Shown piece after piece: positions 1-64,000 of a DNA stretch of 64,000 nucleotides. The stretch lies in assembly GCF_017426705.2 (NCBI RefSeq), contig NZ_CP147251.1, positions 2,332,501 through 2,396,500 of the forward strand, in the 5' to 3' direction. The first letter of the stretch is position 1; each line of letters begins with the position of its first letter. The translations under genes were made by a program, and so were the position numbers. The DNA comes from Enterococcus sp. DIV2402. GTDB taxonomy: Bacteria > Bacillota > Bacilli > Lactobacillales > Enterococcaceae. Below the pieces are notes generated by a model, which saw nothing but the letters and a program-made list of their open reading frames with translations, did not search any database and was not told the DNA's origin.

Positions 1-674
1 TCGTTTTCCATCGCCTTTGCTACTTGTGCTAAGGTGACAGCCTGCTCTTTGGTAAAACCACCACTGGCTGTACGCGTCAAATCAGACATATGGGCAGGCA
101 CGCCTAATGCTTTTCCAGTATCTACTGCTAACGTGCGGACATAGGTTCCCTTACCACAAACTACACGGAACCGCCAAGATTGCGTTTTTTCAACTTCATC
201 CCATATAGGTTCAGTTGTCCGTTCAAAAAGATCTATTTGAGCTTTACGTTTGGGACGTTCGACTGTTTCCCCATTTCTTGCATATTCATATAATCGTTTC
301 CCATTAACTTTCACTGCTGAATACATCGGTGGGATTTGCGTAATCTCTCCAGTCAATTGTTGCATTGCTTTGTCAATTTGTTCATTAGAAAAAGGCACAT
401 CAACCGCTTGTTTTTCAACAATTTCACCAGAAACATCTTCTGTCGTTGTACTATATCCAAGCGTGATTTCACCTTCATAAATTTTTCCTGAATCACTGAG
501 AAATTCAATAACTTTGGTTCCTTTGCCAATACAAATTGGCAAAACACCATCGACATCTGGGTCTAATGTTCCACCATGTCCTACTTTTTTTGTATGTAAA
601 ATTTTTCTTAGTTTAAATACACAGTCATGACTTGTCATACCGCGTTCTTTCCATAGGGGTAAAATGCCGTTCAT
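1..674 (-). CDS. truB: tRNA pseudouridine(55) synthase TruB (C-terminus cut by window edge)
   Basis: Makes pseudouridine 55 in the T-arm of tRNAs. About 224 codons are present, and the 3' end lies outside the window. The catalytic GGTLDPD motif is visible with the nucleophilic Asp at about residue 38, and the later family motif [10 protein letters not shown] is intact. The ATG start gives the usual [15 protein letters not shown] opening. The gene is downstream of rbfA on the same strand but separated from it by a clear terminator, so it may have its own promoter. Identification is firm; only completeness is unknown. Confidence 0.95.
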
Positions 675-758
675 GGATACACCTCAATTTATTTTTTAGC
701 CTCAATTATTATAACATATCGTTCTTCACTTGCGTATTATACAATTTCATTCAAACAA

Positions 759-796
759 AAAACGGAAACGAAACAATCCTGTCTCGTTTCCGTTTC
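759..796 (-). terminator. Rho-independent terminator after rbfA
   Basis: A strong inverted repeat (AAACGGAAACGA / TCGTTTCCGTTT) is followed on the minus strand by a T-run. It lies just past the rbfA stop and probably ends the rimP-nusA-ylxR-ylxQ-infB-rbfA transcript. Confidence 0.85.
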
Positions 797-798
797 GA

Positions 799-1146
799 CT
801 AGTCTTTGTTTAAATTACGAATCATTTCGTCAATTTTATTGCCATACACGACAGATTCATCTAATTCAAAGATTAATTCAGGTGTTTTATAAAGCGACAA
901 CTCATGACCTAATTCACGACGAATTAAACCTGTTGCTTTTTCTAAACCACTTTGCGCTTTTTGCTTATCTGAAGCTAAGTCAGATAAAATACTGTAATAA
1001 ATCGTTGCTTGTTGTAAATCTCCGGTCACATGAACATCTGTAATAGTGACGTCTTGCACACGAGGATCACGAACTTTTCTTCTCAAGATTTGATTAACTT
1101 CTTTCAAAATTTCTTGAGCAACTCTACGATCACGATAATTGGCCAT
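799..1146 (-). CDS. rbfA: Ribosome-binding factor A
   Basis: A 115-residue protein of the RbfA family, which binds the free 30S subunit and assists 16S rRNA 5'-end maturation. It opens [17 protein letters not shown], and the KH-like core with [19 protein letters not shown] is typical. It follows infB closely on the same strand and ends at a terminator, in the conserved rimP-nusA-infB-rbfA order. Length and start agree with the family. Confidence 0.95.
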
Positions 1147-1177
1147 TGAGAGACCTCCTATTTTCTAACGTAATTAA

Positions 1178-3613
1178 TTATTTTGCTTTAATTTCTTCCA
1201 TAACGAATCCTTCGATTACGTCATCTACTTTGATGTCGTTGAATTTATCAATCATCGCTCCACATTCAAAGCCTAATTTTACTTCTTTGGCATCATCTTT
1301 AAAACGTTTCAAGCTAGCTAGTTCACCTTCGTAGATAACAATATTATCACGAATCACACGAACACCACTATCACGACGGATAAAGCCTTCTGTTACGTAA
1401 CAACCAGCAATTGTACCAATTTTAGAAACTTTATACGTTTCACGAACGACCATTTGACCTGTAATTTTTTCTTCAAATTCAGGATCAAGCATCCCTTTCA
1501 TCGCTGTTTCAATTTCTTCAATTGCTTTGTAAATAATACGGTGTAAGCGAATATCTACTGATTCCGCATCAGCTTGTTGTTTCGCTTGTGGCGTTGGACG
1601 TACATTAAATCCAATGATAATCGCATTACTTGCTGCAGCTAAAGTGACATCACTTTCATTCACCGCACCAACTGCTGAATGGACAATATTTACACGAACG
1701 CCTTCCACATCAATTTTCTTCAATGAAGCAGCTAAAGCTTCGGCAGAACCTTGAACGTCAGCTTTAATAATAACATTCACGTCTTTTAATTCGCCTTCTT
1801 TTAGGCTTTCAAATAAATTGTCTAATGTGACACGAGAACTTGATGCACGTTGTTCCACTAACGCACGTTTCGCACGTTCTTCACCGGCTGCACGAGCTGT
1901 TTTCTCATCTTCAAAGACAACAAAACGGTCACCTGCTTGAGGTACATCATTTAATCCTGTAATTTCAACTGGAGTTGCTGGACCAGCAGTTTTATCACGA
2001 CGGCCTAAGTCATTCGTCATCACACGGACACGACCATACGTGTTACCGACAACGATAGGATTTCCTACGTGTAGCGTACCTTGTTGTACTAATAAAGTCG
2101 CTACAGGACCTTTTCCTTTGTCTAAACGAGCTTCGATTACTGTACCGATTGCGCGTTGAGTTGGATCAGCTTTCAAATCTTCTACTTCCGCAACTAATAG
2201 AATCATTTCTAATAATTCTTCAATATTTTGTCCAAATTTTGCTGAGATTTCAACAAAAATTGTATCGCCACCCCATGCTTCAGGAATTAATTCATATTCA
2301 CTTAATTCTTGCATCACATGTTGTGGATTAGCTGCTGGCTTATCGATTTTATTTACAGCAACAATAATTGGAACGTTCGCTGCTTTCGCATGGTTAATTG
2401 CTTCAATTGTTTGAGGCATTACACCATCATCTGCTGCGACAACTAAAATCGTAATATCTGTAATACTTGCTCCACGTGCACGCATGCTTGTAAACGCCGC
2501 ATGTCCTGGAGTATCCAAGAAAGTAATTGGTTTATTATCAATATCAATTTGGTACGCACCGATATGTTGGGTAATACCGCCTGCTTCGCCACTTGTTACA
2601 CTAACACGTGAATGACGTAATGTATCAAGTAATGTTGTTTTACCATGGTCAACGTGCCCCATGATGGTTACAACTGGTGGACGAGACACAAGATTTTCTT
2701 CTTTTAACTCTTCTGGTTCAAAGAATTTATCGATATCTGCAATATCCACTTGAACTTTTTCTTGTGGGTCAATGCCGTAATCTGTCGCTAACAACTCAAT
2801 TGTATCTTTATCTAATGGTTGGTTTTGGTTAACCATAACGCCCATCATAAAGAGTTTTTTGATAATTTCAGCTGGTTCACGATAGATTTTTTTTGCAATA
2901 TCTGCTACGTTCATGCCATCTGTATATTCTAAAACTTCTGGTAATTCACGGAACTTACGTGCTGGCACTGCAGGTTTATTGGATTGAGGATGTTGTTTTC
3001 CTTTTTTCCCTTTTTTGTTAAATTTATTACGGTTTTGATTGCCACCAAAACTGTTACGATTATTGAAGTTATTGTTACGGTTACGATTTTGGTTATTGTT
3101 TTGCCCTTGTCCTGTATTTGAACGGTTTTGATTATTGCTTTGTCCTTGTGCAGTAGTTGAGCGATTTTGATGATTATTTTGACCTTGTGCTGGACGAGTT
3201 TGGTTGTTTTGTCCTTGAGTTGGACGGTTTTGATTTTGTCCTTGTGTCGGGCGATTTTGATTTTGTCCTTGTGTCGGACGGTTTTGATTGTTAGTGCGTT
3301 GCCCTTGATTATTTGAACGATTTTGGTTTCCACTTTGATTTTGACGGTTTTGGAAGTTAGGATTATTTCTTTGCGATTGGAATTTCTTATCGCCTTGTGC
3401 GTTATTTTGTTGGTTTACTGGTTTTTGGGATGCTGGTTTATTTGGTCGTGCTGCACCTCCGCCTAATGTTTGACGTAATTTTTTCTCCTCACTATCTGAG
3501 ATTACTCCCATGTGATTTTTCACGTCAAAGCCTAGTGATTGTGCTTTATCGACAATCTCTTTACTTGATTTGTTAATTTCTTTTGCAAGTTCGTATACTC
3601 TTTTTTTCCCCAT
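1178..3613 (-). CDS. infB: Translation initiation factor IF-2
   Basis: GTPase that brings fMet-tRNA to the 30S subunit and promotes subunit joining. Of 811 residues, about 1-55 are the N-terminal IF2_N fold, about 60-210 an Asn/Gln/Arg-rich low-complexity linker with tandem 9-residue units, and about 230-285 a second IF2_N region. The G domain starts near 316 with GHVDHGKTT, then DTPGHAAFT and NKIDKP, followed by the beta-barrel and C-terminal domains. All G motifs are intact. The start has a good ribosome-binding site (GGAAGGTGA). The repetitive linker is the only unusual part. Confidence 0.97.
3110..3320 (-). repeat. Tandem 27-nt units in the infB linker
   Basis: In-frame units encode NRPTQGQNQ three times almost perfectly, then degenerate versions ([27 protein letters not shown]). 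The tract is inside the IF-2 N-terminal linker, where such repeats can change copy number by slippage without breaking the frame. Confidence 0.8.
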
Positions 3614-3625
3614 GCAATCACCTTC

Positions 3626-3928
3626 CTAACCTAATATTAATTCCTCGATTCTCTTGGCAAATCCACTATCCAGAATGCCAACCACCATACGGTCTTTACC
3701 GATAGCTTGGCTCAGTTCATTTGAGTCGAAATGGTCAAGACAAGGAACTTGATAAAAAGAACTTTTGTCCTTTACTTTCTTCTGTGTATTCTTACCAGCA
3801 TCATGGGCGATTAAAACAAGTTTCGCTTTTTGCGATTTCACCTCTTTAATCGTCATTTCTTCACCGGTTACCAGTTTACCAGCACGCATTGCTAGTCCTA
3901 ACATATTGAGCGCTTTTTGTCTATTCAT
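3626..3928 (-). CDS. ylxQ: YlxQ, L7Ae-family RNA-binding protein
   Basis: About 100 residues of the L7Ae/L30e/S12e/Gadd45 fold, whose members bind kink-turn RNA. Visible features are the N-terminal LNMLGLAMRAGKLVTGEE helix-turn and the mid-protein LVLIAHDAGKNT strand, which match YlxQ of Firmicutes. It sits between ylxR and infB, its standard place, and overlaps the 3' end of ylxR. I chose the internal ATG as start; an in-frame TTG two codons upstream is possible. The cellular role of YlxQ is not well defined. Confidence 0.85.
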   Translation of the reverse strand: MNRQKALNMLGLAMRAGKLVTGEEMTIKEVKSQKAKLVLIAHDAGKNTQKKVKDKSSFYQVPCLDHFDSNELSQAIGKDRMVVGILDSGFAKRIEELILG

Positions 3929-4217
3929 TGCCAAACAACTCTCGACGCGCTTTTTGGTGTGTTACATAATCTAATAATTCTTGATAAAATTCATCCGTCA
4001 GTTTGGCTTCTAACACACGGTCTAAAATGCGTTTATCCCATGCAAGTTGCGCTTCACTTGGTTCAATGGCAATATACGCACCACGACCTGGTTTTTTACC
4101 AGTTGGATCAATTGAAACTTCACCTTCTTTTGAGCGGGCAATTCGCAACAATTCTTTTTTGGGAAACATATCACCTGATACAACTGATTTTCTCAAAGGA
4201 ATTTTTCTTTTTTTCAT
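3921..4217 (-). CDS. ylxR: YlxR family protein (RNase P modulator family)
   Basis: A 98-residue basic protein with the family signature GRGAYI and the N-terminal RKSVVSGDMFPKKELLRI stretch. The conserved position between nusA and ylxQ supports the call. Family members have been linked to RNase P and nucleoid-associated regulation, but function here is inferred only from family. It overlaps ylxQ slightly, implying translational coupling. Confidence 0.88.
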   Translation of the reverse strand: MKKRKIPLRKSVVSGDMFPKKELLRIARSKEGEVSIDPTGKKPGRGAYIAIEPSEAQLAWDKRILDRVLEAKLTDEFYQELLDYVTHQKARRELFGNE

Positions 4218-4234
4218 TAGAATCCCTCCAGATG

Positions 4235-5377
4235 TTATTCGTCTACTGATGTTGCGTCGTCATTTAAAATAACTTCTGCTTCATCAATAGTTGCATCAAT
4301 TTCTTCTACAATTTCTTCATTGTCTAGTTGTGCATAAAAATCTTTCATGTCTGATTCTGACTTAATGTCAATTTTATAGCCAGTTAATTTAGCAGCTAAA
4401 CGTGCATTTTGTCCACGTTTACCAATTGCTAACGATAATTGATAATCTGGCACTACAACGGTACATGCTTTTGGATTTTCTGCATCAAAAATAACATCAC
4501 TTACTTCTGCTGGATTTAACGCATTTGCAATGAAAACAGCTGGATCTTCATTCCATTCTACGATATCCATATTTTCGCCTTTTAATTCGTTAACAAGGGC
4601 TTGTACACGTTGTCCTTTGGGTCCCACACAAGTACCTACTGGATCAATATTTGCATCATGTGAACGAACAGCAATTTTTGAACGATCGCCTGCTTCACGA
4701 GCAATGCTGACAATCTCTACAATACCATCATACACTTCTGGCACTTCTTGTTCAAATAAACGACGTAATAAATCTGGATGACTACGACTTACAAAGACTT
4801 GTGGACCTTTTGAAGTATTTTCAACACGTGAAACGTAGACTTTGATACGATCATGTGGTTGATAAAATTCATTAACCATTTGATCTTGTTTTGATAAAAC
4901 AGCTTCAATTTTTCCAAGATTTACATAAATATAACGATTGTCTTGGCGTTCAACAATTCCTTGCATAATGTCTTTTTCATATGCACTGAATTCAGTGTAG
5001 ATGATGTTACGTTCTGCTTCACGTACACGTTGTAAAATAACTTGTTTTGCTGTTTGTGCGGCAATACGTCCAAAGTCTTTTGGTGTTACTTCAAAACGGA
5101 TTCTGTCACCGATTTCGTAAGCAGGATTAATTGTGATGGCTTCTTTTAAAGAGACTTCTAATTGAGAGTCCATAACTTCTTCAGAAACTTCTTTGACCGC
5201 ATAGACGTGAATATTTCCCTTTTTTTGGTCAAATTCCACTTCTACATTTTGTGATTGTCCGTAATGACGTTTATAAGCAGAAATCAATGCTGCTTCTAAT
5301 GCTTCAATAACAATTTCTTTAGAAACTCCCTTTTCAGCTTCTAAAGCATCTAATGCGTTCAACATTTCTTTACTCAT
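4235..5377 (-). CDS. nusA: Transcription termination/antitermination protein NusA
   Basis: A 380-residue RNA polymerase-associated factor acting in pausing, termination and antitermination. The order is an N-terminal RNAP-binding domain (about 1-125), S1 domain (about 130-200, beginning GIVERQDNRYIYVNLG), and KH1/KH2 (about 225-345, with the motifs DPVGTCVGPKGQRV and LAIGKRGQN). It lacks the acidic repeats found at the C-terminus in proteobacteria, as is normal for Firmicutes. It lies directly after rimP in the conserved operon. Confidence 0.97.
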   Translation of the reverse strand: MSKEMLNALDALEAEKGVSKEIVIEALEAALISAYKRHYGQSQNVEVEFDQKKGNIHVYAVKEVSEEVMDSQLEVSLKEAITINPAYEIGDRIRFEVTPKDFGRIAAQTAKQVILQRVREAERNIIYTEFSAYEKDIMQGIVERQDNRYIYVNLGKIEAVLSKQDQMVNEFYQPHDRIKVYVSRVENTSKGPQVFVSRSHPDLLRRLFEQEVPEVYDGIVEIVSIAREAGDRSKIAVRSHDANIDPVGTCVGPKGQRVQALVNELKGENMDIVEWNEDPAVFIANALNPAEVSDVIFDAENPKACTVVVPDYQLSLAIGKRGQNARLAAKLTGYKIDIKSESDMKDFYAQLDNEEIVEEIDATIDEAEVILNDDATSVDE

Positions 5378-5397
5378 TGTCTTTGATTCCTCCGTGT

Positions 5398-5871
5398 TTA
5401 AAATTGAATAGCTAGACGAGCTTTCGCAATATTTTTGCGATCAACAGTAATTTCTTTTTCTCTTGTTTTAATTCTAATTTTTAGAATAAGTTCAGCATTA
5501 TCATAGGATTGTAAAAATCCTTCATATTGTTTTTCTCCATCTAATGGTTGGTAAAGAGAGAGATGGATGTATTCACCCAATGCTCGTTGATAATCTGCTT
5601 CTTTCTTCAATGGACGTTCTGCTCCTGGAGAAGAAACTTCTAAAAAGTATGCTTGAGGAATAGGATCAGGATCAATGCTGTCTAACTTTTCGCTCAAATG
5701 CTCACTGACAAAGGCACACTCTTCAATATCGATGCCACCTTCTTTGTCAATGAAGACACGAAGAAACCAATTCTTGCCTTCTTTCACAAATTCTACTTCT
5801 ACTAACTCAAAATTTTGTTCCTCTAAAATAGGGGTTACTAACTCGGTTACAGTTTCCACCACAGTACTCAA
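5398..5871 (-). CDS. rimP: Ribosome maturation factor RimP
   Basis: A 157-residue protein needed for 30S subunit maturation and the first gene of the nusA-infB transcript. The family core is visible: [18 protein letters not shown], then [14 protein letters not shown], with the C-terminal SH3-like domain ending KARLAIQF. The start codon is TTG, preceded by a full AAAGGAGG ribosome-binding site, and gives the expected family length. No ATG is suitably placed. Confidence 0.95.
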
Positions 5872-5924
5872 AATTTATCGCCTCCTTTATTTCAATGAAT
5901 GAAATTTGCTTCATTCCATAAAAA

Positions 5925-5951
5925 GAGTGAGGGAAAAAATCGCCCTCACTC
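5925..5951 (-). terminator. Terminator between DUF2752 gene and rimP
   Basis: Inverted repeat GAGTGAGGG / CCCTCACTC with T-rich flank on the minus strand. It separates the two small membrane-protein genes from the rimP operon. Confidence 0.75.
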
Positions 5952-6000
5952 ACCTCTACTATCATTACGTTTATGAATATAACATAACTTTGGTATAAAT

Positions 6001-6372
6001 TCAAGTTTCGCGCGCTATAGTAGTCATTTGTTCCCATAGCGTAGCGAATAGTCTTGGTATCCATGCTTGTGTTTCAAAATCCATCGGTGCTTGATTTGGA
6101 AAAAATTGCAGCATTCGATAAATATATACACCTACAATTAAGCTAAGGACACTACTCCAAAATAATTTAGAATGATATATTTTTGAAATCAATGAATACT
6201 TTTGAAAGATGACGATTCCAAAAACGATCGGAACTAACCAGAATAGCGGATGATAATAAAAAGCTTCTTCAAAATTTCCTGAAAGAACGTGTAGACATGC
6301 TCGTGTCATCCCACAACCTGGACAAGGCAATCCTGTCATCCATTTAAAAATACACATTAATAATCGGTCCAT
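6001..6372 (-). CDS. DUF2752 membrane protein
   Basis: A 123-residue protein with the DUF2752 signature LPCPGCGMTRACLHVLSGN near the N-terminus, where the CxxC cysteines are conserved, then three predicted membrane segments. No biochemical role is established for the family. It overlaps the preceding DUF4234 gene by several codons, so the two are probably translated together. This pairing is common in Firmicutes and suggests a shared membrane function, which is inference. Confidence 0.8.
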   Translation of the reverse strand: MDRLLMCIFKWMTGLPCPGCGMTRACLHVLSGNFEEAFYYHPLFWLVPIVFGIVIFQKYSLISKIYHSKLFWSSVLSLIVGVYIYRMLQFFPNQAPMDFETQAWIPRLFATLWEQMTTIARET

Positions 6373-6794
6373 TCGTCATCTGAAGACTGAAAAGGTGTTT
6401 CTTCTATTGGAGGTTCTTCTGCAACTTCTGCACGCTCCCATAAAAGATTTAAATCAGATTGAATAATCGCCATATTAATGATACTAAAACCAACAACACT
6501 ACATAATAGAAATAGCCATTTGTTATCAGCCATTACTTGATACCCTGTTTCATGTTGAGCGGTCATCATTAAATTATTGATGCGATACCACCAATAAAGC
6601 GTGTAAAAACCACATGTTAATAATGTAAAAACCACAGCTAATCCTGGACTTAAACGATAATCCTCTGTATATTCTGTTAATTCTTTGGTTACTTGATACA
6701 TCCATACAAAGAAATAAATACCGCATGTGATTAAAGTTAATACAACTACCAGTAATACTGAACGCTCGCGTCCAAGAAGACGTCTATTTTGCAT
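6357..6794 (-). CDS. DUF4234 membrane protein
   Basis: A 145-residue protein with about three transmembrane segments. It shows the DUF4234 pattern: a cytoplasmic RER segment, then LLVVVLTLITCGIYFFVWMY and a near-repeat TLLTCGFYTLYWWYRIN. The C-terminus is acidic and proline-rich (EEPPIEETPFQ). Function is unknown. It is the first gene of a two-gene unit with the overlapping DUF2752 gene, and has a plain ribosome-binding site (AGGAGAG) before its ATG. Confidence 0.8.
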   Translation of the reverse strand: MQNRRLLGRERSVLLVVVLTLITCGIYFFVWMYQVTKELTEYTEDYRLSPGLAVVFTLLTCGFYTLYWWYRINNLMMTAQHETGYQVMADNKWLFLLCSVVGFSIINMAIIQSDLNLLWERAEVAEEPPIEETPFQSSDDEWTDY

Positions 6795-6960
6795 AATTTC
6801 TCTCCTTTGTTTGTCTCAACTTAGTATACAATGAAATAAACAAATTGATAAGAAAATATGGGGATTTTTAAATAAAATTAGTTTTATTTAACCATTCAGA
6901 ACCATTTTTCATCATTCTCTTTTTAAAAGCAAAAAATTTCTATGCTCTATAAACTACTAG

Positions 6961-8337
6961 TTATTGAAGCAACTTCATTATTCCTTCTTTTATTACTGAA
7001 AAATCTTTTTCAGTTAAATTAGCATTTATTAACATACCTTTTTGGGTGGTTTCCGTAGACAACGTAATATCCGCAATTTTTTCCTCAGAAACAAAAACAA
7101 TCTGTGCCGTATTCAACATTTTATGTTCAATCGTCTTTTTCATTAACTGAATCTCTATTTTTGGCAAACTAGACTTTAAATACATTTGGATAATTGGAAA
7201 AAGTTTTTCTTTTGAAGCATATTGCAATGTCCATTCTAAAAAAAATTGCTTGTATTTCTTAGTATCTAATAGAGTATATTGAGAAACAAATGCTTCCCAC
7301 ATTTTTTCAAACTCAATCCAAAAATAAGGATAGATTTCTTGCACTTTCGCTTCATCAAAGATTGAAAAAACGGCTTTTACCTTTTCAGAAGTCGGAACAA
7401 TTTGATCGAGTATAGATAATTTATACATTTGCAAATAGAGATTTTCCTTTTCTTTCGGCATCATTTGTCGAACACGATTTTCATAAAAAAGAAGCCATTT
7501 TCGAGCACTATCAGAAAAAGAATTTTGATGTATCTTTTCAAAATTTAATTCTGGTTCAAATTCAACTAAATCTAATACATACATAACAATCAATATAAAC
7601 TCCCAAGTATCCAAAGACAGTTCGCTATCGGGTAAGACAATTGAAGCAAAGTTTTCAAACACGTTTGATTCAATCGGTTTTCCTAATTGATCAGATTGTT
7701 GATTGATGAACAGCCATATACCAAGAATTTCCATATGTTCATTGTCGGTAAAAATATAGAAAGCTTCACAAATTTGCTGACCTAATTTCAGATATTTTTC
7801 TGAATCAATCCATTGTATAGAAGATAATTTTCGATGAACAGTATAAAGAAACATAAAAAAGAAGACGCGAATTTGCTTTTCATTACCGACAACGGTAACT
7901 TTTGTGCCAATTTTCAAATGAATTTGATAATCAGTCAATGCATCATTTATCTTCTTAATTATGCGACGTAAAGTAGACATGCTAACTGCATGTCTTTGGC
8001 AGAAGTCTGACGTAAGGAACGAACGGTGCAAAATTAGTTGTTGATAGATGTGATACACAATATTTTTAGTATAAAGTTCTTCAAAATAACGATCAAAATT
8101 GGTTCCTTTTCGTAATAAATAACTTCCATAACGAGTGCCTATATTTAATTGCATTTGTTCTGGTGAATAGAGTTCTGAAATACTTTCAGCAATTTCTTTT
8201 AGATATTTTCGAACCGTTTGACTAGTTAGTGATTGTATATAATCTGAAATATCTTTACTTGAAACGCCTTCTTCTTGTTTGTCTAGAAAATAGAGTAATT
8301 CTTTTTTTAAAAGTATTTCCTTAGAGAATCCAAACAT
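6961..8337 (-). CDS. Mga/AtxA-like transcriptional regulator, pilus locus (distal)
   Basis: A 458-residue regulator with N-terminal winged helix-turn-helix regions (about 20-75 and 90-145, including TSQTVRKYLKEIAESI and VSMSTLRRIIKKINDAL), a central PRD-like helical region and a C-terminal domain resembling PTS EIIB. This is the layout of Mga, AtxA and EbpR. The chosen ATG follows a perfect GAGGAGGAAG ribosome-binding site; a second copy of that site and an AUG lie just upstream and open a small overlapping frame. It lies behind the sortases on the same strand and likely controls the pilus operon (inference from position). Confidence 0.8.
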   Translation of the reverse strand: MFGFSKEILLKKELLYFLDKQEEGVSSKDISDYIQSLTSQTVRKYLKEIAESISELYSPEQMQLNIGTRYGSYLLRKGTNFDRYFEELYTKNIVYHIYQQLILHRSFLTSDFCQRHAVSMSTLRRIIKKINDALTDYQIHLKIGTKVTVVGNEKQIRVFFFMFLYTVHRKLSSIQWIDSEKYLKLGQQICEAFYIFTDNEHMEILGIWLFINQQSDQLGKPIESNVFENFASIVLPDSELSLDTWEFILIVMYVLDLVEFEPELNFEKIHQNSFSDSARKWLLFYENRVRQMMPKEKENLYLQMYKLSILDQIVPTSEKVKAVFSIFDEAKVQEIYPYFWIEFEKMWEAFVSQYTLLDTKKYKQFFLEWTLQYASKEKLFPIIQMYLKSSLPKIEIQLMKKTIEHKMLNTAQIVFVSEEKIADITLSTETTQKGMLINANLTEKDFSVIKEGIMKLLQ

Positions 8338-8392
8338 ACACTTCCTCCTCAGTTTGTGTATTCCATAAGTTAATCTTAGCGAAACCAAACAT
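8321..8392 (-). CDS. Small upstream ORF overlapping the regulator start
   Basis: A 23-codon frame opens with MFGFAKINLWNT behind its own GAGGAGGAAAT ribosome-binding site and stops 17 nt inside the regulator gene. Its first codons mirror the regulator's own MFGFSKE start, so the RBS-start block looks duplicated in tandem about 55 nt apart. It could couple or limit regulator translation. Expression is not shown. Confidence 0.45.
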   Translation of the reverse strand: MFGFAKINLWNTQTEEEVYVWIL

Positions 8393-8497
8393 AAATTTCC
8401 TCCTCAATTTTCAGCATTCTATAAATCAATTTATGACTAATTTGAAATACTCGCATCTTTCAGTTATGTCTTAATAACATTTATCCCATAGAAACGA

Positions 8498-9346
8498 CTA
8501 CTCACTCTTGGAGCTTGGATTATTTTTCAACTTAAATCTATAAATCTGATGTGCAATCATGCCTATACTAACTATTAGAAAAATACCAATTCCTACGGCT
8601 ATGATAATTTGCTCCCAAAATCGTTGACGATTTCCTGCTTCTTGTTCTTTTTGAACGTTTGCTGTATAAGGAACACGCTCACCAGTGACTAACAAACGAT
8701 GTGAATTAATCATGTAGGGCGTACAGGTTACTAAAGTTACTAAGTCTTTCTCAGCAACTAGTTGTAGTAAAGAGGTTTCATGCGGTTCCACTACTTGAAT
8801 ATCCCTCACCTCATAAGCTAATGTTTGATTTAAAATGTCTATTAAAAAGAGGTCGCCCTTTTTTAATTTAGGAAGATTGGTGAATAGTTCTCTTTCCGGC
8901 AATCCTCGATGAGCAGTAATGACTGCGTGGGTTCCATCTCCACCCACAGGATAACTCGTCCCATCTAATACAGTGGCACCTTTTTCCAACAATAATGGCG
9001 TGGTTGTATCAAATAAAGACAATTCAACGGCCAATTTTGGAATGTTAATTTTTCCGATAAAATGTTGCTGATAATATTGCTCATCTGCTTTTTGGGAAGG
9101 AGATTCACTAAAAGGATCGGCACCTGGTGCAAGGCCTTCCGTTTTCAAACGCTCGTTTTCGACTTCTAGTCGTTGGCGTTCTGCTGCCACATTTTTTTCT
9201 TTTGTTAAATAATATGTCATTTGTTGTTGGTCTAAAAAATTGTTTAATGCGTTAACATAAAATGGATAGGTCATAACCATGACTCCCGTACAAAATAAGC
9301 AGATAACAGCAATACGAGAAAACAACTGTCGCTTTGATTTTTTCAT
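8498..9346 (-). CDS. Class C (pilus) sortase, second copy
   Basis: A 282-residue membrane transpeptidase that joins pilin subunits. Visible parts are an N-terminal membrane segment (about 10-32), the lid motif DPF near residue 75, catalytic His in AVITAHRGLP, catalytic Cys in LVTLVTCTPY, the Arg in HRLLVTGERVPY, and a C-terminal membrane segment. The ATG behind GAGGAAGG fits better than the upstream in-frame ATG, and overlaps the stop of the preceding sortase, so the two are coupled. It probably polymerises the pilins encoded upstream. Confidence 0.9.
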   Translation of the reverse strand: MKKSKRQLFSRIAVICLFCTGVMVMTYPFYVNALNNFLDQQQMTYYLTKEKNVAAERQRLEVENERLKTEGLAPGADPFSESPSQKADEQYYQQHFIGKINIPKLAVELSLFDTTTPLLLEKGATVLDGTSYPVGGDGTHAVITAHRGLPERELFTNLPKLKKGDLFLIDILNQTLAYEVRDIQVVEPHETSLLQLVAEKDLVTLVTCTPYMINSHRLLVTGERVPYTANVQKEQEAGNRQRFWEQIIIAVGIGIFLIVSIGMIAHQIYRFKLKNNPSSKSE

Positions 9347-10533
9347 TTTCGTTTTCCTTCCTCTATCCAATAGCAAGTAGTATCAGCTCGCTTATCCTTT
9401 CGAATAATCGAACGACTTCTCAATAGGAATTGCTTCTCTTTTAAACGAAATATATACCCTTTAATTTTGGGCTGCTCTCGGTTTGCAGGCGTTACCCAAT
9501 AGCAACCGCCACGAATTTGAGAAAAACATACCTTGCCATCTTGATTACTGGTTGTTATGGCAATCTGTTTGTGTCGTTTCGATAAAATAAATCGTTGTCC
9601 CACCAATGGTTCTCCATTTTTAAGGTAGATAAATTGAAAATCATAACGATATTTTCCGCTTTGATAATAAACAAATTTGCGCCACATCCAATAAGCAATG
9701 GAAACTAAAACTACTGGAATAGCCAACATGAATAACCAAAATCGCTGATAGTGGTACTTTTCTGTTTGCTCTTTTTCTTTTTCCATGACTTCTTCTATAT
9801 AAGGAATCCGATGAGCCGTGACTAATAAGCGATGCGTATTCACCATATAAGGTGTGCAAGTCACCAACGTTACTAAATCTTTCCCTTCCTTAATTTTCAA
9901 ATCCTCTAATTCATGTGGTAGTACTGTGTTAAACTGCTCAATTTGATAGGCTAATTTTTCTCCAGCAACGTCAAGATAGAACACATCATCTTGTTGTAAC
10001 TTTTCTAAATCAGTAAATAATAATTTATTGGGTAAACCGCTATGACCAGTAATTACCGAGTGGGTATCACTTCCACCAATTGGTAAAGAAGTTCCTTGTA
10101 AAACTGTCGCTCCTTTTTCTAACAACAGTGAATTGGTTTCATCAAACAACGGGAGACTAACATGGATTTTAGGAATATAGATGGCGCCAATTGTATGGTC
10201 TGAAAAATATTGGCGATCAGGATTCGGCGTATTGCCAATAGATTCTTCAAAAGGATCCTCCACTAAGCCCATTCCTGGAATATTGGTCGTTTGTTTATTA
10301 GTCCGAAGTACGTCATTTTGTTGCTTCATTTTCGATAAATGTTCTTCTCGTTCAGTCAGTAATTGTTCTTGATTTTCGCGATGCATTTTTTCAATCGTCT
10401 TCTGGTCATAATAGTTATTAATAGCGTCTACTACGAAGGGATAACTAAAAGTCACTGCACCAGTTAGAAATAATAACGCCATCAGTAGTTTCAATAAAAG
10501 ATTTATTCGTTCGTTTTTCAAGTTTTGATCCAT
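9343..10533 (-). CDS. Class C (pilus) sortase with Cna-B-like C-terminal extension
   Basis: A 396-residue sortase. It has an N-terminal membrane segment (about 12-34), lid motif VEDPFEES, catalytic HSVITGHSGLP, LVTLVTCTPY and HRLLVTAHRIPY, and a second membrane segment (about 265-285). Most class C sortases end there. This one continues for about 100 residues with LVGQRFILSKRHKQIA, then a Gly-X-Tyr turn, resembling a Cna-B/SpaA prealbumin-like fold followed by a basic tail. Topology predicts this part is inside the cell. It is the first gene after the major-pilin terminator. Confidence 0.88.
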   Translation of the reverse strand: MDQNLKNERINLLLKLLMALLFLTGAVTFSYPFVVDAINNYYDQKTIEKMHRENQEQLLTEREEHLSKMKQQNDVLRTNKQTTNIPGMGLVEDPFEESIGNTPNPDRQYFSDHTIGAIYIPKIHVSLPLFDETNSLLLEKGATVLQGTSLPIGGSDTHSVITGHSGLPNKLLFTDLEKLQQDDVFYLDVAGEKLAYQIEQFNTVLPHELEDLKIKEGKDLVTLVTCTPYMVNTHRLLVTAHRIPYIEEVMEKEKEQTEKYHYQRFWLFMLAIPVVLVSIAYWMWRKFVYYQSGKYRYDFQFIYLKNGEPLVGQRFILSKRHKQIAITTSNQDGKVCFSQIRGGCYWVTPANREQPKIKGYIFRLKEKQFLLRSRSIIRKDKRADTTCYWIEEGKRK

Positions 10534-10555
10534 CTTTAGCTCCTTTTCTCTAAAT

Positions 10556-10590
10556 AAAAAGGTAACTCCGAAAATGAAGTTACCTTTTTA
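10556..10590 (-). terminator. Terminator between major pilin and sortase genes
   Basis: Hairpin arms GGTAACT / AGTTACC with A-rich upstream and T-rich downstream sequence on the minus strand. It lies inside the pilus gene cluster and probably sets a high pilin-to-sortase ratio by partial termination. Confidence 0.75.
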
Positions 10591-10627
10591 TTCAAGTGAC
10601 CTTTGATAGAGAAAATCTAATTTCCCG

Positions 10628-12106
10628 CTAAGCTTCTGCTTGCGCTTTAGATTTTCTAAACCAACTATATGCACCTAACATGAGAGCTGCTCCAATTACT
10701 AGGTAAATATAAATTCCGCTACCCCCTGTTGATGGTAATAAGCCTTTAGGTGTATTGGGTACGGTAATTACTTGTGCTTCTTCATACGTTCCTACTTTGA
10801 CTTCAAATTTAATGGTACCGTCAGGAATTTTCACATATTTATCAGAAGGCGCTTTGGTTTCATTTAATGTATATTCTCCATCTTTTAAACCGATAACATT
10901 GACAGAACCATTCGCTAATGAAGTAATCGTACTTTTACTAGTTGCTGTATCTACCCAACCAATTAAAGCATACGCTGTACCGGCAGTGTTTAATTCAAAT
11001 TCGCCGTATTGACCCGCTTGATTAATCACTACAAATTCTGCACCTGCTAACGTTTTATCAGTATGCGCATCTTTTTTTACAATTTTCTTCCCGCCAGTTT
11101 GGAATTTTTCTTTTGGTGTTACTTCTGGTTGCGGAGTATCACCAATTTTGACATTTGCTTTGTTTCCTTCAATTGCATCCGGAACCAAATCTTTTGTTAA
11201 TTCCATTTGGTAATCAATGATAAGTGTGCTACCTGCTAATGCTTGAACAGTTGCTGAATTGGAGTTTAATGCTAGTGTGAAACCACCATCTCCATTGGCA
11301 GTAATTGTATAATCGCTCCCTGCAGTTAATCCGTCAGCAATCAAAGAATCTGCAATAAATTGCAAGCCCTCTGTTGGTGTATCCGTTACAGAATAGGTAA
11401 CATCTGCAATGTCGCTAGGAATATTTAATGTTAAGCGGAAGGCAATCTTCTGTCCTCTTTCCATATTATAACGAGTGCCATCTTCAGTAATCATGTCAAA
11501 TTCATCGATATTTTGAACAGTTTTTGTATCTTTTGATGTGATATTTTTAGGGTATAAATGCACATGATCTAATTTTTCATCTGTGAATTTTTCTGTGCTC
11601 GCATCAAAAGCATATGCTGGTAATGCTAATACAATTGGAGCCGCTTTTTGAGTGACTGTCACGTTCCCAGGTGTTTTAGTTTCAACAAATAAATAGACTG
11701 CATCTAATCCACCACTTTTTTCTGGTAAATTGAAAGTTGCTGCTCCCAGTTCATTGGTCGTAACACTAGTTAAACCAGTGAAACTATTAGGATTAGCCGT
11801 ATAAGCAGCAATAACTGCAGCTTGTGCGGTTGCTTGGTCTGCATTTTCAACCGCTGCATGATATTGTGTGGTCACATCATAAACAGTGAAAACTGCTCCA
11901 GGTAAAGCTTCTCCACCAAAATCAGTCATTTCCTTCCCTGTATTTTGACGAGGATACCCTTCTGGATACTCATCATTAAAAATCACTTTGTGTAATGTCA
12001 CCGGAACTTTCGCATCATCTGCATAAGCTGTTGCAGAACCAAAAATTCCCACCAATAGTGGTAATACCAATAAAGACATAAAAATACTTTTTACAACCTT
12101 TTTCAT
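10628..12106 (-). CDS. Major pilin (backbone) with LPSTG anchor
   Basis: A 492-residue surface protein with a Sec signal peptide (about 1-29, ending SATAYA). The pilin motif VHLYPKNI (about residue 180) carries the Lys used for sortase polymerisation. Cna-B-like/isopeptide domains and an E-box (YTLNETKAPS) follow, and then LPSTG, a hydrophobic segment and a basic tail. This arrangement is that of a class C sortase-polymerised backbone pilin (BcpA/EbpC type). The gene follows the minor pilin and has a strong AGGAGGAAA ribosome-binding site. Confidence 0.92.
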   Translation of the reverse strand: MKKVVKSIFMSLLVLPLLVGIFGSATAYADDAKVPVTLHKVIFNDEYPEGYPRQNTGKEMTDFGGEALPGAVFTVYDVTTQYHAAVENADQATAQAAVIAAYTANPNSFTGLTSVTTNELGAATFNLPEKSGGLDAVYLFVETKTPGNVTVTQKAAPIVLALPAYAFDASTEKFTDEKLDHVHLYPKNITSKDTKTVQNIDEFDMITEDGTRYNMERGQKIAFRLTLNIPSDIADVTYSVTDTPTEGLQFIADSLIADGLTAGSDYTITANGDGGFTLALNSNSATVQALAGSTLIIDYQMELTKDLVPDAIEGNKANVKIGDTPQPEVTPKEKFQTGGKKIVKKDAHTDKTLAGAEFVVINQAGQYGEFELNTAGTAYALIGWVDTATSKSTITSLANGSVNVIGLKDGEYTLNETKAPSDKYVKIPDGTIKFEVKVGTYEEAQVITVPNTPKGLLPSTGGSGIYIYLVIGAALMLGAYSWFRKSKAQAEA

Positions 12107-12182
12107 TTAATTTCCTCCTAAATGCTTATTAATAATTTTGGATACTATTTTTTGAAAATTGGGGAATTCGCTAATAACTTTT

Positions 12183-12965
12183 TTATTTCGTCTGATTATT
12201 TACTTGTTTTCGATAAAGCAAAAACGCAATCGTCAATAAAGCAATACCTAAGATACTAATCATTGACTTTGCTTCTCCGGTAATTGGCAACGATGGTTTC
12301 CCAGGCTTGCTGGGTTTTTCCGGTGTCGGTTGCTCAGGTTTTGGTGGTTCTGGTTTTTTAGGAAGCTCAACACCACTATTCTTAGGATATAAATGAATTG
12401 TTGAAAGATAACTTCCAGATACTGATGGATTTTCAATTGGCAATACTACCAGCATTGGTGCTGCTAATTCACGGATTTCTTGTCCCTCTATTGCGGGTGC
12501 TTTTGTTTCTAAAAATAGATACGCACTATTATTAATAGCAGGCGTTACGTTTACAATAGCTACTCCATCTTCATTTGCTACAGTAGTTGTCACCACTTCT
12601 TGAAGCAACGGATTATTTACATCACTAGAAAATTTTCCTCTTAATTCTTGCATCGGTGTATTCATTACTTTAGTCATTAAAGTTTCTAATGATTGTGTTT
12701 GCAATTCTTCTGCAACCCAATCTGTAACCTCATAGACTTCAAAAGTAACATTATTTAACCCATACGTTTCTCCATCGTTACTATCCATTTCCAGACCGGT
12801 ATTTTGTGTATAATCTGGCGTAGCATTGAAATCTTTGAACATTTTTTTGTGTAAAACAAATTCAATGGCGGATTCTTTTTCTTCCGCATGAATAGACGTC
12901 GGATAAATAGTTGACGCAAAAGAAATAACGAGCAGGATTATGACAGTTGAAAAAATTTTTTTCAT
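12183..12965 (-). CDS. Minor pilin with LPITG anchor
   Basis: A 260-residue protein with a signal peptide (about 1-27). An N-terminal domain resembles that of the major pilin (FVLHKKMFKDFN, then QNTGLEMDSNDGETYG). It carries the pilin motif IHLYPKNSG, a Pro/Lys/Glu-rich spacer (KPEPPKPEQPTPEKP), then LPITG, a membrane segment and a short basic tail. It is probably the base subunit, since such Pro-rich LPxTG proteins often link the fibre to the wall; that role is inference. It is almost contiguous with the upstream tip gene. Confidence 0.85.
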   Translation of the reverse strand: MKKIFSTVIILLVISFASTIYPTSIHAEEKESAIEFVLHKKMFKDFNATPDYTQNTGLEMDSNDGETYGLNNVTFEVYEVTDWVAEELQTQSLETLMTKVMNTPMQELRGKFSSDVNNPLLQEVVTTTVANEDGVAIVNVTPAINNSAYLFLETKAPAIEGQEIRELAAPMLVVLPIENPSVSGSYLSTIHLYPKNSGVELPKKPEPPKPEQPTPEKPSKPGKPSLPITGEAKSMISILGIALLTIAFLLYRKQVNNQTK

Positions 12966-12966
12966 C

Positions 12967-15900
12967 TTACTCTAGCTCCTTTCGATTGCGATAAACATAA
13001 TATCCGCCAATAACAATTCCGATACCAACTACCAGTAATGAACTAATAACAAATACCTTTCTCCCTTGACCACCCGTTGCTGGTAACAATCCTTTTGGCG
13101 TATTGGCAATGGTGACTTCAATTGTATTGTTGCTTTCATCTTTTAAAACAACTTCAATTGCTTCTTCATTCATTGCTTGATTTCCATAATTAACAGTGAC
13201 TATGCCTGTGTCAGAAATAACTACTTTAAAGATCTCTTCAAGCACCACAAAGCCTTCTGGAGCAGCTACTTCTTTGATTAAGTAAGTCCCTGGTTTAAAT
13301 AAGAATAGGTCATCCGAATCATCCGCAATAAATTTCCCAGTACCTTCACTGTTGGTAGTTAGTTTGGCAAGAAGCTGATCTTCACCTTGTTTTCGAACCT
13401 CAAAGACCGCTCCCGCAAGTTTTTGATTTGTCTGAGCATCTTTTTTCAGAATTGAAAATTCAAATTGGCGTAATTGATTGTATTTAGCAAAGACAAATAC
13501 TTTTTTATTATTGTCATTACTTAGATACCAACCATCTGATGAAGGGAGTGTATCCCTTTGAATTATCGTCCCTTGTTCATCTTTTAAATTCCCTTCAATG
13601 TCTACTTGAAATTTAAAGATGGTATCATCGACTTTATAACCAGTAGGTGTAACGGTTTCTTGAAGACTATAAAACCCAGGTGTAAGAGACTTAGTTGAAG
13701 TGACATCATTGGCAATCAAATCATCAGGTTCGCCTACAATTGTACCAGTACCATTCCAACTGTCTTCGTACTTTCTTAAAGTTAAACGCGCGCCATTTAA
13801 CTGCTCATTATTTTCTTTGGAATATTTTTCAGTTGCTATTAATAACTTTTTAAATTGATTCTCAATAGTATAGTGAATGGTATTTCCTTCAATTGTAATA
13901 CCGTCTTTTTTATTATTAATCGTGACTACGCCTGTATCACTTACTTTAATAATCCATTGATCATTAGATAGTGTGTGACCATTTGGCGCTTGGATTTCTG
14001 TTAAAGCATATTCACTATTCAATTCTAGTTTCGTCTCTTCTAATTGATACGTACCATCCTGTTTATCGGTTAACAGCACGCCTTCATTTGGAAGATTTCC
14101 ACCGGTTAATTTAAATTGAGCACCTGTCAACGGTTGAGATTCTTGGTCAGAAATTTTAACTATTTTTAGCCCTAATGGAGTGAAAATTTTTCTGTTGATC
14201 CAAGTCGTTCCGTCTTCATTAGAAGTTGCTTCATAGCCATCGGGCACATTTAATTCAGAAAATTTATAAATAAAATCGTTGCCTTGATTATTAAATTTAG
14301 GCAACCACAATGTTTCTTGACCACCTTGTGTTTTAGAAATTTTTTCAATATTTTGTCTTTCCCACGTATCGGACTCAGAAGACACTAGGCGAAGATACCC
14401 CGTTTTCCACGCTTCATTAGTAATCGTTTTACTACGTTCAACAGAAAAATCTAAATAATCTGGACGATGGGAGGTATCTTTATCGTATTCCTCCCAAATC
14501 TTTTTCAAGTTCAACTTGATACCTGGAGCTTTGGCAGATGGTATACCAAAATCTATTTGATTATTTGGGTTATTTCCATCTGGTGTTAATTTAGTTGGAC
14601 CATTCATTGGGTACCATTTTTCAGGAGTAAAATCCTCATCTTCCGTATTAATACGTACTTGATAGTGAAATTGAACTTCTTGTCCTTTTCCTAAATTCAA
14701 CTCTGTTACATCTAATTTTCCATTAGAAATTGCTGCAGTAGGTAAATTTGAGATATTGGTACTTCCAACACTACGAACTGTGACATTAGTTGAATCATAA
14801 GAAAACTGGGTACCAATTGGATCAATAATCGAACCATCCACAATCGTATTAAACGAAGCGACTACATTTTGAGCTTGTTCTAATAAATAATCAGTCACTT
14901 CTGCCGTTGTTTCTGCATCTCGATATAATCCAGGTGATGCAAGTAAACTAGCTCTTGCTCTTACTTGTGCTTCAGTTAAATAATTTAGATCGGCTCCTAA
15001 CTGAATTCCTAATGTATGAAGAATAGAGCCACTATTCTGGGCTATTTTGGCCGCACCTAATGTAGCTGCCCAAGTATTCCAAATTCTAATGCCATTAGTT
15101 GTATCATAATATCTTCCATTACCACTATTAGGCGGTATGATATTTGGGTCGCTGTTGCTACTAGTCCCCGCAGTATAGTTTGACCAAGAATTAAACGCCC
15201 CACTTCGTAATCCAGATGTATTCCCTGGCTGATCTTGATGTGAATTATGAAAACTTGTCCCATAAACGGTACCATTTTCCATAACTGCTTGTGTCACTCT
15301 TTTTGAAAAGGTAGGAACGCCATCCGTCAGTAAAATCATCATTTTGTTACTGTTGGTACTGGATAAAAGCATATCATTGCCTTTTTCAATTCCATTTTGA
15401 GTGAATGTGCCACCATTAAACGTTTGACTCAATGCATTATTAATATTTGTTACATGTTGAGTATCGGATACAGGTTTAATTGGTTGCTGAATTAAATCAA
15501 CATACCCAGGACTCGAATAACCTACAAACCCAACATTTACGTAATTGCCAATGCCCGCTTGATTAATCAGCTGAAAAAATTCTTTTACACCTGCACGAAC
15601 TGCTCCAGCTCGGTCATTCCAGCCATTACTGCTACTAGGCTCCATGCTTCCAGACATATCAACAACCAGCACAATATCTACCGGTTCAATATTCTCTTTC
15701 TGATTTCCACGTACATTCAAATAGACATCATATAATCCTGGAGTACTGGTTTCTTTGGCATATTTACGAATAGCAAAGTCAGCATCTTGTCCAGTACCAC
15801 CATATTCGATATAAGAATCTGTTACATTGTTAGAATTTCCATCCCAACTATTGTTTCCATCCCAACCACTTGCTCCGAATTTTTTTCCTTGATGATTTCT

Positions 15901-16749
15901 AACAGTTTGGTTATTTGTTGGATTCCAGTAATGTTTTGGATAAGTACCATTTTCGTTCGTTGTATATTCTGGATTGATTGCTGGATAATTCGTTAAACTA
16001 TCAAGCGAACTCGCAATACTGAAATTTCCATTAGGTTCAAATGTATCGCTATTGGCATCTAAATTTTCTTCTGTTGTTTCTTTTTCAGAACTTGTCGTTG
16101 TTTGGGACGGTTCTGTGCTGTCCAATGATTCTTGTTCACTTTCCGTACGAGCTGTTGAATTCGGTTTGTCATCTGTAACAGCTTCTTCTTGCTGTGTATT
16201 CGTCATTTCTATTTCAGAGCTTTCAATCGTGGTTGACTCAACAGGGATTTCGTTTTTTGGGTTCACAACTGGCAGACGTAATTGATGTGGTCCTTCTATC
16301 TCGGATGTAAAAACATCTGTTGTAATTGTTTCAGTCTCGGATAATTCATCTGCTTGTATTCTCAGCATGACATTTGTAACTGAAAGCTCAGTTACTAGCT
16401 CCACTGTACCAGTAGCTGTTTCTGAAAATTCATCTTGAACAAACCAATTATTCTCATAGTTCCAGCCATCAACTGATTGAAAAGGAATACTTTTTCCATC
16501 GGCAATCAATTCCAACTTTAGCTTTTGTTTCGTATTGGCAGTTTTCTGATACGAATAATTAAATTTCCAATTAATTTTCTCGTTCGTTTCACTTGAAACA
16601 TAGTTAATTTTTAATTCAGGTGTATCAATTATTTTTTCAGAAATAGTTTCTTTTTCATCACCAAAAACTTGATATGCTTGGGTTAGTGGTAATAAAAAAT
16701 TGATAATTAATACGAGTAAAACAAATCCTATAAAGTGCTTCTTTCTCAT
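12967..16749 (-). CDS. Pilus tip adhesin with von Willebrand A domain and LPATG anchor
   Basis: A 1260-residue secreted protein. After the signal peptide (about 1-25) come a beta-rich region, a Ser/Thr/Glu-rich linker (about 165-235), and a VWA domain whose MIDAS motif DMSGS is near residue 365. Several Cna-B domains in the C-terminal half carry E-box-like YQLEETKLE, YSLQETVTPTGY and YLIKEVAAPEGF, followed by LPATG, a membrane helix and a basic end. The plan matches tip adhesins such as EbpA and RrgA. It is first in the pilus operon and has an AGGGGGAGGAG ribosome-binding site. Confidence 0.92.
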   Translation of the reverse strand: MRKKHFIGFVLLVLIINFLLPLTQAYQVFGDEKETISEKIIDTPELKINYVSSETNEKINWKFNYSYQKTANTKQKLKLELIADGKSIPFQSVDGWNYENNWFVQDEFSETATGTVELVTELSVTNVMLRIQADELSETETITTDVFTSEIEGPHQLRLPVVNPKNEIPVESTTIESSEIEMTNTQQEEAVTDDKPNSTARTESEQESLDSTEPSQTTTSSEKETTEENLDANSDTFEPNGNFSIASSLDSLTNYPAINPEYTTNENGTYPKHYWNPTNNQTVRNHQGKKFGASGWDGNNSWDGNSNNVTDSYIEYGGTGQDADFAIRKYAKETSTPGLYDVYLNVRGNQKENIEPVDIVLVVDMSGSMEPSSSNGWNDRAGAVRAGVKEFFQLINQAGIGNYVNVGFVGYSSPGYVDLIQQPIKPVSDTQHVTNINNALSQTFNGGTFTQNGIEKGNDMLLSSTNSNKMMILLTDGVPTFSKRVTQAVMENGTVYGTSFHNSHQDQPGNTSGLRSGAFNSWSNYTAGTSSNSDPNIIPPNSGNGRYYDTTNGIRIWNTWAATLGAAKIAQNSGSILHTLGIQLGADLNYLTEAQVRARASLLASPGLYRDAETTAEVTDYLLEQAQNVVASFNTIVDGSIIDPIGTQFSYDSTNVTVRSVGSTNISNLPTAAISNGKLDVTELNLGKGQEVQFHYQVRINTEDEDFTPEKWYPMNGPTKLTPDGNNPNNQIDFGIPSAKAPGIKLNLKKIWEEYDKDTSHRPDYLDFSVERSKTITNEAWKTGYLRLVSSESDTWERQNIEKISKTQGGQETLWLPKFNNQGNDFIYKFSELNVPDGYEATSNEDGTTWINRKIFTPLGLKIVKISDQESQPLTGAQFKLTGGNLPNEGVLLTDKQDGTYQLEETKLELNSEYALTEIQAPNGHTLSNDQWIIKVSDTGVVTINNKKDGITIEGNTIHYTIENQFKKLLIATEKYSKENNEQLNGARLTLRKYEDSWNGTGTIVGEPDDLIANDVTSTKSLTPGFYSLQETVTPTGYKVDDTIFKFQVDIEGNLKDEQGTIIQRDTLPSSDGWYLSNDNNKKVFVFAKYNQLRQFEFSILKKDAQTNQKLAGAVFEVRKQGEDQLLAKLTTNSEGTGKFIADDSDDLFLFKPGTYLIKEVAAPEGFVVLEEIFKVVISDTGIVTVNYGNQAMNEEAIEVVLKDESNNTIEVTIANTPKGLLPATGGQGRKVFVISSLLVVGIGIVIGGYYVYRNRKELE

Positions 16750-17072
16750 TCTCCTCCCCCTTTCTCGCCTTTATCTTATAACAATTAAATTGGGGAATAT
16801 ATTTCATAATCAACCCCTCAGAAAAGCTAAAAAGAGACATTTTTATAAAAAATATCCCTTTTTTATAATTTTATATTAATTATTAAACGTTATAATTAGC
16901 TACTTCAAAGCATTATCATAATCTAATGTCTTAAAAACCCTCCAACATAAATTCCTCACATCTGAAAAATCTCGTTTTTGCACCTTTAGATGTTTCATTT
17001 TAGAACATATTGTATATAAAAAAATAAGTTATCATTAAAATAGTATTTTTTTCACAAAGGGGAGGGTAAAGC
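16750..17072. promoter_or_regulatory. Divergent intergenic region of the pilus locus
   Basis: This very AT-rich 323 bp region separates the pilus operon from the plus-strand Mga-like regulator and must hold both promoters. A TATAAGAT-like -10 is seen on the minus strand near the tip gene, and TATATAAA/TAAAAT elements on the plus strand near the regulator. I found no perfect operator repeat. No gene is visible inside. Confidence 0.5.
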
Positions 17073-18521
17073 ATGCTCGGTTTTGATTCATCTGTGTGGA
17101 TTATGTTTGATATTATTCAACTGTTAGATAATCAAACAGATTATATTTCAAGTGAAAATCTATTATTTTTACTTGGTTATTCTAATATTACACAGGTAAA
17201 AAAATTATGTAAAAAACTGCAAGATGATATAAAAAAGTGTTATACAGAGAAAGAAATGACTCTAGTTATTAACAAACGACATGGGATTCGGTTATTACGG
17301 CATCCAACTTGTAGTTTTCAGGACTTATTTAACTTGATATTATCTGAGGATATTGCCTATTGTATTTTTAAAGAGGTACTTATTCAACGAGTTGTTTCAG
17401 TTAAAGAATTACGCGATCATTATTTTGTCAGCTTCTCAACCATTAAAAGAAAAGTGAAAGAAATCAATAACACGATAAACAATTACGATTTGCATATTAC
17501 AGTTTCACATCAATTAAAAATCCGTGGGAAAGAATCAACTATTCGTTGTTTTTCTTTTTTTATCTTATTTATGATGCATCGGCAATTATCAAATATTCCC
17601 TGGATAGAAAATAAAGAAAAATATTTTAATCTAGCAAAGCAAATCAGCCACTCACTAAATTTAAACTTTACTTTTGTACAAGAAGAAATTTTAGGCCTAC
17701 AATTGTTTATCTGTTGTTCAGCAATTGAAAGAAATTATTCCTTCTATTTTAAGGAAATGAAATTTCCTTTTATTAAAGATATAGATTTTCCAGCTAAACC
17801 TGATTTTCTTACTGATTGGAACAATGAAGAATGGTATTTCCTTTTGCTAATGGTTCACAACTCAAATTTATCGAACTATACAATTCCTTTAGGTTTCGAT
17901 AATCTGTATACGCCAGAATTGGAGCACGACTACAAACTTTGGATAGCTCTTTTTGAAAAACATGTCGCTCCTTTTGACGATACTCAGGCTGAATTCATTT
18001 ATCAAAATTTTATTCGACTATACTTAGGAAGTTTCTTTTTTAAAATAGATCAAAAACTACTTCTCTCATTTCCAGGTATTGGCTTTAAAATCAAAGAGCA
18101 TGCGCAGCCCTACTTCTTTACCCAAGTTCAAAAACTATGGTATGACTTTTCCGAACAATGTGGGACATGGGCGCACAATCATTTTGAAATGCAAAGTGTC
18201 TTGTTATGTCAATATCTATTATCTGCGAAAAGACTTCTACCAAAAATCAATATTTATCTCTATACTGATCTATCTGATTTATTTTTAGAACATATAAAAA
18301 ATGGGATAAACTCTTATTTTGCTAGTAAATATAATATTGTTTTTGTAAATAAACCTGAAGAAAGTGATTTAATCGTAGGTACAACTAAATATCCCCAAAC
18401 GGCAAGTTCTATGTATCAGCATCAAATACTCATTCAAGGATTACTAACGCAACAAGACTATCAACATCTTGTAGAAATAATAAAAGAGCTACTAATTCAT
18501 ACTAAAGAATCAAATTTATAA
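17073..18521 (+). CDS. Mga/AtxA-like transcriptional regulator, pilus locus (divergent)
   Basis: A 482-residue paralogue of the other regulator in this locus, with the same architecture. The N-terminal helix-turn-helix has YSNITQVKKLCKKLQDDI, the second has VSFSTIKRKVKEINNTI, and a PRD-like middle and a C-terminal EIIB-like region ending DYQHLVEIIKELL follow. It is transcribed away from the tip adhesin gene, as expected for an EbpR-like activator of that operon. The ribosome-binding site is AAGGGGAGGG. Which genes it controls is inference from position. Confidence 0.8.
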   Translation: MLGFDSSVWIMFDIIQLLDNQTDYISSENLLFLLGYSNITQVKKLCKKLQDDIKKCYTEKEMTLVINKRHGIRLLRHPTCSFQDLFNLILSEDIAYCIFKEVLIQRVVSVKELRDHYFVSFSTIKRKVKEINNTINNYDLHITVSHQLKIRGKESTIRCFSFFILFMMHRQLSNIPWIENKEKYFNLAKQISHSLNLNFTFVQEEILGLQLFICCSAIERNYSFYFKEMKFPFIKDIDFPAKPDFLTDWNNEEWYFLLLMVHNSNLSNYTIPLGFDNLYTPELEHDYKLWIALFEKHVAPFDDTQAEFIYQNFIRLYLGSFFFKIDQKLLLSFPGIGFKIKEHAQPYFFTQVQKLWYDFSEQCGTWAHNHFEMQSVLLCQYLLSAKRLLPKINIYLYTDLSDLFLEHIKNGINSYFASKYNIVFVNKPEESDLIVGTTKYPQTASSMYQHQILIQGLLTQQDYQHLVEIIKELLIHTKESNL

Positions 18522-18610
18522 TAAGCAAAACTCTCTAAATTTTTTATAACTGTTTTAAAAATATAAATTTCACACTAAAAAGACTGCAATACAAGTCATT
18601 TTAACAAAAA

Positions 18611-18668
18611 AATACCCGAACAATAGCGAGACTTCTTTAAGGAGATTCTCTTATATCGTTCGGGTATT
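18611..18668 (-). terminator. Terminator after thrS
   Basis: Long imperfect hairpin with outer arms AATACCCGAAC / GTTCGGGTATT followed by T's on the minus strand. It is about 50 nt beyond the thrS stop, and may also serve the convergent regulator gene. Confidence 0.75.
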
Positions 18669-18712
18669 TTAATTTTGTTTGTATTTGTACCGTCGTCTCT
18701 TTACATTTGTTA

Positions 18713-20647
18713 TTAACGGCTAAAATTATTCACATCAGCAACAATTGCTTCCACAAATTCTGGCAATAATTGAACGGCAGTTTCTTTACTACCGTAACGA
18801 CGGATATTTACGGTACCATCATTTACTTCTTGATCCCCTACAACAATTTGGTAAGGAATTTTTTGTGTTTGTGAGGCACGAATTTTGTAACCCATTTTTT
18901 CATTACGGTCGTCTACTTCTACACGGATACCTTTTGTTTGTAACATTTCTTTGACCTCATAAGCGTAATCGCTATGTGCTTCAACAGAAACAGGAATAAT
19001 TGTTGCTTGGATTGGTGCTAGCCAAGTTGGGAAAGCGCCTTTGTACATCTCTGTTAGGTAAGCAACAAAACGTTCCATTGTCGAAACAATCCCGCGATGA
19101 ATAACTACTGGGCGATGCGTATTTTCACCATCTTCACCAACGTATGTTAAATCAAAACGTTCTGGTAATAAGAAGTCTAATTGAATAGTTGATAATGTTT
19201 CTTCCATTCCTAATGCAGTTTTCACTTGAACGTCAAGTTTAGGTCCGTAAAAGGCTGCTTCACCTTCTGCTTCAAAATAATCCAATTCTAACTCGTCCAT
19301 CGCTTCTTTTAACACTGCTTGCGCATGGTTCCACATAGCATCATCATCAAAATATTTTTCAGTATTTTTTGGGTCACGATAACTTAAACGGAAACGATAA
19401 TCTGTTAAATTGAAATCCGCATAGACAGATGTCATCAAATCTAATGTACGTTTGAATTCGTCTTTGATTTGGTCTGGTCGAACAAAGGTATGTCCATCAT
19501 TTAAAGTCATCTCACGTACACGTTGTAAACCAGATAATGCTCCAGATTTTTCATAACGATGCATCATCCCTAATTCTGCAATACGGATTGGTAATTCACG
19601 ATAAGAATGAATATCGTTTTTATAGACCATCATATGATGTGGACAGTTCATTGGGCGTAAAACTAACATTTCACCATCGCCCATGTCCATTGGTGGGAAC
19701 ATATCTTCGTGGTAGTGATCCCAGTGACCAGAACGTTTGTAAAATTCTACATTTGCCATAACTGGTGTGTATACATGTTGGTACCCTAAGCTAATTTCTT
19801 TATCAGTAATGTAGCGCTCGATTGTACGACGAATAGTTGCGCCTTTTGGTAACCAGAATGGTAATCCAGAACCAACTTCAGGTGATAACATAAATAAATC
19901 TAATTCTTTCCCTAATTTACGATGATCACGTTCTTTGGCTTCTTCACGCATACGGATAAATTCTTTTAAATCTTTTTTATCAAAGAAGGCAGTTCCATAA
20001 ACACGTTGCATCATATGGTTATCAGAATTCCCACGCCAGTATGCACCTGCGACTGAAAGTAATTTGAAAATTTGGATACGACCAGTTGATGGTACATGAG
20101 GTCCACGACATAAATCAACAAAATCACCTTGTTCATAAGCTGTGATGATTTCATCTTCGGGTAGTTCATTAATTAATTCTTCTTTATAAGGATCGCCAGC
20201 AAATAATCCTAGCGCTTCTTCTTTGGTTAAAACACGGCGAGTGATCGGGTTGTTTTCTTTTACAATTTTCATCATTTCAGCTTCAATTGCCGGTAAATCT
20301 TCGGCCGTTACTGGTTGTTCACCATTATCAGTGTCATAATAAAATCCAGAATCAATGGCTGGACCTACCCCAAAATGAATGCTTGGATATAATCGACGCA
20401 TGGCATTCGCCATTAAATGTGCAGTTGAGTGACGTAATAAAGCTAAGGCTTCTTCATGATTTGGTGTTACGATTTCAATTGAACCGTCTTCTTCAATTGT
20501 ACGATCTAAGTCAATTAATTCTCCATTGAATTTTCCGGCTAAAGCTTTTTTAGCTAAACTTTTAGAAATGCTTTCGGCGATTTCTTTCGTTGTAATTCCA
20601 GATTCAAATTCTTTTACGGCACCATCTGGAAAAGTGATTTTTAACAT
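18713..20647 (-). CDS. thrS: Threonine--tRNA ligase
   Basis: A 644-residue class II synthetase with all four domains: TGS (about 1-63), the editing domain with [10 protein letters not shown] (about 70-225), the catalytic core (about 240-535, with motif 2 and zinc ligands in RPMNCPHHM), and the anticodon-binding domain (about 540-640). It charges tRNA-Thr. A T-box leader with a threonine specifier precedes it, so expression rises when tRNA-Thr is uncharged. Length and start are normal. Confidence 0.98.
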
Positions 20648-20734
20648 GCTATTTCCTCCTTCAATTGCTGATTGATAAGAAAATCAACCACGTTACAAGT
20701 TCCTGTTTCATCTATTTAAAGATGACTTGCAACA

Positions 20735-20970
20735 AAAAAGTCCTAGTATCGCATAGCGATACTAGGACGAATACTTTCGTGGTTCCACCTAATTTTAAAC
20801 ACGATAAATAAGCGTGTTCCTCAAACGTGATAACGGTACGACCGCTTTTGCTTCAACAAAAGTTTCGAAAGTGGTCATTCCCTGGTTTTCTTCTAGAAAA
20901 GTTTCAGCCTAGCTTTTCCTCTCTTATTGAAGACTCTCAAGTGCAGTTGTCTTTCTCATCAATCAATTAT
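20735..20970 (-). promoter_or_regulatory. T-box riboswitch, threonine specifier
   Basis: The minus strand contains the T-box core TAGGTGGAACCACG and, downstream, a terminator hairpin GTCCTAGTATCG / CGATACTAGGAC with a T-run. Upstream, the specifier region reads GGAATGACCAC, offering ACC (Thr). Uncharged tRNA-Thr should stabilise the antiterminator and switch on thrS. Confidence 0.92.
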
Positions 20971-21018
20971 GGTCTTATTTAACCACTTCTTACAGAAAAT
21001 TGCAAGTAAGAAATAAAA

Positions 21019-21195
21019 TTATTTCCAAGCTCCATTATTTCCATAAGTTCCTTTTTTCATTTCATTAATGATGACATGAATATTTTCTTTTGGTGCTCCG
21101 CTTGTTTTATGAACTGCCTCTGTTACTTCTTTCATCATTGCTTCTAATTGCTCGGGTGTTCTTCCTTCTAATAATTCAATATGGACAAATGGCAT
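21019..21195 (-). CDS. 4-oxalocrotonate tautomerase family protein
   Basis: A 58-residue protein starting [16 protein letters not shown], with the catalytic N-terminal Pro exposed after Met removal. The typical core [20 protein letters not shown] is present, and it ends GAWK. This matches small tautomerases of the YwhB/DmpI type. The true substrate in such bacteria is usually unknown. It sits alone between the thrS T-box and the broken DUF488 gene, with an AGGAGGAA ribosome-binding site. Confidence 0.88.
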
Positions 21196-21230
21196 GGTTC
21201 TTCCTCCTTTATAAGCATGCCTTTATTATA

Positions 21231-21598
21231 CTATTTTTTTAGCTGTTCTTGTAAAAATTCAAGCAAAACTTGTGCTTGATTATATTGAGGATTTTTTGCA
21301 CTATAAATCAACGTAACATTCTGGTTTTCCAGCCATTTTTTGATAGTAGTTACGAACTCAGATGTATAGGAATTTTCTGCCAATTCTTCAAGATACTGTT
21401 TTGTAAACCATTGAAATTTTTCCGGCTCATGGTTAAATTCTTGTCGAAGCTCTTTAGTTGGTGCAATTTGTTTTGCCCATAAATCTAGTTGTAATTTTTC
21501 TTTTTTATTCCTCTTGGCCAAATTCTATCCACTAAAATTCGCTTACCATCAACTGATTGGACTGTGTCATATGCTCGTTTAATCGTTAAATTTCCCAT
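21231..21598 (-). pseudogene. DUF488 family gene with a frameshift in a poly-A tract
   Basis: The first 35 or so codons read [18 protein letters not shown] then [12 protein letters not shown], the DUF488 signature. The rest ([20 protein letters not shown] onward to LEFLQEQLKK) continues in another frame. The break lies in an A-run at about 21493-21500; one extra A would rejoin the frames as [10 protein letters not shown]. Either the gene is inactivated, it slips at the homopolymer, or the base call is wrong. DUF488 proteins have no well-established function. Confidence 0.85.
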
Positions 21599-21673
21599 AA
21601 AATCACCTACTCCTCTATAGTATACTGCAATCGAATGATAGAATAAAGTATCATAACTATTCGGAGGTGTACG

Positions 21674-22279
21674 ATGGACTATTTAGCAATTTATAAGCGA
21701 TTATTTGCGATTGCCGAGGTAGGCTTAGTCTACGGAAAAGATGCATTTGATCAAGAACGCTATACAGAATTACGACAGCTTTCTTTACAACTCATTCAGC
21801 AGTTAGGTAACGAACCATTCGAAGTTATAGAAGAATTATTTGCTCATGAAATTGGTTACCAAACACCCAAAATAGATGTTCGTGCCTTTATCACCAAACA
21901 AGATAAGGTGTTACTAGTGCAAGATACAAAAACGAAAGAATGGTCCTTGCCGGGCGGATATGGTGATGTTGGTTTATCGCCAAAAGAAAATATCATCAAA
22001 GAAGTCCAAGAGGAAACAAATTTACTAGTTACTCCAAATAAATTGTTAGCCGTTTTTGATACCAATTTACGAAAAGATATTCCACAAATCTTCCAGTATT
22101 ATAAACTCGTCTTTGCTTGTCAAGTTGTATCTAATTCTCAAGCATTCGAAAAAAATATTGAAACTTCACAAATGGCATATTTTGGCTTAAATGAGTTACC
22201 CTCACTTTCAAAGAAACGTACAACCAAAGAACAGTTAATCCAATTGTTTTCACAACACGAGACTTGTTATTTTGAGTAA
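21674..22279 (+). CDS. Nudix hydrolase (YjhB-like, ADP-ribose/nucleotide class)
   Basis: A 201-residue protein with an N-terminal helical NUDIX_hydro_N region (about 1-60) and a Nudix domain (about 65-195). The Nudix box, [20 protein letters not shown], keeps the metal-binding EVQEE glutamates but has Lys where REUXEE usually has Arg. It probably cleaves a nucleoside diphosphate linked to another group; the exact substrate cannot be told. It is monocistronic on the plus strand between convergent or diverging neighbours, with a GGAGGTG ribosome-binding site. Confidence 0.85.
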
Positions 22280-22293
22280 AAAAAAATCCATCA

Positions 22294-22330
22294 AAATTCC
22301 CCAAACTACCTAGTCTAGTTTGGGGATTTC
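22294..22330. terminator. Bidirectional terminator
   Basis: Arms CCCCAAACT / AGTTTGGGG flanked by A-run and T-run; serves the Nudix gene on the plus strand and the flavoprotein gene on the minus strand. Confidence 0.8.
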
Positions 22331-22332
22331 GC

Positions 22333-24171
22333 TTATTTTATTTTTTCTGCTAATGATTCTGAAGCAAGCTTGCCTGAAGTCAACGCCCAAGCATTATTTG
22401 CCCCAGATGGAGAATCATCTCCCATCACGCCACCAACAATTTCACCTGCTGCGTACAAGCCTAGAATAATTTCTCCTTCTTTATTGATTACTTGTAATTG
22501 TTCATTAGCAACTAAACCACCCATCGTTGTAGCAAAACGTGGTTTTTGTTCAACAAGATAATACGGTCCTTCACCAATTTTTTTCGGCATAAATTCAACT
22601 GGCCGTTGGAAATCTTTATCTTCTTTTACTTCAACGTATCCATTATACGTCTCAATTGTACGATTCAAAGTAGTCGCATCAATAGCTGCAGCTTCTGCTA
22701 GTTCATTTATCGTGTCACCATGGAAGAAATAAGGTGTGGTTGAACCATTATTCTCTAACCATTTTTCAATATCATTTTCACTAATTCCCGCTTCTGCAAC
22801 AGCTGGTTTAAATAAATCAAATGCTTCTTGATCCATTAATAAATAAAGCATTTGTTCTGGCTGAGCTAATTCGACTTCCAAAATTTCTCGATTACTTGCA
22901 CGTTCATTAACCACACGCTTGCCGTTCGCATTAATTAAAATAGCATTTTGTTTAAACACTGCAATATTACCAGCAATTGTAGACTTGGCTTTTCCTTTTG
23001 ACACTTCGACACCATTTGGATAGGTTTTTCCATACTCCATCAAACGTGTAGCTGCATTAATTTCATCAGTTTCAGTTAAAATAATGCCATCGCCTGTGGA
23101 AGATTCTGGTCCGTAATACAATACATTTTTCAAATTATCTGTTAATAATTCTTGATTATTTCCATAGCCACCAGAAGCAATAATTACTGATTTAGCTTTT
23201 ACTTGATAGGTTGTACCATCAGTCGCTTGAGCAACAAAGCCATTGACTGCTCCATTATCATCGACCGTCAATTCATTGACTTGCGTCTCTAAATGAACAT
23301 CAATCTTGGTTTTTTCAATCTTTTCACGCGCTGTTTTAGCAAAACCAGGACCACCATCTGTGTATGCTAGTTCTCTATCGTAGCTGTATTCTGCCAGTTT
23401 GTGTAAATCTGGTTCATATTGAATACCCACATATTCATGTAACCAATCAGTCGTAGAACCTACATTTTCTGCATAAAGGTTTAATAATTCAGGAACATTT
23501 TTTTCATCGCCATTTTTCATAAAATCGTTGACCATACTATCAACATTATCTTGCTTGACTCCAGCTTCTTCTTGAAGTTTTGATCCCATAACGACTTGAT
23601 TCCCACCACTAATGGAAATAGCGCCACCCAAGTAACTCATTTTTTCAAATAAAACTGTTTTTAAGCCTAACTCATCTGCACGTAATGCAGCAGACATCCC
23701 GGCAGCACCACCACCTATAATCGCAACATCTGAAGTTAATTCGATGACCTCATTTGATTGTTCTTTTTCAACGGCTACTTCTTTTAAAGCTTCTGTGTCT
23801 CCACCAGCTTTTTCAATAGCTTCACTGATTGCAGCCAAAACTGCTTCATTCGTCAAAGAAGCACCACTTACTGTATCAACACCCAAAGATTGGTATTCAA
23901 CGACGGATTCGGGAATTTCTTGAAGTGATTTATCACTCAAGCCTTCTGTTTCATGGTGTTCAATTACTTCAATCTTTTCTATTTTGTCAGTAGTAAACGT
24001 CACCTCGACGACAATTGGACCATTCTTACCTTCCCCTTGTCCCTCAAATGTTCCCGCTTTATATGTTCCTTGTTCTTCTATTTTTGTTTCATTGTTTGTA
24101 CACGCAGATATTGATACAAAAATCACAAACAAAAAGAAAAGCATACCAACAATCTTTCCTATTTTTTTCAT
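22333..24171 (-). CDS. Lipoprotein flavoprotein reductase (FMN-binding plus fumarate-reductase-like domain)
   Basis: A 612-residue surface lipoprotein. The signal peptide ends in the lipobox SISAC (about residue 24), so it is anchored outside the cell. An FMN-binding domain follows (about 38-115), with DTVSGAS, the type of site where ApbE attaches FMN covalently. The FAD_binding_2/FrdA-like domain (about 145-610) begins VAIIGGGAAGMSAAL and ends ANNAWALTSGKLA. Family members reduce fumarate, urocanate or related enoates using extracellular electrons. The acceptor is unknown here, and no ApbE is in the window. Confidence 0.85.
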   Translation of the reverse strand: MKKIGKIVGMLFFLFVIFVSISACTNNETKIEEQGTYKAGTFEGQGEGKNGPIVVEVTFTTDKIEKIEVIEHHETEGLSDKSLQEIPESVVEYQSLGVDTVSGASLTNEAVLAAISEAIEKAGGDTEALKEVAVEKEQSNEVIELTSDVAIIGGGAAGMSAALRADELGLKTVLFEKMSYLGGAISISGGNQVVMGSKLQEEAGVKQDNVDSMVNDFMKNGDEKNVPELLNLYAENVGSTTDWLHEYVGIQYEPDLHKLAEYSYDRELAYTDGGPGFAKTAREKIEKTKIDVHLETQVNELTVDDNGAVNGFVAQATDGTTYQVKAKSVIIASGGYGNNQELLTDNLKNVLYYGPESSTGDGIILTETDEINAATRLMEYGKTYPNGVEVSKGKAKSTIAGNIAVFKQNAILINANGKRVVNERASNREILEVELAQPEQMLYLLMDQEAFDLFKPAVAEAGISENDIEKWLENNGSTTPYFFHGDTINELAEAAAIDATTLNRTIETYNGYVEVKEDKDFQRPVEFMPKKIGEGPYYLVEQKPRFATTMGGLVANEQLQVINKEGEIILGLYAAGEIVGGVMGDDSPSGANNAWALTSGKLASESLAEKIK

Positions 24172-24267
24172 ATAACCACCCCTATTGTTTATTTATTCAC
24201 TAATAAAGTATAAAACGCATTCAATGAAAAGGCAAGCGGATTTTATAATTAATTCACAATCTCACAA

Positions 24268-24296
24268 AAAAAAAGCAGATAGTATTAACTATCTGC
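24268..24296 (-). terminator. Terminator overlapping the racemase stop
   Basis: Hairpin GCAGATAGT / ACTATCTGC followed by a run of T's on the minus strand. It includes the last codons of the racemase gene and ends the crossbridge operon. Confidence 0.8.
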
Positions 24297-25016
24297 TCGA
24301 AATTCTAATGCTAAACGGATTGTTTCGTCCACCAATTCAGACTGTGCATCAACAATCGGATGCGTTTCATCTTGGGTCGCTTCTTGCATTAAAGAAAGTT
24401 CTGTACACCCTAATAAGACGACATCACACTGTTGCTCGTCAATCATTTGATTTAAAATAGAGAAATACAATTCTTCATTTAAAAAATTCTGTTCTTTAAT
24501 GTCACGATAAATCAGATTCGTTACTTGTTGTTGAATTTCTTGCTGAGGTATGATTGTCTCAATATTCTCAAAAGCATTCAATTCATTCTCATAGACTTTT
24601 GATTGAATTGTACCTTCAGTTGCTAAGACACCCACACGAATTGGGCGGTTTAAATTAGAAAATTTCTTTAAAATCGCTTGAACCGCTAGACGTGGCATAT
24701 GCAATAAGGGAATAGTCGTTTCATTTACTAATTCATCATAAAAATGATGCGCTGTATTACACGTGAGCACAAAAAAGCGTGGTTCCAAAGCTGAATATTG
24801 ACGAATATCTTCTTTTAAAGCAGCAACTGGACTTTCTTCTGATTTTCCTAAAATAAAAGCTGTTCGATCAGGTACGGTTGCATGATTAATCAATACATAG
24901 TTCAAATAATCTTGATCTGAATGATTGGGCGTACGCTCATTTAACACATGGACAAAGCTTTCTGTTGCTAATGTCCCCATTCCACCTAAAATTGCAAAAA
25001 AATTTTTCATACACAT
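24285..25016 (-). CDS. racD: Aspartate racemase (D-Asp supply for peptidoglycan crossbridge)
   Basis: A 243-residue Asp/Glu racemase-family protein that interconverts L- and D-aspartate without PLP. Both catalytic cysteines are present, in LTCNTAHHF (about residue 84) and LLGCTELS (about residue 198), with the N-terminal ILGGMGTLAT loop. It starts immediately after the D-aspartate ligase stop codon. This ligase-racemase pair is known from E. faecium (Aslfm and Racfm), which strongly supports D-Asp as the product. A second in-frame ATG two codons on is an alternative start. Confidence 0.9.
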   Translation of the reverse strand: MCMKNFFAILGGMGTLATESFVHVLNERTPNHSDQDYLNYVLINHATVPDRTAFILGKSEESPVAALKEDIRQYSALEPRFFVLTCNTAHHFYDELVNETTIPLLHMPRLAVQAILKKFSNLNRPIRVGVLATEGTIQSKVYENELNAFENIETIIPQQEIQQQVTNLIYRDIKEQNFLNEELYFSILNQMIDEQQCDVVLLGCTELSLMQEATQDETHPIVDAQSELVDETIRLALEFRADS

Positions 25017-26285
25017 CTATTTCTTTCTAAAGTATTCTTTGTATCGTCCATAATACGAGTAAAATATATGTTGTACAAGTAAGTAGCGTTTGATACTCAT
25101 GTCTTCTTTGTAAAAAATGGTTGAACCATATTGCTTATTCTTTAAATATTTCATTGCTTCGTCTTTATCAGGACCTTCAGCAATATATTTTTTCAATATA
25201 CGTTTTGGTACACCAATCCATAATTTATCGCCTTTACCGTAAACTGTTTCTGTAAAAGGCGTCTCCAAAATATAATCTTCTACTAAATATTTTGCTAAAT
25301 TATATCCGCCTAAAGTCACAAAGAAACTACTACGCCCTTGACGCAAATTAATTTCAAATAATTTATATTCGCCATCACGTTCATCATATTTCATATCGAA
25401 GTTTGCAAAACCAGAATACTTAATTTCTTCTAAAAAGGATTTGATTTTCTTACAAATATCTTCATTGTAATCCGGCATGATTGCAACATAGTTCCCAACT
25501 GATTGTGGTGTTGGATCCTCTAACAACGGATGTCCCAAACACATCATGCGAACGTTATGTTGTTGATCCACATAGGCGTTTAACACACGCATACGTGAAT
25601 CATCTCCAGGAATAAAATCTTGGCAAATCATTTCTGAAGTATATCCTGCACGATAAATTTTAGCCAATACGTCATCGAGTTCTTTTTGGGTATCAATAAT
25701 AAAAGCTTTTTTACGACCTTCGAAATCAATATCTAAATATTCCACACTGTTTGCTGGTTTTAAAGCTACTGGAAATTCAAATGGTAAGCTTACTGATGGT
25801 GTTTCTTTGAAAAGTTCTTTGGTAATGATTAGTGTTTTTGGATAGGGCAAGCCATATGTTTCACACGTCTCATAAAAAGAAACTTTATTTGATAACACTT
25901 CTTGCGTTTTTGCATCTACTGTTGGACAAATAAATCGTTGAGATAATTCGTCTTTAAAATGAGTTACTAACTCAGTGTAGACATCCCCACAAGGAACTAA
26001 TAACAATTTACGTGAATCATTCGCATATTGCTTCATCAATTCTCGCATTGTTTGAATAAATCCTTCTGGTTCACTGAAACCTTGGTGCGCATGTACGTTT
26101 ACGATTTTACTGTACTTTGTTGCAGAAAGGAAAGCAGCACTATGGGCTTCTGAGACAATTCCATACTCTTCATAGAAGGAACGCGCCATCCCATAAACAT
26201 TGATATCGCTACCTAATAAAATAGGTTGAAATTGTTCCTTAATCTTTTCATTCACTGTTAAAATCACATTCTTTCGTTCATTCAT
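25017..26285 (-). CDS. D-aspartate--peptidoglycan precursor ligase, ATP-grasp
   Basis: About 422 residues, matching the Aslfm type of ATP-grasp ligase that adds the beta-carboxyl of D-Asp to Lys of UDP-MurNAc-pentapeptide. The N-terminus has PILLGSDINVYGMARSFYEE. The ATP-grasp core includes PVALKPANSVEYLD, a Cys-Gln-Asp loop ICQDFIPGDDSRM, and the metal-binding FEINLRQGRSSFF. The start is uncertain: the ATG chosen gives the family-like N-terminus, while a TTG ten codons upstream is possible. Flanked by asnB-like and racemase genes, it forms a crossbridge module. Confidence 0.88.
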   Translation of the reverse strand: MNERKNVILTVNEKIKEQFQPILLGSDINVYGMARSFYEEYGIVSEAHSAAFLSATKYSKIVNVHAHQGFSEPEGFIQTMRELMKQYANDSRKLLLVPCGDVYTELVTHFKDELSQRFICPTVDAKTQEVLSNKVSFYETCETYGLPYPKTLIITKELFKETPSVSLPFEFPVALKPANSVEYLDIDFEGRKKAFIIDTQKELDDVLAKIYRAGYTSEMICQDFIPGDDSRMRVLNAYVDQQHNVRMMCLGHPLLEDPTPQSVGNYVAIMPDYNEDICKKIKSFLEEIKYSGFANFDMKYDERDGEYKLFEINLRQGRSSFFVTLGGYNLAKYLVEDYILETPFTETVYGKGDKLWIGVPKRILKKYIAEGPDKDEAMKYLKNKQYGSTIFYKEDMSIKRYLLVQHIFYSYYGRYKEYFRKK

Positions 26286-26421
26286 TCTTGAATTAGATAC
26301 TTCAAAATTTCCCAAGCTGATTCATGTTGTTTATCGCTATGATTGCGTCGATTGTAAGTACAATCAGCATAATATCTTCATCAGTATAACACAAATCAAG
26401 AAATACAAGACAATCTCTTTC

Positions 26422-28281
26422 TTATTTTTCGTCAATAAAATAGACTTTATACCAAACTAAGAAAGAATAAATTGTCCAAATTTTACGACGTGCATCAATT
26501 TCCTGCGTATAATTTTTATCTAACATATCAAGAATTTTTTCTTGATTGAAAAATTCAGGAACAAAATCTGCTTCGAATACACCACGCACTTCTTTGTAGA
26601 ATTTTTCCTCATGCAACCAATCTTTAATTGGTACAGGGAAACCTAGTTTTTCACGATCTGCCCATTCATCTGGCAAATGACGATTCGCCGCTTTTCTAAA
26701 AGCATATTTCGTATTTTCAGCATTCAATAGATATTTCACAGGAATACGTTCTGCTAATTCCATCATACGAATGTCTAATAATGGCGTACGTGCTTCTAAA
26801 GAATGTGCCATCGTCATTTTATCTGCTTTTAATAAAATATCTTTCGGCATCCATTGATGAATATCTAAATACTGCATTTTCTTCACTTCTGGTAGATCCG
26901 GTACTTTATCGTATTGTCTTTGAGCAATTTCACGTACTGTCTCACTCTTACGGAAATTCGGTTGCAAGTAGATATCTGCCTCTTCTTCTTCAAAAACGAA
27001 GGCTTGTCCAATAAAGAAATCTTCTGCTGGAGCTAAAGATTTATATAAATGTAAGCTTCCTTTGAAGTTTGGCATTTTTTTAATGGTATGAGCTAAACGG
27101 TAACGTGATTTCTTCGGTAATTTTTTCAATTTTTCGGCAAAAACACGCACTGATTTTGCTTTTGTCGCAAACCCATAATCTGTATATCCAGCAAACAATT
27201 CATCGGCACCTTCTCCTGAAAGTACAACGGTTACTTGTTCACGAGCTAATTTTGCTAAGAAATATAATGGGACACATGAAGGATTTGATGCTGGTTCGTC
27301 CAAATGATATTGGATATTTGGAAAAGCTTCAAAAGCTTCTTCACTAGTAACTAATTTTGAAAAATTACGTAACCCTAAACGCTCAGTTAACTTTTTCGCT
27401 TCATGCGATTCATTGTAACTCTTATCACCGAAACCAATCGAAAATGTATAGTTTGGTTTACTTACGGAAGTCACAAAACTTGAGTCTACACCGCTTGATA
27501 AGAACGTACCCAATTTTACGTCACTAATTGAATGTGCCGCAACAGATTCTTGAACGGCTTCATCAATTAAATCAATTGCTTGTTCTAGTGTCATGTCTTC
27601 TTCTGAGAATTGTGCATCCCAGTATTGCGTCATTTCTAATTCACCATTGCGCACAAAGAAATAGTGCCCTTCTGGAATACGGTACACATTTTTGAAAAAC
27701 GTTTCATCAATGGCCGAATATTGAAACGTCATATAAGGTTTCAAAGCTCGAGGATTGATTTCTTTGACAAAATCCGGATGATCTAAGAAACTTTTAATTT
27801 CAGAACCAAACATAAATGTCTCATTACCTTGATAGTAGTAATAAGGTTTAATTCCAAAGTGATCACGGGCACCAAATAATTCTTGTTTTTCACGGTCCCA
27901 AATGGCAAAAGCAAACATCCCACGTAATTTTTTAACGATATCTGTCCCAAACTCTTCATATCCGTGTAAAATTACTTCAGTATCTGCTTTTGTAGTAAAA
28001 ATGTGTCCTTTTGCTTCTAATTCTTTTCTTAATTCTTGGAAGTTATAGATTTCTCCGTTAAAAATAATCGCTTTTGTTCTATCTTCATTAAAAATAGGTT
28101 GATCGCCACTTTTTAAATCAATGATACTTAAACGTCTAAAACCTAGCGCTACGTGTTCATCTACAAATTCACCGGAACTATCCGGTCCACGATGGATAAT
28201 TCGATCCATCATTTGGCTAATTTGTTCTTTTTTTTCTTCTATTGAGTATTTGCTCGTCACAAAACCAACGATTCCGCACAT
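26422..28281 (-). CDS. Glutamine-dependent asparagine synthase (probable D-Asp amidating AsnH type)
   Basis: A 619-residue protein with an N-terminal glutaminase domain (about 1-210; catalytic Cys2 in MCGIVGFVTS) and a C-terminal synthetase domain (about 215-600) with the ATP-binding PP-loop LGTFLSSGVDSSFV. In Lactococcus lactis the homologue AsnH amidates D-Asp in the peptidoglycan crossbridge. Here it is first in an operon with D-Asp ligase and racemase, so that role is more likely than free asparagine synthesis (inference). A well-formed promoter precedes it. Confidence 0.88.
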   Translation of the reverse strand: MCGIVGFVTSKYSIEEKKEQISQMMDRIIHRGPDSSGEFVDEHVALGFRRLSIIDLKSGDQPIFNEDRTKAIIFNGEIYNFQELRKELEAKGHIFTTKADTEVILHGYEEFGTDIVKKLRGMFAFAIWDREKQELFGARDHFGIKPYYYYQGNETFMFGSEIKSFLDHPDFVKEINPRALKPYMTFQYSAIDETFFKNVYRIPEGHYFFVRNGELEMTQYWDAQFSEEDMTLEQAIDLIDEAVQESVAAHSISDVKLGTFLSSGVDSSFVTSVSKPNYTFSIGFGDKSYNESHEAKKLTERLGLRNFSKLVTSEEAFEAFPNIQYHLDEPASNPSCVPLYFLAKLAREQVTVVLSGEGADELFAGYTDYGFATKAKSVRVFAEKLKKLPKKSRYRLAHTIKKMPNFKGSLHLYKSLAPAEDFFIGQAFVFEEEEADIYLQPNFRKSETVREIAQRQYDKVPDLPEVKKMQYLDIHQWMPKDILLKADKMTMAHSLEARTPLLDIRMMELAERIPVKYLLNAENTKYAFRKAANRHLPDEWADREKLGFPVPIKDWLHEEKFYKEVRGVFEADFVPEFFNQEKILDMLDKNYTQEIDARRKIWTIYSFLVWYKVYFIDEK

Positions 28282-28347
28282 ATAAATCCACCTATCTAAA
28301 TATTTAATTATCTATCTCATAATCAATTTCCCGCTTTGACCACAATA

Positions 28348-28389
28348 ATAGTCTAGTATAGTATAGAATACCTAATCAAGATAGTCTAG
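28348..28389 (-). promoter_or_regulatory. Promoter of the crossbridge operon with paired direct repeats
   Basis: On the minus strand a TAGACT -35 and TATACT -10 are spaced 17 nt. The 9-mer ATAGTCTAG (plus-strand reading) occurs twice, 33 bp apart, one copy over the -35 and the other just downstream of the -10. A 33 bp spacing is three helical turns, suggesting an operator for a dimeric regulator. No regulator is identified. Confidence 0.5.
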
Positions 28390-28469
28390 GAGTATACAAA
28401 AAATTTGGTTTTTTTTAAACAAAAAATGAAAATTTCATGAATATACCATATAAACAGGCACATAAATAA

Positions 28470-28495
28470 AAAAAGGACAATCTCCTTGTCCTTTT
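28470..28495 (-). terminator. Terminator after the acetyltransferase gene
   Basis: Hairpin AAAGGACAA / TTGTCCTTT followed by T's on the minus strand, touching the acetyltransferase stop. Confidence 0.75.
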
Positions 28496-29018
28496 ACAAC
28501 GTTATCCAATATCGTCTTACTAACATCTGATCAGAACTATCTATTACTTTCTCAGCTAAAACACCTTGATTGGCCTCAATAATTTTAGCAGACGCATAAT
28601 TTATATCGTTACAGGTCACAAGCACTGTATCAATCTCACGTGTTTTCGCTTGCTTCAGTGTCTCGTTTAAAATGATTTTTCCGTACCCTTTTTTTCGTTC
28701 GCTTGGTCGTACGGAATAACCAATATGGCCACCGAAATTTTTTAAATAGGCATTACTTAATTCAAACCGTAGATTACTCATTCCTACTAAGCAATCATCT
28801 GTTTGACGAATGACTAACCAAGTCTCAGATAGCGCATAATTCTCCGGAACCGTAGCTTTTGAACGAAATAATTCCAACAAATTTAGCCATTGCTCAATCG
28901 AAGGCATGTGTTCTAAAAAAGAACTCCCGTCGATGGTATCCTTACTTCTTTGAAATTCTTGTTTGTACTGTTCAATTTGACTAGCATACTCCATAGAAGG
29001 TTGTTTAAAAATTAACAT
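28494..29018 (-). CDS. GNAT family N-acetyltransferase
   Basis: About 174 residues with the GNAT fold. The acetyl-CoA loop reads RPSERKKGYGKIIL (about residue 105-118), preceded by the beta-strand GGHIGYSV and followed by VTCNDINYASAKII. The substrate cannot be predicted. The chosen ATG has a strong AAAGGAG site in front; an ATG six codons earlier, overlapping the upstream gene's stop, is a weaker alternative. It is translationally coupled with the nucleotidyltransferase gene upstream. Confidence 0.85.
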   Translation of the reverse strand: MLIFKQPSMEYASQIEQYKQEFQRSKDTIDGSSFLEHMPSIEQWLNLLELFRSKATVPENYALSETWLVIRQTDDCLVGMSNLRFELSNAYLKNFGGHIGYSVRPSERKKGYGKIILNETLKQAKTREIDTVLVTCNDINYASAKIIEANQGVLAEKVIDSSDQMLVRRYWITL

Positions 29019-29032
29019 TCGTTCACTCCTTT

Positions 29033-29872
29033 TCATTGCAAGTTATTTTTCGTATAGTCCATCACATTTTCTGCCGTTTTTTTATCATAATAAAAGGTGG
29101 TTTTTTCCGCATATCCTTGCGCTTGTTCATGAAAAAAAGCTTGCGTTAATAAAAGCGACTCTGTAATTGTGGAAGCATTTGAAAAATCCAGTAGCGATTG
29201 AAATCGTTCTTGGTCAGCTTTTGCTAAATGAGTAAACAAATATTTATAATTTTTCCCAATATTCAGCGCACCCTTTTCCAAAACAACTTGCCAACTTAAT
29301 AATCGCAGCAATTCTTGTTGACAAATCCCATACAAATGATCGATTGCATACACTTCTTCTTGACGCGCTACTCCTTTAACTACATAAGTCGATACCCACC
29401 AGAACTCATTACAACAGTCTTGAAACATCGCCTCATCAGGTGCTTTTATCCAATAGACTGCATCACTTAGCTTTGGTACAGGAAGTAACACATTTTCTGG
29501 GTCAGAAATTATTTGGAAAAGTGGTTCTTCTCTCATCCATTGTGTGACGGAGGAAAGAGGACATAAGGTTAAATCGATTCGATTGCCATCTTTGAATAAC
29601 ATTAAGAAAGTAAATCGTTCCCCTAAGGTTGGTGGGAACAAGGTCATTTCTTCAGGTGTCTGCATGATTAACAATTCACCAAAAGAAGCCAACCAGCCTC
29701 TGTCTTCTAATAATTCGTCTTTATTTTCTACCACATAAACAATATCATAATCTTGAAATGAATCACGAGGTACTTTAGGATTGGCACGTGATCCGCTAAG
29801 TGCAACGGCCTTTACGCCTAATTTTTTTGCAACAGTTAAAAGCAATGTCATCATTTCTTTTTCGTTTCGCAA
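29033..29872 (-). CDS. Aminoglycoside 6-adenylyltransferase-like nucleotidyltransferase
   Basis: About 279 residues of the ANT(6)/AadE type. The nucleotidyltransferase motif is VALSGSRANPKVPRDSFQDY, with paired metal-binding Asp residues in DYDI, and a third acidic site in RIDLTLCP. Relatives adenylylate streptomycin, but many chromosomal homologues in Firmicutes do not give resistance, so no phenotype is claimed. I prefer the TTG start behind AAAGGAGAGGG over the upstream ATG, which lacks such a site. It is divergent from the helicase gene. Confidence 0.75.
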   Translation of the reverse strand: MRNEKEMMTLLLTVAKKLGVKAVALSGSRANPKVPRDSFQDYDIVYVVENKDELLEDRGWLASFGELLIMQTPEEMTLFPPTLGERFTFLMLFKDGNRIDLTLCPLSSVTQWMREEPLFQIISDPENVLLPVPKLSDAVYWIKAPDEAMFQDCCNEFWWVSTYVVKGVARQEEVYAIDHLYGICQQELLRLLSWQVVLEKGALNIGKNYKYLFTHLAKADQERFQSLLDFSNASTITESLLLTQAFFHEQAQGYAEKTTFYYDKKTAENVMDYTKNNLQ

Positions 29873-29934
29873 GTAACCCTCTCCTTTTCTTCTCATTTTA
29901 ACACGTTTTGGTCCCATTGATAGTCGTTATATGC

Positions 29935-29940
29935 TATAAT
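29935..29940 (+). promoter_or_regulatory. Extended -10 promoter of the helicase gene
   Basis: TGCTATAAT, an extended -10, lies about 35 bp before the helicase start. No -35 at the ideal distance is obvious. Confidence 0.5.
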
Positions 29941-29972
29941 TTTATGGCTATATTTTTTAGGAGGTTGTCTGT

Positions 29973-32243
29973 ATGAACGAACGTTTACTAGAACAACAAC
30001 AGGTCGAATCTACCATTAAAGTGATTCACAATGAGCAAGAAATGATCAAAAAGCAACAAGAAACGTTAGAAGATTCTTTAAACTCACAGTTAAAAGAAAT
30101 TTCCGATAAAAAAATCAATATTGGTTCCGAAGAAGCCTTTTATGAATCAGTGTTAGAGTACCAACAACATGAGCAAGAACTAATGCTCCGCTATAAAACA
30201 GCAGAATCACAAGAAAAACGACTTAAAACATTAACCACTATGGCAAACAGTCCTTATTTTGCGCGGATTGATTTCACAGAAGGTAACGAAGCCAAAGAAA
30301 CCTTGTATTTAGGGATTGCTTCTTTGCGAGACAACAAAGAAAATACTATTGTCATCGATTGGCGTGCGCCTATTGCTAATTTGTATTATGAAGGCGAGCT
30401 TGGAACCACTTTTTACCAAACAGACACGGATGAATTTGAAGTCGATTTATTATTAAAACGTCAATTTAAAATTCAAGACGGACACTTGCTTTCAATGGTT
30501 GATACATCTGAAGTCATTAATGATGAATTTTTATTAGAAATTCTAGATGAAGCTTCTTCTTCACAAATGAAAAATATCGTGTCAACCATTCAAAAAGCGC
30601 AAAATCAAATTATTCGTGATACTACGAATAAAGTTATCTTAATTGAAGGGATTGCAGGTAGCGGGAAAACATCTGCTTTATTACAACGGATTGCTTTTAT
30701 CCTTTATCGTAATCGTAGATGGTTGGATGATCAACAGGTCTTATTATTTTCACCAAACCATCTTTTTTCTGATTATATCGCGATGGTCTTACCTTCTTTA
30801 GGTGAAAGTGAAGTACCAACAAGAACTTTCCGTTCCTTTTTACAAAATTTATTGCCTAATTATGAAATTGTTCAAGAAGAACAACAGGAAGAACAATTTT
30901 TAACTGGTGCAAATGATCGTGTCGAAAAATTAAAAAATGGCTTGACTCTAGTGCAACAAATTCCACGTTACGTCGAGGGGATTACCCCTTTTGGTCCATT
31001 GTTCCGTGACTTAAAAATCAAAGGTGAAACATATATTACCAAAGAACAATTACGTCAATGGTATCAACAAACAAATGACCAATTGCCACTTTATCAACGT
31101 ACACAATTATTACAAACAAAAGTTTTGAAAAAAATCGGTGGGTTAGAAAAAGATGAGGCAAAAAAAGATTGGGTCAAAGAAGCGACACGAGAAAAAGTGC
31201 AAGAGATTTTTGAAAATGATCCCAATTTGGAAGATTCCGAAGAAAAAGAACGTCAACTGTTTAACAAAGTCCGTCGTCAAATCGTACGTAAAAAATTCCG
31301 TGCATTAACTCGTGGAGTAGAACGTTTCCAATTTATTAATTTTCCTAAACAATATTTGCATTTTCTAAAACAAATTCAACCAAAATTATTAGAAAAAGCC
31401 GCTATTTCTAGTGAAGATTGGGTCCTGGCAAGCAACCAAACGCGTCAACATTTGAAAAATAAGCAACTTACACAAGAAGATGCTTTATTATTTATTTTGC
31501 TACTACGTCGTTTGTATCCTGTACATGTCGAACAAAAAGCTCGCTTCATTTTCATTGATGAAATGCAAGACTTTCCACCTGCACAGGTTGCTTTATTACG
31601 CGAACTATATCCTCGCGCAGGTATGACATTATGTGGTGACTTGAATCAAAAAGTTTTTGGAAATGAAACTATCGTACATTCATTAGATCAGCTCTTCCCT
31701 GAACAATCAGTTACTCGTTATCAATTAACGACAAGTTATCGTTCAACAGAAGAAATCACACAATTTGCTAATCAATTCTTATCTCAAGAAGATCAAGTAA
31801 AAACAACCGCTAGAAGAGGACCTTTACCGCGCCTCGTAAAAAAAGTAACAAATGCAGAAAGTCTTGCTTGGTTGTCTAATGAATTACAAGATACAGATAA
31901 AAATCAGCGCTGGCGTACGGCAATTATTTGTAAAACAACGGAAGAATGTGAGGCTTTATACGCTGAACTTTCAGAAGAAATGCAAACAAAAGTTCAATTA
32001 ATTATTTCTGAAGAAGATTTTATGAAACGTTCAATTATGATTATTCCAGCCTTCTTAGCAAAGGGATTAGAATTTGACCGCGTTTTTGCTTGGAATATTG
32101 GAAAAAATTTCCAAACAACACAAGACCAATTAGTTTTATATACCATTGCTACACGTGCCATGCATGAATTATCTCTCCTGACTATTGGACGAGACAGTCC
32201 TTTACTAGCTAATGCAAGTTCAGCCACTTATCAGTTGATTTAA
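29973..32243 (+). CDS. helD: HelD-like UvrD/PcrA-superfamily ATPase
   Basis: A 756-residue SF1-type protein. An N-terminal coiled-coil (about 1-75; LEQQQVESTIKVIHNEQEM) fits the arm by which HelD enters RNA polymerase. The Walker A GIAGSGKTSALLQR is near residue 228, Walker B is FIFIDEMQDFPPAQ (about 525), and later helicase motifs include TTSYRSTEEI and AKGLEFDRVFAW. B. subtilis HelD recycles stalled RNA polymerase. The length and the N-terminal extension favour HelD over a DNA-repair helicase. Confidence 0.85.
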   Translation: MNERLLEQQQVESTIKVIHNEQEMIKKQQETLEDSLNSQLKEISDKKINIGSEEAFYESVLEYQQHEQELMLRYKTAESQEKRLKTLTTMANSPYFARIDFTEGNEAKETLYLGIASLRDNKENTIVIDWRAPIANLYYEGELGTTFYQTDTDEFEVDLLLKRQFKIQDGHLLSMVDTSEVINDEFLLEILDEASSSQMKNIVSTIQKAQNQIIRDTTNKVILIEGIAGSGKTSALLQRIAFILYRNRRWLDDQQVLLFSPNHLFSDYIAMVLPSLGESEVPTRTFRSFLQNLLPNYEIVQEEQQEEQFLTGANDRVEKLKNGLTLVQQIPRYVEGITPFGPLFRDLKIKGETYITKEQLRQWYQQTNDQLPLYQRTQLLQTKVLKKIGGLEKDEAKKDWVKEATREKVQEIFENDPNLEDSEEKERQLFNKVRRQIVRKKFRALTRGVERFQFINFPKQYLHFLKQIQPKLLEKAAISSEDWVLASNQTRQHLKNKQLTQEDALLFILLLRRLYPVHVEQKARFIFIDEMQDFPPAQVALLRELYPRAGMTLCGDLNQKVFGNETIVHSLDQLFPEQSVTRYQLTTSYRSTEEITQFANQFLSQEDQVKTTARRGPLPRLVKKVTNAESLAWLSNELQDTDKNQRWRTAIICKTTEECEALYAELSEEMQTKVQLIISEEDFMKRSIMIIPAFLAKGLEFDRVFAWNIGKNFQTTQDQLVLYTIATRAMHELSLLTIGRDSPLLANASSATYQLI

Positions 32244-32288
32244 AAAAACACTCAAGTTCATTTTGCTGAACTTGAGTGTTTTTTTTTA
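32244..32288. terminator. Bidirectional terminator between helD and cls
   Basis: Near-perfect arms AACACTCAAGTTCA / TGAACTTGAGTGTT with flanking A- and T-runs; serves both convergent genes. Confidence 0.85.
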
Positions 32289-33854
32289 CATTAATGGTGC
32301 AAAAACTTTTAACATCCACCCTAAAACTTTGATAGACCTTTTTTCTTTTAACGCATCTTGCATAGTTACCTCTTGAGATTGAATTAAAGTTTCTTGAAAA
32401 TCCTGTTCAATATCGGCTAATGTCTCAACATCTTCCATATATAATCCACATTCAAAATGATGGTAAAAACTGCGATAATCTAGATTAACTGTCCCTACAG
32501 TAGCTTTTCTGTCATCACTAACAAAAACTTTTGCATGAATAAATCCTGGCGTAAATTCATAAATTTTAACACCAGCTTGTAATAAACTTTTATAATGGCT
32601 TTTTGCTAATGCAAAGGCATATTTTTTATCTGGGATGTGTGGCAAGATAATTTTAACATCTACCCCTCGTTTGGCTGCTAAACGCAATGCTGTCTCCATT
32701 TCACCATCTAAAATTAGATACGGTGTCATAATATGCACATATTCTGTTGCTTTATTTAAAATATCAAAATAAATAAATTCTCCCACACGATCATCGTCTA
32801 ACGGCGCATCACCATATGGAATAACATACCCTGATTTTTCAATTTCTGGCTGAGGTCTCTGTAACCAATGTTCAAAATCTAACACACCATCATCCATTGC
32901 CCACATTTGTAAAAACATCAATGTAAAACTCTCTACTGCTTCGCCTTTTACTTTAATCGCCGTATCTTTCCAATAACCAAAACGTTCGACCTCATTAATA
33001 TATTCATCTGCTAAATTAATGCCTCCAGTATACGCAACCTTTCCATCAATCACACAGATTTTGCGATGGTCTCTGAAATTATAAACCGTTGATACAAAAG
33101 GATACAGCGGTGCAAAGACTTTACATTTGATTCCTAATTTAGCTAATTTTTTGGGGTAACTATGTGGCAATAAAGAAAACTCATTAAATCCATCATATAA
33201 AAAGCGAACTTCCACACCTGCAGCTGCTTTTTCAATCAGGACTTCGAGAATCTTTCCCCACATCTTCCCTTCACCAACAATAAAATATTCTAAAAAGATA
33301 AATGATTCAGCTTTTTTTAATTCCTCTAATAAATCGTAAAATTTATCTTCTCCTGTTGGGAAATACACTAATTCAGAATTCTCATAGACTGGGTATGAAC
33401 CTGTTCCCGATAAGAAAGTCGCAACACCCAACAAGTCTTTTTCCGTTTTGATTTTTTCTTTGACCGTTGAACTAGTTTGAATAAGATTATTACTTTCATT
33501 TTTCAAACGAATCAAGCGACGTTTTTCTAAACGATGTCCTAATTCTAAGCGCATATAAAAATAAAAAAAGATACCAATAATCGGAAGCACCGTAAACAAG
33601 ATCATCCAAGTTAATTTGACACTGCCATCACTTGAACTATTCAATAAAAACATGTATCCAAAAATAGTTACGACAATTGCACCACCATAAAAAACATGTA
33701 CATAATTGGTGGAAACGTACTGAAAAAATGCTAGTAGCATCAAAATTTGCAAAAGCAAAACAACAATGACAATTCCCACTCGGCTAAATACCAGTTGCAA
33801 CAAGCCCTTTTTCCCTTTTTTCAATAAATAAATCGGCTCGTCCGACTCGTTCAT
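32286..33854 (-). CDS. cls: Cardiolipin synthase
   Basis: A 522-residue phospholipase D-superfamily membrane enzyme that condenses two phosphatidylglycerols into cardiolipin. Three hydrophobic segments lie in the first 110 residues, followed by two HKD motifs: RDHRKICVIDGKVAYTGGIN (about 253) and FIHAKVFVSDDRKATVGTVN (about 435). Length and layout match Gram-positive Cls. It appears monocistronic, converging on helD. Confidence 0.95.
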   Translation of the reverse strand: MNESDEPIYLLKKGKKGLLQLVFSRVGIVIVVLLLQILMLLAFFQYVSTNYVHVFYGGAIVVTIFGYMFLLNSSSDGSVKLTWMILFTVLPIIGIFFYFYMRLELGHRLEKRRLIRLKNESNNLIQTSSTVKEKIKTEKDLLGVATFLSGTGSYPVYENSELVYFPTGEDKFYDLLEELKKAESFIFLEYFIVGEGKMWGKILEVLIEKAAAGVEVRFLYDGFNEFSLLPHSYPKKLAKLGIKCKVFAPLYPFVSTVYNFRDHRKICVIDGKVAYTGGINLADEYINEVERFGYWKDTAIKVKGEAVESFTLMFLQMWAMDDGVLDFEHWLQRPQPEIEKSGYVIPYGDAPLDDDRVGEFIYFDILNKATEYVHIMTPYLILDGEMETALRLAAKRGVDVKIILPHIPDKKYAFALAKSHYKSLLQAGVKIYEFTPGFIHAKVFVSDDRKATVGTVNLDYRSFYHHFECGLYMEDVETLADIEQDFQETLIQSQEVTMQDALKEKRSIKVLGWMLKVFAPLM

Positions 33855-33882
33855 TTTTTCTTCCTCCTTTTATTACGCAAAG

Positions 33883-33908
33883 AAAAAAGCTGAACATATT
33901 CAGCTTCT
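33883..33908 (-). terminator. Terminator after the unknown 213-aa gene
   Basis: Arms AAGCTGAA / TTCAGCTT followed by T's on the minus strand, between the cls start and the upstream hypothetical gene. Confidence 0.7.
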
Positions 33909-33910
33909 CT

Positions 33911-34552
33911 TTACACAAATAGCATTGTCTTCGGATATTTTAATTTTACTATCTTTAAAATCATTTGTAGTTCTGATAATTGTTCAGGATTACTTGGGTC
34001 AAATGACCGACTATGACGACCGATTCTATCACTATTGATTAAACTATAAATTCGATTCCAACCTTCAAATTCATCTGCTGAACGGAAATGACTTAATGGG
34101 AAACCAGCACCTTCTATAATTTCGTAAAGACGAAACGCAATATACGAGCTATCTACTACCCAATAAAGAATTTCTTTTTCTTTCTCTTTATCATAATCAA
34201 TTAACGCTTTCTGTGGTCGATGCTCAACCAACCAATCCAGCAAGGCAAAGAATCCTTCCATACGATAAGGCGCATCAAAAAGTGCTTCTGACTCTTTAGA
34301 AGAGCGAAAAATCAATGGAATCAAATATTTATTTTTATAAATCAGTGTCGGCACACGATCAACAGAACAATGTAAATAATAATTTAAATAGCTTGCTCCC
34401 TGATAACTCCATACCCGATACCCTTGAACTCCTAATGACTCATATTTTCGATAAAGCTTTCCACAATCTTCAATTGAGACAGCAACCTCAGATAAACGAT
34501 CATAGCCACTTAAAATCCGATCAAAGGGTTGTAACACAATTTTGTCCTCCAC
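33911..34552 (-). CDS. Hypothetical protein, 213 aa
   Basis: I do not recognise a family. The protein is soluble-looking, rich in aromatic residues (GYRVWSYQGASYLNYYLHCS; WNRIYSLINS), has no signal peptide or membrane segment, and has an acidic-basic stretch DYDKEKEKEILYW in the middle. Codon use and base composition resemble the neighbours, and it ends at a good terminator. It appears to be a single-gene unit upstream of cls on the same strand. Confidence 0.7.
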   Translation of the reverse strand: MEDKIVLQPFDRILSGYDRLSEVAVSIEDCGKLYRKYESLGVQGYRVWSYQGASYLNYYLHCSVDRVPTLIYKNKYLIPLIFRSSKESEALFDAPYRMEGFFALLDWLVEHRPQKALIDYDKEKEKEILYWVVDSSYIAFRLYEIIEGAGFPLSHFRSADEFEGWNRIYSLINSDRIGRHSRSFDPSNPEQLSELQMILKIVKLKYPKTMLFV

Positions 34553-34643
34553 TGCTCATCCCCCTGTTACATAAATAGAACACATTTTCCTTATCATACC
34601 ATATAATGCGAACATCAAACTACTGTATTTTCAAAATTCACTT

Positions 34644-34673
34644 ATAAAAGGATGAGGTTTTTACGCCTCATCC
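34644..34673 (-). terminator. Terminator after the 56-aa basic protein gene
   Basis: Arms GGATGAGG / CCTCATCC followed by TTTTAT on the minus strand. Confidence 0.75.
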
Positions 34674-34684
34674 TCATTAACTAA

Positions 34685-34855
34685 TTATTTTTTCCTTAAT
34701 TCTCGAATTGCTCCCATTAAAAATCCTCTGCTACGATTTCGAGCTTGTTTTTCTTTATCAGTCAGCTTTTTTTTACCAAATGGGCTCTCTTTTTTCTTGC
34801 CTGTTCGTAAATTTTTAGAAGCTTCCATCCAGTTTTTTGCATATCGATTTGGCAT
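34685..34855 (-). CDS. Small basic protein, 56 aa
   Basis: Starts MPNRYAKNWMEASKNLRTGK and ends MGAIRELRKK. It is very rich in Lys and Arg with a short KKKESPFGKKKLTDKEKQAR centre. It has an ATG, a GGACGTG ribosome-binding site and its own terminator, so it is likely real. I do not recognise the family; the charge suggests RNA or ribosome contact, which is a guess. Confidence 0.6.
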   Translation of the reverse strand: MPNRYAKNWMEASKNLRTGKKKESPFGKKKLTDKEKQARNRSRGFLMGAIRELRKK

Positions 34856-34982
34856 CTAATCACGTCCTTTTTATTATTATAACAAACAATCAAAATAAAC
34901 GCATTTCTTGCCTATTTCAGCTAAATTTCTTTGTAAAGTAGCCGATAACAGTAATAACTATAAAAAAGGAGTGTGAGTTATT

Positions 34983-35312
34983 TTGAAAATTTCTAATCAT
35001 ATCCCAAATATCCAAGCGCAATCATCCGTTTCCCAACAGACAGAAACCGAAACTGTCATAAAAAAAGCCGAAGCTTCTACACAATCTACTCCAAAGAAAC
35101 AGGTAAGACCAGAACCTAAAATTCCCATTGATAGTTTTAAATGGGTAGAACATGTTCGTATTCATCAACCAGAAAAATTCATTGAATCCATCACTTTAAA
35201 TAAAGAAAAAAGTTTAAAAGGTTACCCAGATGTAACTATTTTACCTCATGGTTTATCCGTCAAAGAATATTATGCTGCCGAAGCTCTTAAAGCAGAGCAG
35301 AATTTAGAATAG
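34983..35312 (+). CDS. Hypothetical protein, 109 aa
   Basis: Not recognised. The first half is low-complexity, rich in Gln, Thr, Ser and Glu, and the second half looks folded (FKWVEHVRIHQPEKFIESI, then DVTILPHGLSVKEYYAAEAL). There is no signal peptide or membrane segment. It uses a TTG start about 11 nt behind an AAAGGAG site, with a plausible promoter region upstream, and ends at a shared terminator with yebC. It is monocistronic. Confidence 0.65.
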   Translation: MKISNHIPNIQAQSSVSQQTETETVIKKAEASTQSTPKKQVRPEPKIPIDSFKWVEHVRIHQPEKFIESITLNKEKSLKGYPDVTILPHGLSVKEYYAAEALKAEQNLE

Positions 35313-35316
35313 AAAA

Positions 35317-35355
35317 GAAGTTGTTGAAGAGATTACTTCAACAACTTCTTTTTTT
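35317..35355. terminator. Bidirectional terminator before yebC 3' end
   Basis: Arms AAGAAGTTGTTGAAG / CTTCAACAACTTCTT followed by T's; serves the plus-strand unknown gene and the convergent yebC gene. Confidence 0.85.
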
Positions 35356-36073
35356 ATTCGCCTAAATCAACGTTGTGGAAGATTTTTTGAACATCTTCTA
35401 AATCATCCAATACATCAATCATTTTTTCAAATTTCTCTAAGTCTTCCCCAGTTAACATTACTTCATTTTGTGGAATCATTTCCATTTCAGCAATGTTAAA
35501 TTCTTCGATACCTTTTTCTTTTAAAGCTTCTTGAATAGCATGGAAGTCTTCTGGTTCTCCATGAACCATAATTTGTCCATCATCTTCTTCCACATCACGA
35601 ACATCAATGTCTTTATCCATTAGATATTCTAAAATTTCATCTGCATCCGTTCCTTCAAAACCAAATAACGCTGTGTTATCAAACATATACGAAACGGCAC
35701 CAGAGACACCCATATTTCCGCCATTTTTACCAAAAGCAGCACGTACATCTGCAGCAGTTCGGTTTACGTTATTTGTCAACGTATCAACAATCACCATTGA
35801 ACCGTTTGGCCCAAAGCCTTCATAACGTAATTCAGAAAATTGTTCATCACCTGAACCTTTTGCTTTCTCAATTGCACGATCAATAATATGTTTTGGTACA
35901 TTATATGTCTTTGCACGATCGATAACAAATTTTAATTTTTGGTTTGAGTGAGGATCAGGATCACCTGATTTCGCTGCTGCATAAATCTCAATCCCAAATT
36001 TAGCGTAAACTTTACTATTGTTTGCATCTTTCGCAGTCTTTTTAGCTACGATATTTGCCCATTTACGACCCAT
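35354..36073 (-). CDS. YebC/PmpR/TACO1 family protein
   Basis: A 239-residue member of a universal family starting [18 protein letters not shown] with the conserved GxGPNG core ([19 protein letters not shown]). Members act as transcription regulators or as factors relieving ribosome stalling at proline-rich stretches; sequence alone does not choose between these. It is of normal length, monocistronic, with a clear terminator. Confidence 0.93.
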
Positions 36074-36172
36074 AATCTCACTTCGCTTTCTATTTTTTCA
36101 TTTCATCATATATTTGATGAAATTTATCCTTTATCATTATACTTGGCAGAAGCGATTCTGTGAAGTACTTTC

Positions 36173-37339
36173 TTACATAGGATTATTACGAATTGGAAAT
36201 TTACCAAAATTTTGTTCTAATACATCTGAATTTGCCATTTGATAGACTTTATCACTACGAACGGTTAATTTGTATGCTTGCTCTTCTTTTTTTCCAATTT
36301 TAGAAAGCACTGGGTAGTCTATCACCGCTTTTTTCTCTTTTAGATAACGTTGCCCATTTTCAGTGAAACCTAACACATGTAAATAGTTACTTTCCCATGC
36401 TTCTTTAATATCGCTCGTTTTAATATTTAGCAAAACATAACATAATAAACGTTGGATTCGCGTTTGAGTATAACGCTTCGTTTTTACTGCTTGAACAAAT
36501 TCCTCAAAAGAGTTTGCTTCATAAATTAACGATTTCAAACGGTATTCCAATCCTTCAACCATTTGATAAATCTCTCTTAGCTCATCAACCGAACTGATTA
36601 TAATCCGATATTTAAGAAATTCCCAATAATTATTCCAAGTGATTTGATACGCCTGCAAATCACTCGTGGTTTGTTGTGGGACCACTTGTTCAACCGACAG
36701 GCCCTCAATTATCGCTTTACGAATTGCTGTAGCACTTGCAATTTCATTGTGAATTTCTTTTGAATGATAGCTTGCCCCAATTCTGGGTAAAGGAATACTT
36801 TTCATTGGATTCGTATACTGTGCATTTTCTTGAGCATAAGTTAATCCTAAAACATGATTCGGTTGCTCTCCTGTTAATAATAATTGCGGATAAAGCTCTC
36901 GATAAACTTCCGTCATCGTTTGTGCATAGGTCATTGTTGGATTGCTTAACTGCTGAAAAGTTTGATTAATGGTTTTCTGATTTTCCTTTACAAATTTCCC
37001 AAATGCTTGATAATCAAATTCACTAGCTGCATCTGTACCAAAGCAATAACTTTCACATTTTAACGCTTGCAACAGTAAAATACCCCCACGCGCAAAATAA
37101 TCAGCTGACTGCAACGACCATTGAATGGGCAATTCCACTACCAAATCCACGCCATTTTGTAAGGCTTCATTGGCACGCATCCACTTATCAATAACCGCTG
37201 GCTCTCCACGTTGTAAAAAATTACCACTCATTACTGCAACGACAACATCAGCTTTTGATAGTTCTCGAGCCTTTTTTGCATGGTAATTATGTCCATTATG
37301 AAAAGGATTGTATTCAACAATAATGCCACATGCTTTCAT
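36173..37339 (-). CDS. tmcAL: tRNA(Met) cytidine acetate ligase TmcAL
   Basis: A 388-residue nucleotidyltransferase-fold enzyme that makes N4-acetylcytidine at the wobble position of elongator tRNA-Met from acetate and ATP. The N-terminal GIIVEYNPFHNGHNYHAKKA carries the HxGH ATP site, and ASYHSKEIHNEIASATAIR follows near residue 190. Its start overlaps the stop of the upstream metalloprotease gene by ATGA, implying coupling. Confidence 0.93.
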   Translation of the reverse strand: MKACGIIVEYNPFHNGHNYHAKKARELSKADVVVAVMSGNFLQRGEPAVIDKWMRANEALQNGVDLVVELPIQWSLQSADYFARGGILLLQALKCESYCFGTDAASEFDYQAFGKFVKENQKTINQTFQQLSNPTMTYAQTMTEVYRELYPQLLLTGEQPNHVLGLTYAQENAQYTNPMKSIPLPRIGASYHSKEIHNEIASATAIRKAIIEGLSVEQVVPQQTTSDLQAYQITWNNYWEFLKYRIIISSVDELREIYQMVEGLEYRLKSLIYEANSFEEFVQAVKTKRYTQTRIQRLLCYVLLNIKTSDIKEAWESNYLHVLGFTENGQRYLKEKKAVIDYPVLSKIGKKEEQAYKLTVRSDKVYQMANSDVLEQNFGKFPIRNNPM

Positions 37340-38412
37340 TCTTTCGCCTCTTTTTCTACCAAAAAATGTTGTTCAAGCTGATGAATGACTTTCAATTCTG
37401 ATTGAAGGTCTCCTTGATTTAATGCCGTCCATTTTTTTTGCTTAATTTCTTTCATCATCGCCTGCGCAGCGTAATCATCTTTCAGAACATATTTTGTATA
37501 CACAGCTTTCAATCGTTGATGACTAATAGATGGTTGTCTCAACGTTTGTTTTAGTTGCTTATCATTCCATAAAACAGTGATTCGTTCATCATCTGGATTA
37601 GTTAAGCATAATGCAAAAAGCAATTCTTTCTTCAATTCCAGTCGATAAGGTAAAATAAGATCCTCCTGATTTTGCCAAATGCATTCCAAGGACTGACGAT
37701 ATTCTTCCCATTCACCATAAATTAAATAACGTCCAGCAATTAAAAATGTCTGCCAATCATTAAAATATGTATGCTTCGGATTACTAGCAATAGGTTGAAA
37801 GTAATCTTCAGGTAATTCATCATATGCATATCCTAAAGAAGTCAGATAATTCACTTGCAATTGAAGATATAATAAATCCCTTTGCTCTTTGCTAGAATTT
37901 GCTAAGCGGTAACTCATACCATCATTAAAACTTGTAGGAATTAAATTTGTTACTGCCATAAAAACACCAACTAAACTAAAAAATAAAGCATACGAATTAT
38001 GAACACCCAAAATAAGCAAAGCTAGCAGGCTCATTGATAAATTGCCTAATCCTCCACCCAATAAATATAATTTAAACACAAATTTTTCTTGTTTTGGCGG
38101 AATCATCAAACATTGCCCTAAAGTTCCTGGAACGTTAAAACGATGAAAAGAAAATTTTCCGTCTTTGTTTTTAGTTAACACCATAGAAAAAAAACGAATA
38201 CTACTAAATTGATAACCCGATAACTTTCCAAAAACTAAATGTCCCACCTCATGAATAACAAGATGAATGACAAAAAAGAAGCAAACCGCAAACATCAGTA
38301 CTAAATACTGAAATATTCCCCATTGCTGATAGATAATCGTATACCAAACAAAAAACAAACCAATTGTTCCTCCGAAGATAAGTGATGCAAGTGTGGAGAA
38401 AATTTTTTTCAT
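37336..38412 (-). CDS. M50-like membrane metalloprotease
   Basis: A 358-residue protein with about five membrane segments in the N-terminal 170 residues and a long soluble C-terminal part. The second segment contains LVIHEVGHLVFGKLSGY, an HExxH zinc motif in a membrane context, as in site-2-type proteases, though the distal Asp motif of classic S2P is not clear. A protease role is plausible, not shown. It is the first gene of a two-gene unit with tmcAL. Confidence 0.7.
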   Translation of the reverse strand: MKKIFSTLASLIFGGTIGLFFVWYTIIYQQWGIFQYLVLMFAVCFFFVIHLVIHEVGHLVFGKLSGYQFSSIRFFSMVLTKNKDGKFSFHRFNVPGTLGQCLMIPPKQEKFVFKLYLLGGGLGNLSMSLLALLILGVHNSYALFFSLVGVFMAVTNLIPTSFNDGMSYRLANSSKEQRDLLYLQLQVNYLTSLGYAYDELPEDYFQPIASNPKHTYFNDWQTFLIAGRYLIYGEWEEYRQSLECIWQNQEDLILPYRLELKKELLFALCLTNPDDERITVLWNDKQLKQTLRQPSISHQRLKAVYTKYVLKDDYAAQAMMKEIKQKKWTALNQGDLQSELKVIHQLEQHFLVEKEAKE

Positions 38413-38616
38413 AATGTTCCTCCTATTTTAACTATTTTTCTCTATACAAATAAACTCCTTGTTACATCATAAGGAGTTTAAAATATGCTACTACTAATTT
38501 AATGCCGTTTTCAGATTACTCACTGAGTCTGACAAAAATACCTATCGCATTTTTCATGTGCAGATTATATATTTTAGCAATGAAAATTTAATACAAACAT
38601 AAGACATCGCATTTAC
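38413..38616. other. Intergenic region left of CRISPR array 1
   Basis: AT-rich spacer holding the metalloprotease promoter and one hairpin. No gene is seen. The sequence stops resembling repeats at about 38616. Confidence 0.5.
38449..38481 (-). terminator. Hairpin downstream of CRISPR array 1
   Basis: Arms AAACTCCTT / AAGGAGTTT with flanking T-rich sequence on the minus strand. It is placed to end the array transcript before the metalloprotease gene. Confidence 0.5.
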
Positions 38617-40441
38617 ATAGTTCATCATACAATCATGAAGACTGCAACGTAGGAGGTGTGGTATGCAAAAATTTATAGAAGTATTTCAATCCATGCAGTC
38701 ATGAAGACTGTAACGACAACAGGAATATTTAATTCTATATTTCTGTTCACACCTTATAAAATTTGTAACATACACCTAGTAGAAGCTTTTCAAACTCGTT
38801 ATTTTAATCCAACTCATTGTATAGAATATAATCATTATTTTAGCATATAAACAACAGCGATAAAACAATTTATATTGTTATACTCTAACTCATCCTTCAA
38901 ATTCTGTGAGCAATTTATATAGGATACACATAGTTCATTAAAATCATTTACATTTTTATGTTGCAATTTTTGAATGACCCCTAAATAAGTCTTATTATTG
39001 ATTTTCAAACTACCGTTTATGCTGGTGGAAGACTGCAACACGCTGATGATAAAGGCGTGGGGTGTACATAGTTTATTTCAATCCATGCAGTCATGAAGAC
39101 TGCAACGAAGAGATTTTTACTTTGGCATTAGGCGGTAAATTAATTTCAATCCATGCAGTCATGAAGACTGCAACCAGATGTCGCAACAGAAACAGAAGAT
39201 TCCTTTGTAATTTCAATCCATGCAGTCATGAAGACTGCAACAAAAGAAGACAAAAAAACACCCTCACAAGCATAGATTTCAATCCATGCAGTCATGAAGA
39301 CTGCAACTGTAGTTTCCCCATTTAAAAAGGGGAGAAGCTTTATTTCAATCCATGCAGTCATGAAGACTGCAACATTTAGAAATGAGTGGTTCTGCTTGTC
39401 GAGAGTATATTTCAATCCATGCAGTCATGAAGACTGCAACAGTGCAAGTTGGGCTATGCAGGAGTATACACCTATTTCAATCCATGCAGTCATGAAGACT
39501 GCAACAGCAAGAGTTACAGACAAGGAAACACTATCCAATTATTTCAATCCATGCAGTCATGAAGACTGCAACTCGTCTCGTTTTAAAACCTCTACGGGTT
39601 GTATGATTTCAATCCATGCAGTCATGAAGACTGCAACGCTAAAAAATCTATGCATTTGGTACTTGCGAAAATTTCAATCCATGCAGTCATGAAGACTGCA
39701 ACGAAGTTGGTTCGCTTCAAGAGATAAATATGGAAATATTTCAATCCATGCAGTCATGAAGACTGCAACAGAAAAGATTGTCGAAGGACATGGTAAAAAG
39801 CTAATTTCAATCCATGCAGTCATGAAGACTGCAACTGAATCAGTCTAAATCCAAGCGGGCTTATTTGTTAATTTCAATCCATGCAGTCATGAAGACTGCA
39901 ACTGATTGCGCTTCTGTTCTTGTTGTAAGTGTATTGGCATTTCAATCCATGCAGTCATGAAGACTGCAACTGGTACTAAATAAAGATTGTTTGTTTCAAC
40001 CGCAAATTTCAATCCATGCAGTCATGAAGACTGCAACTAATTTTTGCAACTGTTCTATATCTTCATCGTCCTTTATTTCAATCCATGCAGTCATGAAGAC
40101 TGCAACGGAAGGGAAATACGAAGCTGACAAGTGGTGGAATATTTCAATCCATGCAGTCATGAAGACTGCAACATAAAGCAAAAGGTGCAGCTCTTGATGC
40201 AATCGGTATTTCAATCCATGCAGTCATGAAGACTGCAACCCATTACTTTGACGGCGCAACGTACGTTTTTACCATTTCAATCCATGCAGTCATGAAGACT
40301 GCAACTCATCGCTCTGCCTCCTGTTCCAATACCCATTGACTATTTCAATCCATGCAGTCATGAAGACTGCAACCCGTTGAGCTATTCCCTGTGCTAGCCG
40401 AGTTGCAACATTTCAATCCATGCAGTCATGAAGACTGCAAC
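38617..40441 (-). CRISPR. CRISPR array 1, type I-C-like, 21 perfect repeats plus decayed distal copies
   Basis: 32-nt repeats begin at 39075 and recur about every 67 nt to 40410; all 21 are identical. In the crRNA sense (minus strand) the repeat starts GTT, contains the palindrome GCAGTCTTCATGACTGC and ends GGATTGAAAT, the pattern of type I-C repeats. Spacers are 32-37 nt. At the leader-distal (left) end there is a one-mismatch repeat at 38683, a terminal copy at 38617 whose crRNA 3' part is degraded, a 12-nt fragment at 39028, and about 313 nt without clear repeats between 38715 and 39027. No cas gene is in the window. Confidence 0.95.
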
Positions 40442-40620
40442 GGCGATTTATGGAGAAAATGGTCTGAAGAGGACACATTTTCTGATGAGTATCGCCCAAT
40501 TATATATATTTTTTGGTAAAATTGAATATAATCGTATTTATTTCCTCATCATTTTATCATTTAATGACATTTTAGTGGTGCGAATCTCCTAGGGAATTTA
40601 TGGGAGCTTAGGATTCGCAC
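40442..40620 (-). promoter_or_regulatory. Leader of CRISPR array 1
   Basis: AT-rich region shared in blocks with the leader of array 2. Next to the first repeat an inverted hexamer pair GGCGAT / ATCGCC spans 55 nt (40442-40496). Then come a TATATAAT promoter-like element, a conserved AAATAAATACGATTATAT block, and at 40578-40620 a 43-nt hairpin with arms GTGCGAAT / ATTCGCAC. Homology between the two loci ends at that hairpin. Confidence 0.8.
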
Positions 40621-40670
40621 TCATTACCTTATTATTTTTTTATTACTTTATTTTATCATGAAAAAGAACA

Positions 40671-40712
40671 AAAAGATCCAAGAACAACTAAAAATTGTCC
40701 TTGGATCTTTTT
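40671..40712 (-). terminator. Terminator after ypiB
   Basis: Long arms AAGATCCAAGAACAA / TTGTCCTTGGATCTT (one mismatch) with T-run on the minus strand. It isolates the ypiA-ypiB unit from the CRISPR leader. Confidence 0.85.
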
Positions 40713-41278
40713 TATTCAGTCACTAATGCTTTCTTTTCTAATAGCTGATTAACCTCGGTGGATAATTGTAGAAACAATTCGTGATTATCATTTTCTAAGG
40801 CTTGATCGATTTGTCTATATAAATCTGCAATTTTCATCTCTACATCTTCTGTGAAAAAATATTCTTCTAGTTTTGACACAACATCAGCGTCTAATGTTTC
40901 ATTCCAACGATGATATGGATTATCTTCTAAAACAGCTAAAAAGAATTCATTTTCCCATGAACGATTAAAGCGGCATTCTAAATATAGTGGATGCTTCCAA
41001 TTCAACCGGATTTCATGAAAAATTTGATCACTATCTGTAAAGACTTTATCTTTTAAAAATAATGATATTGGTTCACCTTCTAGGGTAGTTGCTTGAACAC
41101 AAATCCCACGAGGTGTTTTATCTGCATGTTCAACAAAATGAACATTTTTCAATATTGTTTCATGATTTGTTAAATAATTCAAAATCCAAGAAACTTCTCG
41201 ACGTGAAAAAGACTCATGTGACACCAACCAATTTAAAAAACGTTTTTTATCTGCAACATTGATGGTCATTTTTTTCAC
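40712..41278 (-). CDS. ypiB: UPF0302 family protein YpiB
   Basis: A 188-residue protein of the YpiB family, with the typical FLNWLVSHESFSRREVSWIL opening and IDQALENDNHELFLQLSTEV near the C-terminus. No established biochemical role. It directly follows the TPR gene ypiA, as in Bacillus, where both lie downstream of aromatic amino acid genes. The start is GTG at the ypiA stop or the ATG three codons later. Confidence 0.85.
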   Translation of the reverse strand: MKKMTINVADKKRFLNWLVSHESFSRREVSWILNYLTNHETILKNVHFVEHADKTPRGICVQATTLEGEPISLFLKDKVFTDSDQIFHEIRLNWKHPLYLECRFNRSWENEFFLAVLEDNPYHRWNETLDADVVSKLEEYFFTEDVEMKIADLYRQIDQALENDNHELFLQLSTEVNQLLEKKALVTE

Positions 41279-41279
41279 C

Positions 41280-42536
41280 CTATCTTTCTGATAAATCGTC
41301 TAAAATAGACTGTACCTCCAAATCACCTGGTTCATGAGCTAAATAATGAGACAACAGATGACGCGCTTCCTCTAAGCGCCCTTCTTCACGTAAGAAAATA
41401 CCATATTCTTTCATAAATTCAGGCTCATGGTTTAAGGCAATATTTGCCTCTTCATAATATTTTGTAGCAGAATCGAATTCTTCCAATTCGTTATAAGCAT
41501 GGGCTAGATTCCATAAAGCATACGGATTATCTTGATCTTCCATACGGCTAATGGCATCAATCACTTCATCAAACATTTCTTCATTTAAGTACAAATTACT
41601 TAATGTTAATAATGTCTCATCTGCTTTTTCGCCAGTTTCTAACGCTTTTACTAGGTAATCTTCTGCTTTTTTTACATCATGTAATCGATAGCTATTTTCA
41701 GAAGCGAAATGATAAAAATCAACTTGGTAAGGATTTTCTTGAATCCCTTCTTCAATTACTGCCTGTGCTTCTTCTAATAACTCTTCTTCTTGTAATGCTT
41801 CTGCTAGATATAAATATAATGCTTGATACTGCGGATTCATCACACGCAATTGTTGTAAATAATAAATAGCTTTCTCATTTTCTTTCAATTGTAAATAGAC
41901 AAAAGCCGTCTGAAATAAACGATCATCTGTTTGTTCGTCTTCCAATGCTTCTTCTAAAAATAAAACTGCTTCTTCAAATTTCCCTTGCATACTTAACGAT
42001 GATCCAATTCTTTCGACAAGTGAGATTCCTGTGACATCTAAAGTCTCATCTTGTAACAGTTTCCGATAGATTTGTTCTGCTTCAACAAACTTATCCATTG
42101 AAAAATATAATTCCGCTAAAGCAAATTGAATTAAATTCTCTTCTGGCAATAATTGAGCCGCTTCTTTTAATTTTGCTTCGCTCACTTCAGGAATTCCTAA
42201 CACTTGATACAAATCAGCTGTAATCAATAAAGCTTGTGGATATGTCTCGCTTGATTTAGAAATGGCTTCTAAATATTCAAACGCTTCTTCCATCTCGTTA
42301 TTCTCAATTGCAATTTCTGCAAGTGGTAAATTATAGGCATCTTCGCTTGGTTGACGCTCTGTTAATGTAATAAAAACTGCTTTGGCTTCTTCTAAAAAAC
42401 CAATAGCTAATAATTCTTCTCCTAATTCTGCCAAAATAGCATCATCATCTTTTTGTAATGCTTCTTCTAAAGATAATTGTGCTTCAGCTAAATCTTCATT
42501 TTGTAACGCTTGAAGCATTTTTTCACTGTATGTCAT
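41280..42536 (-). CDS. ypiA: TPR-repeat protein YpiA
   Basis: A 418-residue, strongly acidic protein made almost entirely of tetratricopeptide repeats (about ten helical pairs, for example FALAELYFSMDKFVEAEQIY and YLYLAEALQEEELLEEAQAV). No signal or membrane segment. Such proteins act as scaffolds, and the partner is unknown. It is followed two bases later by ypiB and preceded by the AroB-like gene, so the three form one unit. Confidence 0.88.
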   Translation of the reverse strand: MTYSEKMLQALQNEDLAEAQLSLEEALQKDDDAILAELGEELLAIGFLEEAKAVFITLTERQPSEDAYNLPLAEIAIENNEMEEAFEYLEAISKSSETYPQALLITADLYQVLGIPEVSEAKLKEAAQLLPEENLIQFALAELYFSMDKFVEAEQIYRKLLQDETLDVTGISLVERIGSSLSMQGKFEEAVLFLEEALEDEQTDDRLFQTAFVYLQLKENEKAIYYLQQLRVMNPQYQALYLYLAEALQEEELLEEAQAVIEEGIQENPYQVDFYHFASENSYRLHDVKKAEDYLVKALETGEKADETLLTLSNLYLNEEMFDEVIDAISRMEDQDNPYALWNLAHAYNELEEFDSATKYYEEANIALNHEPEFMKEYGIFLREEGRLEEARHLLSHYLAHEPGDLEVQSILDDLSER

Positions 42537-42545
42537 TTTCTTCCC

Positions 42546-43586
42546 TCAAATCTCGGCAATCATTTTTTGATAATGTTCCATCGATTGTATTAACTGATTT
42601 TCAGTTATTGATTGCTCTCTTCCTATTGTACCAATTTCTGACAAAACCACCAACTGTGGGTACTTTTTCTGTAAATGTAACACATTTTGCAAGTATTCAG
42701 CAACCGAAATCTGCTCTGGAAAAACAATCGGAAAGCCTAAATGCTTTAACCAAATCATAAAGTTTTTAATTCGAAAAGTTGTTTCTATAATTTCTAAATT
42801 CCAAAATAAATGCAATACCATTCCTAAAAAGCGTTTCATATTTTCTGAGAGCAAATGGCCATTTTCTGTATGATAAAATGCCTCTTCGAATATTTTACCG
42901 AATCCTTCAATTTCTTTTGAAGCTTGCTGATAACTCTCTATGACTTGGGACACAAAGGCTATAAAAGAAGTTGATTGCACTTGTTTTCTATTTGGGAAAT
43001 TTTTAAATAGTGTTTGTAGAAATGCATAATTATAAACTAGGCCTACACGAATAAATGCTTGTAAATCCACTAATTTCCCATCATTTTGTCCAGCAACAAT
43101 GGTTTGATCTAAAAAAATTTTTTCTGGTAAATTCTTTTCTGTTAACAACATTTCCATCGATTGCTTACAAATAAACCGTTCTTCAACAAGAGCTGCTACG
43201 AATGAACGCAAGGTGGTAGGCAAGACCCAAAAATTACCTGATAAAATAGTAGTCTTTTGAATAAAACCAGTCAACTGAATGACACCTTCGTTTCCAAAAG
43301 CAACAAATAAATACTCTTTATTTGGAGAAAATTGACCTAAAAAGTCTAATACATCCATTAATTCCCGAACATGATTTCCATAAATCAAGTTACTACAAAC
43401 ATACCAATCAATTGCTTGTGGAGAAAATATGTGTTGAATTTTTTCAAAAAAATGATCGTAATAGCGTTGATTTGTTAAAACAATAATATGTTTATTTGCA
43501 AACATTTCTGGATGAATACTTGAAGATAAAATTTCACCATAAACAATAGCTGTTGTTGCATTATTTTTTTGATAATTTAACTGCAT
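42546..43586 (-). CDS. Degenerate 3-dehydroquinate synthase-like protein
   Basis: A 346-residue protein that follows the AroB fold throughout: HIIVLTNQRYYDHFFEKI (Rossmann part), VIQLTGFIQKTTILSGNFWV then LPTTL, LPEKIFLDQTIV, AFIRVGLVYNYAFLQ, and GHLLSENMKRFLGMVL. The catalytic signatures are lost: the GGG loop reads FGNEG, DSSVGGK reads SFVAALVE, and the zinc-binding HxxH/HGE region is eroded. It is probably not an active synthase. Its place ahead of ypiA-ypiB, where aro genes lie in relatives, supports descent from aroB. Confidence 0.65.
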   Translation of the reverse strand: MQLNYQKNNATTAIVYGEILSSSIHPEMFANKHIIVLTNQRYYDHFFEKIQHIFSPQAIDWYVCSNLIYGNHVRELMDVLDFLGQFSPNKEYLFVAFGNEGVIQLTGFIQKTTILSGNFWVLPTTLRSFVAALVEERFICKQSMEMLLTEKNLPEKIFLDQTIVAGQNDGKLVDLQAFIRVGLVYNYAFLQTLFKNFPNRKQVQSTSFIAFVSQVIESYQQASKEIEGFGKIFEEAFYHTENGHLLSENMKRFLGMVLHLFWNLEIIETTFRIKNFMIWLKHLGFPIVFPEQISVAEYLQNVLHLQKKYPQLVVLSEIGTIGREQSITENQLIQSMEHYQKMIAEI

Positions 43587-43634
43587 CTTTCTCCCTCCTT
43601 GTTATGTATTATAACACGTTTATTTAAAGAACAG

Positions 43635-43668
43635 AAAAAAGCAAAATCCCGAAAGATTTTGCTTTTTT
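43635..43668 (-). terminator. Terminator after ilvA
   Basis: Arms GCAAAATC / GATTTTGC followed by T's on the minus strand, ending the ilv transcript just beyond the ilvA stop. Confidence 0.85.
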
Positions 43669-43670
43669 CA

Positions 43671-44936
43671 TTAGACTAATAAGGTGAATAACGATTGGTT
43701 TTCACTCAAATCAATATAGGCAGGATCAAACTCAGCAATGCGTTCAAATAGACTTGGAACATCTTCACGTGTTTTTGATAACACACCTAAGACAACCGGC
43801 CCTGATCCACGATTGATTTTTTTCGTATATTCAAAACGAGTAATATCATCATCTGGACCTAACACTTCACTAACAAATTCTTTCAATGCTCCTGGGCGTT
43901 GAGGAAAATTGATAACAAAGTAATTCATCAATCCTTGATATATCAATGAACGTTCTTCAATTTCGGCCATACGATTAATGTCGTTGTTACCGCCACTAAT
44001 AATACAAATAACCGTTTTCCCTTTAATTTCAGCTTGCATCGATTCTAATGCTGCCACACTTAATGCACCCGCAGGTTCTGCGACAATTGCTTGTTTACTA
44101 TACAATTCTAAAATTGTAGAACAAACTAAGCCTTCATCTACAGTCATCAGCTGATCAACATATTCTTTCGCATGTTGATAGGTAAGTTGTCCGACTTCTT
44201 TTACAGCTGCTCCATCTACGAATTTATCGAGTTGTTTCAAGGCAACAGGTGCGCCGTAATCAAAAGCCTCTTGCATAGAAGGGGCTCCTTTTGGCTCCAC
44301 TCCAATAATCTTAGTTACTGGACTAACATCTTTAACATACGTGCTAACACCACTGATTAGGCCACCACCGCCAATTGCTGCAAATACATAGTCAGGCTGA
44401 TAGCTTTCTGCTAATGCATCTGCCATCATTTCAACTGCTAACGTTCCTTGACCAGCAATAATTGCTGGATCATCAAAAGGATCGATAAATGCCATTCCTT
44501 TTTCTTTTGCAAAAGCTTTAGCTGCTGCTGCCGAAGCATCGAAGGTATCTCCTACTAATTCAATCGTGACATTATTGCCACCGAAGAAAGAAACTTGTGA
44601 TACTTTTTGTTGTGGGGTTGTACTTGGCATAAAGATGACTGCTTGTACTCCGATTTCTCGACAAGTATAAGCAACTCCTTGCGCATGATTTCCGGCACTC
44701 GCACACACAACACCTGATTCTAATTCACTTTGCGGACGCTTTTTAATCGCATAATAAGCGCCACGCAATTTGAATGAACGTACTTTTTGTAAGTCTTCTC
44801 GTTTTAGTAGGATTGTTGCTTGATATTTTTCTGATAGATATCGATCATATTGTAATGGTGTATGAGCAACAGCTGATTTGAGTAGCTGATACGCTTGGTC
44901 TACATCATTTCTTGTTACTAACCCCAAATTATTCAC
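43671..44936 (-). CDS. ilvA: Threonine ammonia-lyase (biosynthetic)
   Basis: A 421-residue PLP enzyme converting threonine to 2-oxobutanoate for isoleucine. The PLP lysine is in VRSFKLRGAYYAI (about residue 56), and the PLP phosphate loop GGGGLISG and CIISGGNNDINR are present. A single C-terminal ACT-like regulatory domain (about 330-421, FVINFPQRPGALKEFV) gives the shorter Gram-positive form. It is last in the ilvB-N-C-A unit. Confidence 0.93.
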   Translation of the reverse strand: MNNLGLVTRNDVDQAYQLLKSAVAHTPLQYDRYLSEKYQATILLKREDLQKVRSFKLRGAYYAIKKRPQSELESGVVCASAGNHAQGVAYTCREIGVQAVIFMPSTTPQQKVSQVSFFGGNNVTIELVGDTFDASAAAAKAFAKEKGMAFIDPFDDPAIIAGQGTLAVEMMADALAESYQPDYVFAAIGGGGLISGVSTYVKDVSPVTKIIGVEPKGAPSMQEAFDYGAPVALKQLDKFVDGAAVKEVGQLTYQHAKEYVDQLMTVDEGLVCSTILELYSKQAIVAEPAGALSVAALESMQAEIKGKTVICIISGGNNDINRMAEIEERSLIYQGLMNYFVINFPQRPGALKEFVSEVLGPDDDITRFEYTKKINRGSGPVVLGVLSKTREDVPSLFERIAEFDPAYIDLSENQSLFTLLV

Positions 44937-44951
44937 ACCCCTACTTATGTC

Positions 44952-46004
<1,053 letters not shown>

Positions 46005-46013
46005 TTAATGCGT

Positions 46014-46487
46014 TTAACCTCTTTTTATTCCGGTAATACCGGTTCTTGCCAATTGTTTGATACCATATGGACGTAACACATCAATAAATGCGTTAATTTT
46101 GTCATGAGTACCTGCCACTTGGACAATAATAGTTTTTTGTGCCACATCAACGATATCAGCACGAAATGGTGCAATAACTGCTTGAATCTCAGAACGAACA
46201 CTCATTGGTGCATTTACTTGAATTAAAGCTAATTCTCTTTCGATGTGTGGATCATCCGTAATATCTGATACCTTCACAACTTCGATTTGTTTGTTTAATT
46301 GTTTTGTTACTTGCTCTGCTTCTGACAAAGTGTTCACATTAATAACAATTGTCATCCGAGAAATTTCTGCTTCAACTACGCCGACTGAAATACTTTCGAT
46401 ATTTACTTGTCGACGATTTAATACACTCGTAATTCGACTAAGTACACCAGATTTATTATACACGATTGCTGTTATAATTCGTCTCAT
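46014..46487 (-). CDS. ilvN: Acetolactate synthase small subunit
   Basis: A 157-residue regulatory subunit with an N-terminal ACT domain (RRIITAIVYNKSGVLSRITS) followed by a second ACT-like region ending KQLARTGITGIKRG. It gives valine feedback control and stabilises the large subunit. It starts directly at the ilvB stop, so subunits are made together. Confidence 0.95.
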   Translation of the reverse strand: MRRIITAIVYNKSGVLSRITSVLNRRQVNIESISVGVVEAEISRMTIVINVNTLSEAEQVTKQLNKQIEVVKVSDITDDPHIERELALIQVNAPMSVRSEIQAVIAPFRADIVDVAQKTIIVQVAGTHDKINAFIDVLRPYGIKQLARTGITGIKRG

Positions 46488-46488
46488 T

Positions 46489-48195
46489 TCACTCCACCCC
46501 TATCATCTGATCATTAGGAACTCCCGCAGGAACCATTGGCGTAACGTGTTCCGAATTTGAAACAATTACTTCAATCAACATTGGCCCTTCTTTTGCAAAG
46601 GCTGCTTCTAGTTCACTATCGACAGTGGCAGGATTCATGATACGTACAGCATCAATGCCATAAGCCTCTGCTAATTTAATGAAGTCTGGCTGTCCATCAA
46701 AAACAGAAGAAGAACGTCTTTCATTATGGAATCGTTCTTGCCATTGACGAACCATTCCTAAAGAACCATTGTTAATTAATACAAATTTAACGTTCAAACC
46801 ATTTTCATTTAAAATAGCAAATTCTTGGTTAGTCATTTGGAAACCACCATCACCAACGAAAACAATTACAGGACGATCACGATAAGCAAATTGTGCTCCA
46901 ATTCCAGCTGGTATTCCAAAGCCCATCGTTCCAAGTCCACCACTTGTAATTAATTGATTTGGAAAATTGAATGGATAATATTGTGCAACCCACATTTGAT
47001 GTTGACCAACGTCAGTTGAGACAAAAGATTGTCCTTTTGTAATTTCTCCAATTTTTTCAATAACACGTTGTGGCTTAATCTCATCTTTGTTTTCACGATC
47101 ATATTTAAATGGGTATTTTTGTTTGCGTTCTATGCAAAGTTCTTGCCATGCTTGACTATCCACTTCAAAAGGTTCAAAAGCTAATAATTTTTCTAAAGCA
47201 TTTTTTGCATCTCCCACAATCGGAATATCTGTTGGAATGATTTTTCCAATTTCAGCTGGATCAATATCAATATGCGCAATCACTGCTCCTGTTGCAAATT
47301 GACTTGGACACGTAGCCAAACGATCATCAAAACGACTACCTATATTAATGAGTAGGTCACATTCAGCTAACGCCATGTTGGAAGCATAACTTCCGTGCAT
47401 TCCGCCCATACCTAAAAAGTACGGACAATCTGCTGGCAATGTTCCTAAACCAAGTAAAGTTGTGACAGTCGGTAATTTGTAACGTTCAACAAACTCTTGT
47501 AACTCTTTTGCCGCATTTGCAGCCGTAATCCCCGCACCAGCTAATACAATTGGTTTTTTCGCTTTTTTGAGTTGCTCCATCAAGCGAGTTATTTGTAATT
47601 GTGAAGGATTGGTTGTTGGCTGATAGCTAATCAAATTGACTGGTTTCGTCCGTTGCGTATAGGTGCCCTCAATAATTGAAATATCTTTTGGTAAATCAAT
47701 AACAACAGGTCCTTTACGACCAGTTGTTGCAATATGAAAAGCTTCATCAATGGTTTTTTCTAATTCTTCCACATCACGAACTTGGTAATTATGTTTTGTG
47801 ATGGGTAGTGTAATTCCTAAAATATCTGCTTCTTGAAAAGCGTCTTTCCCAATACCAGGTGTTGCAACTTGTCCTGTAATAACAATTAGAGGAACAGAAT
47901 CGCCCATCGCATCTGCAATCCCCGTCACAACGTTTGTTGCTCCAGGACCACTTGTTACAATTACTACACCAGGTTTGCCTGTTGCTTTGGCATATCCTTC
48001 TGCCGCATGTACTGCACCTTGTTCATGTCTTGTTAGGATATTGGGAATTTCTGCATCGTATAAAGCATCATATAATGGAAGAACCGCACCACCAGGATAC
48101 CCAAAAACTAATTCAACATCATGTTTTTGCAAGCTTTTTAATAAAAGCTGTGCTCCTGACATTTTTTGAGCTATTTCTTGATCTTGATTCTTCAT
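46489..48195 (-). CDS. ilvB: Acetolactate synthase large subunit (biosynthetic)
   Basis: A 568-residue ThDP enzyme that condenses pyruvate with pyruvate or 2-oxobutanoate. The catalytic Glu is in TRHEQGAVHAAEGYA (about residue 60). The FAD-type middle domain is present, and the ThDP-Mg motif is GDGGFQMTNQEFAILNENGL (about 440). Association with ilvN and ilvC marks it as the anabolic form, not the catabolic AlsS. The ribosome-binding site CTAGGAGGAAAA overlaps the stop codon of the ilvD remnant. Confidence 0.95.
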   Translation of the reverse strand: MKNQDQEIAQKMSGAQLLLKSLQKHDVELVFGYPGGAVLPLYDALYDAEIPNILTRHEQGAVHAAEGYAKATGKPGVVIVTSGPGATNVVTGIADAMGDSVPLIVITGQVATPGIGKDAFQEADILGITLPITKHNYQVRDVEELEKTIDEAFHIATTGRKGPVVIDLPKDISIIEGTYTQRTKPVNLISYQPTTNPSQLQITRLMEQLKKAKKPIVLAGAGITAANAAKELQEFVERYKLPTVTTLLGLGTLPADCPYFLGMGGMHGSYASNMALAECDLLINIGSRFDDRLATCPSQFATGAVIAHIDIDPAEIGKIIPTDIPIVGDAKNALEKLLAFEPFEVDSQAWQELCIERKQKYPFKYDRENKDEIKPQRVIEKIGEITKGQSFVSTDVGQHQMWVAQYYPFNFPNQLITSGGLGTMGFGIPAGIGAQFAYRDRPVIVFVGDGGFQMTNQEFAILNENGLNVKFVLINNGSLGMVRQWQERFHNERRSSSVFDGQPDFIKLAEAYGIDAVRIMNPATVDSELEAAFAKEGPMLIEVIVSNSEHVTPMVPAGVPNDQMIGVE

Positions 48196-48206
48196 TAATT
48201 TTCCTC

Positions 48207-48367
48207 CTAGTCTTTTGGTACTCGCATAATTCCACCTGTATGGGCAGATGTTACTAATGCTGTATAGCTACTAACCAACCATGTTTTAATTTGAAACATG
48301 TCTGTTCACGTTCAGCTATTTCTTCATTAGATATTTCAATATTTACTTTTATTTGGTCACTTCTAAT
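48207..48367 (-). pseudogene. ilvD: Remnant of the 3' end of ilvD (dihydroxy-acid dehydratase)
   Basis: Minus-strand translation gives IKVNIEISNEEIAERE, matching the conserved SDEELAER region near the IlvD C-terminus, then GWLV. After a one-base shift it continues SSYTALVTSAHTGGIMRVPK and a stop, resembling the IlvD tail. About the last 50 codons remain; the rest is missing and no start exists. It lies exactly where ilvD stands in ilvDBNCA operons, between attenuator and ilvB. Confidence 0.75.
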
Positions 48368-48410
48368 CGTACCACTCCTAGTTCCTTATGCCAGATTTTT
48401 CTGAAAAAAA

Positions 48411-48446
48411 GAGCATCCTTCTAACAAAGTAGAATGGGATGCTCTC
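48411..48446 (-). terminator. Attenuator terminator of the ilv leader
   Basis: Arms GAGAGCATCC / GGATGCTCTTT with T-run on the minus strand. Upstream GAATGGGAT (48452-48460) is fully complementary to ATCCCATTC within the 5' arm and loop of this hairpin, so an alternative antiterminator can form. Confidence 0.88.
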
Positions 48447-48517
48447 TTGTAAGAATCCCATTCACTAACACAAATAGGACTCAAACAACCGGATTTTTTT
48501 CCGTGTTCTAAGTCCAC

Positions 48518-48559
48518 TTACCTAATAATGACCAATAAGTATTGTCTTTCTTTGTGCAT
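48518..48559 (-). CDS. ilvL: ilv leader peptide (branched-chain attenuation)
   Basis: A 13-residue peptide MHKERQYLLVIIR behind an AAGGAGACG ribosome-binding site, with five consecutive Leu-Leu-Val-Ile-Ile codons just before the end. Stalling there when charged branched-chain tRNAs are scarce would favour the antiterminator over the terminator downstream. It is the classic leader-peptide attenuation design and covers all three end products. Confidence 0.9.
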   Translation of the reverse strand: MHKERQYLLVIIR

Positions 48560-48625
48560 GTGAATCGTCTCCTTACAAGTTGAAAAATCTATTTTTATCT
48601 CTGGTTTATTTTGTTGATTTTTTAC

Positions 48626-48671
48626 AATATAACGTTAATCAAAATAAAAGTCAATAAGTTTTCTGAATTTT
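48626..48671 (-). promoter_or_regulatory. ilv promoter with CodY-like box
   Basis: On the minus strand TTGACT and TATATT are spaced 17 nt, a near-ideal vegetative promoter. Directly upstream AAAATTCAGAAAACT matches 12 of 15 positions of the CodY consensus AATTTTCWGAAAATT. Repression by CodY when branched-chain amino acids and GTP are high is a reasonable inference. Confidence 0.7.
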
Positions 48672-48798
48672 TTTTATTTTCTGCACAAATGGTAAATTTT
48701 ACCACACTGTGGATTTAAAAATGAAAAAAGAATTAGAATTTAACAACTTTTTACCATTGTACATGAAAAACAAATGAATGTTAAGTAAATGTATTCTA

Positions 48799-48836
48799 AA
48801 AAAAGGAATGCGACAAAATTGTCGCACTCCTTTTTA
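48799..48836 (-). terminator. Terminator after trpA
   Basis: Arms AAAGGAATGCGAC / GTCGCACTCCTTT with one mismatch, followed by T's on the minus strand. Ends the trp operon. Confidence 0.85.
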
Positions 48837-49598
48837 TGCAAATAACGATTCAATTAATTCTTGTGTCTGATCTACGCCATCTTGTTCTAAAGTTTGTACA
48901 ATACAACTTCCAATAATGACACCATCGCAATAATTGTTAAATGTTTGAACGTGCTCTGGTTTCGACACACCAAATCCTGCTAAAACTGGGATTGGGCTTT
49001 TTTCGGTGATTTTTTGCAAATGTTGATAAAGGTTATCCTGATAGTTTCGATTAACACCGGTTGTTCCGTTAATTGTTACTGCGTAAATAAATCCATCCGC
49101 ATCACTTACTAATTGTTCAATTCGTTCATCGGAACTAGTTAGAGTCACCAGTTGTATAAACGCAATATCACTATCTTTTGCTGGTTCTAAAAACATTTCT
49201 CGATGCTCATAAGGTAAGTCCGGAATAATTATTCCTTTGACATCTGTCGAACTTAAATCTTCTACTAATTTGTCTAAGCCATAATGAAAAAAAGAATTAA
49301 AATAGCCCATCAAAATTAAAGGAACTGGCGAATTAAATTCATTTAAAAAAGTAATAATCTTCTTTAAAGTTGTTCCACGTTCGCGCGAATGAATCCCTGC
49401 TAGTTGGATAACAGGTCCATCAGCTACTGGATCAGAAAAAGGCACACCTAATTCAATTGCGCTTGCTCCACTGTCAGCTAACATTTCAATTTCATCAGCC
49501 AAACGTCCTAAGCCATTTGCACCAGCCATAATATACGGAATAAATAATTTATTTCCATTGTCTTTTTTTTGTTGTAATACATGTGTTAATGATTTCAT
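48834..49598 (-). CDS. trpA: Tryptophan synthase alpha subunit
   Basis: A 254-residue TIM barrel that cleaves indole-3-glycerol phosphate to indole. The signatures [20 protein letters not shown] (catalytic Glu) and [11 protein letters not shown] (catalytic Asp) are present, as is [11 protein letters not shown] in the phosphate loop. It overlaps trpB by four bases and ends the operon. Confidence 0.96.
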
Positions 49599-50782
49599 TC
49601 CTGTGCCATCCTTTCTTTGATTTGTTGCACATCTTTATCCCCACGACCAGATAAACAGATTAAAATACTTTCTTCTGACGACATTTCTTTCGCTAATTTC
49701 ATTGCATAGGCAATTGCATGTGAACTCTCTAATGCTGGTATGATACCTTCTGTACGTGATAACAAATGGAAACCTTCAAGTGCTTCTTCATCAGTAATTG
49801 TTTTGTATTCTGCTCTTCCAGAAGTATACAAGTGCGAGTGTTCTGGTCCTATGCCAGGGTAATCTAAACCAGCTGAAATAGAAAAGGCTTCTAATACTTG
49901 TCCATCATCATCTTGTAAAAGGTGCATTTTACTTCCGTGTAACACACCAACATCACCTTTTGTGATTGAAGCAGCATGTTCTTCAGTGTCCAAACCTTTT
50001 CCAGCTGCTTCCACCCCAATTAATCGGACATCATCATTGATAAATGGATAGAACAAACCAATTGAATTGCTTCCGCCACCGACGCATGCTAATGCTACTT
50101 CAGGTAATTTTCCTTCGACTTCTAAATATTGGCGCTTTGCTTCAGTCCCAATCACACTTTGAAAGTCACGAACGATTTCTGGGAATGGATGTGGACCCAA
50201 GGCTGAGCCTAATACATAGTGCGTATCTTCTACCGTTGCCACCCAGTAACGTAACGCTTCATTTACAGCGTCTTTTAACGTACGGCTACCTGAAAGGACG
50301 CTTTCGACTTTTGCTCCTAACAATTCCATCCGAAAAACGTTTAACTCTTGGCGTTTCACATCTACTTCACCCATGAAAATAATACATTCCATGCCGAAGA
50401 GTGCTGCAGCAGTTGCAGTAGCTACGCCATGTTGACCAGCACCTGTTTCGGCAACAATTTTATTTTTTCCCATACGTTTTGCTAACAATACTTGACCAAT
50501 CGCATTATTGATTTTGTGCGCTCCGGTATGGTTCAAATCTTCACGTTTTAAATAAATTTTGGCTCCGCCAAGATGTTTGGTTAAATTATCAGCATAATAC
50601 AAAGGCGTTTCACGACCAACATATTGTTTTAAATAGTAGTCCAATGTTGTTTGGAATTCTGGATCATTTTTTGCTTCTTCATAAATTTGTGTTAATTCTT
50701 TCACGGCATACATCAAAGTTTCAGGCACAAATTGCCCACCAAAATTACCGTAAAATCCTTTATTATCTGGTTGTTGATACAT
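49595..50782 (-). CDS. trpB: Tryptophan synthase beta subunit
   Basis: A 395-residue PLP enzyme that joins indole and serine. The PLP lysine is in [15 protein letters not shown] (about residue 85), with the phosphate loop [10 protein letters not shown] and the Glu in [11 protein letters not shown]. The standard TrpB1 form pairs with TrpA. The second ATG is used as start because AAAGGAG lies seven bases before it; the gene starts within the trpF 3' end. Confidence 0.96.
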
Positions 50783-51374
50783 GGTCATACTCCTTTACTT
50801 GATTAATAAATGCTTGAATTTTCGCTAAATCCTTCACACCATTTGTCTCGATACCACTAGATACATCGACGCCAAATGGTTGAAAATAGGTAATTGCTTG
50901 TTGAACATTTTCTGCTGTCAATCCACCAGCAATGAACAATTTTTCTTGAGGCAACAAGTTCAGTTGAACAGCTTTCCATGAAAATGTTTCGCCATTTCCT
51001 CCATAAAACTCTTTCGGTGGTGCATCTAATAGTAAAAAATCAGCGGTTGTCTTAAACTCTTTTTCGTTTCCATTTACACTTTTCGCTTGAATCGTAGGAA
51101 CACCACATGACCCGTTAGGAAAGTCTCCATGAATTTGAACCAAGTCTAATCCAGCTTCTTGAACGGTTCGTTGTAACTGTTCAATAGTTGGAGACACAAA
51201 TACTCCTACTTTTTGAATTGTCACGGGTACATCAGTCGTCATTAATCGTACTTGATCAGATGTCACCTCGCGTTTGCTTTTTGCAAAGACAAACCCCAGA
51301 TAATCTGCTCCCAAACGACATACTTCATCTACTGTATGTTTATCCATCAAGCCACAAATTTTAATTTTCGTCAT
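50763..51374 (-). CDS. trpF: Phosphoribosylanthranilate isomerase
   Basis: A 203-residue TIM barrel opening [18 protein letters not shown], with the catalytic Cys in KICG and the later catalytic Asp in LLLDAPP, and the phosphate-binding [10 protein letters not shown]. It converts PRA to CdRP. It overlaps trpC upstream and trpB downstream, showing tight coupling. Confidence 0.95.
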
Positions 51375-52128
51375 GACGACTCACTCGCAATTCTGCAATT
51401 TTTGCTTTTGGATTTTCTGCACGCATCAACGTCTCTCCAACTAAAATAACATGATAATCTTCTGCTACTCGTTTGGCATCTTCACCGGTAACAAAGCCAG
51501 ATTCACTAATGTAGATTGGACCATCATCAGGCTGAGCTAAATCTAAGCTGTGCTGAATATCTACAATAAATGTTTTTAAATTACGATTGTTTACGCCAAT
51601 GATTTTAGCATCAATTGCGTGTGCCTTTTCCATTTCTTCAGTATTATGTGTTTCAACTAAAACCTCTAAATCAAGAGATATTGCTTTTTCATGCAATTCT
51701 TTTAGTTTATCGAAAGGTAATGCTGCAACAATTAACAAGACCATGCTTGCTCCTGCGTTTTTTGCACGGAATAACTGTTTTTCGTCGATAATAAAATCTT
51801 TACACAAAACAGGTACTTGAACATTTTTAGCAACTGTTTGTAAATCTGTCATATTTCCTTTAAAAAATACTTCATCGGTTAAAACTGAAATTGCTGAAAC
51901 ACCCGCTTGTTCATAAGATTTTGCTTGTGCGACAATATCAACATCGACATTGATTTCTCCTTTTGAAGGAGAAGCCCGCTTAATTTCTCCAATTACATGA
52001 AGTTTTTCTGGATGTTCTTTTACTTGCTGGTAAAAAGGATAGGCTTTTGCTTGATTTTTTCGTTCAACAATTGGTAATTGCGCGACTTCTTTACATTTTT
52101 CAATTAAAATTTTCTCTAAAAAATCCAT
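51361..52128 (-). CDS. trpC: Indole-3-glycerol phosphate synthase
   Basis: A 255-residue TIM barrel that closes the indole ring. Visible are IGEIKRASPSKGEIN (catalytic Glu, Lys), VLCKDFIIDEKQL (catalytic Lys), IGVNNRNLKTF and ISESGFVTGED. It starts at the trpD stop (TAATG) and overlaps trpF. Confidence 0.96.
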   Translation of the reverse strand: MDFLEKILIEKCKEVAQLPIVERKNQAKAYPFYQQVKEHPEKLHVIGEIKRASPSKGEINVDVDIVAQAKSYEQAGVSAISVLTDEVFFKGNMTDLQTVAKNVQVPVLCKDFIIDEKQLFRAKNAGASMVLLIVAALPFDKLKELHEKAISLDLEVLVETHNTEEMEKAHAIDAKIIGVNNRNLKTFIVDIQHSLDLAQPDDGPIYISESGFVTGEDAKRVAEDYHVILVGETLMRAENPKAKIAELRVSRHDEN

Positions 52129-53141
52129 TACTGGACCTCCTTTTGTTTCTCAATTAATTGTGCTAATTTTTCGCGAGCAGCCCCAGAAGCAATGATTTTT
52201 CTCGCTTCTTCTACGCCTTCTTTTACGCTATTCACCTTTCCATTTGCATAAAAACCTAATCCTGCGTTCAATAAAACGGTATCTAGAAAAGGTGATGGTT
52301 GATTCTCTAAAACTGAAACAAGAATTTCTGCATTACGTTTAGAATCTCCGCCAACTATTGCTTCTAAAGGATATTCTGGTAATCCCGCATCCGCAGCAGA
52401 AATCGTGAATTCTTCAACCTTACCATTTTCTAGTAATGCAAATTTTGTATCTCCAGCTAAATTAGCTTCGTCCATCCCATATGCTCCTTGCAAAACAATC
52501 GCTCGTTTACGTCCAAGCTTACCAAGCGTTTCTGCTGTTTCTTTGAGTAAGCTTTCCGCAAAAGTTCCCATTAGCTGTGTTTCCAAGTTTACTGGATTGG
52601 TTAGTGGACCAATTAAATTTAAAATAGTTGGCGTTGCTAGTTCACGGCGAACATTAATGACATAACGCATGCTAGGATGCATTGCTTGTGCGAATAAGAA
52701 GGCAATTCCAATTTCATTTAATAGTTGGCTAATTTGCTCTTGTGATGTCGTCAGTTTCACGCCTAGTTCCTCTAAAACATCGGCACTACCAGAACGACTA
52801 GAGATACTACGATTCCCATGTTTTGCCATTGGTATCCCACCTGCTGCTAAAACAAAAGCAGTTGTTGTACTCACATTAAAACTGTTCGAATGATCGCCAC
52901 CAGTTCCGCAATTATCCATTGCATTAGTTGGTGCATTTTCAATTGTTAAAGCATTTTTTTGCATAACTTTGGCAATTGCAGCCATTTCTGTTGATGTAAT
53001 GCCCTTCATTTTTAAAGCAATCAATGCAGCAGAAATTTGTGTATCTTTTAATTCACCTGTAAAAATCATTTCTGCTAATTGGGTCATTTCTGATTCAGTC
53101 AAATCATTTCCTTGATATAATTTTTCAAATATTTCTTTCAT
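52128..53141 (-). CDS. trpD: Anthranilate phosphoribosyltransferase
   Basis: A 337-residue nucleoside phosphorylase-like transferase. It carries the PRPP-binding DNCGTGGDHSNSFNVSTTTA (about residue 82) and KHGNRSISSRSGSADVLEEL. It adds ribose phosphate to anthranilate. It begins immediately after trpG and ends at the trpC start. Confidence 0.96.
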   Translation of the reverse strand: MKEIFEKLYQGNDLTESEMTQLAEMIFTGELKDTQISAALIALKMKGITSTEMAAIAKVMQKNALTIENAPTNAMDNCGTGGDHSNSFNVSTTTAFVLAAGGIPMAKHGNRSISSRSGSADVLEELGVKLTTSQEQISQLLNEIGIAFLFAQAMHPSMRYVINVRRELATPTILNLIGPLTNPVNLETQLMGTFAESLLKETAETLGKLGRKRAIVLQGAYGMDEANLAGDTKFALLENGKVEEFTISAADAGLPEYPLEAIVGGDSKRNAEILVSVLENQPSPFLDTVLLNAGLGFYANGKVNSVKEGVEEARKIIASGAAREKLAQLIEKQKEVQ

Positions 53142-53702
53142 TTATTTATCCTCCACTACCTCTAGGAATGTATCAATCATTGTCTGACCCTCTATTGTAC
53201 CAATTGATTCTGGATGGAATTGTAATCCATAAACAGGGTATTCTTTATGCTTAATCGCCATAATTTCATCATCTGCATACCCATATACTTCAAAAACTTC
53301 TGGTAATGTATCTGGTTCAATAATTAATGAGTGATAACGCATGATATCTGTATCTAAAGTTACATCACGAAACAATCCTTGTTGCTCATGCTTTAATTTA
53401 GAAACTTTCCCATGCATAATTTTTGTAGCAATACTAATTTTCCCGCCGAAAACCTCTCCTAATGCTTGATGCCCTAAGCAAATACCTAGCATCGGTTTTT
53501 CTTTGTAAAAACGACGAATGATTTCTTCCATTAAACCAGCTTCATCTGGTCTTCCTGGCCCAGGTGAAAAGACAATTGCGGATGCTTTTTTAGCTGTTTC
53601 AATTAATGCAGGATCATCATTTCGTAAAATGACAAGTTCTGCATTAAATTGATGTGCCAAATTGTGTGTAAACGAATCATAATTATCAACTAATAAAATC
53701 AT
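53142..53702 (-). CDS. trpG: Anthranilate synthase component II (glutamine amidotransferase)
   Basis: A 186-residue class I amidotransferase with catalytic Cys in MLGICLGHQALGE (about residue 79) and the His-Glu pair in LQFHPESIGT. It supplies ammonia to TrpE and in many Firmicutes also serves PabB. It overlaps trpE by four bases. Confidence 0.95.
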   Translation of the reverse strand: MILLVDNYDSFTHNLAHQFNAELVILRNDDPALIETAKKASAIVFSPGPGRPDEAGLMEEIIRRFYKEKPMLGICLGHQALGEVFGGKISIATKIMHGKVSKLKHEQQGLFRDVTLDTDIMRYHSLIIEPDTLPEVFEVYGYADDEIMAIKHKEYPVYGLQFHPESIGTIEGQTMIDTFLEVVEDK

Positions 53703-55066
53703 CTTCCCACCTCCAAAAGGGCTTTAGCTTTTTGTAATGTCTCATAATATTCAGCTGTTGGATCTGAATCTGCCACTATGCCTGCACCTGCTTGAATATA
53801 AGCTTTTTTATCTTTAATTAGCATGGTACGAATGGCTATTGCAAAGTCGGCTTGATTATCCATAGAATAATATCCCACAGCCCCAGCATACATGCCTCGT
53901 TTGACTGGTTCTAATTCATAGATACGAGTCATAGCACGAATTTTCGGAGCCCCACTGACAGTACCTGCTGGTAAGGTTGCTCTTAATGCATCCATTGGTG
54001 TTAAATCTTCTTTTAGCTCTCCAGTTACTAGAGAAACAATGTGCATGACATAACGATACTTTTCAATGGTCATATTTATTGGTAATCGTACAGTCCCACG
54101 TTTAGCAATTTGTCCAATGTCATTTCTTCCTAAATCGATTAACATCATATGTTCTGCACGTTCTTTTTCATCTGCTAATAATTCTTCTGCTAACGCCACA
54201 TCTTCTTCAACTGTTGCGCCTCGCTTTCTAGTACCAGCAATCGGATTAGTTGTCACAAGTCCATTCTTTACACTAACAAGACTTTCTGGTGAACAACCTA
54301 CCACTTGTAATTCTTCAAAATTGAGGAAATACATATACGAAGACGGATTGGAGAGACGTAAGTAGCGATAATAATCAAATGGATCTAACTCAAATTCGGC
54401 TTGTAGCCGTTGTGATAAAACAATTTGGAATAAATCGCCTTCTTCAATTAATTTTTTCGCTTTACGAACACGATTTTCAAATTCTTCTTGACTAACATTA
54501 CTAGTGAATGGTAAATTGATGTCTTTTTTCTCAATTAATTCTTTTGATGTTGGTGTTTGTAAAAAGCCAACAATCTCTTGAATACGCGTTTCCATTTCAA
54601 CGACTGTTTTTTTGCTGTAGGCATTTGAATGAACGATAGTCACTATTTCAGTACGATGATCGTATACAACAAAAGTTTCAAAAACGTAGAAATAGATATC
54701 TGGTACATCTAATTCATCTTTTGGAATTTGTCCAATATTTTCATAACAAGCAGCCACATCATAACCCGCGTACCCAATCGCTCCACCCTGGAATGGAATT
54801 TCAGGAATTATTTCTTCGTCATGAAGGATGTGCTTCTCCAATTCTTTTAGTGGATCGGAACAAGGAAAACTTTCGCCATTTACTGAAAAAATCCCTTCTT
54901 GATAACGTAATACTTTAACAGGATCAAGTGCAACAATTGAATAACGTGCTCCTTCTTCAGCTTCACGAGGGTTGCTTTCTAATAAAAATTTTTTATCATG
55001 TTGAATTCTTAAAAAAATAGATACCGGCGTTAAATAATCCCCTTGTATTTGTCGAGTAATTTTCAT
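53699..55066 (-). CDS. trpE: Anthranilate synthase component I
   Basis: About 455 residues, chorismate-binding. The C-terminal catalytic domain shows FQIVLSQRLQAEF, TNPIAGTRKRG, DLGRNDIGQI and LPAGTVSGAPKIRAM. The tryptophan-binding N-terminal motif is LLESNP. The chosen ATG follows AAAGGATG at a seven-base spacing; longer readings run back into the T-box and are not plausible. First gene of trpEGDCFBA. Confidence 0.95.
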   Translation of the reverse strand: MKITRQIQGDYLTPVSIFLRIQHDKKFLLESNPREAEEGARYSIVALDPVKVLRYQEGIFSVNGESFPCSDPLKELEKHILHDEEIIPEIPFQGGAIGYAGYDVAACYENIGQIPKDELDVPDIYFYVFETFVVYDHRTEIVTIVHSNAYSKKTVVEMETRIQEIVGFLQTPTSKELIEKKDINLPFTSNVSQEEFENRVRKAKKLIEEGDLFQIVLSQRLQAEFELDPFDYYRYLRLSNPSSYMYFLNFEELQVVGCSPESLVSVKNGLVTTNPIAGTRKRGATVEEDVALAEELLADEKERAEHMMLIDLGRNDIGQIAKRGTVRLPINMTIEKYRYVMHIVSLVTGELKEDLTPMDALRATLPAGTVSGAPKIRAMTRIYELEPVKRGMYAGAVGYYSMDNQADFAIAIRTMLIKDKKAYIQAGAGIVADSDPTAEYYETLQKAKALLEVGR

Positions 55067-55097
55067 TTTATTCATCCTTTCATGACTGCTAAATACA

Positions 55098-55395
55098 AAA
55101 AAGCCCTCAGACTCACTAAAAGTAAGTCTGAGGGCGAATAAATTCACGGTGCCACCTCAATTAATTTGAATAATTTTATTCAAATTCTCGTTATCAATCG
55201 TCTATCAACGATTTTCCTCTATAACGGGAGTTCCCGGAGTCACCTACTTCAGTTCAATGCCTCAGCGCAAAAGCCCATTCACTCTTTTTAACTTACTGAC
55301 TCGCACCCTCCGTCAGCTCCCTGTAAAGTATCAAAAAAGTTACTCTTCTTTTGTCCGCTTAATATTTAATCAGAATATTACATTCTTCTCATCTA
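55098..55395 (-). promoter_or_regulatory. T-box riboswitch, tryptophan specifier
   Basis: The minus strand has the T-box core TGAGGTGGCACCGTG (55145-55159) and a terminator with arms CGCCCTCAGACT / AGTCTGAGGGC and T-run. Upstream the specifier region GTGAATGGGC offers TGG (Trp) at 55275-55277. Uncharged tRNA-Trp should turn on the trp operon. Confidence 0.92.
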
Positions 55396-55553
55396 ATTGT
55401 CAACATATTTTTATTATTTTATTAAAAATTATTTTTTAAGGATATCTATAACAAAAACAGTTCTCGTATTTTACAGCTAATACGAGAACTATTTTTTGAA
55501 AATTTTTAGTAAAAATAAATATTCATGATACCCTTCTTAATCAAATTGTAAGA
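55396..55553. other. Intergenic region between trp T-box and CRISPR array 2
   Basis: AT-rich. It holds the trp promoter region near its left edge and a terminator hairpin. No gene is seen. Confidence 0.5.
55455..55497. terminator. Terminator downstream of CRISPR array 2
   Basis: Arms AGTTCTCGTATT / AATACGAGAACT with A-run and T-run on the two sides. On the minus strand it would end the array transcript before the trp promoter. Confidence 0.7.
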
Positions 55554-56855
55554 GATCTACTCTACAGGGTTATGACAATTGCAACGAGTTAGTGACAAAT
55601 CACCTAGAATATTTTAGAAAATTTCAATCTATGAAGTTGTGAATACTGCAACTAAAAGAAGCGTAGCGTGAGTATGCCTCAACTTGTGATTTCAATCCAT
55701 GCAGTCATGAAGACTGCAACAATTAACTGAGATAATGCAGGACGTTGAAGACTTATTTCAATCCATGCAGTCATGAAGACTGCAACGGTCCACAAGGGAT
55801 TGCTGGGTTACAGGGACCCCAAGATTTCAATCCATGCAGTCATGAAGACTGCAACATCCATCGAATTATGTTTGGTCTCGTTTGCTTGGAATTTCAATCC
55901 ATGCAGTCATGAAGACTGCAACTAATAACTGATAATTACTGATTTCAGCTTTATTCTCTATTTCAATCCATGCAGTCATGAAGACTGCAACAATCTTAAA
56001 CCATAGCAAATCTTTGGCATCTATAATTTCAATCCATGCAGTCATGAAGACTGCAACCAAGATTTTGTAGGCGGTATAGGTGACTGGATTCGATTTCAAT
56101 CCATGCAGTCATGAAGACTGCAACGGTAATAAACAAGCTTCGCCGCCTATTGGCAATAAATTTCAATCCATGCAGTCATGAAGACTGCAACACATAAGTC
56201 CGATATTGTTTTCCAACCGGTAGTAATTTCAATCCATGCAGTCATGAAGACTGCAACTGCTTCACTATTAGTTCAAGATCAATATAGCAAAATTTCAATC
56301 CATGCAGTCATGAAGACTGCAACCCTCCGAACCTTGGATGAACTTGGGTATAACGTGATTTCAATCCATGCAGTCATGAAGACTGCAACAACCCGTTACG
56401 TTGAAGAAATATAGCACTGACCCATTTCAATCCATGCAGTCATGAAGACTGCAACGTTGATATGTCGTTTGATAATATACTGGATGTCGTAATTTCAATC
56501 CATGCAGTCATGAAGACTGCAACATCAAATTAGCAGGTAAAAATAACGTTAACTATGATTTCAATCCATGCAGTCATGAAGACTGCAACTATCCGGACGA
56601 CTACAATTTTCTGTCAGCCCAATTATTTCAATCCATGCAGTCATGAAGACTGCAACGGGAGACATGACAGCGCCCAACGTATCTGCTCAAATTTCAATCC
56701 ATGCAGTCATGAAGACTGCAACAAAAAATAAAGGTCATGGAGGATGGTAAGACATGGATTTCAATCCATGCAGTCATGAAGACTGCAACCGATATCGCTT
56801 AGACTGATATCGCCCAAACTTTGATTTCAATCCATGCAGTCATGAAGACTGCAAC
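55554..56855 (-). CRISPR. CRISPR array 2, type I-C-like, 18 perfect repeats plus two decayed distal copies
   Basis: 18 identical 32-nt repeats start at 55689 and recur to 56824. They have exactly the same sequence as array 1 and the same orientation (crRNA on the minus strand, leader at right). Spacers are about 34-37 nt. Two decayed repeats precede: 55621-55652 (five mismatches) and 55554-55585 (recognisable mainly at its TTGCAAC end), each separated by a normal spacer length. No cas gene is adjacent or elsewhere in the window. Confidence 0.95.
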
Positions 56856-57043
56856 GGCGATTGTTAGTAAAAATAAGACAAAAACGCGTTACTTTTGATG
56901 AATATCGCCCGATTATAATTATTTTTTGTCTCAAAATAGGCAAAATAGGATATAATCGTATTTATTTCTCATCATTTTCTCACTTTCGTTCATTTTATTG
57001 GTGCGAATCTCCTAGGGATTTTATGGGAGCTTACTATTCGCAC
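56856..57043 (-). promoter_or_regulatory. Leader of CRISPR array 2
   Basis: Shares ordered blocks with leader 1: GGCGAT / ATCGCC pair spanning 54 nt next to the first repeat, a TATAAT element, the AAATAAATACGATTATAT block, and a 43-nt hairpin at 57001-57043 with arms GTGCGAAT / ATTCGCAC. Sequence between blocks has diverged, so the duplication is not recent. Confidence 0.8.
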
Positions 57044-57120
57044 TAATTTCTTATTGAGAAAATTACTAGTTACTTTAACTAAGTATACCACGCTTCAATT
57101 TAAACAACTATTTTCAAAAT

Positions 57121-57148
57121 AAAAAAGACTGAGTTTTTCCTCAGTCTT
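57121..57148 (-). terminator. Terminator after the methyltransferase gene
   Basis: Arms AAGACTGAG / CTCAGTCTT followed by T's on the minus strand; ends the yqeG-to-methyltransferase transcript. Confidence 0.8.
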
Positions 57149-57152
57149 CTTA

Positions 57153-57881
57153 CTATTTATGGCAAACAAAAAACCAACGACGACTTTTTTCATTCGGTTC
57201 ACTATCAATGAAATCAGCATATGATTCAACATGACTAAAACCAGCATTTTCTAGCAACATTAGATAGGTATCTAATGAATACGTTCTTTCTTGATGCAAT
57301 TCATCTTCACGAATAAAATGACCGTCTTCATCTTGAACAAAAAATGTCAAGAAATGCTCAATGCTATGGGCTTCTTCGCCTTGATAGCTATCCCATAAAA
57401 AAGCAAACTCTTCCGTTTGATAATGATAACTATATGAAGGGAATACTTCATCAATCTGATAGGTTGAATGTACATCGAAAATAAAAATCCCATCATTTTC
57501 AAGGATTTGATATACGCCATCAAAAACTTGTTGAACATCCATTTCATTTTGCATATAACAAATAGAATCAGAAAAACAAGTAATTGCTTGATAAGTACCG
57601 ACATCAGATAAATCTAACATATCTCCTTCAACAAATTGAATAGCTACTTCTGCTTCTTGTGCGCGTCCACTTGCAATCATCAACATTTCTTCTGATAAAT
57701 CTAAGGCAGTCACATCAAAACCACCTTTTGCAAATTCAACTGCTAATGCACCTGTACCACAAGCTAACTCCAAAATTTGCTTGCGCTCGCCAAGATGACG
57801 TAATGAAAAATCTAGCCAACGTTTATATAAATCAGTATCCATTACCTCATCGTAAACGAATGCAAAAGTTTCATAAGCCAT
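57153..57881 (-). CDS. Class I SAM-dependent methyltransferase (YqeM type)
   Basis: A 242-residue protein with the SAM-binding ILELACGTGALAVEFAKGGF (about residue 37), the acidic VTALDLSEEML, and VEGDMLDLSD. The C-terminal half shows FFVQDEDGHFIREDELHQER. The substrate is unknown. It lies after rsfS at the end of the conserved yqeG-yqeH-yhbY-nadD-yqeK-rsfS cluster, the place of yqeM in Bacillus. Confidence 0.88.
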   Translation of the reverse strand: MAYETFAFVYDEVMDTDLYKRWLDFSLRHLGERKQILELACGTGALAVEFAKGGFDVTALDLSEEMLMIASGRAQEAEVAIQFVEGDMLDLSDVGTYQAITCFSDSICYMQNEMDVQQVFDGVYQILENDGIFIFDVHSTYQIDEVFPSYSYHYQTEEFAFLWDSYQGEEAHSIEHFLTFFVQDEDGHFIREDELHQERTYSLDTYLMLLENAGFSHVESYADFIDSEPNEKSRRWFFVCHK

Positions 57882-57883
57882 GA

Positions 57884-58240
57884 TTACTCAACGACCCATT
57901 CATTGATATCAACTAATGGTGCATCTGACCAAAGTTTTTCAAGATTATAAAAATCACGCTCAGAATTGCTGAATACATGGATAATAACGTCGCTTAAATC
58001 GATTAATACCCATTTGCCACCATCTTTACCTTCTACGCGTTTCACTTCTACTTGTTGTTTTTCTACTTGTTCAATAATTTCATCAACAATCGCATTAATT
58101 TGACGCTCACTGTTTCCTGAACAAATTACAAAATAATCTGCTAATAATGAAATTTCATGTACGTCTAATGCCATAATGTCTTCTGCATGTTTAGAATCAG
58201 CTGCACGAACAGCGATTTCTAAAATTTGTTTACTATCTAT
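57884..58240 (-). CDS. rsfS: Ribosomal silencing factor RsfS, apparent non-AUG start
   Basis: About 118 residues, binding uL14 on the 50S subunit to block subunit joining in starvation. The core AADSKHAEDIMALDV and DYFVICSGNSERQINAIVDE then KVEGKDGGKWVLIDLSDVIIHVF-like regions are intact. The only in-frame ATG (58276) lies inside yqeK, with no ribosome-binding site. A strong AAGGAGGG sits after it, followed by ATT-ATC-ATA-GAT. The ATA, eight bases past GGAGG, aligns with the usual first residue and gives normal length. Confidence 0.85.
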   Translation of the reverse strand: MDSKQILEIAVRAADSKHAEDIMALDVHEISLLADYFVICSGNSERQINAIVDEIIEQVEKQQVEVKRVEGKDGGKWVLIDLSDVIIHVFSNSERDFYNLEKLWSDAPLVDINEWVVE

Positions 58241-58257
58241 GATAATTCCCTCCTTGG

Positions 58258-58845
58258 TTACTTTTTTGCAACCCATTTGTTATATGTTTCAATTGTTTTT
58301 GGATAAATTGGTACTTCTTTACTTACAAGATGTAATAGTGTATGTTTCGTTTCATAAGCAACTGCATTATCTAAGTTTCTCAAGGCAATTTCTCGCGCCT
58401 CTTCTACTCCAGGAAAATTACGACCAGGTTCAATATAGTCTGCCACATAAATAATTTTATCTAATAACGACATTTCGGCAGCTCCGGTTGTATGCACACG
58501 GATAGCTTGTAGAATTTCTTCATCATCTATTTCTAGCTCACGTTGAACAAAATTAGCACCTACTAGCCCATGCCAAATCTCATTTCCCCAATTTAACAAA
58601 TCTAAATCAAAATTATCACGGCGAATAACTAATTTAAATTCATCGTCAGAACGTTCTTTGGCATAATCATGCGTCAATGCAGCGATACTTGCTTTTTCAA
58701 GAGAAGCACCATATCGTCCTGCTAAAGCAATTGCGGTTTCTTCCACACCTAAAACATGTCGGAAACGTTTTTCACTCATTTGCATTTGCACGCATTGCAT
58801 CAATAATTCTCGTTCTAATTGGGTATAATTTCCACTATATTTCAT
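58258..58845 (-). CDS. yqeK: HD-domain hydrolase YqeK (Ap4A hydrolase type)
   Basis: A 195-residue HD phosphohydrolase. Metal ligands lie in [23 protein letters not shown] (HD) and [20 protein letters not shown] with YIEPGR. Family members cleave diadenosine tetraphosphate symmetrically into ADP. It overlaps nadD, whose product shares adenylate chemistry, in the standard cluster order. Confidence 0.92.
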
Positions 58846-59476
58846 CTAGGTACAGCCCCTTTTCTTGAATATAGTTTACCACATTTGGCGGAACGAGGTA
58901 ATTTACAGAACAACCTTGTGCAATTTTTTTACGCAATTGAGTAGAACTAACATCCATCAGTGGTACGTCAATCCAAATAATTGGATATTCTGTTTCAGTC
59001 GGATAATTAGGTCGACGAACACCGACAAAATTCACCATTTGCATTAACTCATCTATTTTATACCATTTGGGTAGATACTCCACCATATCACCACCAATTA
59101 TGAAATAATAATCGGTATCTGGATTTTGTTCTGTCAATAACTTCATAGTATCGTACGTATAGCTTTTACCTGCACGTTGTAATTCAATCGGTTCAATGGA
59201 TAGTAGCGGATTATCAACAATCGCTAATTCCAACATTTGCAAACGATGAACTGCATCAATCGTCTTTTTTTCATCTTGATGTGGGGGCTGGTTCGAAGGC
59301 ATTAACGCCACAGTTTCTAAACCTAAAGCTTTTCCCACTTGATCGGCCGTAATGAGATGAGCGATATGGACGGGATTAAATGTCCCGCCAAGAATCCCTA
59401 CTTGCTTTCGCGGTGAGGTACGAATTGGTTCCATTTTTGTAAATGTTTGTACACGACTAAAAGTTTCACCTTGCAA
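58835..59476 (-). CDS. nadD: Nicotinate-nucleotide adenylyltransferase
   Basis: A 213-residue enzyme making NaAD in NAD synthesis. The N-terminal [15 protein letters not shown] has the HxGH-like ATP motif (HIAH), and [12 protein letters not shown] near the C-terminus is the ISSTxxR signature. About 25 residues precede the Rossmann start, slightly long but as in other lactic acid bacteria. It overlaps yqeK. Confidence 0.95.
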
Positions 59477-59494
59477 CTCAAAAGACCTCCTTCA

Positions 59495-59806
59495 TTAAAT
59501 TGAACGAACACGTGATGAAATTTTTTGATATTTTTCTTTTGATGATGGTTTAAATACCACTAAGACGCGTCCAATAATTTGAACAATATCACAGTGTAAA
59601 GCAGCTTCTAATTCAGCTGCTACATCTTCAGCAATTTCATCGGTATTTTGTAGCAAGGATACTTTGATTAGTTCACGTTTTTCTAACGCTTCGCCAATTT
59701 GAGTAATCATTGCATCATTTAAGCCACCTTTTCCTACTTGAAAAATTGGTTGTAAATGGTGTGCTTCACTGCGTAAAAAACGCTTTTGTTTTCCTCTTAA
59801 TTCCAT
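59495..59806 (-). CDS. yhbY: YhbY family ribosome-associated RNA-binding protein
   Basis: A 103-residue CRM-domain protein: RGKQKRFLRSEAHHLQPIFQ then VGKGGL, LEKRELIKVSLLQN and IVQIIGRVLVVFKP. The GKGG loop is the RNA-binding feature. Family members bind the pre-50S particle. It lies between yqeH and nadD as usual. Confidence 0.92.
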   Translation of the reverse strand: MELRGKQKRFLRSEAHHLQPIFQVGKGGLNDAMITQIGEALEKRELIKVSLLQNTDEIAEDVAAELEAALHCDIVQIIGRVLVVFKPSSKEKYQKISSRVRSI

Positions 59807-59816
59807 GTTTTTCTCC

Positions 59817-60926
59817 TTATATCAATGCTTTTCTTTTTAGAACGTCGACCCCTTTTGGAGCCCAACCTGCAACAACACCAGGTTTTGTTACAGTAATCCA
59901 ACCAAGTCCAGCAAAAACAATATCTGTTTTTTCTTTCACTGAAAATTCAAAGCGAACAAGTTCTGGAAACTCAGAAACTTCTTCTGCACGCGGTGGTTGT
60001 AAAAGTCCTCCTACATGCTTGTTATAAAATTCATCTGCTTTTGCCAATTTTGTTCGATGAATTTCTACATCATTTGAAACATATGCAATAAATGAACTAC
60101 GCTCACCTTGGATAAAATCAAAGCGTGCCAATCCACCTAAAAATAATGTTTGTTCAGCATTTAATTGGTAAGATTTTGGTTTAATTTCCTTGTGTGGTGC
60201 AACAATTTTTAAATCTTTTTTCCCTAAATAATGAGCCATTTGATGTCGATGAATAATCCCTGGTGTATCAATTAAAAACTGACCATCTTCTAAAGGAATT
60301 TCAATCTTATCTAATGTTGTTCCTGGAAAACGGGAAGTAGTAATTAATTCTTGGACACCGGCTGATTGACGAATAATTTGATTAATCAACGTTGATTTTC
60401 CAACATTCGTTACTCCCACAACATAGACATCTTGTCCTTCACGATATTCTTCAATCGCATCCAATAACGTCGATAATTCATGTGGTTTTTTCGCACTCGT
60501 CAACAAAACATCCACTGGGCGTAAACCAGCTTCATGGGCCCGTTCACGCATCCATTGTGTTAATTTTGATTTTTTTAATGATTTAGGTAAGATATCCACC
60601 TTGTTCCCTACTAATAACACTGGATTATTTCCTACAAAACGGTGTAATCCTGGAATAAGGGAGCCATTGAAATCGAATATATCCACCACATTGACAATTA
60701 ATGCGTCCTTTTGCCCTAATTCATTTAATAGACGTAAAAAATCATCATCTGTTAAAGAAACATCTTGAATTTCGTTATAATGACGCAATCTAAAACAGCG
60801 TTGGCAATAAACGTCTCCTGTTTCTAACCCTTTTTCTAATGCGGCATTAGGTGTATAGCCTAATTCGTCTTTATTCTCAGTTTGGATAGTTACCCCACAA
60901 CCGATACATTGAATTGTTTCTGTCAT
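59817..60926 (-). CDS. yqeH: Ribosome biogenesis GTPase YqeH
   Basis: A 369-residue circularly permuted GTPase for 30S assembly. An N-terminal zinc finger (CIGCGVTIQ, CQRCFRLRHYN) is followed by G4 VGNKVDILP and G5, then G1 VVGVTNVGKSTLINQ and G3 DTPGI, the permuted order. It begins at the yqeG stop. All motifs are intact. Confidence 0.95.
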   Translation of the reverse strand: MTETIQCIGCGVTIQTENKDELGYTPNAALEKGLETGDVYCQRCFRLRHYNEIQDVSLTDDDFLRLLNELGQKDALIVNVVDIFDFNGSLIPGLHRFVGNNPVLLVGNKVDILPKSLKKSKLTQWMRERAHEAGLRPVDVLLTSAKKPHELSTLLDAIEEYREGQDVYVVGVTNVGKSTLINQIIRQSAGVQELITTSRFPGTTLDKIEIPLEDGQFLIDTPGIIHRHQMAHYLGKKDLKIVAPHKEIKPKSYQLNAEQTLFLGGLARFDFIQGERSSFIAYVSNDVEIHRTKLAKADEFYNKHVGGLLQPPRAEEVSEFPELVRFEFSVKEKTDIVFAGLGWITVTKPGVVAGWAPKGVDVLKRKALI

Positions 60927-61450
60927 TATATTTCACCTTGCCATTTCATTTCTGGATGTTTGTTTAAAAGATAGTTCATAATTTTTTTTTCCATTTTACG
61001 GTTTAATTGTGTTTTCCAGCTATCTGTATCAATAACCGGACGTACCAAAATACTCTTCACACCAGCACGATTAGCTGCCCGGATATCAGTCATTATTTGA
61101 TCGCCTACCATTACAATGGCATCTTTTTCTACGCCAAGATCCTTACATGCTTTATTAATTCCTTTCGCAAAAGGTTTTAATGCACGTGCAACAAAATCAA
61201 GTTCAAAAGCTTGAAGTGCTCGTCCGACACGTTCAGCATTATTGTTTGACACCACAATGACAGGAATTTCAGCTTTTTTCATGGATTCAAGCCATATACG
61301 TAATTCTTCTGTACCATCGGGATTGTTCCAAGCAATTAAAGTATTGTCTAAATCAGTCAACACAGCTTTGATACCATGCTTATTTAATTGTTCAGGTGTC
61401 ACTTTATAAATCGCATCTACCATCCAAGTTGGTTTGTAATTTGAAAACAT
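60926..61450 (-). CDS. yqeG: YqeG family HAD-IIIA phosphatase
   Basis: A 174-residue HAD-superfamily protein. The catalytic motif DLDNTLIAWN is near residue 33, motif II is VVSNNN, and the metal-binding VGDQIMTDIRAANRAG is near 118. Its substrate is uncertain, possibly phosphatidylglycerophosphate by similarity to eukaryotic PTPMT/GEP4-type relatives. It is the first gene of the ribosome-maturation cluster and overlaps yqeH by one base. Confidence 0.9.
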   Translation of the reverse strand: MFSNYKPTWMVDAIYKVTPEQLNKHGIKAVLTDLDNTLIAWNNPDGTEELRIWLESMKKAEIPVIVVSNNNAERVGRALQAFELDFVARALKPFAKGINKACKDLGVEKDAIVMVGDQIMTDIRAANRAGVKSILVRPVIDTDSWKTQLNRKMEKKIMNYLLNKHPEMKWQGEI

Positions 61451-61467
61451 ATTTTCTCCTCGTAGTC

Positions 61468-61502
61468 AAAAAATGAAGGAGTACTCCGATGTACTCCTCA
61501 AC
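61468..61502 (-). terminator. Terminator after the amidase gene
   Basis: Arms AGGAGTAC / GTACTCCT followed by T-rich sequence on the minus strand, between the amidase stop and yqeG. Confidence 0.75.
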
Positions 61503-61557
61503 CGTTGATTATACAATAAAATGTTACAAAATAAAAGTTATCTACTTAAAACTTTCA

Positions 61558-63021
61558 TTATCTGCGATAAATTTTAGGAAGTTTAAACTGTTGGTTCTCT
61601 TCAAAGGCCCAACCGATTTGTAAAAGTAAATCTTCTCGTCCTTTAGACGCCATAAATTGAATGCCTAATGGTAATCCTTCGTTTGTGACAAAAGTTGGTA
61701 AGCTAATGGCTGGTTGTCCTGTTAAATTAGCTAGTTGCGTGTATGGCGACAATGCTAAGCTTGCTTCAAACATATCATACACGACTTGAGCTGCTTCATT
61801 TGCTGAGAGCTCTGCTGCATTTGCTAAGCGTGTACGAATCTCATCACTTTGTAAATCCGTAGCTATTTTAGGTGCGGGATATGCAGTAGTTGGTGTCAAA
61901 AATAAATCATATGTTTCAAAAAGGGTCTCCATCTGGTATGCTGCTTCATCCCACGATTGCAACGAATGGACGTAGCTTGCTGCCGATAATTTGGTGCCAT
62001 ATTGATAAATCCCCCAAGTCATCAACTCCATGTCTTCTTTGGTAACTTCACGCTGTAATCCATGTGAAATCTCTTCAAACATAGCTGCTGTTTCCGCCCC
62101 ATTCATTTGATAATAATCACGAATCAATCGTGGTCCGTCAACTGGATAAGAAATGTCTGTCACTTCATGTCCTTGACTTTCTAAAAAGTCAATCGCTTCT
62201 TTCACCGCCTGAATCGCCTCTTCAGAAACTGTTGTACCTACTGGAGAAATTGTTGAAAAAGCTATCCGCAATGATTTTTTTTGCGTAGCTTGTTGATGTT
62301 GCCACTCTACTTGGGGCGCGTGATATGGTGCAGCAAGCTCTGTTCCTCTCATCCCATAAAACAGTGCTTGTGTATCACGCATCGAAACAGTCAATCCAAA
62401 AGAAATGGAGGCTCCTTGCCAGCCACGCCAGCCTGTAGGTCCTACTGGTATCGTTCCTCTCGTTGGTTTTAACCCAATTAATCCATTAAAAGAAGCTGGA
62501 ATACGAATGGAACCACCTCCATCACTAGCAGCAGCAATCGGAAAAAAACCAGCAGCTACAACAGCAGCAGCTCCTCCACTTGAACCGCCTGCTGAATATG
62601 CTAAGTTCCAGGGATTTCTCGTATCGCCATAAATATTAGCGTCCGTTACATTTTTAAAACCAAATTCTGGTGCAGCGGTTTGTCCTAAAGGAATGAAACC
62701 ATTTTTTTCTAATGAATGAACAAAATGACTCGTATATGATGCACGTTGGTTAATAAATAAACGACTGCCAGATGTCGTTAACCAATCTTTTTTAGATTGT
62801 CCTAACATCTTTAATGGAATCGGTAATCCTGCAAAAGGTGTCTCTTGAATATTTTTTGTTTCATTATATTGCTTCAATGCTGACTCTTTATCAAATGTGA
62901 CTAAGGCATTTAACAGTGGGTTTTCTTTTAAGACCTTACGTTCAATTTCTTCTACATATTCTTGAAAAGATATTTGTTTTATTTTTAATTGTTCTGCCCA
63001 AAATAATCCATCTTTCATCAT
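61558..63021 (-). CDS. Amidase signature family protein
   Basis: A 487-residue amidase. The signature Ser-cisSer-Lys triad is visible: YSAGGSSGGAAAVVAAGF and SDGGGSIRIPASFNGLIGLK near residues 155-190, with the Lys in LPIPLKMLGQ near 72. It is alone, not with gatC or gatB, and its C-terminus differs from GatA, so a general amidase on an unknown amide is more likely than tRNA amidation. Confidence 0.88.
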   Translation of the reverse strand: MMKDGLFWAEQLKIKQISFQEYVEEIERKVLKENPLLNALVTFDKESALKQYNETKNIQETPFAGLPIPLKMLGQSKKDWLTTSGSRLFINQRASYTSHFVHSLEKNGFIPLGQTAAPEFGFKNVTDANIYGDTRNPWNLAYSAGGSSGGAAAVVAAGFFPIAAASDGGGSIRIPASFNGLIGLKPTRGTIPVGPTGWRGWQGASISFGLTVSMRDTQALFYGMRGTELAAPYHAPQVEWQHQQATQKKSLRIAFSTISPVGTTVSEEAIQAVKEAIDFLESQGHEVTDISYPVDGPRLIRDYYQMNGAETAAMFEEISHGLQREVTKEDMELMTWGIYQYGTKLSAASYVHSLQSWDEAAYQMETLFETYDLFLTPTTAYPAPKIATDLQSDEIRTRLANAAELSANEAAQVVYDMFEASLALSPYTQLANLTGQPAISLPTFVTNEGLPLGIQFMASKGREDLLLQIGWAFEENQQFKLPKIYRR

Positions 63022-63136
63022 CTACTTCACCTCCCTTTCTTTTTAACATAAATTAATAAAATTTCATAATTTTTTTGCATATTTTGATTTCTAAATTATT
63101 TATAAATGTATATTTACCCTTTTTATTTACATATAT

Positions 63137-63150
63137 TGAATATTTATTCT
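63137..63150 (+). promoter_or_regulatory. Putative ArgR operator upstream of argG
   Basis: TGAATATTTATTCT matches the ARG-box core TGAATWWWWATTCA at 13 of 14 positions, 74 bp before the argG start. Arginine-dependent repression is inferred. Confidence 0.6.
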
Positions 63151-63223
63151 CTTTTCTATTGCCTATTAGAATATTTTCTGATACTATAACGTCATCACAT
63201 TAAAAGCGAGGTATTATATAAAT

Positions 63224-64000
63224 ATGAAAGAAAAGGTTATTTTAGCTTACTCTGGAGGATTAGACACCTCTGTTTCTGTAAAATGGTTGGTTGACGAAGG
63301 TTACGATGTTATTGCTTGTTGTTTAGACGTTGGTGAAGGTCGAAATACAGAATCGATTCGTCAAAAAGCCTTAACAGTTGGCGCTAGCGCGTCTTATGCA
63401 ATTGATGCTCGTGAAGAATTTGCACAAGATTTCGCCTTAATTGCTTTACAAGGAAATACTTTTTATGAGAATTCTTATCCTTTAGTTTCTGCTTTATCAC
63501 GTCCATTAATTTCAAAAAAATTAGTTGAATTAGCACATGAAACAAATGCTACAACTATTGCACATGGTTGTACTGGTAAGGGAAATGACCAAGTTCGTTT
63601 TGAAGTGGCTATCGCAGCTTTAGACCCTTCTTTAAAAGTCATTGCTCCTGTTCGTGAATGGAAATGGTCACGTGAAGAAGAAATTGCTTATGCACAAGAA
63701 AAAGGTGTGCCAATCCCTGCAGACTTGGATAATCCTTATTCAATTGACCAAAACTTATGGGGCCGTGCATGTGAATGTGGTGTATTAGAAGACCCATGGG
63801 CAACTCCTCCTAAAGGGGCTTATGAGCTAACAAAAGAATTAGAAGACACACCAGATCAAGCAGATATTGTACAAATTACATTCAAAAAAGGTGTACCGGT
63901 AGCATTAGATGGGAAAGAAATGAATTTATCTTCTCTTGTAGCAGAATTAAATCAATTAGCTGGAAATCATGGAGTTGGTCGTATTGACCACATTGAAAAC
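63224..64000 (+). CDS. argG: Argininosuccinate synthase (3' end outside window)
   Basis: 259 codons are present. The PP-loop ATP site [20 protein letters not shown] is near residue 8, then [20 protein letters not shown] and [10 protein letters not shown] are characteristic. It joins citrulline and aspartate. The ATG lacks a strong ribosome-binding site (AGCGAGG about 12 bases upstream). argH, its usual partner, would lie beyond the window. Confidence 0.95.

Follow-up and report, generated by a model that had tools for sequence, protein, structure and literature searches.

Two type I-C-like CRISPR arrays without neighbouring cas genes at the borders of a putatively relocated trp-to-ypiB block in Enterococcus sp. 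DIV2402

Described systems and the arrays of DIV2402

It has been reported that 25.0% of CRISPR arrays share their genome with another array of identical consensus repeat (PMC12814883), several arrays per cas locus being common, which is in keeping with a multi-array reading of the locus presented here. Type I-C loci with cas genes have been described in Tetragenococcus halophilus, where they occupy a position from which the dhaMKL operon has disappeared (PMC8249745). In enterococci, orphan arrays have been listed, an orphan array being one with no cas gene anywhere in its genome (PMC10165109). Moreover, CRISPR loci have been credited with large rearrangements in Thermotoga (PMC5637354, citing DeBoy 2006).

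We analysed a 64-kb stretch of the DIV2402 chromosome (the window) that carries two arrays (Table 1). They resemble multi-array type I-C systems in their 32-nt I-C-type repeat, their phage-like spacers and the leader type of the cas-adjacent array in a relative, G211, but such systems have a cas operon, whereas the window is known here from arrays without cas genes in 64 kb. The T. halophilus loci, from a related family, likewise have a 32-nt I-C repeat and arrays at a recurrent chromosomal site (PMC8249745); they differ in their repeat sequence (25/32 positions equal to the window repeat) and in carrying cas genes, and the window arrays lie at other sites. The absence of neighbouring cas genes is shared with the orphan arrays of enterococci, but orphan status is a whole-genome criterion and the window arrays are known as cas-free over 64 kb; the I-C repeats listed in PMC10165109 differ from the window repeat. 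As in Thermotoga, arrays lie at the borders of a moved chromosomal segment, but the cases cited in PMC5637354 are large-scale inversions, whereas the window would hold a relocation. In appearance the two are distant arrays of an ordinary, already known kind and not an evident deletion switch.

Table 1. Features of the window (positions counted from its first nucleotide)
Feature	Position	Strand	Content
Left border genes	36173..38412	-	tmcAL (36173-37339), 358-aa protein (37336-38412)
Array 1, old (distal) end	38617..39074	-	degenerate repeats and ~360 nt of non-repeat DNA
Array 1	39075..40441	-	21 identical 32-nt repeats, 20 spacers
Leader 1	40442..40620	-	179 nt; palindrome 40578-40620
Putatively relocated block	40712..55147	-	ypiB, ypiA, AroB-like, ilvA, ilvC, ilvN, ilvB, ilvD remnants, trpA, trpB, trpF, trpC, trpD, trpG, trpE
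Array 2, oldest repeat	55621..55652	-	degenerate, 5 mismatches
Array 2	55689..56855	-	18 identical 32-nt repeats, 17 spacers
Spacer	56058..56092	-	full-length matches to phage tape-measure genes, best 32/35
Spacer	56324..56357	-	matches to phage and plasmid genes for cytosine methyltransferases, best 30/34
Leader 2	56856..57043	-	188 nt; palindrome 57001-57043
Right border gene	57153..57881	-	methyltransferase

Repeats, leaders and spacer targets

The repeat, 32 nt long with a 7-bp stem and the 3' end ATTGAAAT, has the form of a type I-C repeat. It equals the I-C repeat given for Bacillus halodurans in PMC6519985 at 27/32 positions and the cas-adjacent repeat of G211 at 28/32. All 39 counted copies, pooled over both arrays (21 + 18), are exact and lie on one strand; the degenerate repeats at the old ends, at 38683 (1 mismatch), 38617 (9 mismatches) and 55621, were left out of this count. 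A distance of 15,247 bp separates the closest exact copies in arrays 1 and 2. The 37 spacers are 33-37 nt each, and BLAST (E 0.01) found none common to the two arrays.

Both leaders sit at the higher-coordinate end of their array, beside the newest repeat, and contain a 43-nt palindrome. They are 78.5% identical to each other over 177 aligned columns. The identical repeats, same orientation and single leader type given in the initial annotation were all borne out. The palindrome was present in two of 105 family genomes, namely those of G211 and a sister species, G034; in G211 this leader type is also found at the cas-adjacent I-C array, as expected of a type I-C leader. A search for promoters in leaders 1 and 2 gave 1 and 0 promoter-like sites, respectively, with no excess over shuffled sequences, and none was clear.

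We then examined spacer targets. Phage and plasmid searches were run with both array stretches, and four of the 37 spacers were scored in detail. Two of the 37 (Table 1) matched phages or plasmids over full or nearly full length, as expected for type I-C arrays. The array searches yielded nothing but weak matches for the remaining spacers; most matches were dropped, being weak or outside spacers, and two further scored spacers were not counted, with one target each at 6 and 9 mismatches. No exact match in viral contigs was found for one recent spacer (20-nt core) or for the repeat. Judged against the type I-C PAM, TTC, the evidence from the target flanks was mixed. The 5' flank of the targets of spacer 56058 was TCA in 56/62 and TCT in 6/62, the TCA cases shown being TTC shifted by one base. 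The targets of spacer 56324 had a TTC flank in 29/31, but 27 of these came from a pattern requiring TTC; among the four targets outside that pattern, two had TTC and the two best matches had TGC.

Source of the Cas proteins

The seven I-C Cas proteins of G211 gave no match in the 64-kb window (tblastn, E 0.01), in agreement with the reported absence of local cas genes. G211 itself has a complete operon in the order cas3, cas5c, cas8c, cas7c, cas4c, cas1c and cas2c. An array with the same leader palindrome lies beside this operon, and the palindrome also marks distal arrays, one of which (11 repeats) adjoins ypiB, as in the window. These results uphold the description of the window arrays as type I-C-like. 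ypiB of G211 is 73% identical to that of the window. Relatives of Cas8c in metagenomes formed 3 clusters that were 73-74% identical to G211 Cas8c, a divergence similar to that of ypiB, and are not tied to the genome of the window.

In G034, array 1 lies at the same place as in the window, while just a relic remains at the site of array 2 and leader 2. Between the two genomes, the array 1 leader is 94% identical and the whole old end, compared over 703 aligned positions, 92% identical. The spacers differ, indicating spacer gain or loss since the lineages separated. Both array sites most likely predate the split of the window lineage from G034.

Because G211 combines cas-adjacent with distal arrays and G034 shares the array sites, the window arrays most likely belong, as a cas-distant pair, to a type I-C CRISPR-Cas system with several arrays and with its cas operon elsewhere in the genome. 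The mixed PAM evidence and the leaders, in which no promoter stood out, speak against this reading. From the position of the leaders, each array would be read leftward from its own leader. Cas5c would cut the repeats, the guides would be loaded on Cascade, and Cas1-Cas2-Cas4 would insert spacers at both leaders, with the Cas proteins presumably supplied by the operon elsewhere in the same genome.

Alternatively, the I-C cas operon may have been lost recently, leaving unmaintained orphan arrays. Besides the cas-free window, G034 is consistent with this: it has the same array sites with no match to cas8c, and its single Cas1 match belongs to an operon of type I-B, the repeat of which is a different one. 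Cas loss in the window lineage is a real possibility for this reason, although an unlikely one, since the window repeats are 39/39 identical and both leaders complete, while G034 has the relic and a damaged repeat, with a stem-breaking change in 5/6 repeats of array 1.

The block between the arrays and its origin

The interval was confirmed to hold ypiB-ypiA, the AroB-like gene and the ilv and trp genes, to which we add ilvD remnants (48210-48462) and a T-box (55127-55364) ahead of trpE. At its left border, the 358-aa protein has relatives named peptidase M50-domain proteins, the best named one being from Enterococcus silesiacus (44% identical). In 20/20 family genomes examined that are without the trp-to-ypiB block, the methyltransferase of the right border adjoins tmcAL. 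As judged from this gene order, the segment is apparently a relocated block between otherwise neighbouring genes, with an array at each border, an arrangement that is new here.

It had been proposed that exchange between the arrays, acting as direct repeats, would remove or double the ilv and trp operons in a single step. The 39 identical repeats in the same orientation, 15 kb apart, would favor this. However, the longest identical run is short, 38 nt within the arrays, because unique spacers break up the homology, and 39 nt across the leader end and first repeat; minimal homology lengths for efficient recombination bear on the weight of such runs. The divergence of the leaders also speaks against ready exchange, as does G034, where trp and ilv are intact between the array sites and array 2 decayed in place. 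No relative with a fused array and a lost interval was found among two informative genomes, and G211 is without the two-array arrangement. We thus rejected operon deletion or duplication as the main reading and consider it highly improbable that such exchange occurs often enough to matter. Rare exchange between the arrays may occur, given a single informative comparison (G034).

As to how the block was relocated, we somewhat favor a move by another route, a transposon or ordinary rearrangement, that carried array 1 with ypiB, array 2 being added independently at the new junction. The G211 array that adjoins ypiB at another locus points to this, as do transposase-like genes at most 7.2 kb from array 1 in G034. 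Moreover, neither the leader palindrome nor the repeat end was seen at the methyltransferase-tmcAL junction in the 20 genomes without the block, and array 2 was rejected on this basis as an old feature of that junction. In G211, the junction has a small ORF in place of an array. A move by another route would mean, however, that array 2 came to lie at the opposite border of the block by coincidence, which counts against it.

The same-orientation arrays at both borders are also what would be expected if array 1 had recombined with an array already at the junction, installing the block between the methyltransferase and tmcAL. The far flank of array 1 agrees with this, being the secG side in G211 and the side of the 358-aa gene and tmcAL in the window and G034. 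The other loci compared, which have short flanks, show no secG in the vicinity of ypiB, and in E. cecorum other genes come next to ypiB. Installation by the arrays is nevertheless improbable: no relative among the 20 genomes has a junction array without the block, the old ends of array 2 and the G211 ypiB-side array are alike in repeats only, and the homology runs are short. In a set of seven leaders, we tested leader 1 and the G211 ypiB-side leader as simple orthologues. The AU test rejected their clade (p 0.038), whereas the KH and SH tests did not (both p 0.051); with just 173 columns, this result is weak.

The repeats of the ypiB-side array differ by a compensated stem pair, G7/C17 in the window and G034 and C7/G17 in G211, and in each genome they match the other common-type arrays of that genome. 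Because of this match, exchange would keep the arrays of one genome alike. It is conceivable, if doubtful, that exchange between distant arrays shaped the chromosome in both respects, a crossover having installed trp-ilv-ypiA-ypiB with array 1.

Taken together, the comparisons show sites of probably cas-distant arrays that are retained from one species to another despite turnover of their spacers, and the loss of one array without loss of the operons between the arrays. If it is true that operons were moved at such arrays, gene order would have been changed by CRISPR loci in a way so far overlooked, and the window, G034 and G211 provide a defined three-genome case in which this role can be tested.

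Two arrays with a common repeat and their spacers

The initial annotation described two arrays with identical repeats and no cas genes on either side of the ilv and trp operons. In agreement with this, the 32-nt repeat was found in 39 mismatch-free copies, all on a single strand and divided between two type I-C-like arrays, and no relatives of the seven type I-C Cas proteins of G211, a relative carrying a type I-C cas operon, were found within the window. The nearest repeats of the two arrays are separated by 15,247 bp, and the genes named for this interval (ypiB, ypiA, the AroB-like gene, ilv and trp genes, hereafter the block) are present in it. The 37 spacers measure 33-37 nt, and comparison of the two arrays revealed no common spacer. 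The leaders, located on the right side of the arrays, are 179 and 188 nt long with 78.5% mutual identity, and both contain a 43-nt palindrome; each has AATCGCC where it meets the first repeat. A possible fold of the repeat is a predicted 7-bp stem.

Features in the window
Feature	Position	Description
Pilus-type cluster	8498-16749	two class C sortases, LPXTG major pilin, further surface proteins; flanked by two MafR/AcpB-like regulators
Adenylyltransferase-like gene	29033-29917	aminoglycoside 6-adenylyltransferase-like; 270.6 bits, below the curated cut-off of 420 bits
Weaker repeat copies	38617, 38683, 55621	left (old) array ends
Non-repeat DNA	38715-39074	~360 nt, conserved in G034, within the old end of array 1
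Array 1	39075-40441	21 exact repeats
ilvD remnants	48210-48462	between trpA and ilvB
Array 2	55689-56855	18 exact repeats
Tape-measure spacer	56058-56092
Cytosine-methyltransferase spacer	56324-56357

The viral scans for spacer targets used codon-degenerate patterns of our own design. One spacer matched tape-measure genes over its full length (best 32/35, in three viral contigs), with further matches in an Enterococcus phage and an E. faecium plasmid record; it also matched, oddly, a record labelled as an Acinetobacter phage. Another matched cytosine-methyltransferase genes of phages and two conjugative plasmids (best 30/34). The evidence for a PAM at these targets was mixed.

A passage in one source states that for 25.0% of arrays the genome contains one or more other arrays with the same repeat (PMC12814883), and parts of two others report type I-C loci in enterococci (PMC10165109) and Tetragenococcus (PMC8249745). 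Because multi-array genomes are common and type I-C loci are known in both groups, the window arrays are a further case of an already known type.

Array sites and amino-acid genes in a sister species

The repeat, with up to two mismatches, occurred in 0 of 29 genomes in the family of Vagococcus elongatus, and it was found in one of 395 drawn Lactobacillales genomes, the sister species G034. The 60 kb fetched from G034 aligned with window 22-64 kb at 85-89% identity over five long pieces. With two mismatches allowed, the leader palindrome was present in 2 of 105 genomes from G034's family, which includes Enterococcus species: three times in G034 and four times in G211.

Array 1 of G034 lies at the same place as in the window, with a leader 94% identical (168 columns) and an old end 92% identical over 703 positions. 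It has six repeats and no spacer in common with the window. The five repeats closest to the leader (L236:1417-1715, consecutive) share one stem-breaking change, predicted to shift the fold from -11 to -5.9 kcal/mol; since all five carry it, this array probably gained spacers after the change. Between leader and ypiB lie ~7.1 kb (L235:14154-20000 and L236:1-1164), presumably carrying several transposase-like genes, a stretch we take to be composite-transposon-like. Two of these genes, near-identical 381-aa frames in opposite orientation, stand near its ends and enclose other genes. At the site of array 2, the palindrome and one degenerate repeat are all that remain. The conserved array 1 and this relic indicate, from sequence comparison, that both array sites are older than the split of the two species. 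A third G034 array, of three repeats with the leader palindrome, is 525 kb away. No cas8c match was found in G034, versus 22 of 105 genomes in its family, and its sole Cas1 match lies in a type I-B operon, whose repeat is a different one.

It had also been proposed that exchange between the arrays would delete or duplicate ilv and trp. Deletion was not supported by the one informative relative, G034, which retained trp, ilvD and ilvBNC-A as its array 2 decayed, nor by the amount of homology between the arrays. A literature search on array-driven rearrangement returned one statement, on Thermotoga; others may exist in print.

In the window, a T-box stands upstream of trpE, and ilvD survives as remnants, with most of the gene missing. 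In G034, ilvD is an open frame. In the window's strain, the loss of most of the gene may leave the ilv pathway broken unless a second ilvD copy exists. Elsewhere in the window are a pilus-type cluster and an adenylyltransferase-like gene; weaker relatives of the latter are found close to helD in several genomes of the family.

A relocated block bordered by arrays

The methyltransferase gene to the right of array 2 adjoins tmcAL, a left border gene, in all 20 family genomes whose methyltransferase region was fetched; these were hand-chosen, mostly best matches, out of 104 with the gene. Of the 29 genomes of the V. elongatus family, 18 have the two genes within 500 bp of each other, 6 have them at a large distance on a single contig, and 5 have them on separate contigs. 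The block sits between the two genes in both the window and G034, bordered on the methyltransferase side by array 2 (window) or its relic (G034), and on the tmcAL side by array 1 with the gene of a 358-aa protein. G211 carries an array attached to ypiB at a different locus. Any part of the arrays in moving the block is hypothetical.

Cas genes and apparent co-change of arrays in relatives

G211 contig C62 carries cas3, cas5c, cas8c, cas7c, cas4c, cas1c and cas2c, with the palindrome and an array after them. On contig C14, ilvBNC-A, the AroB-like gene, ypiA and ypiB are succeeded by the palindrome and 11 repeats; array 1 has this same ypiB-side position. On the far side of the C14 array is a secG-like frame, followed by frames we take to be esterase, rnr and smpB; tmcAL and the 358-aa protein gene are not there. 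A third palindrome, on C23 (L298:10228 onward), precedes an array whose repeat is clearly different; repeats of the common kind lie at the contig end. The fourth, at the end of C19, a short contig, has no visible repeat beside it.

In a Vagococcaceae genome, G024, the cas8c frame (L208:11156-13888) encodes 910 aa, with the C-terminal (small-subunit) domain triplicated in tandem and diverged (65-67% identity between copies). The flanking frames fit cas3, cas5, cas7, cas4, cas1 and cas2 by size and order alone, and an array stands after them. Part of a report on a solved I-C complex gives residues 489-612 of Cas8c as the source domain of two small subunits (PMC7684278). Among 120 listed of 3280 relatives, G024's own cluster (893 aa) alone was so long, the others reaching at most 649 aa. 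In this Cas8c, a large subunit and two small ones may be naturally fused (Cas8c-Cas11c-Cas11c).

Positions 7 and 17 of the repeat form a compensated stem pair: C7 and G17 in repeats of the common kind at three places in G211, G7 and C17 in the window and in G034. The array in G211 C23, with its own repeat, is an exception, and the leader tree agrees, weakly, with joint change. Because the ypiB-side array is present in all three genomes, arrays of the same genome seem to have evolved jointly, through exchange or through reseeding from a single array.
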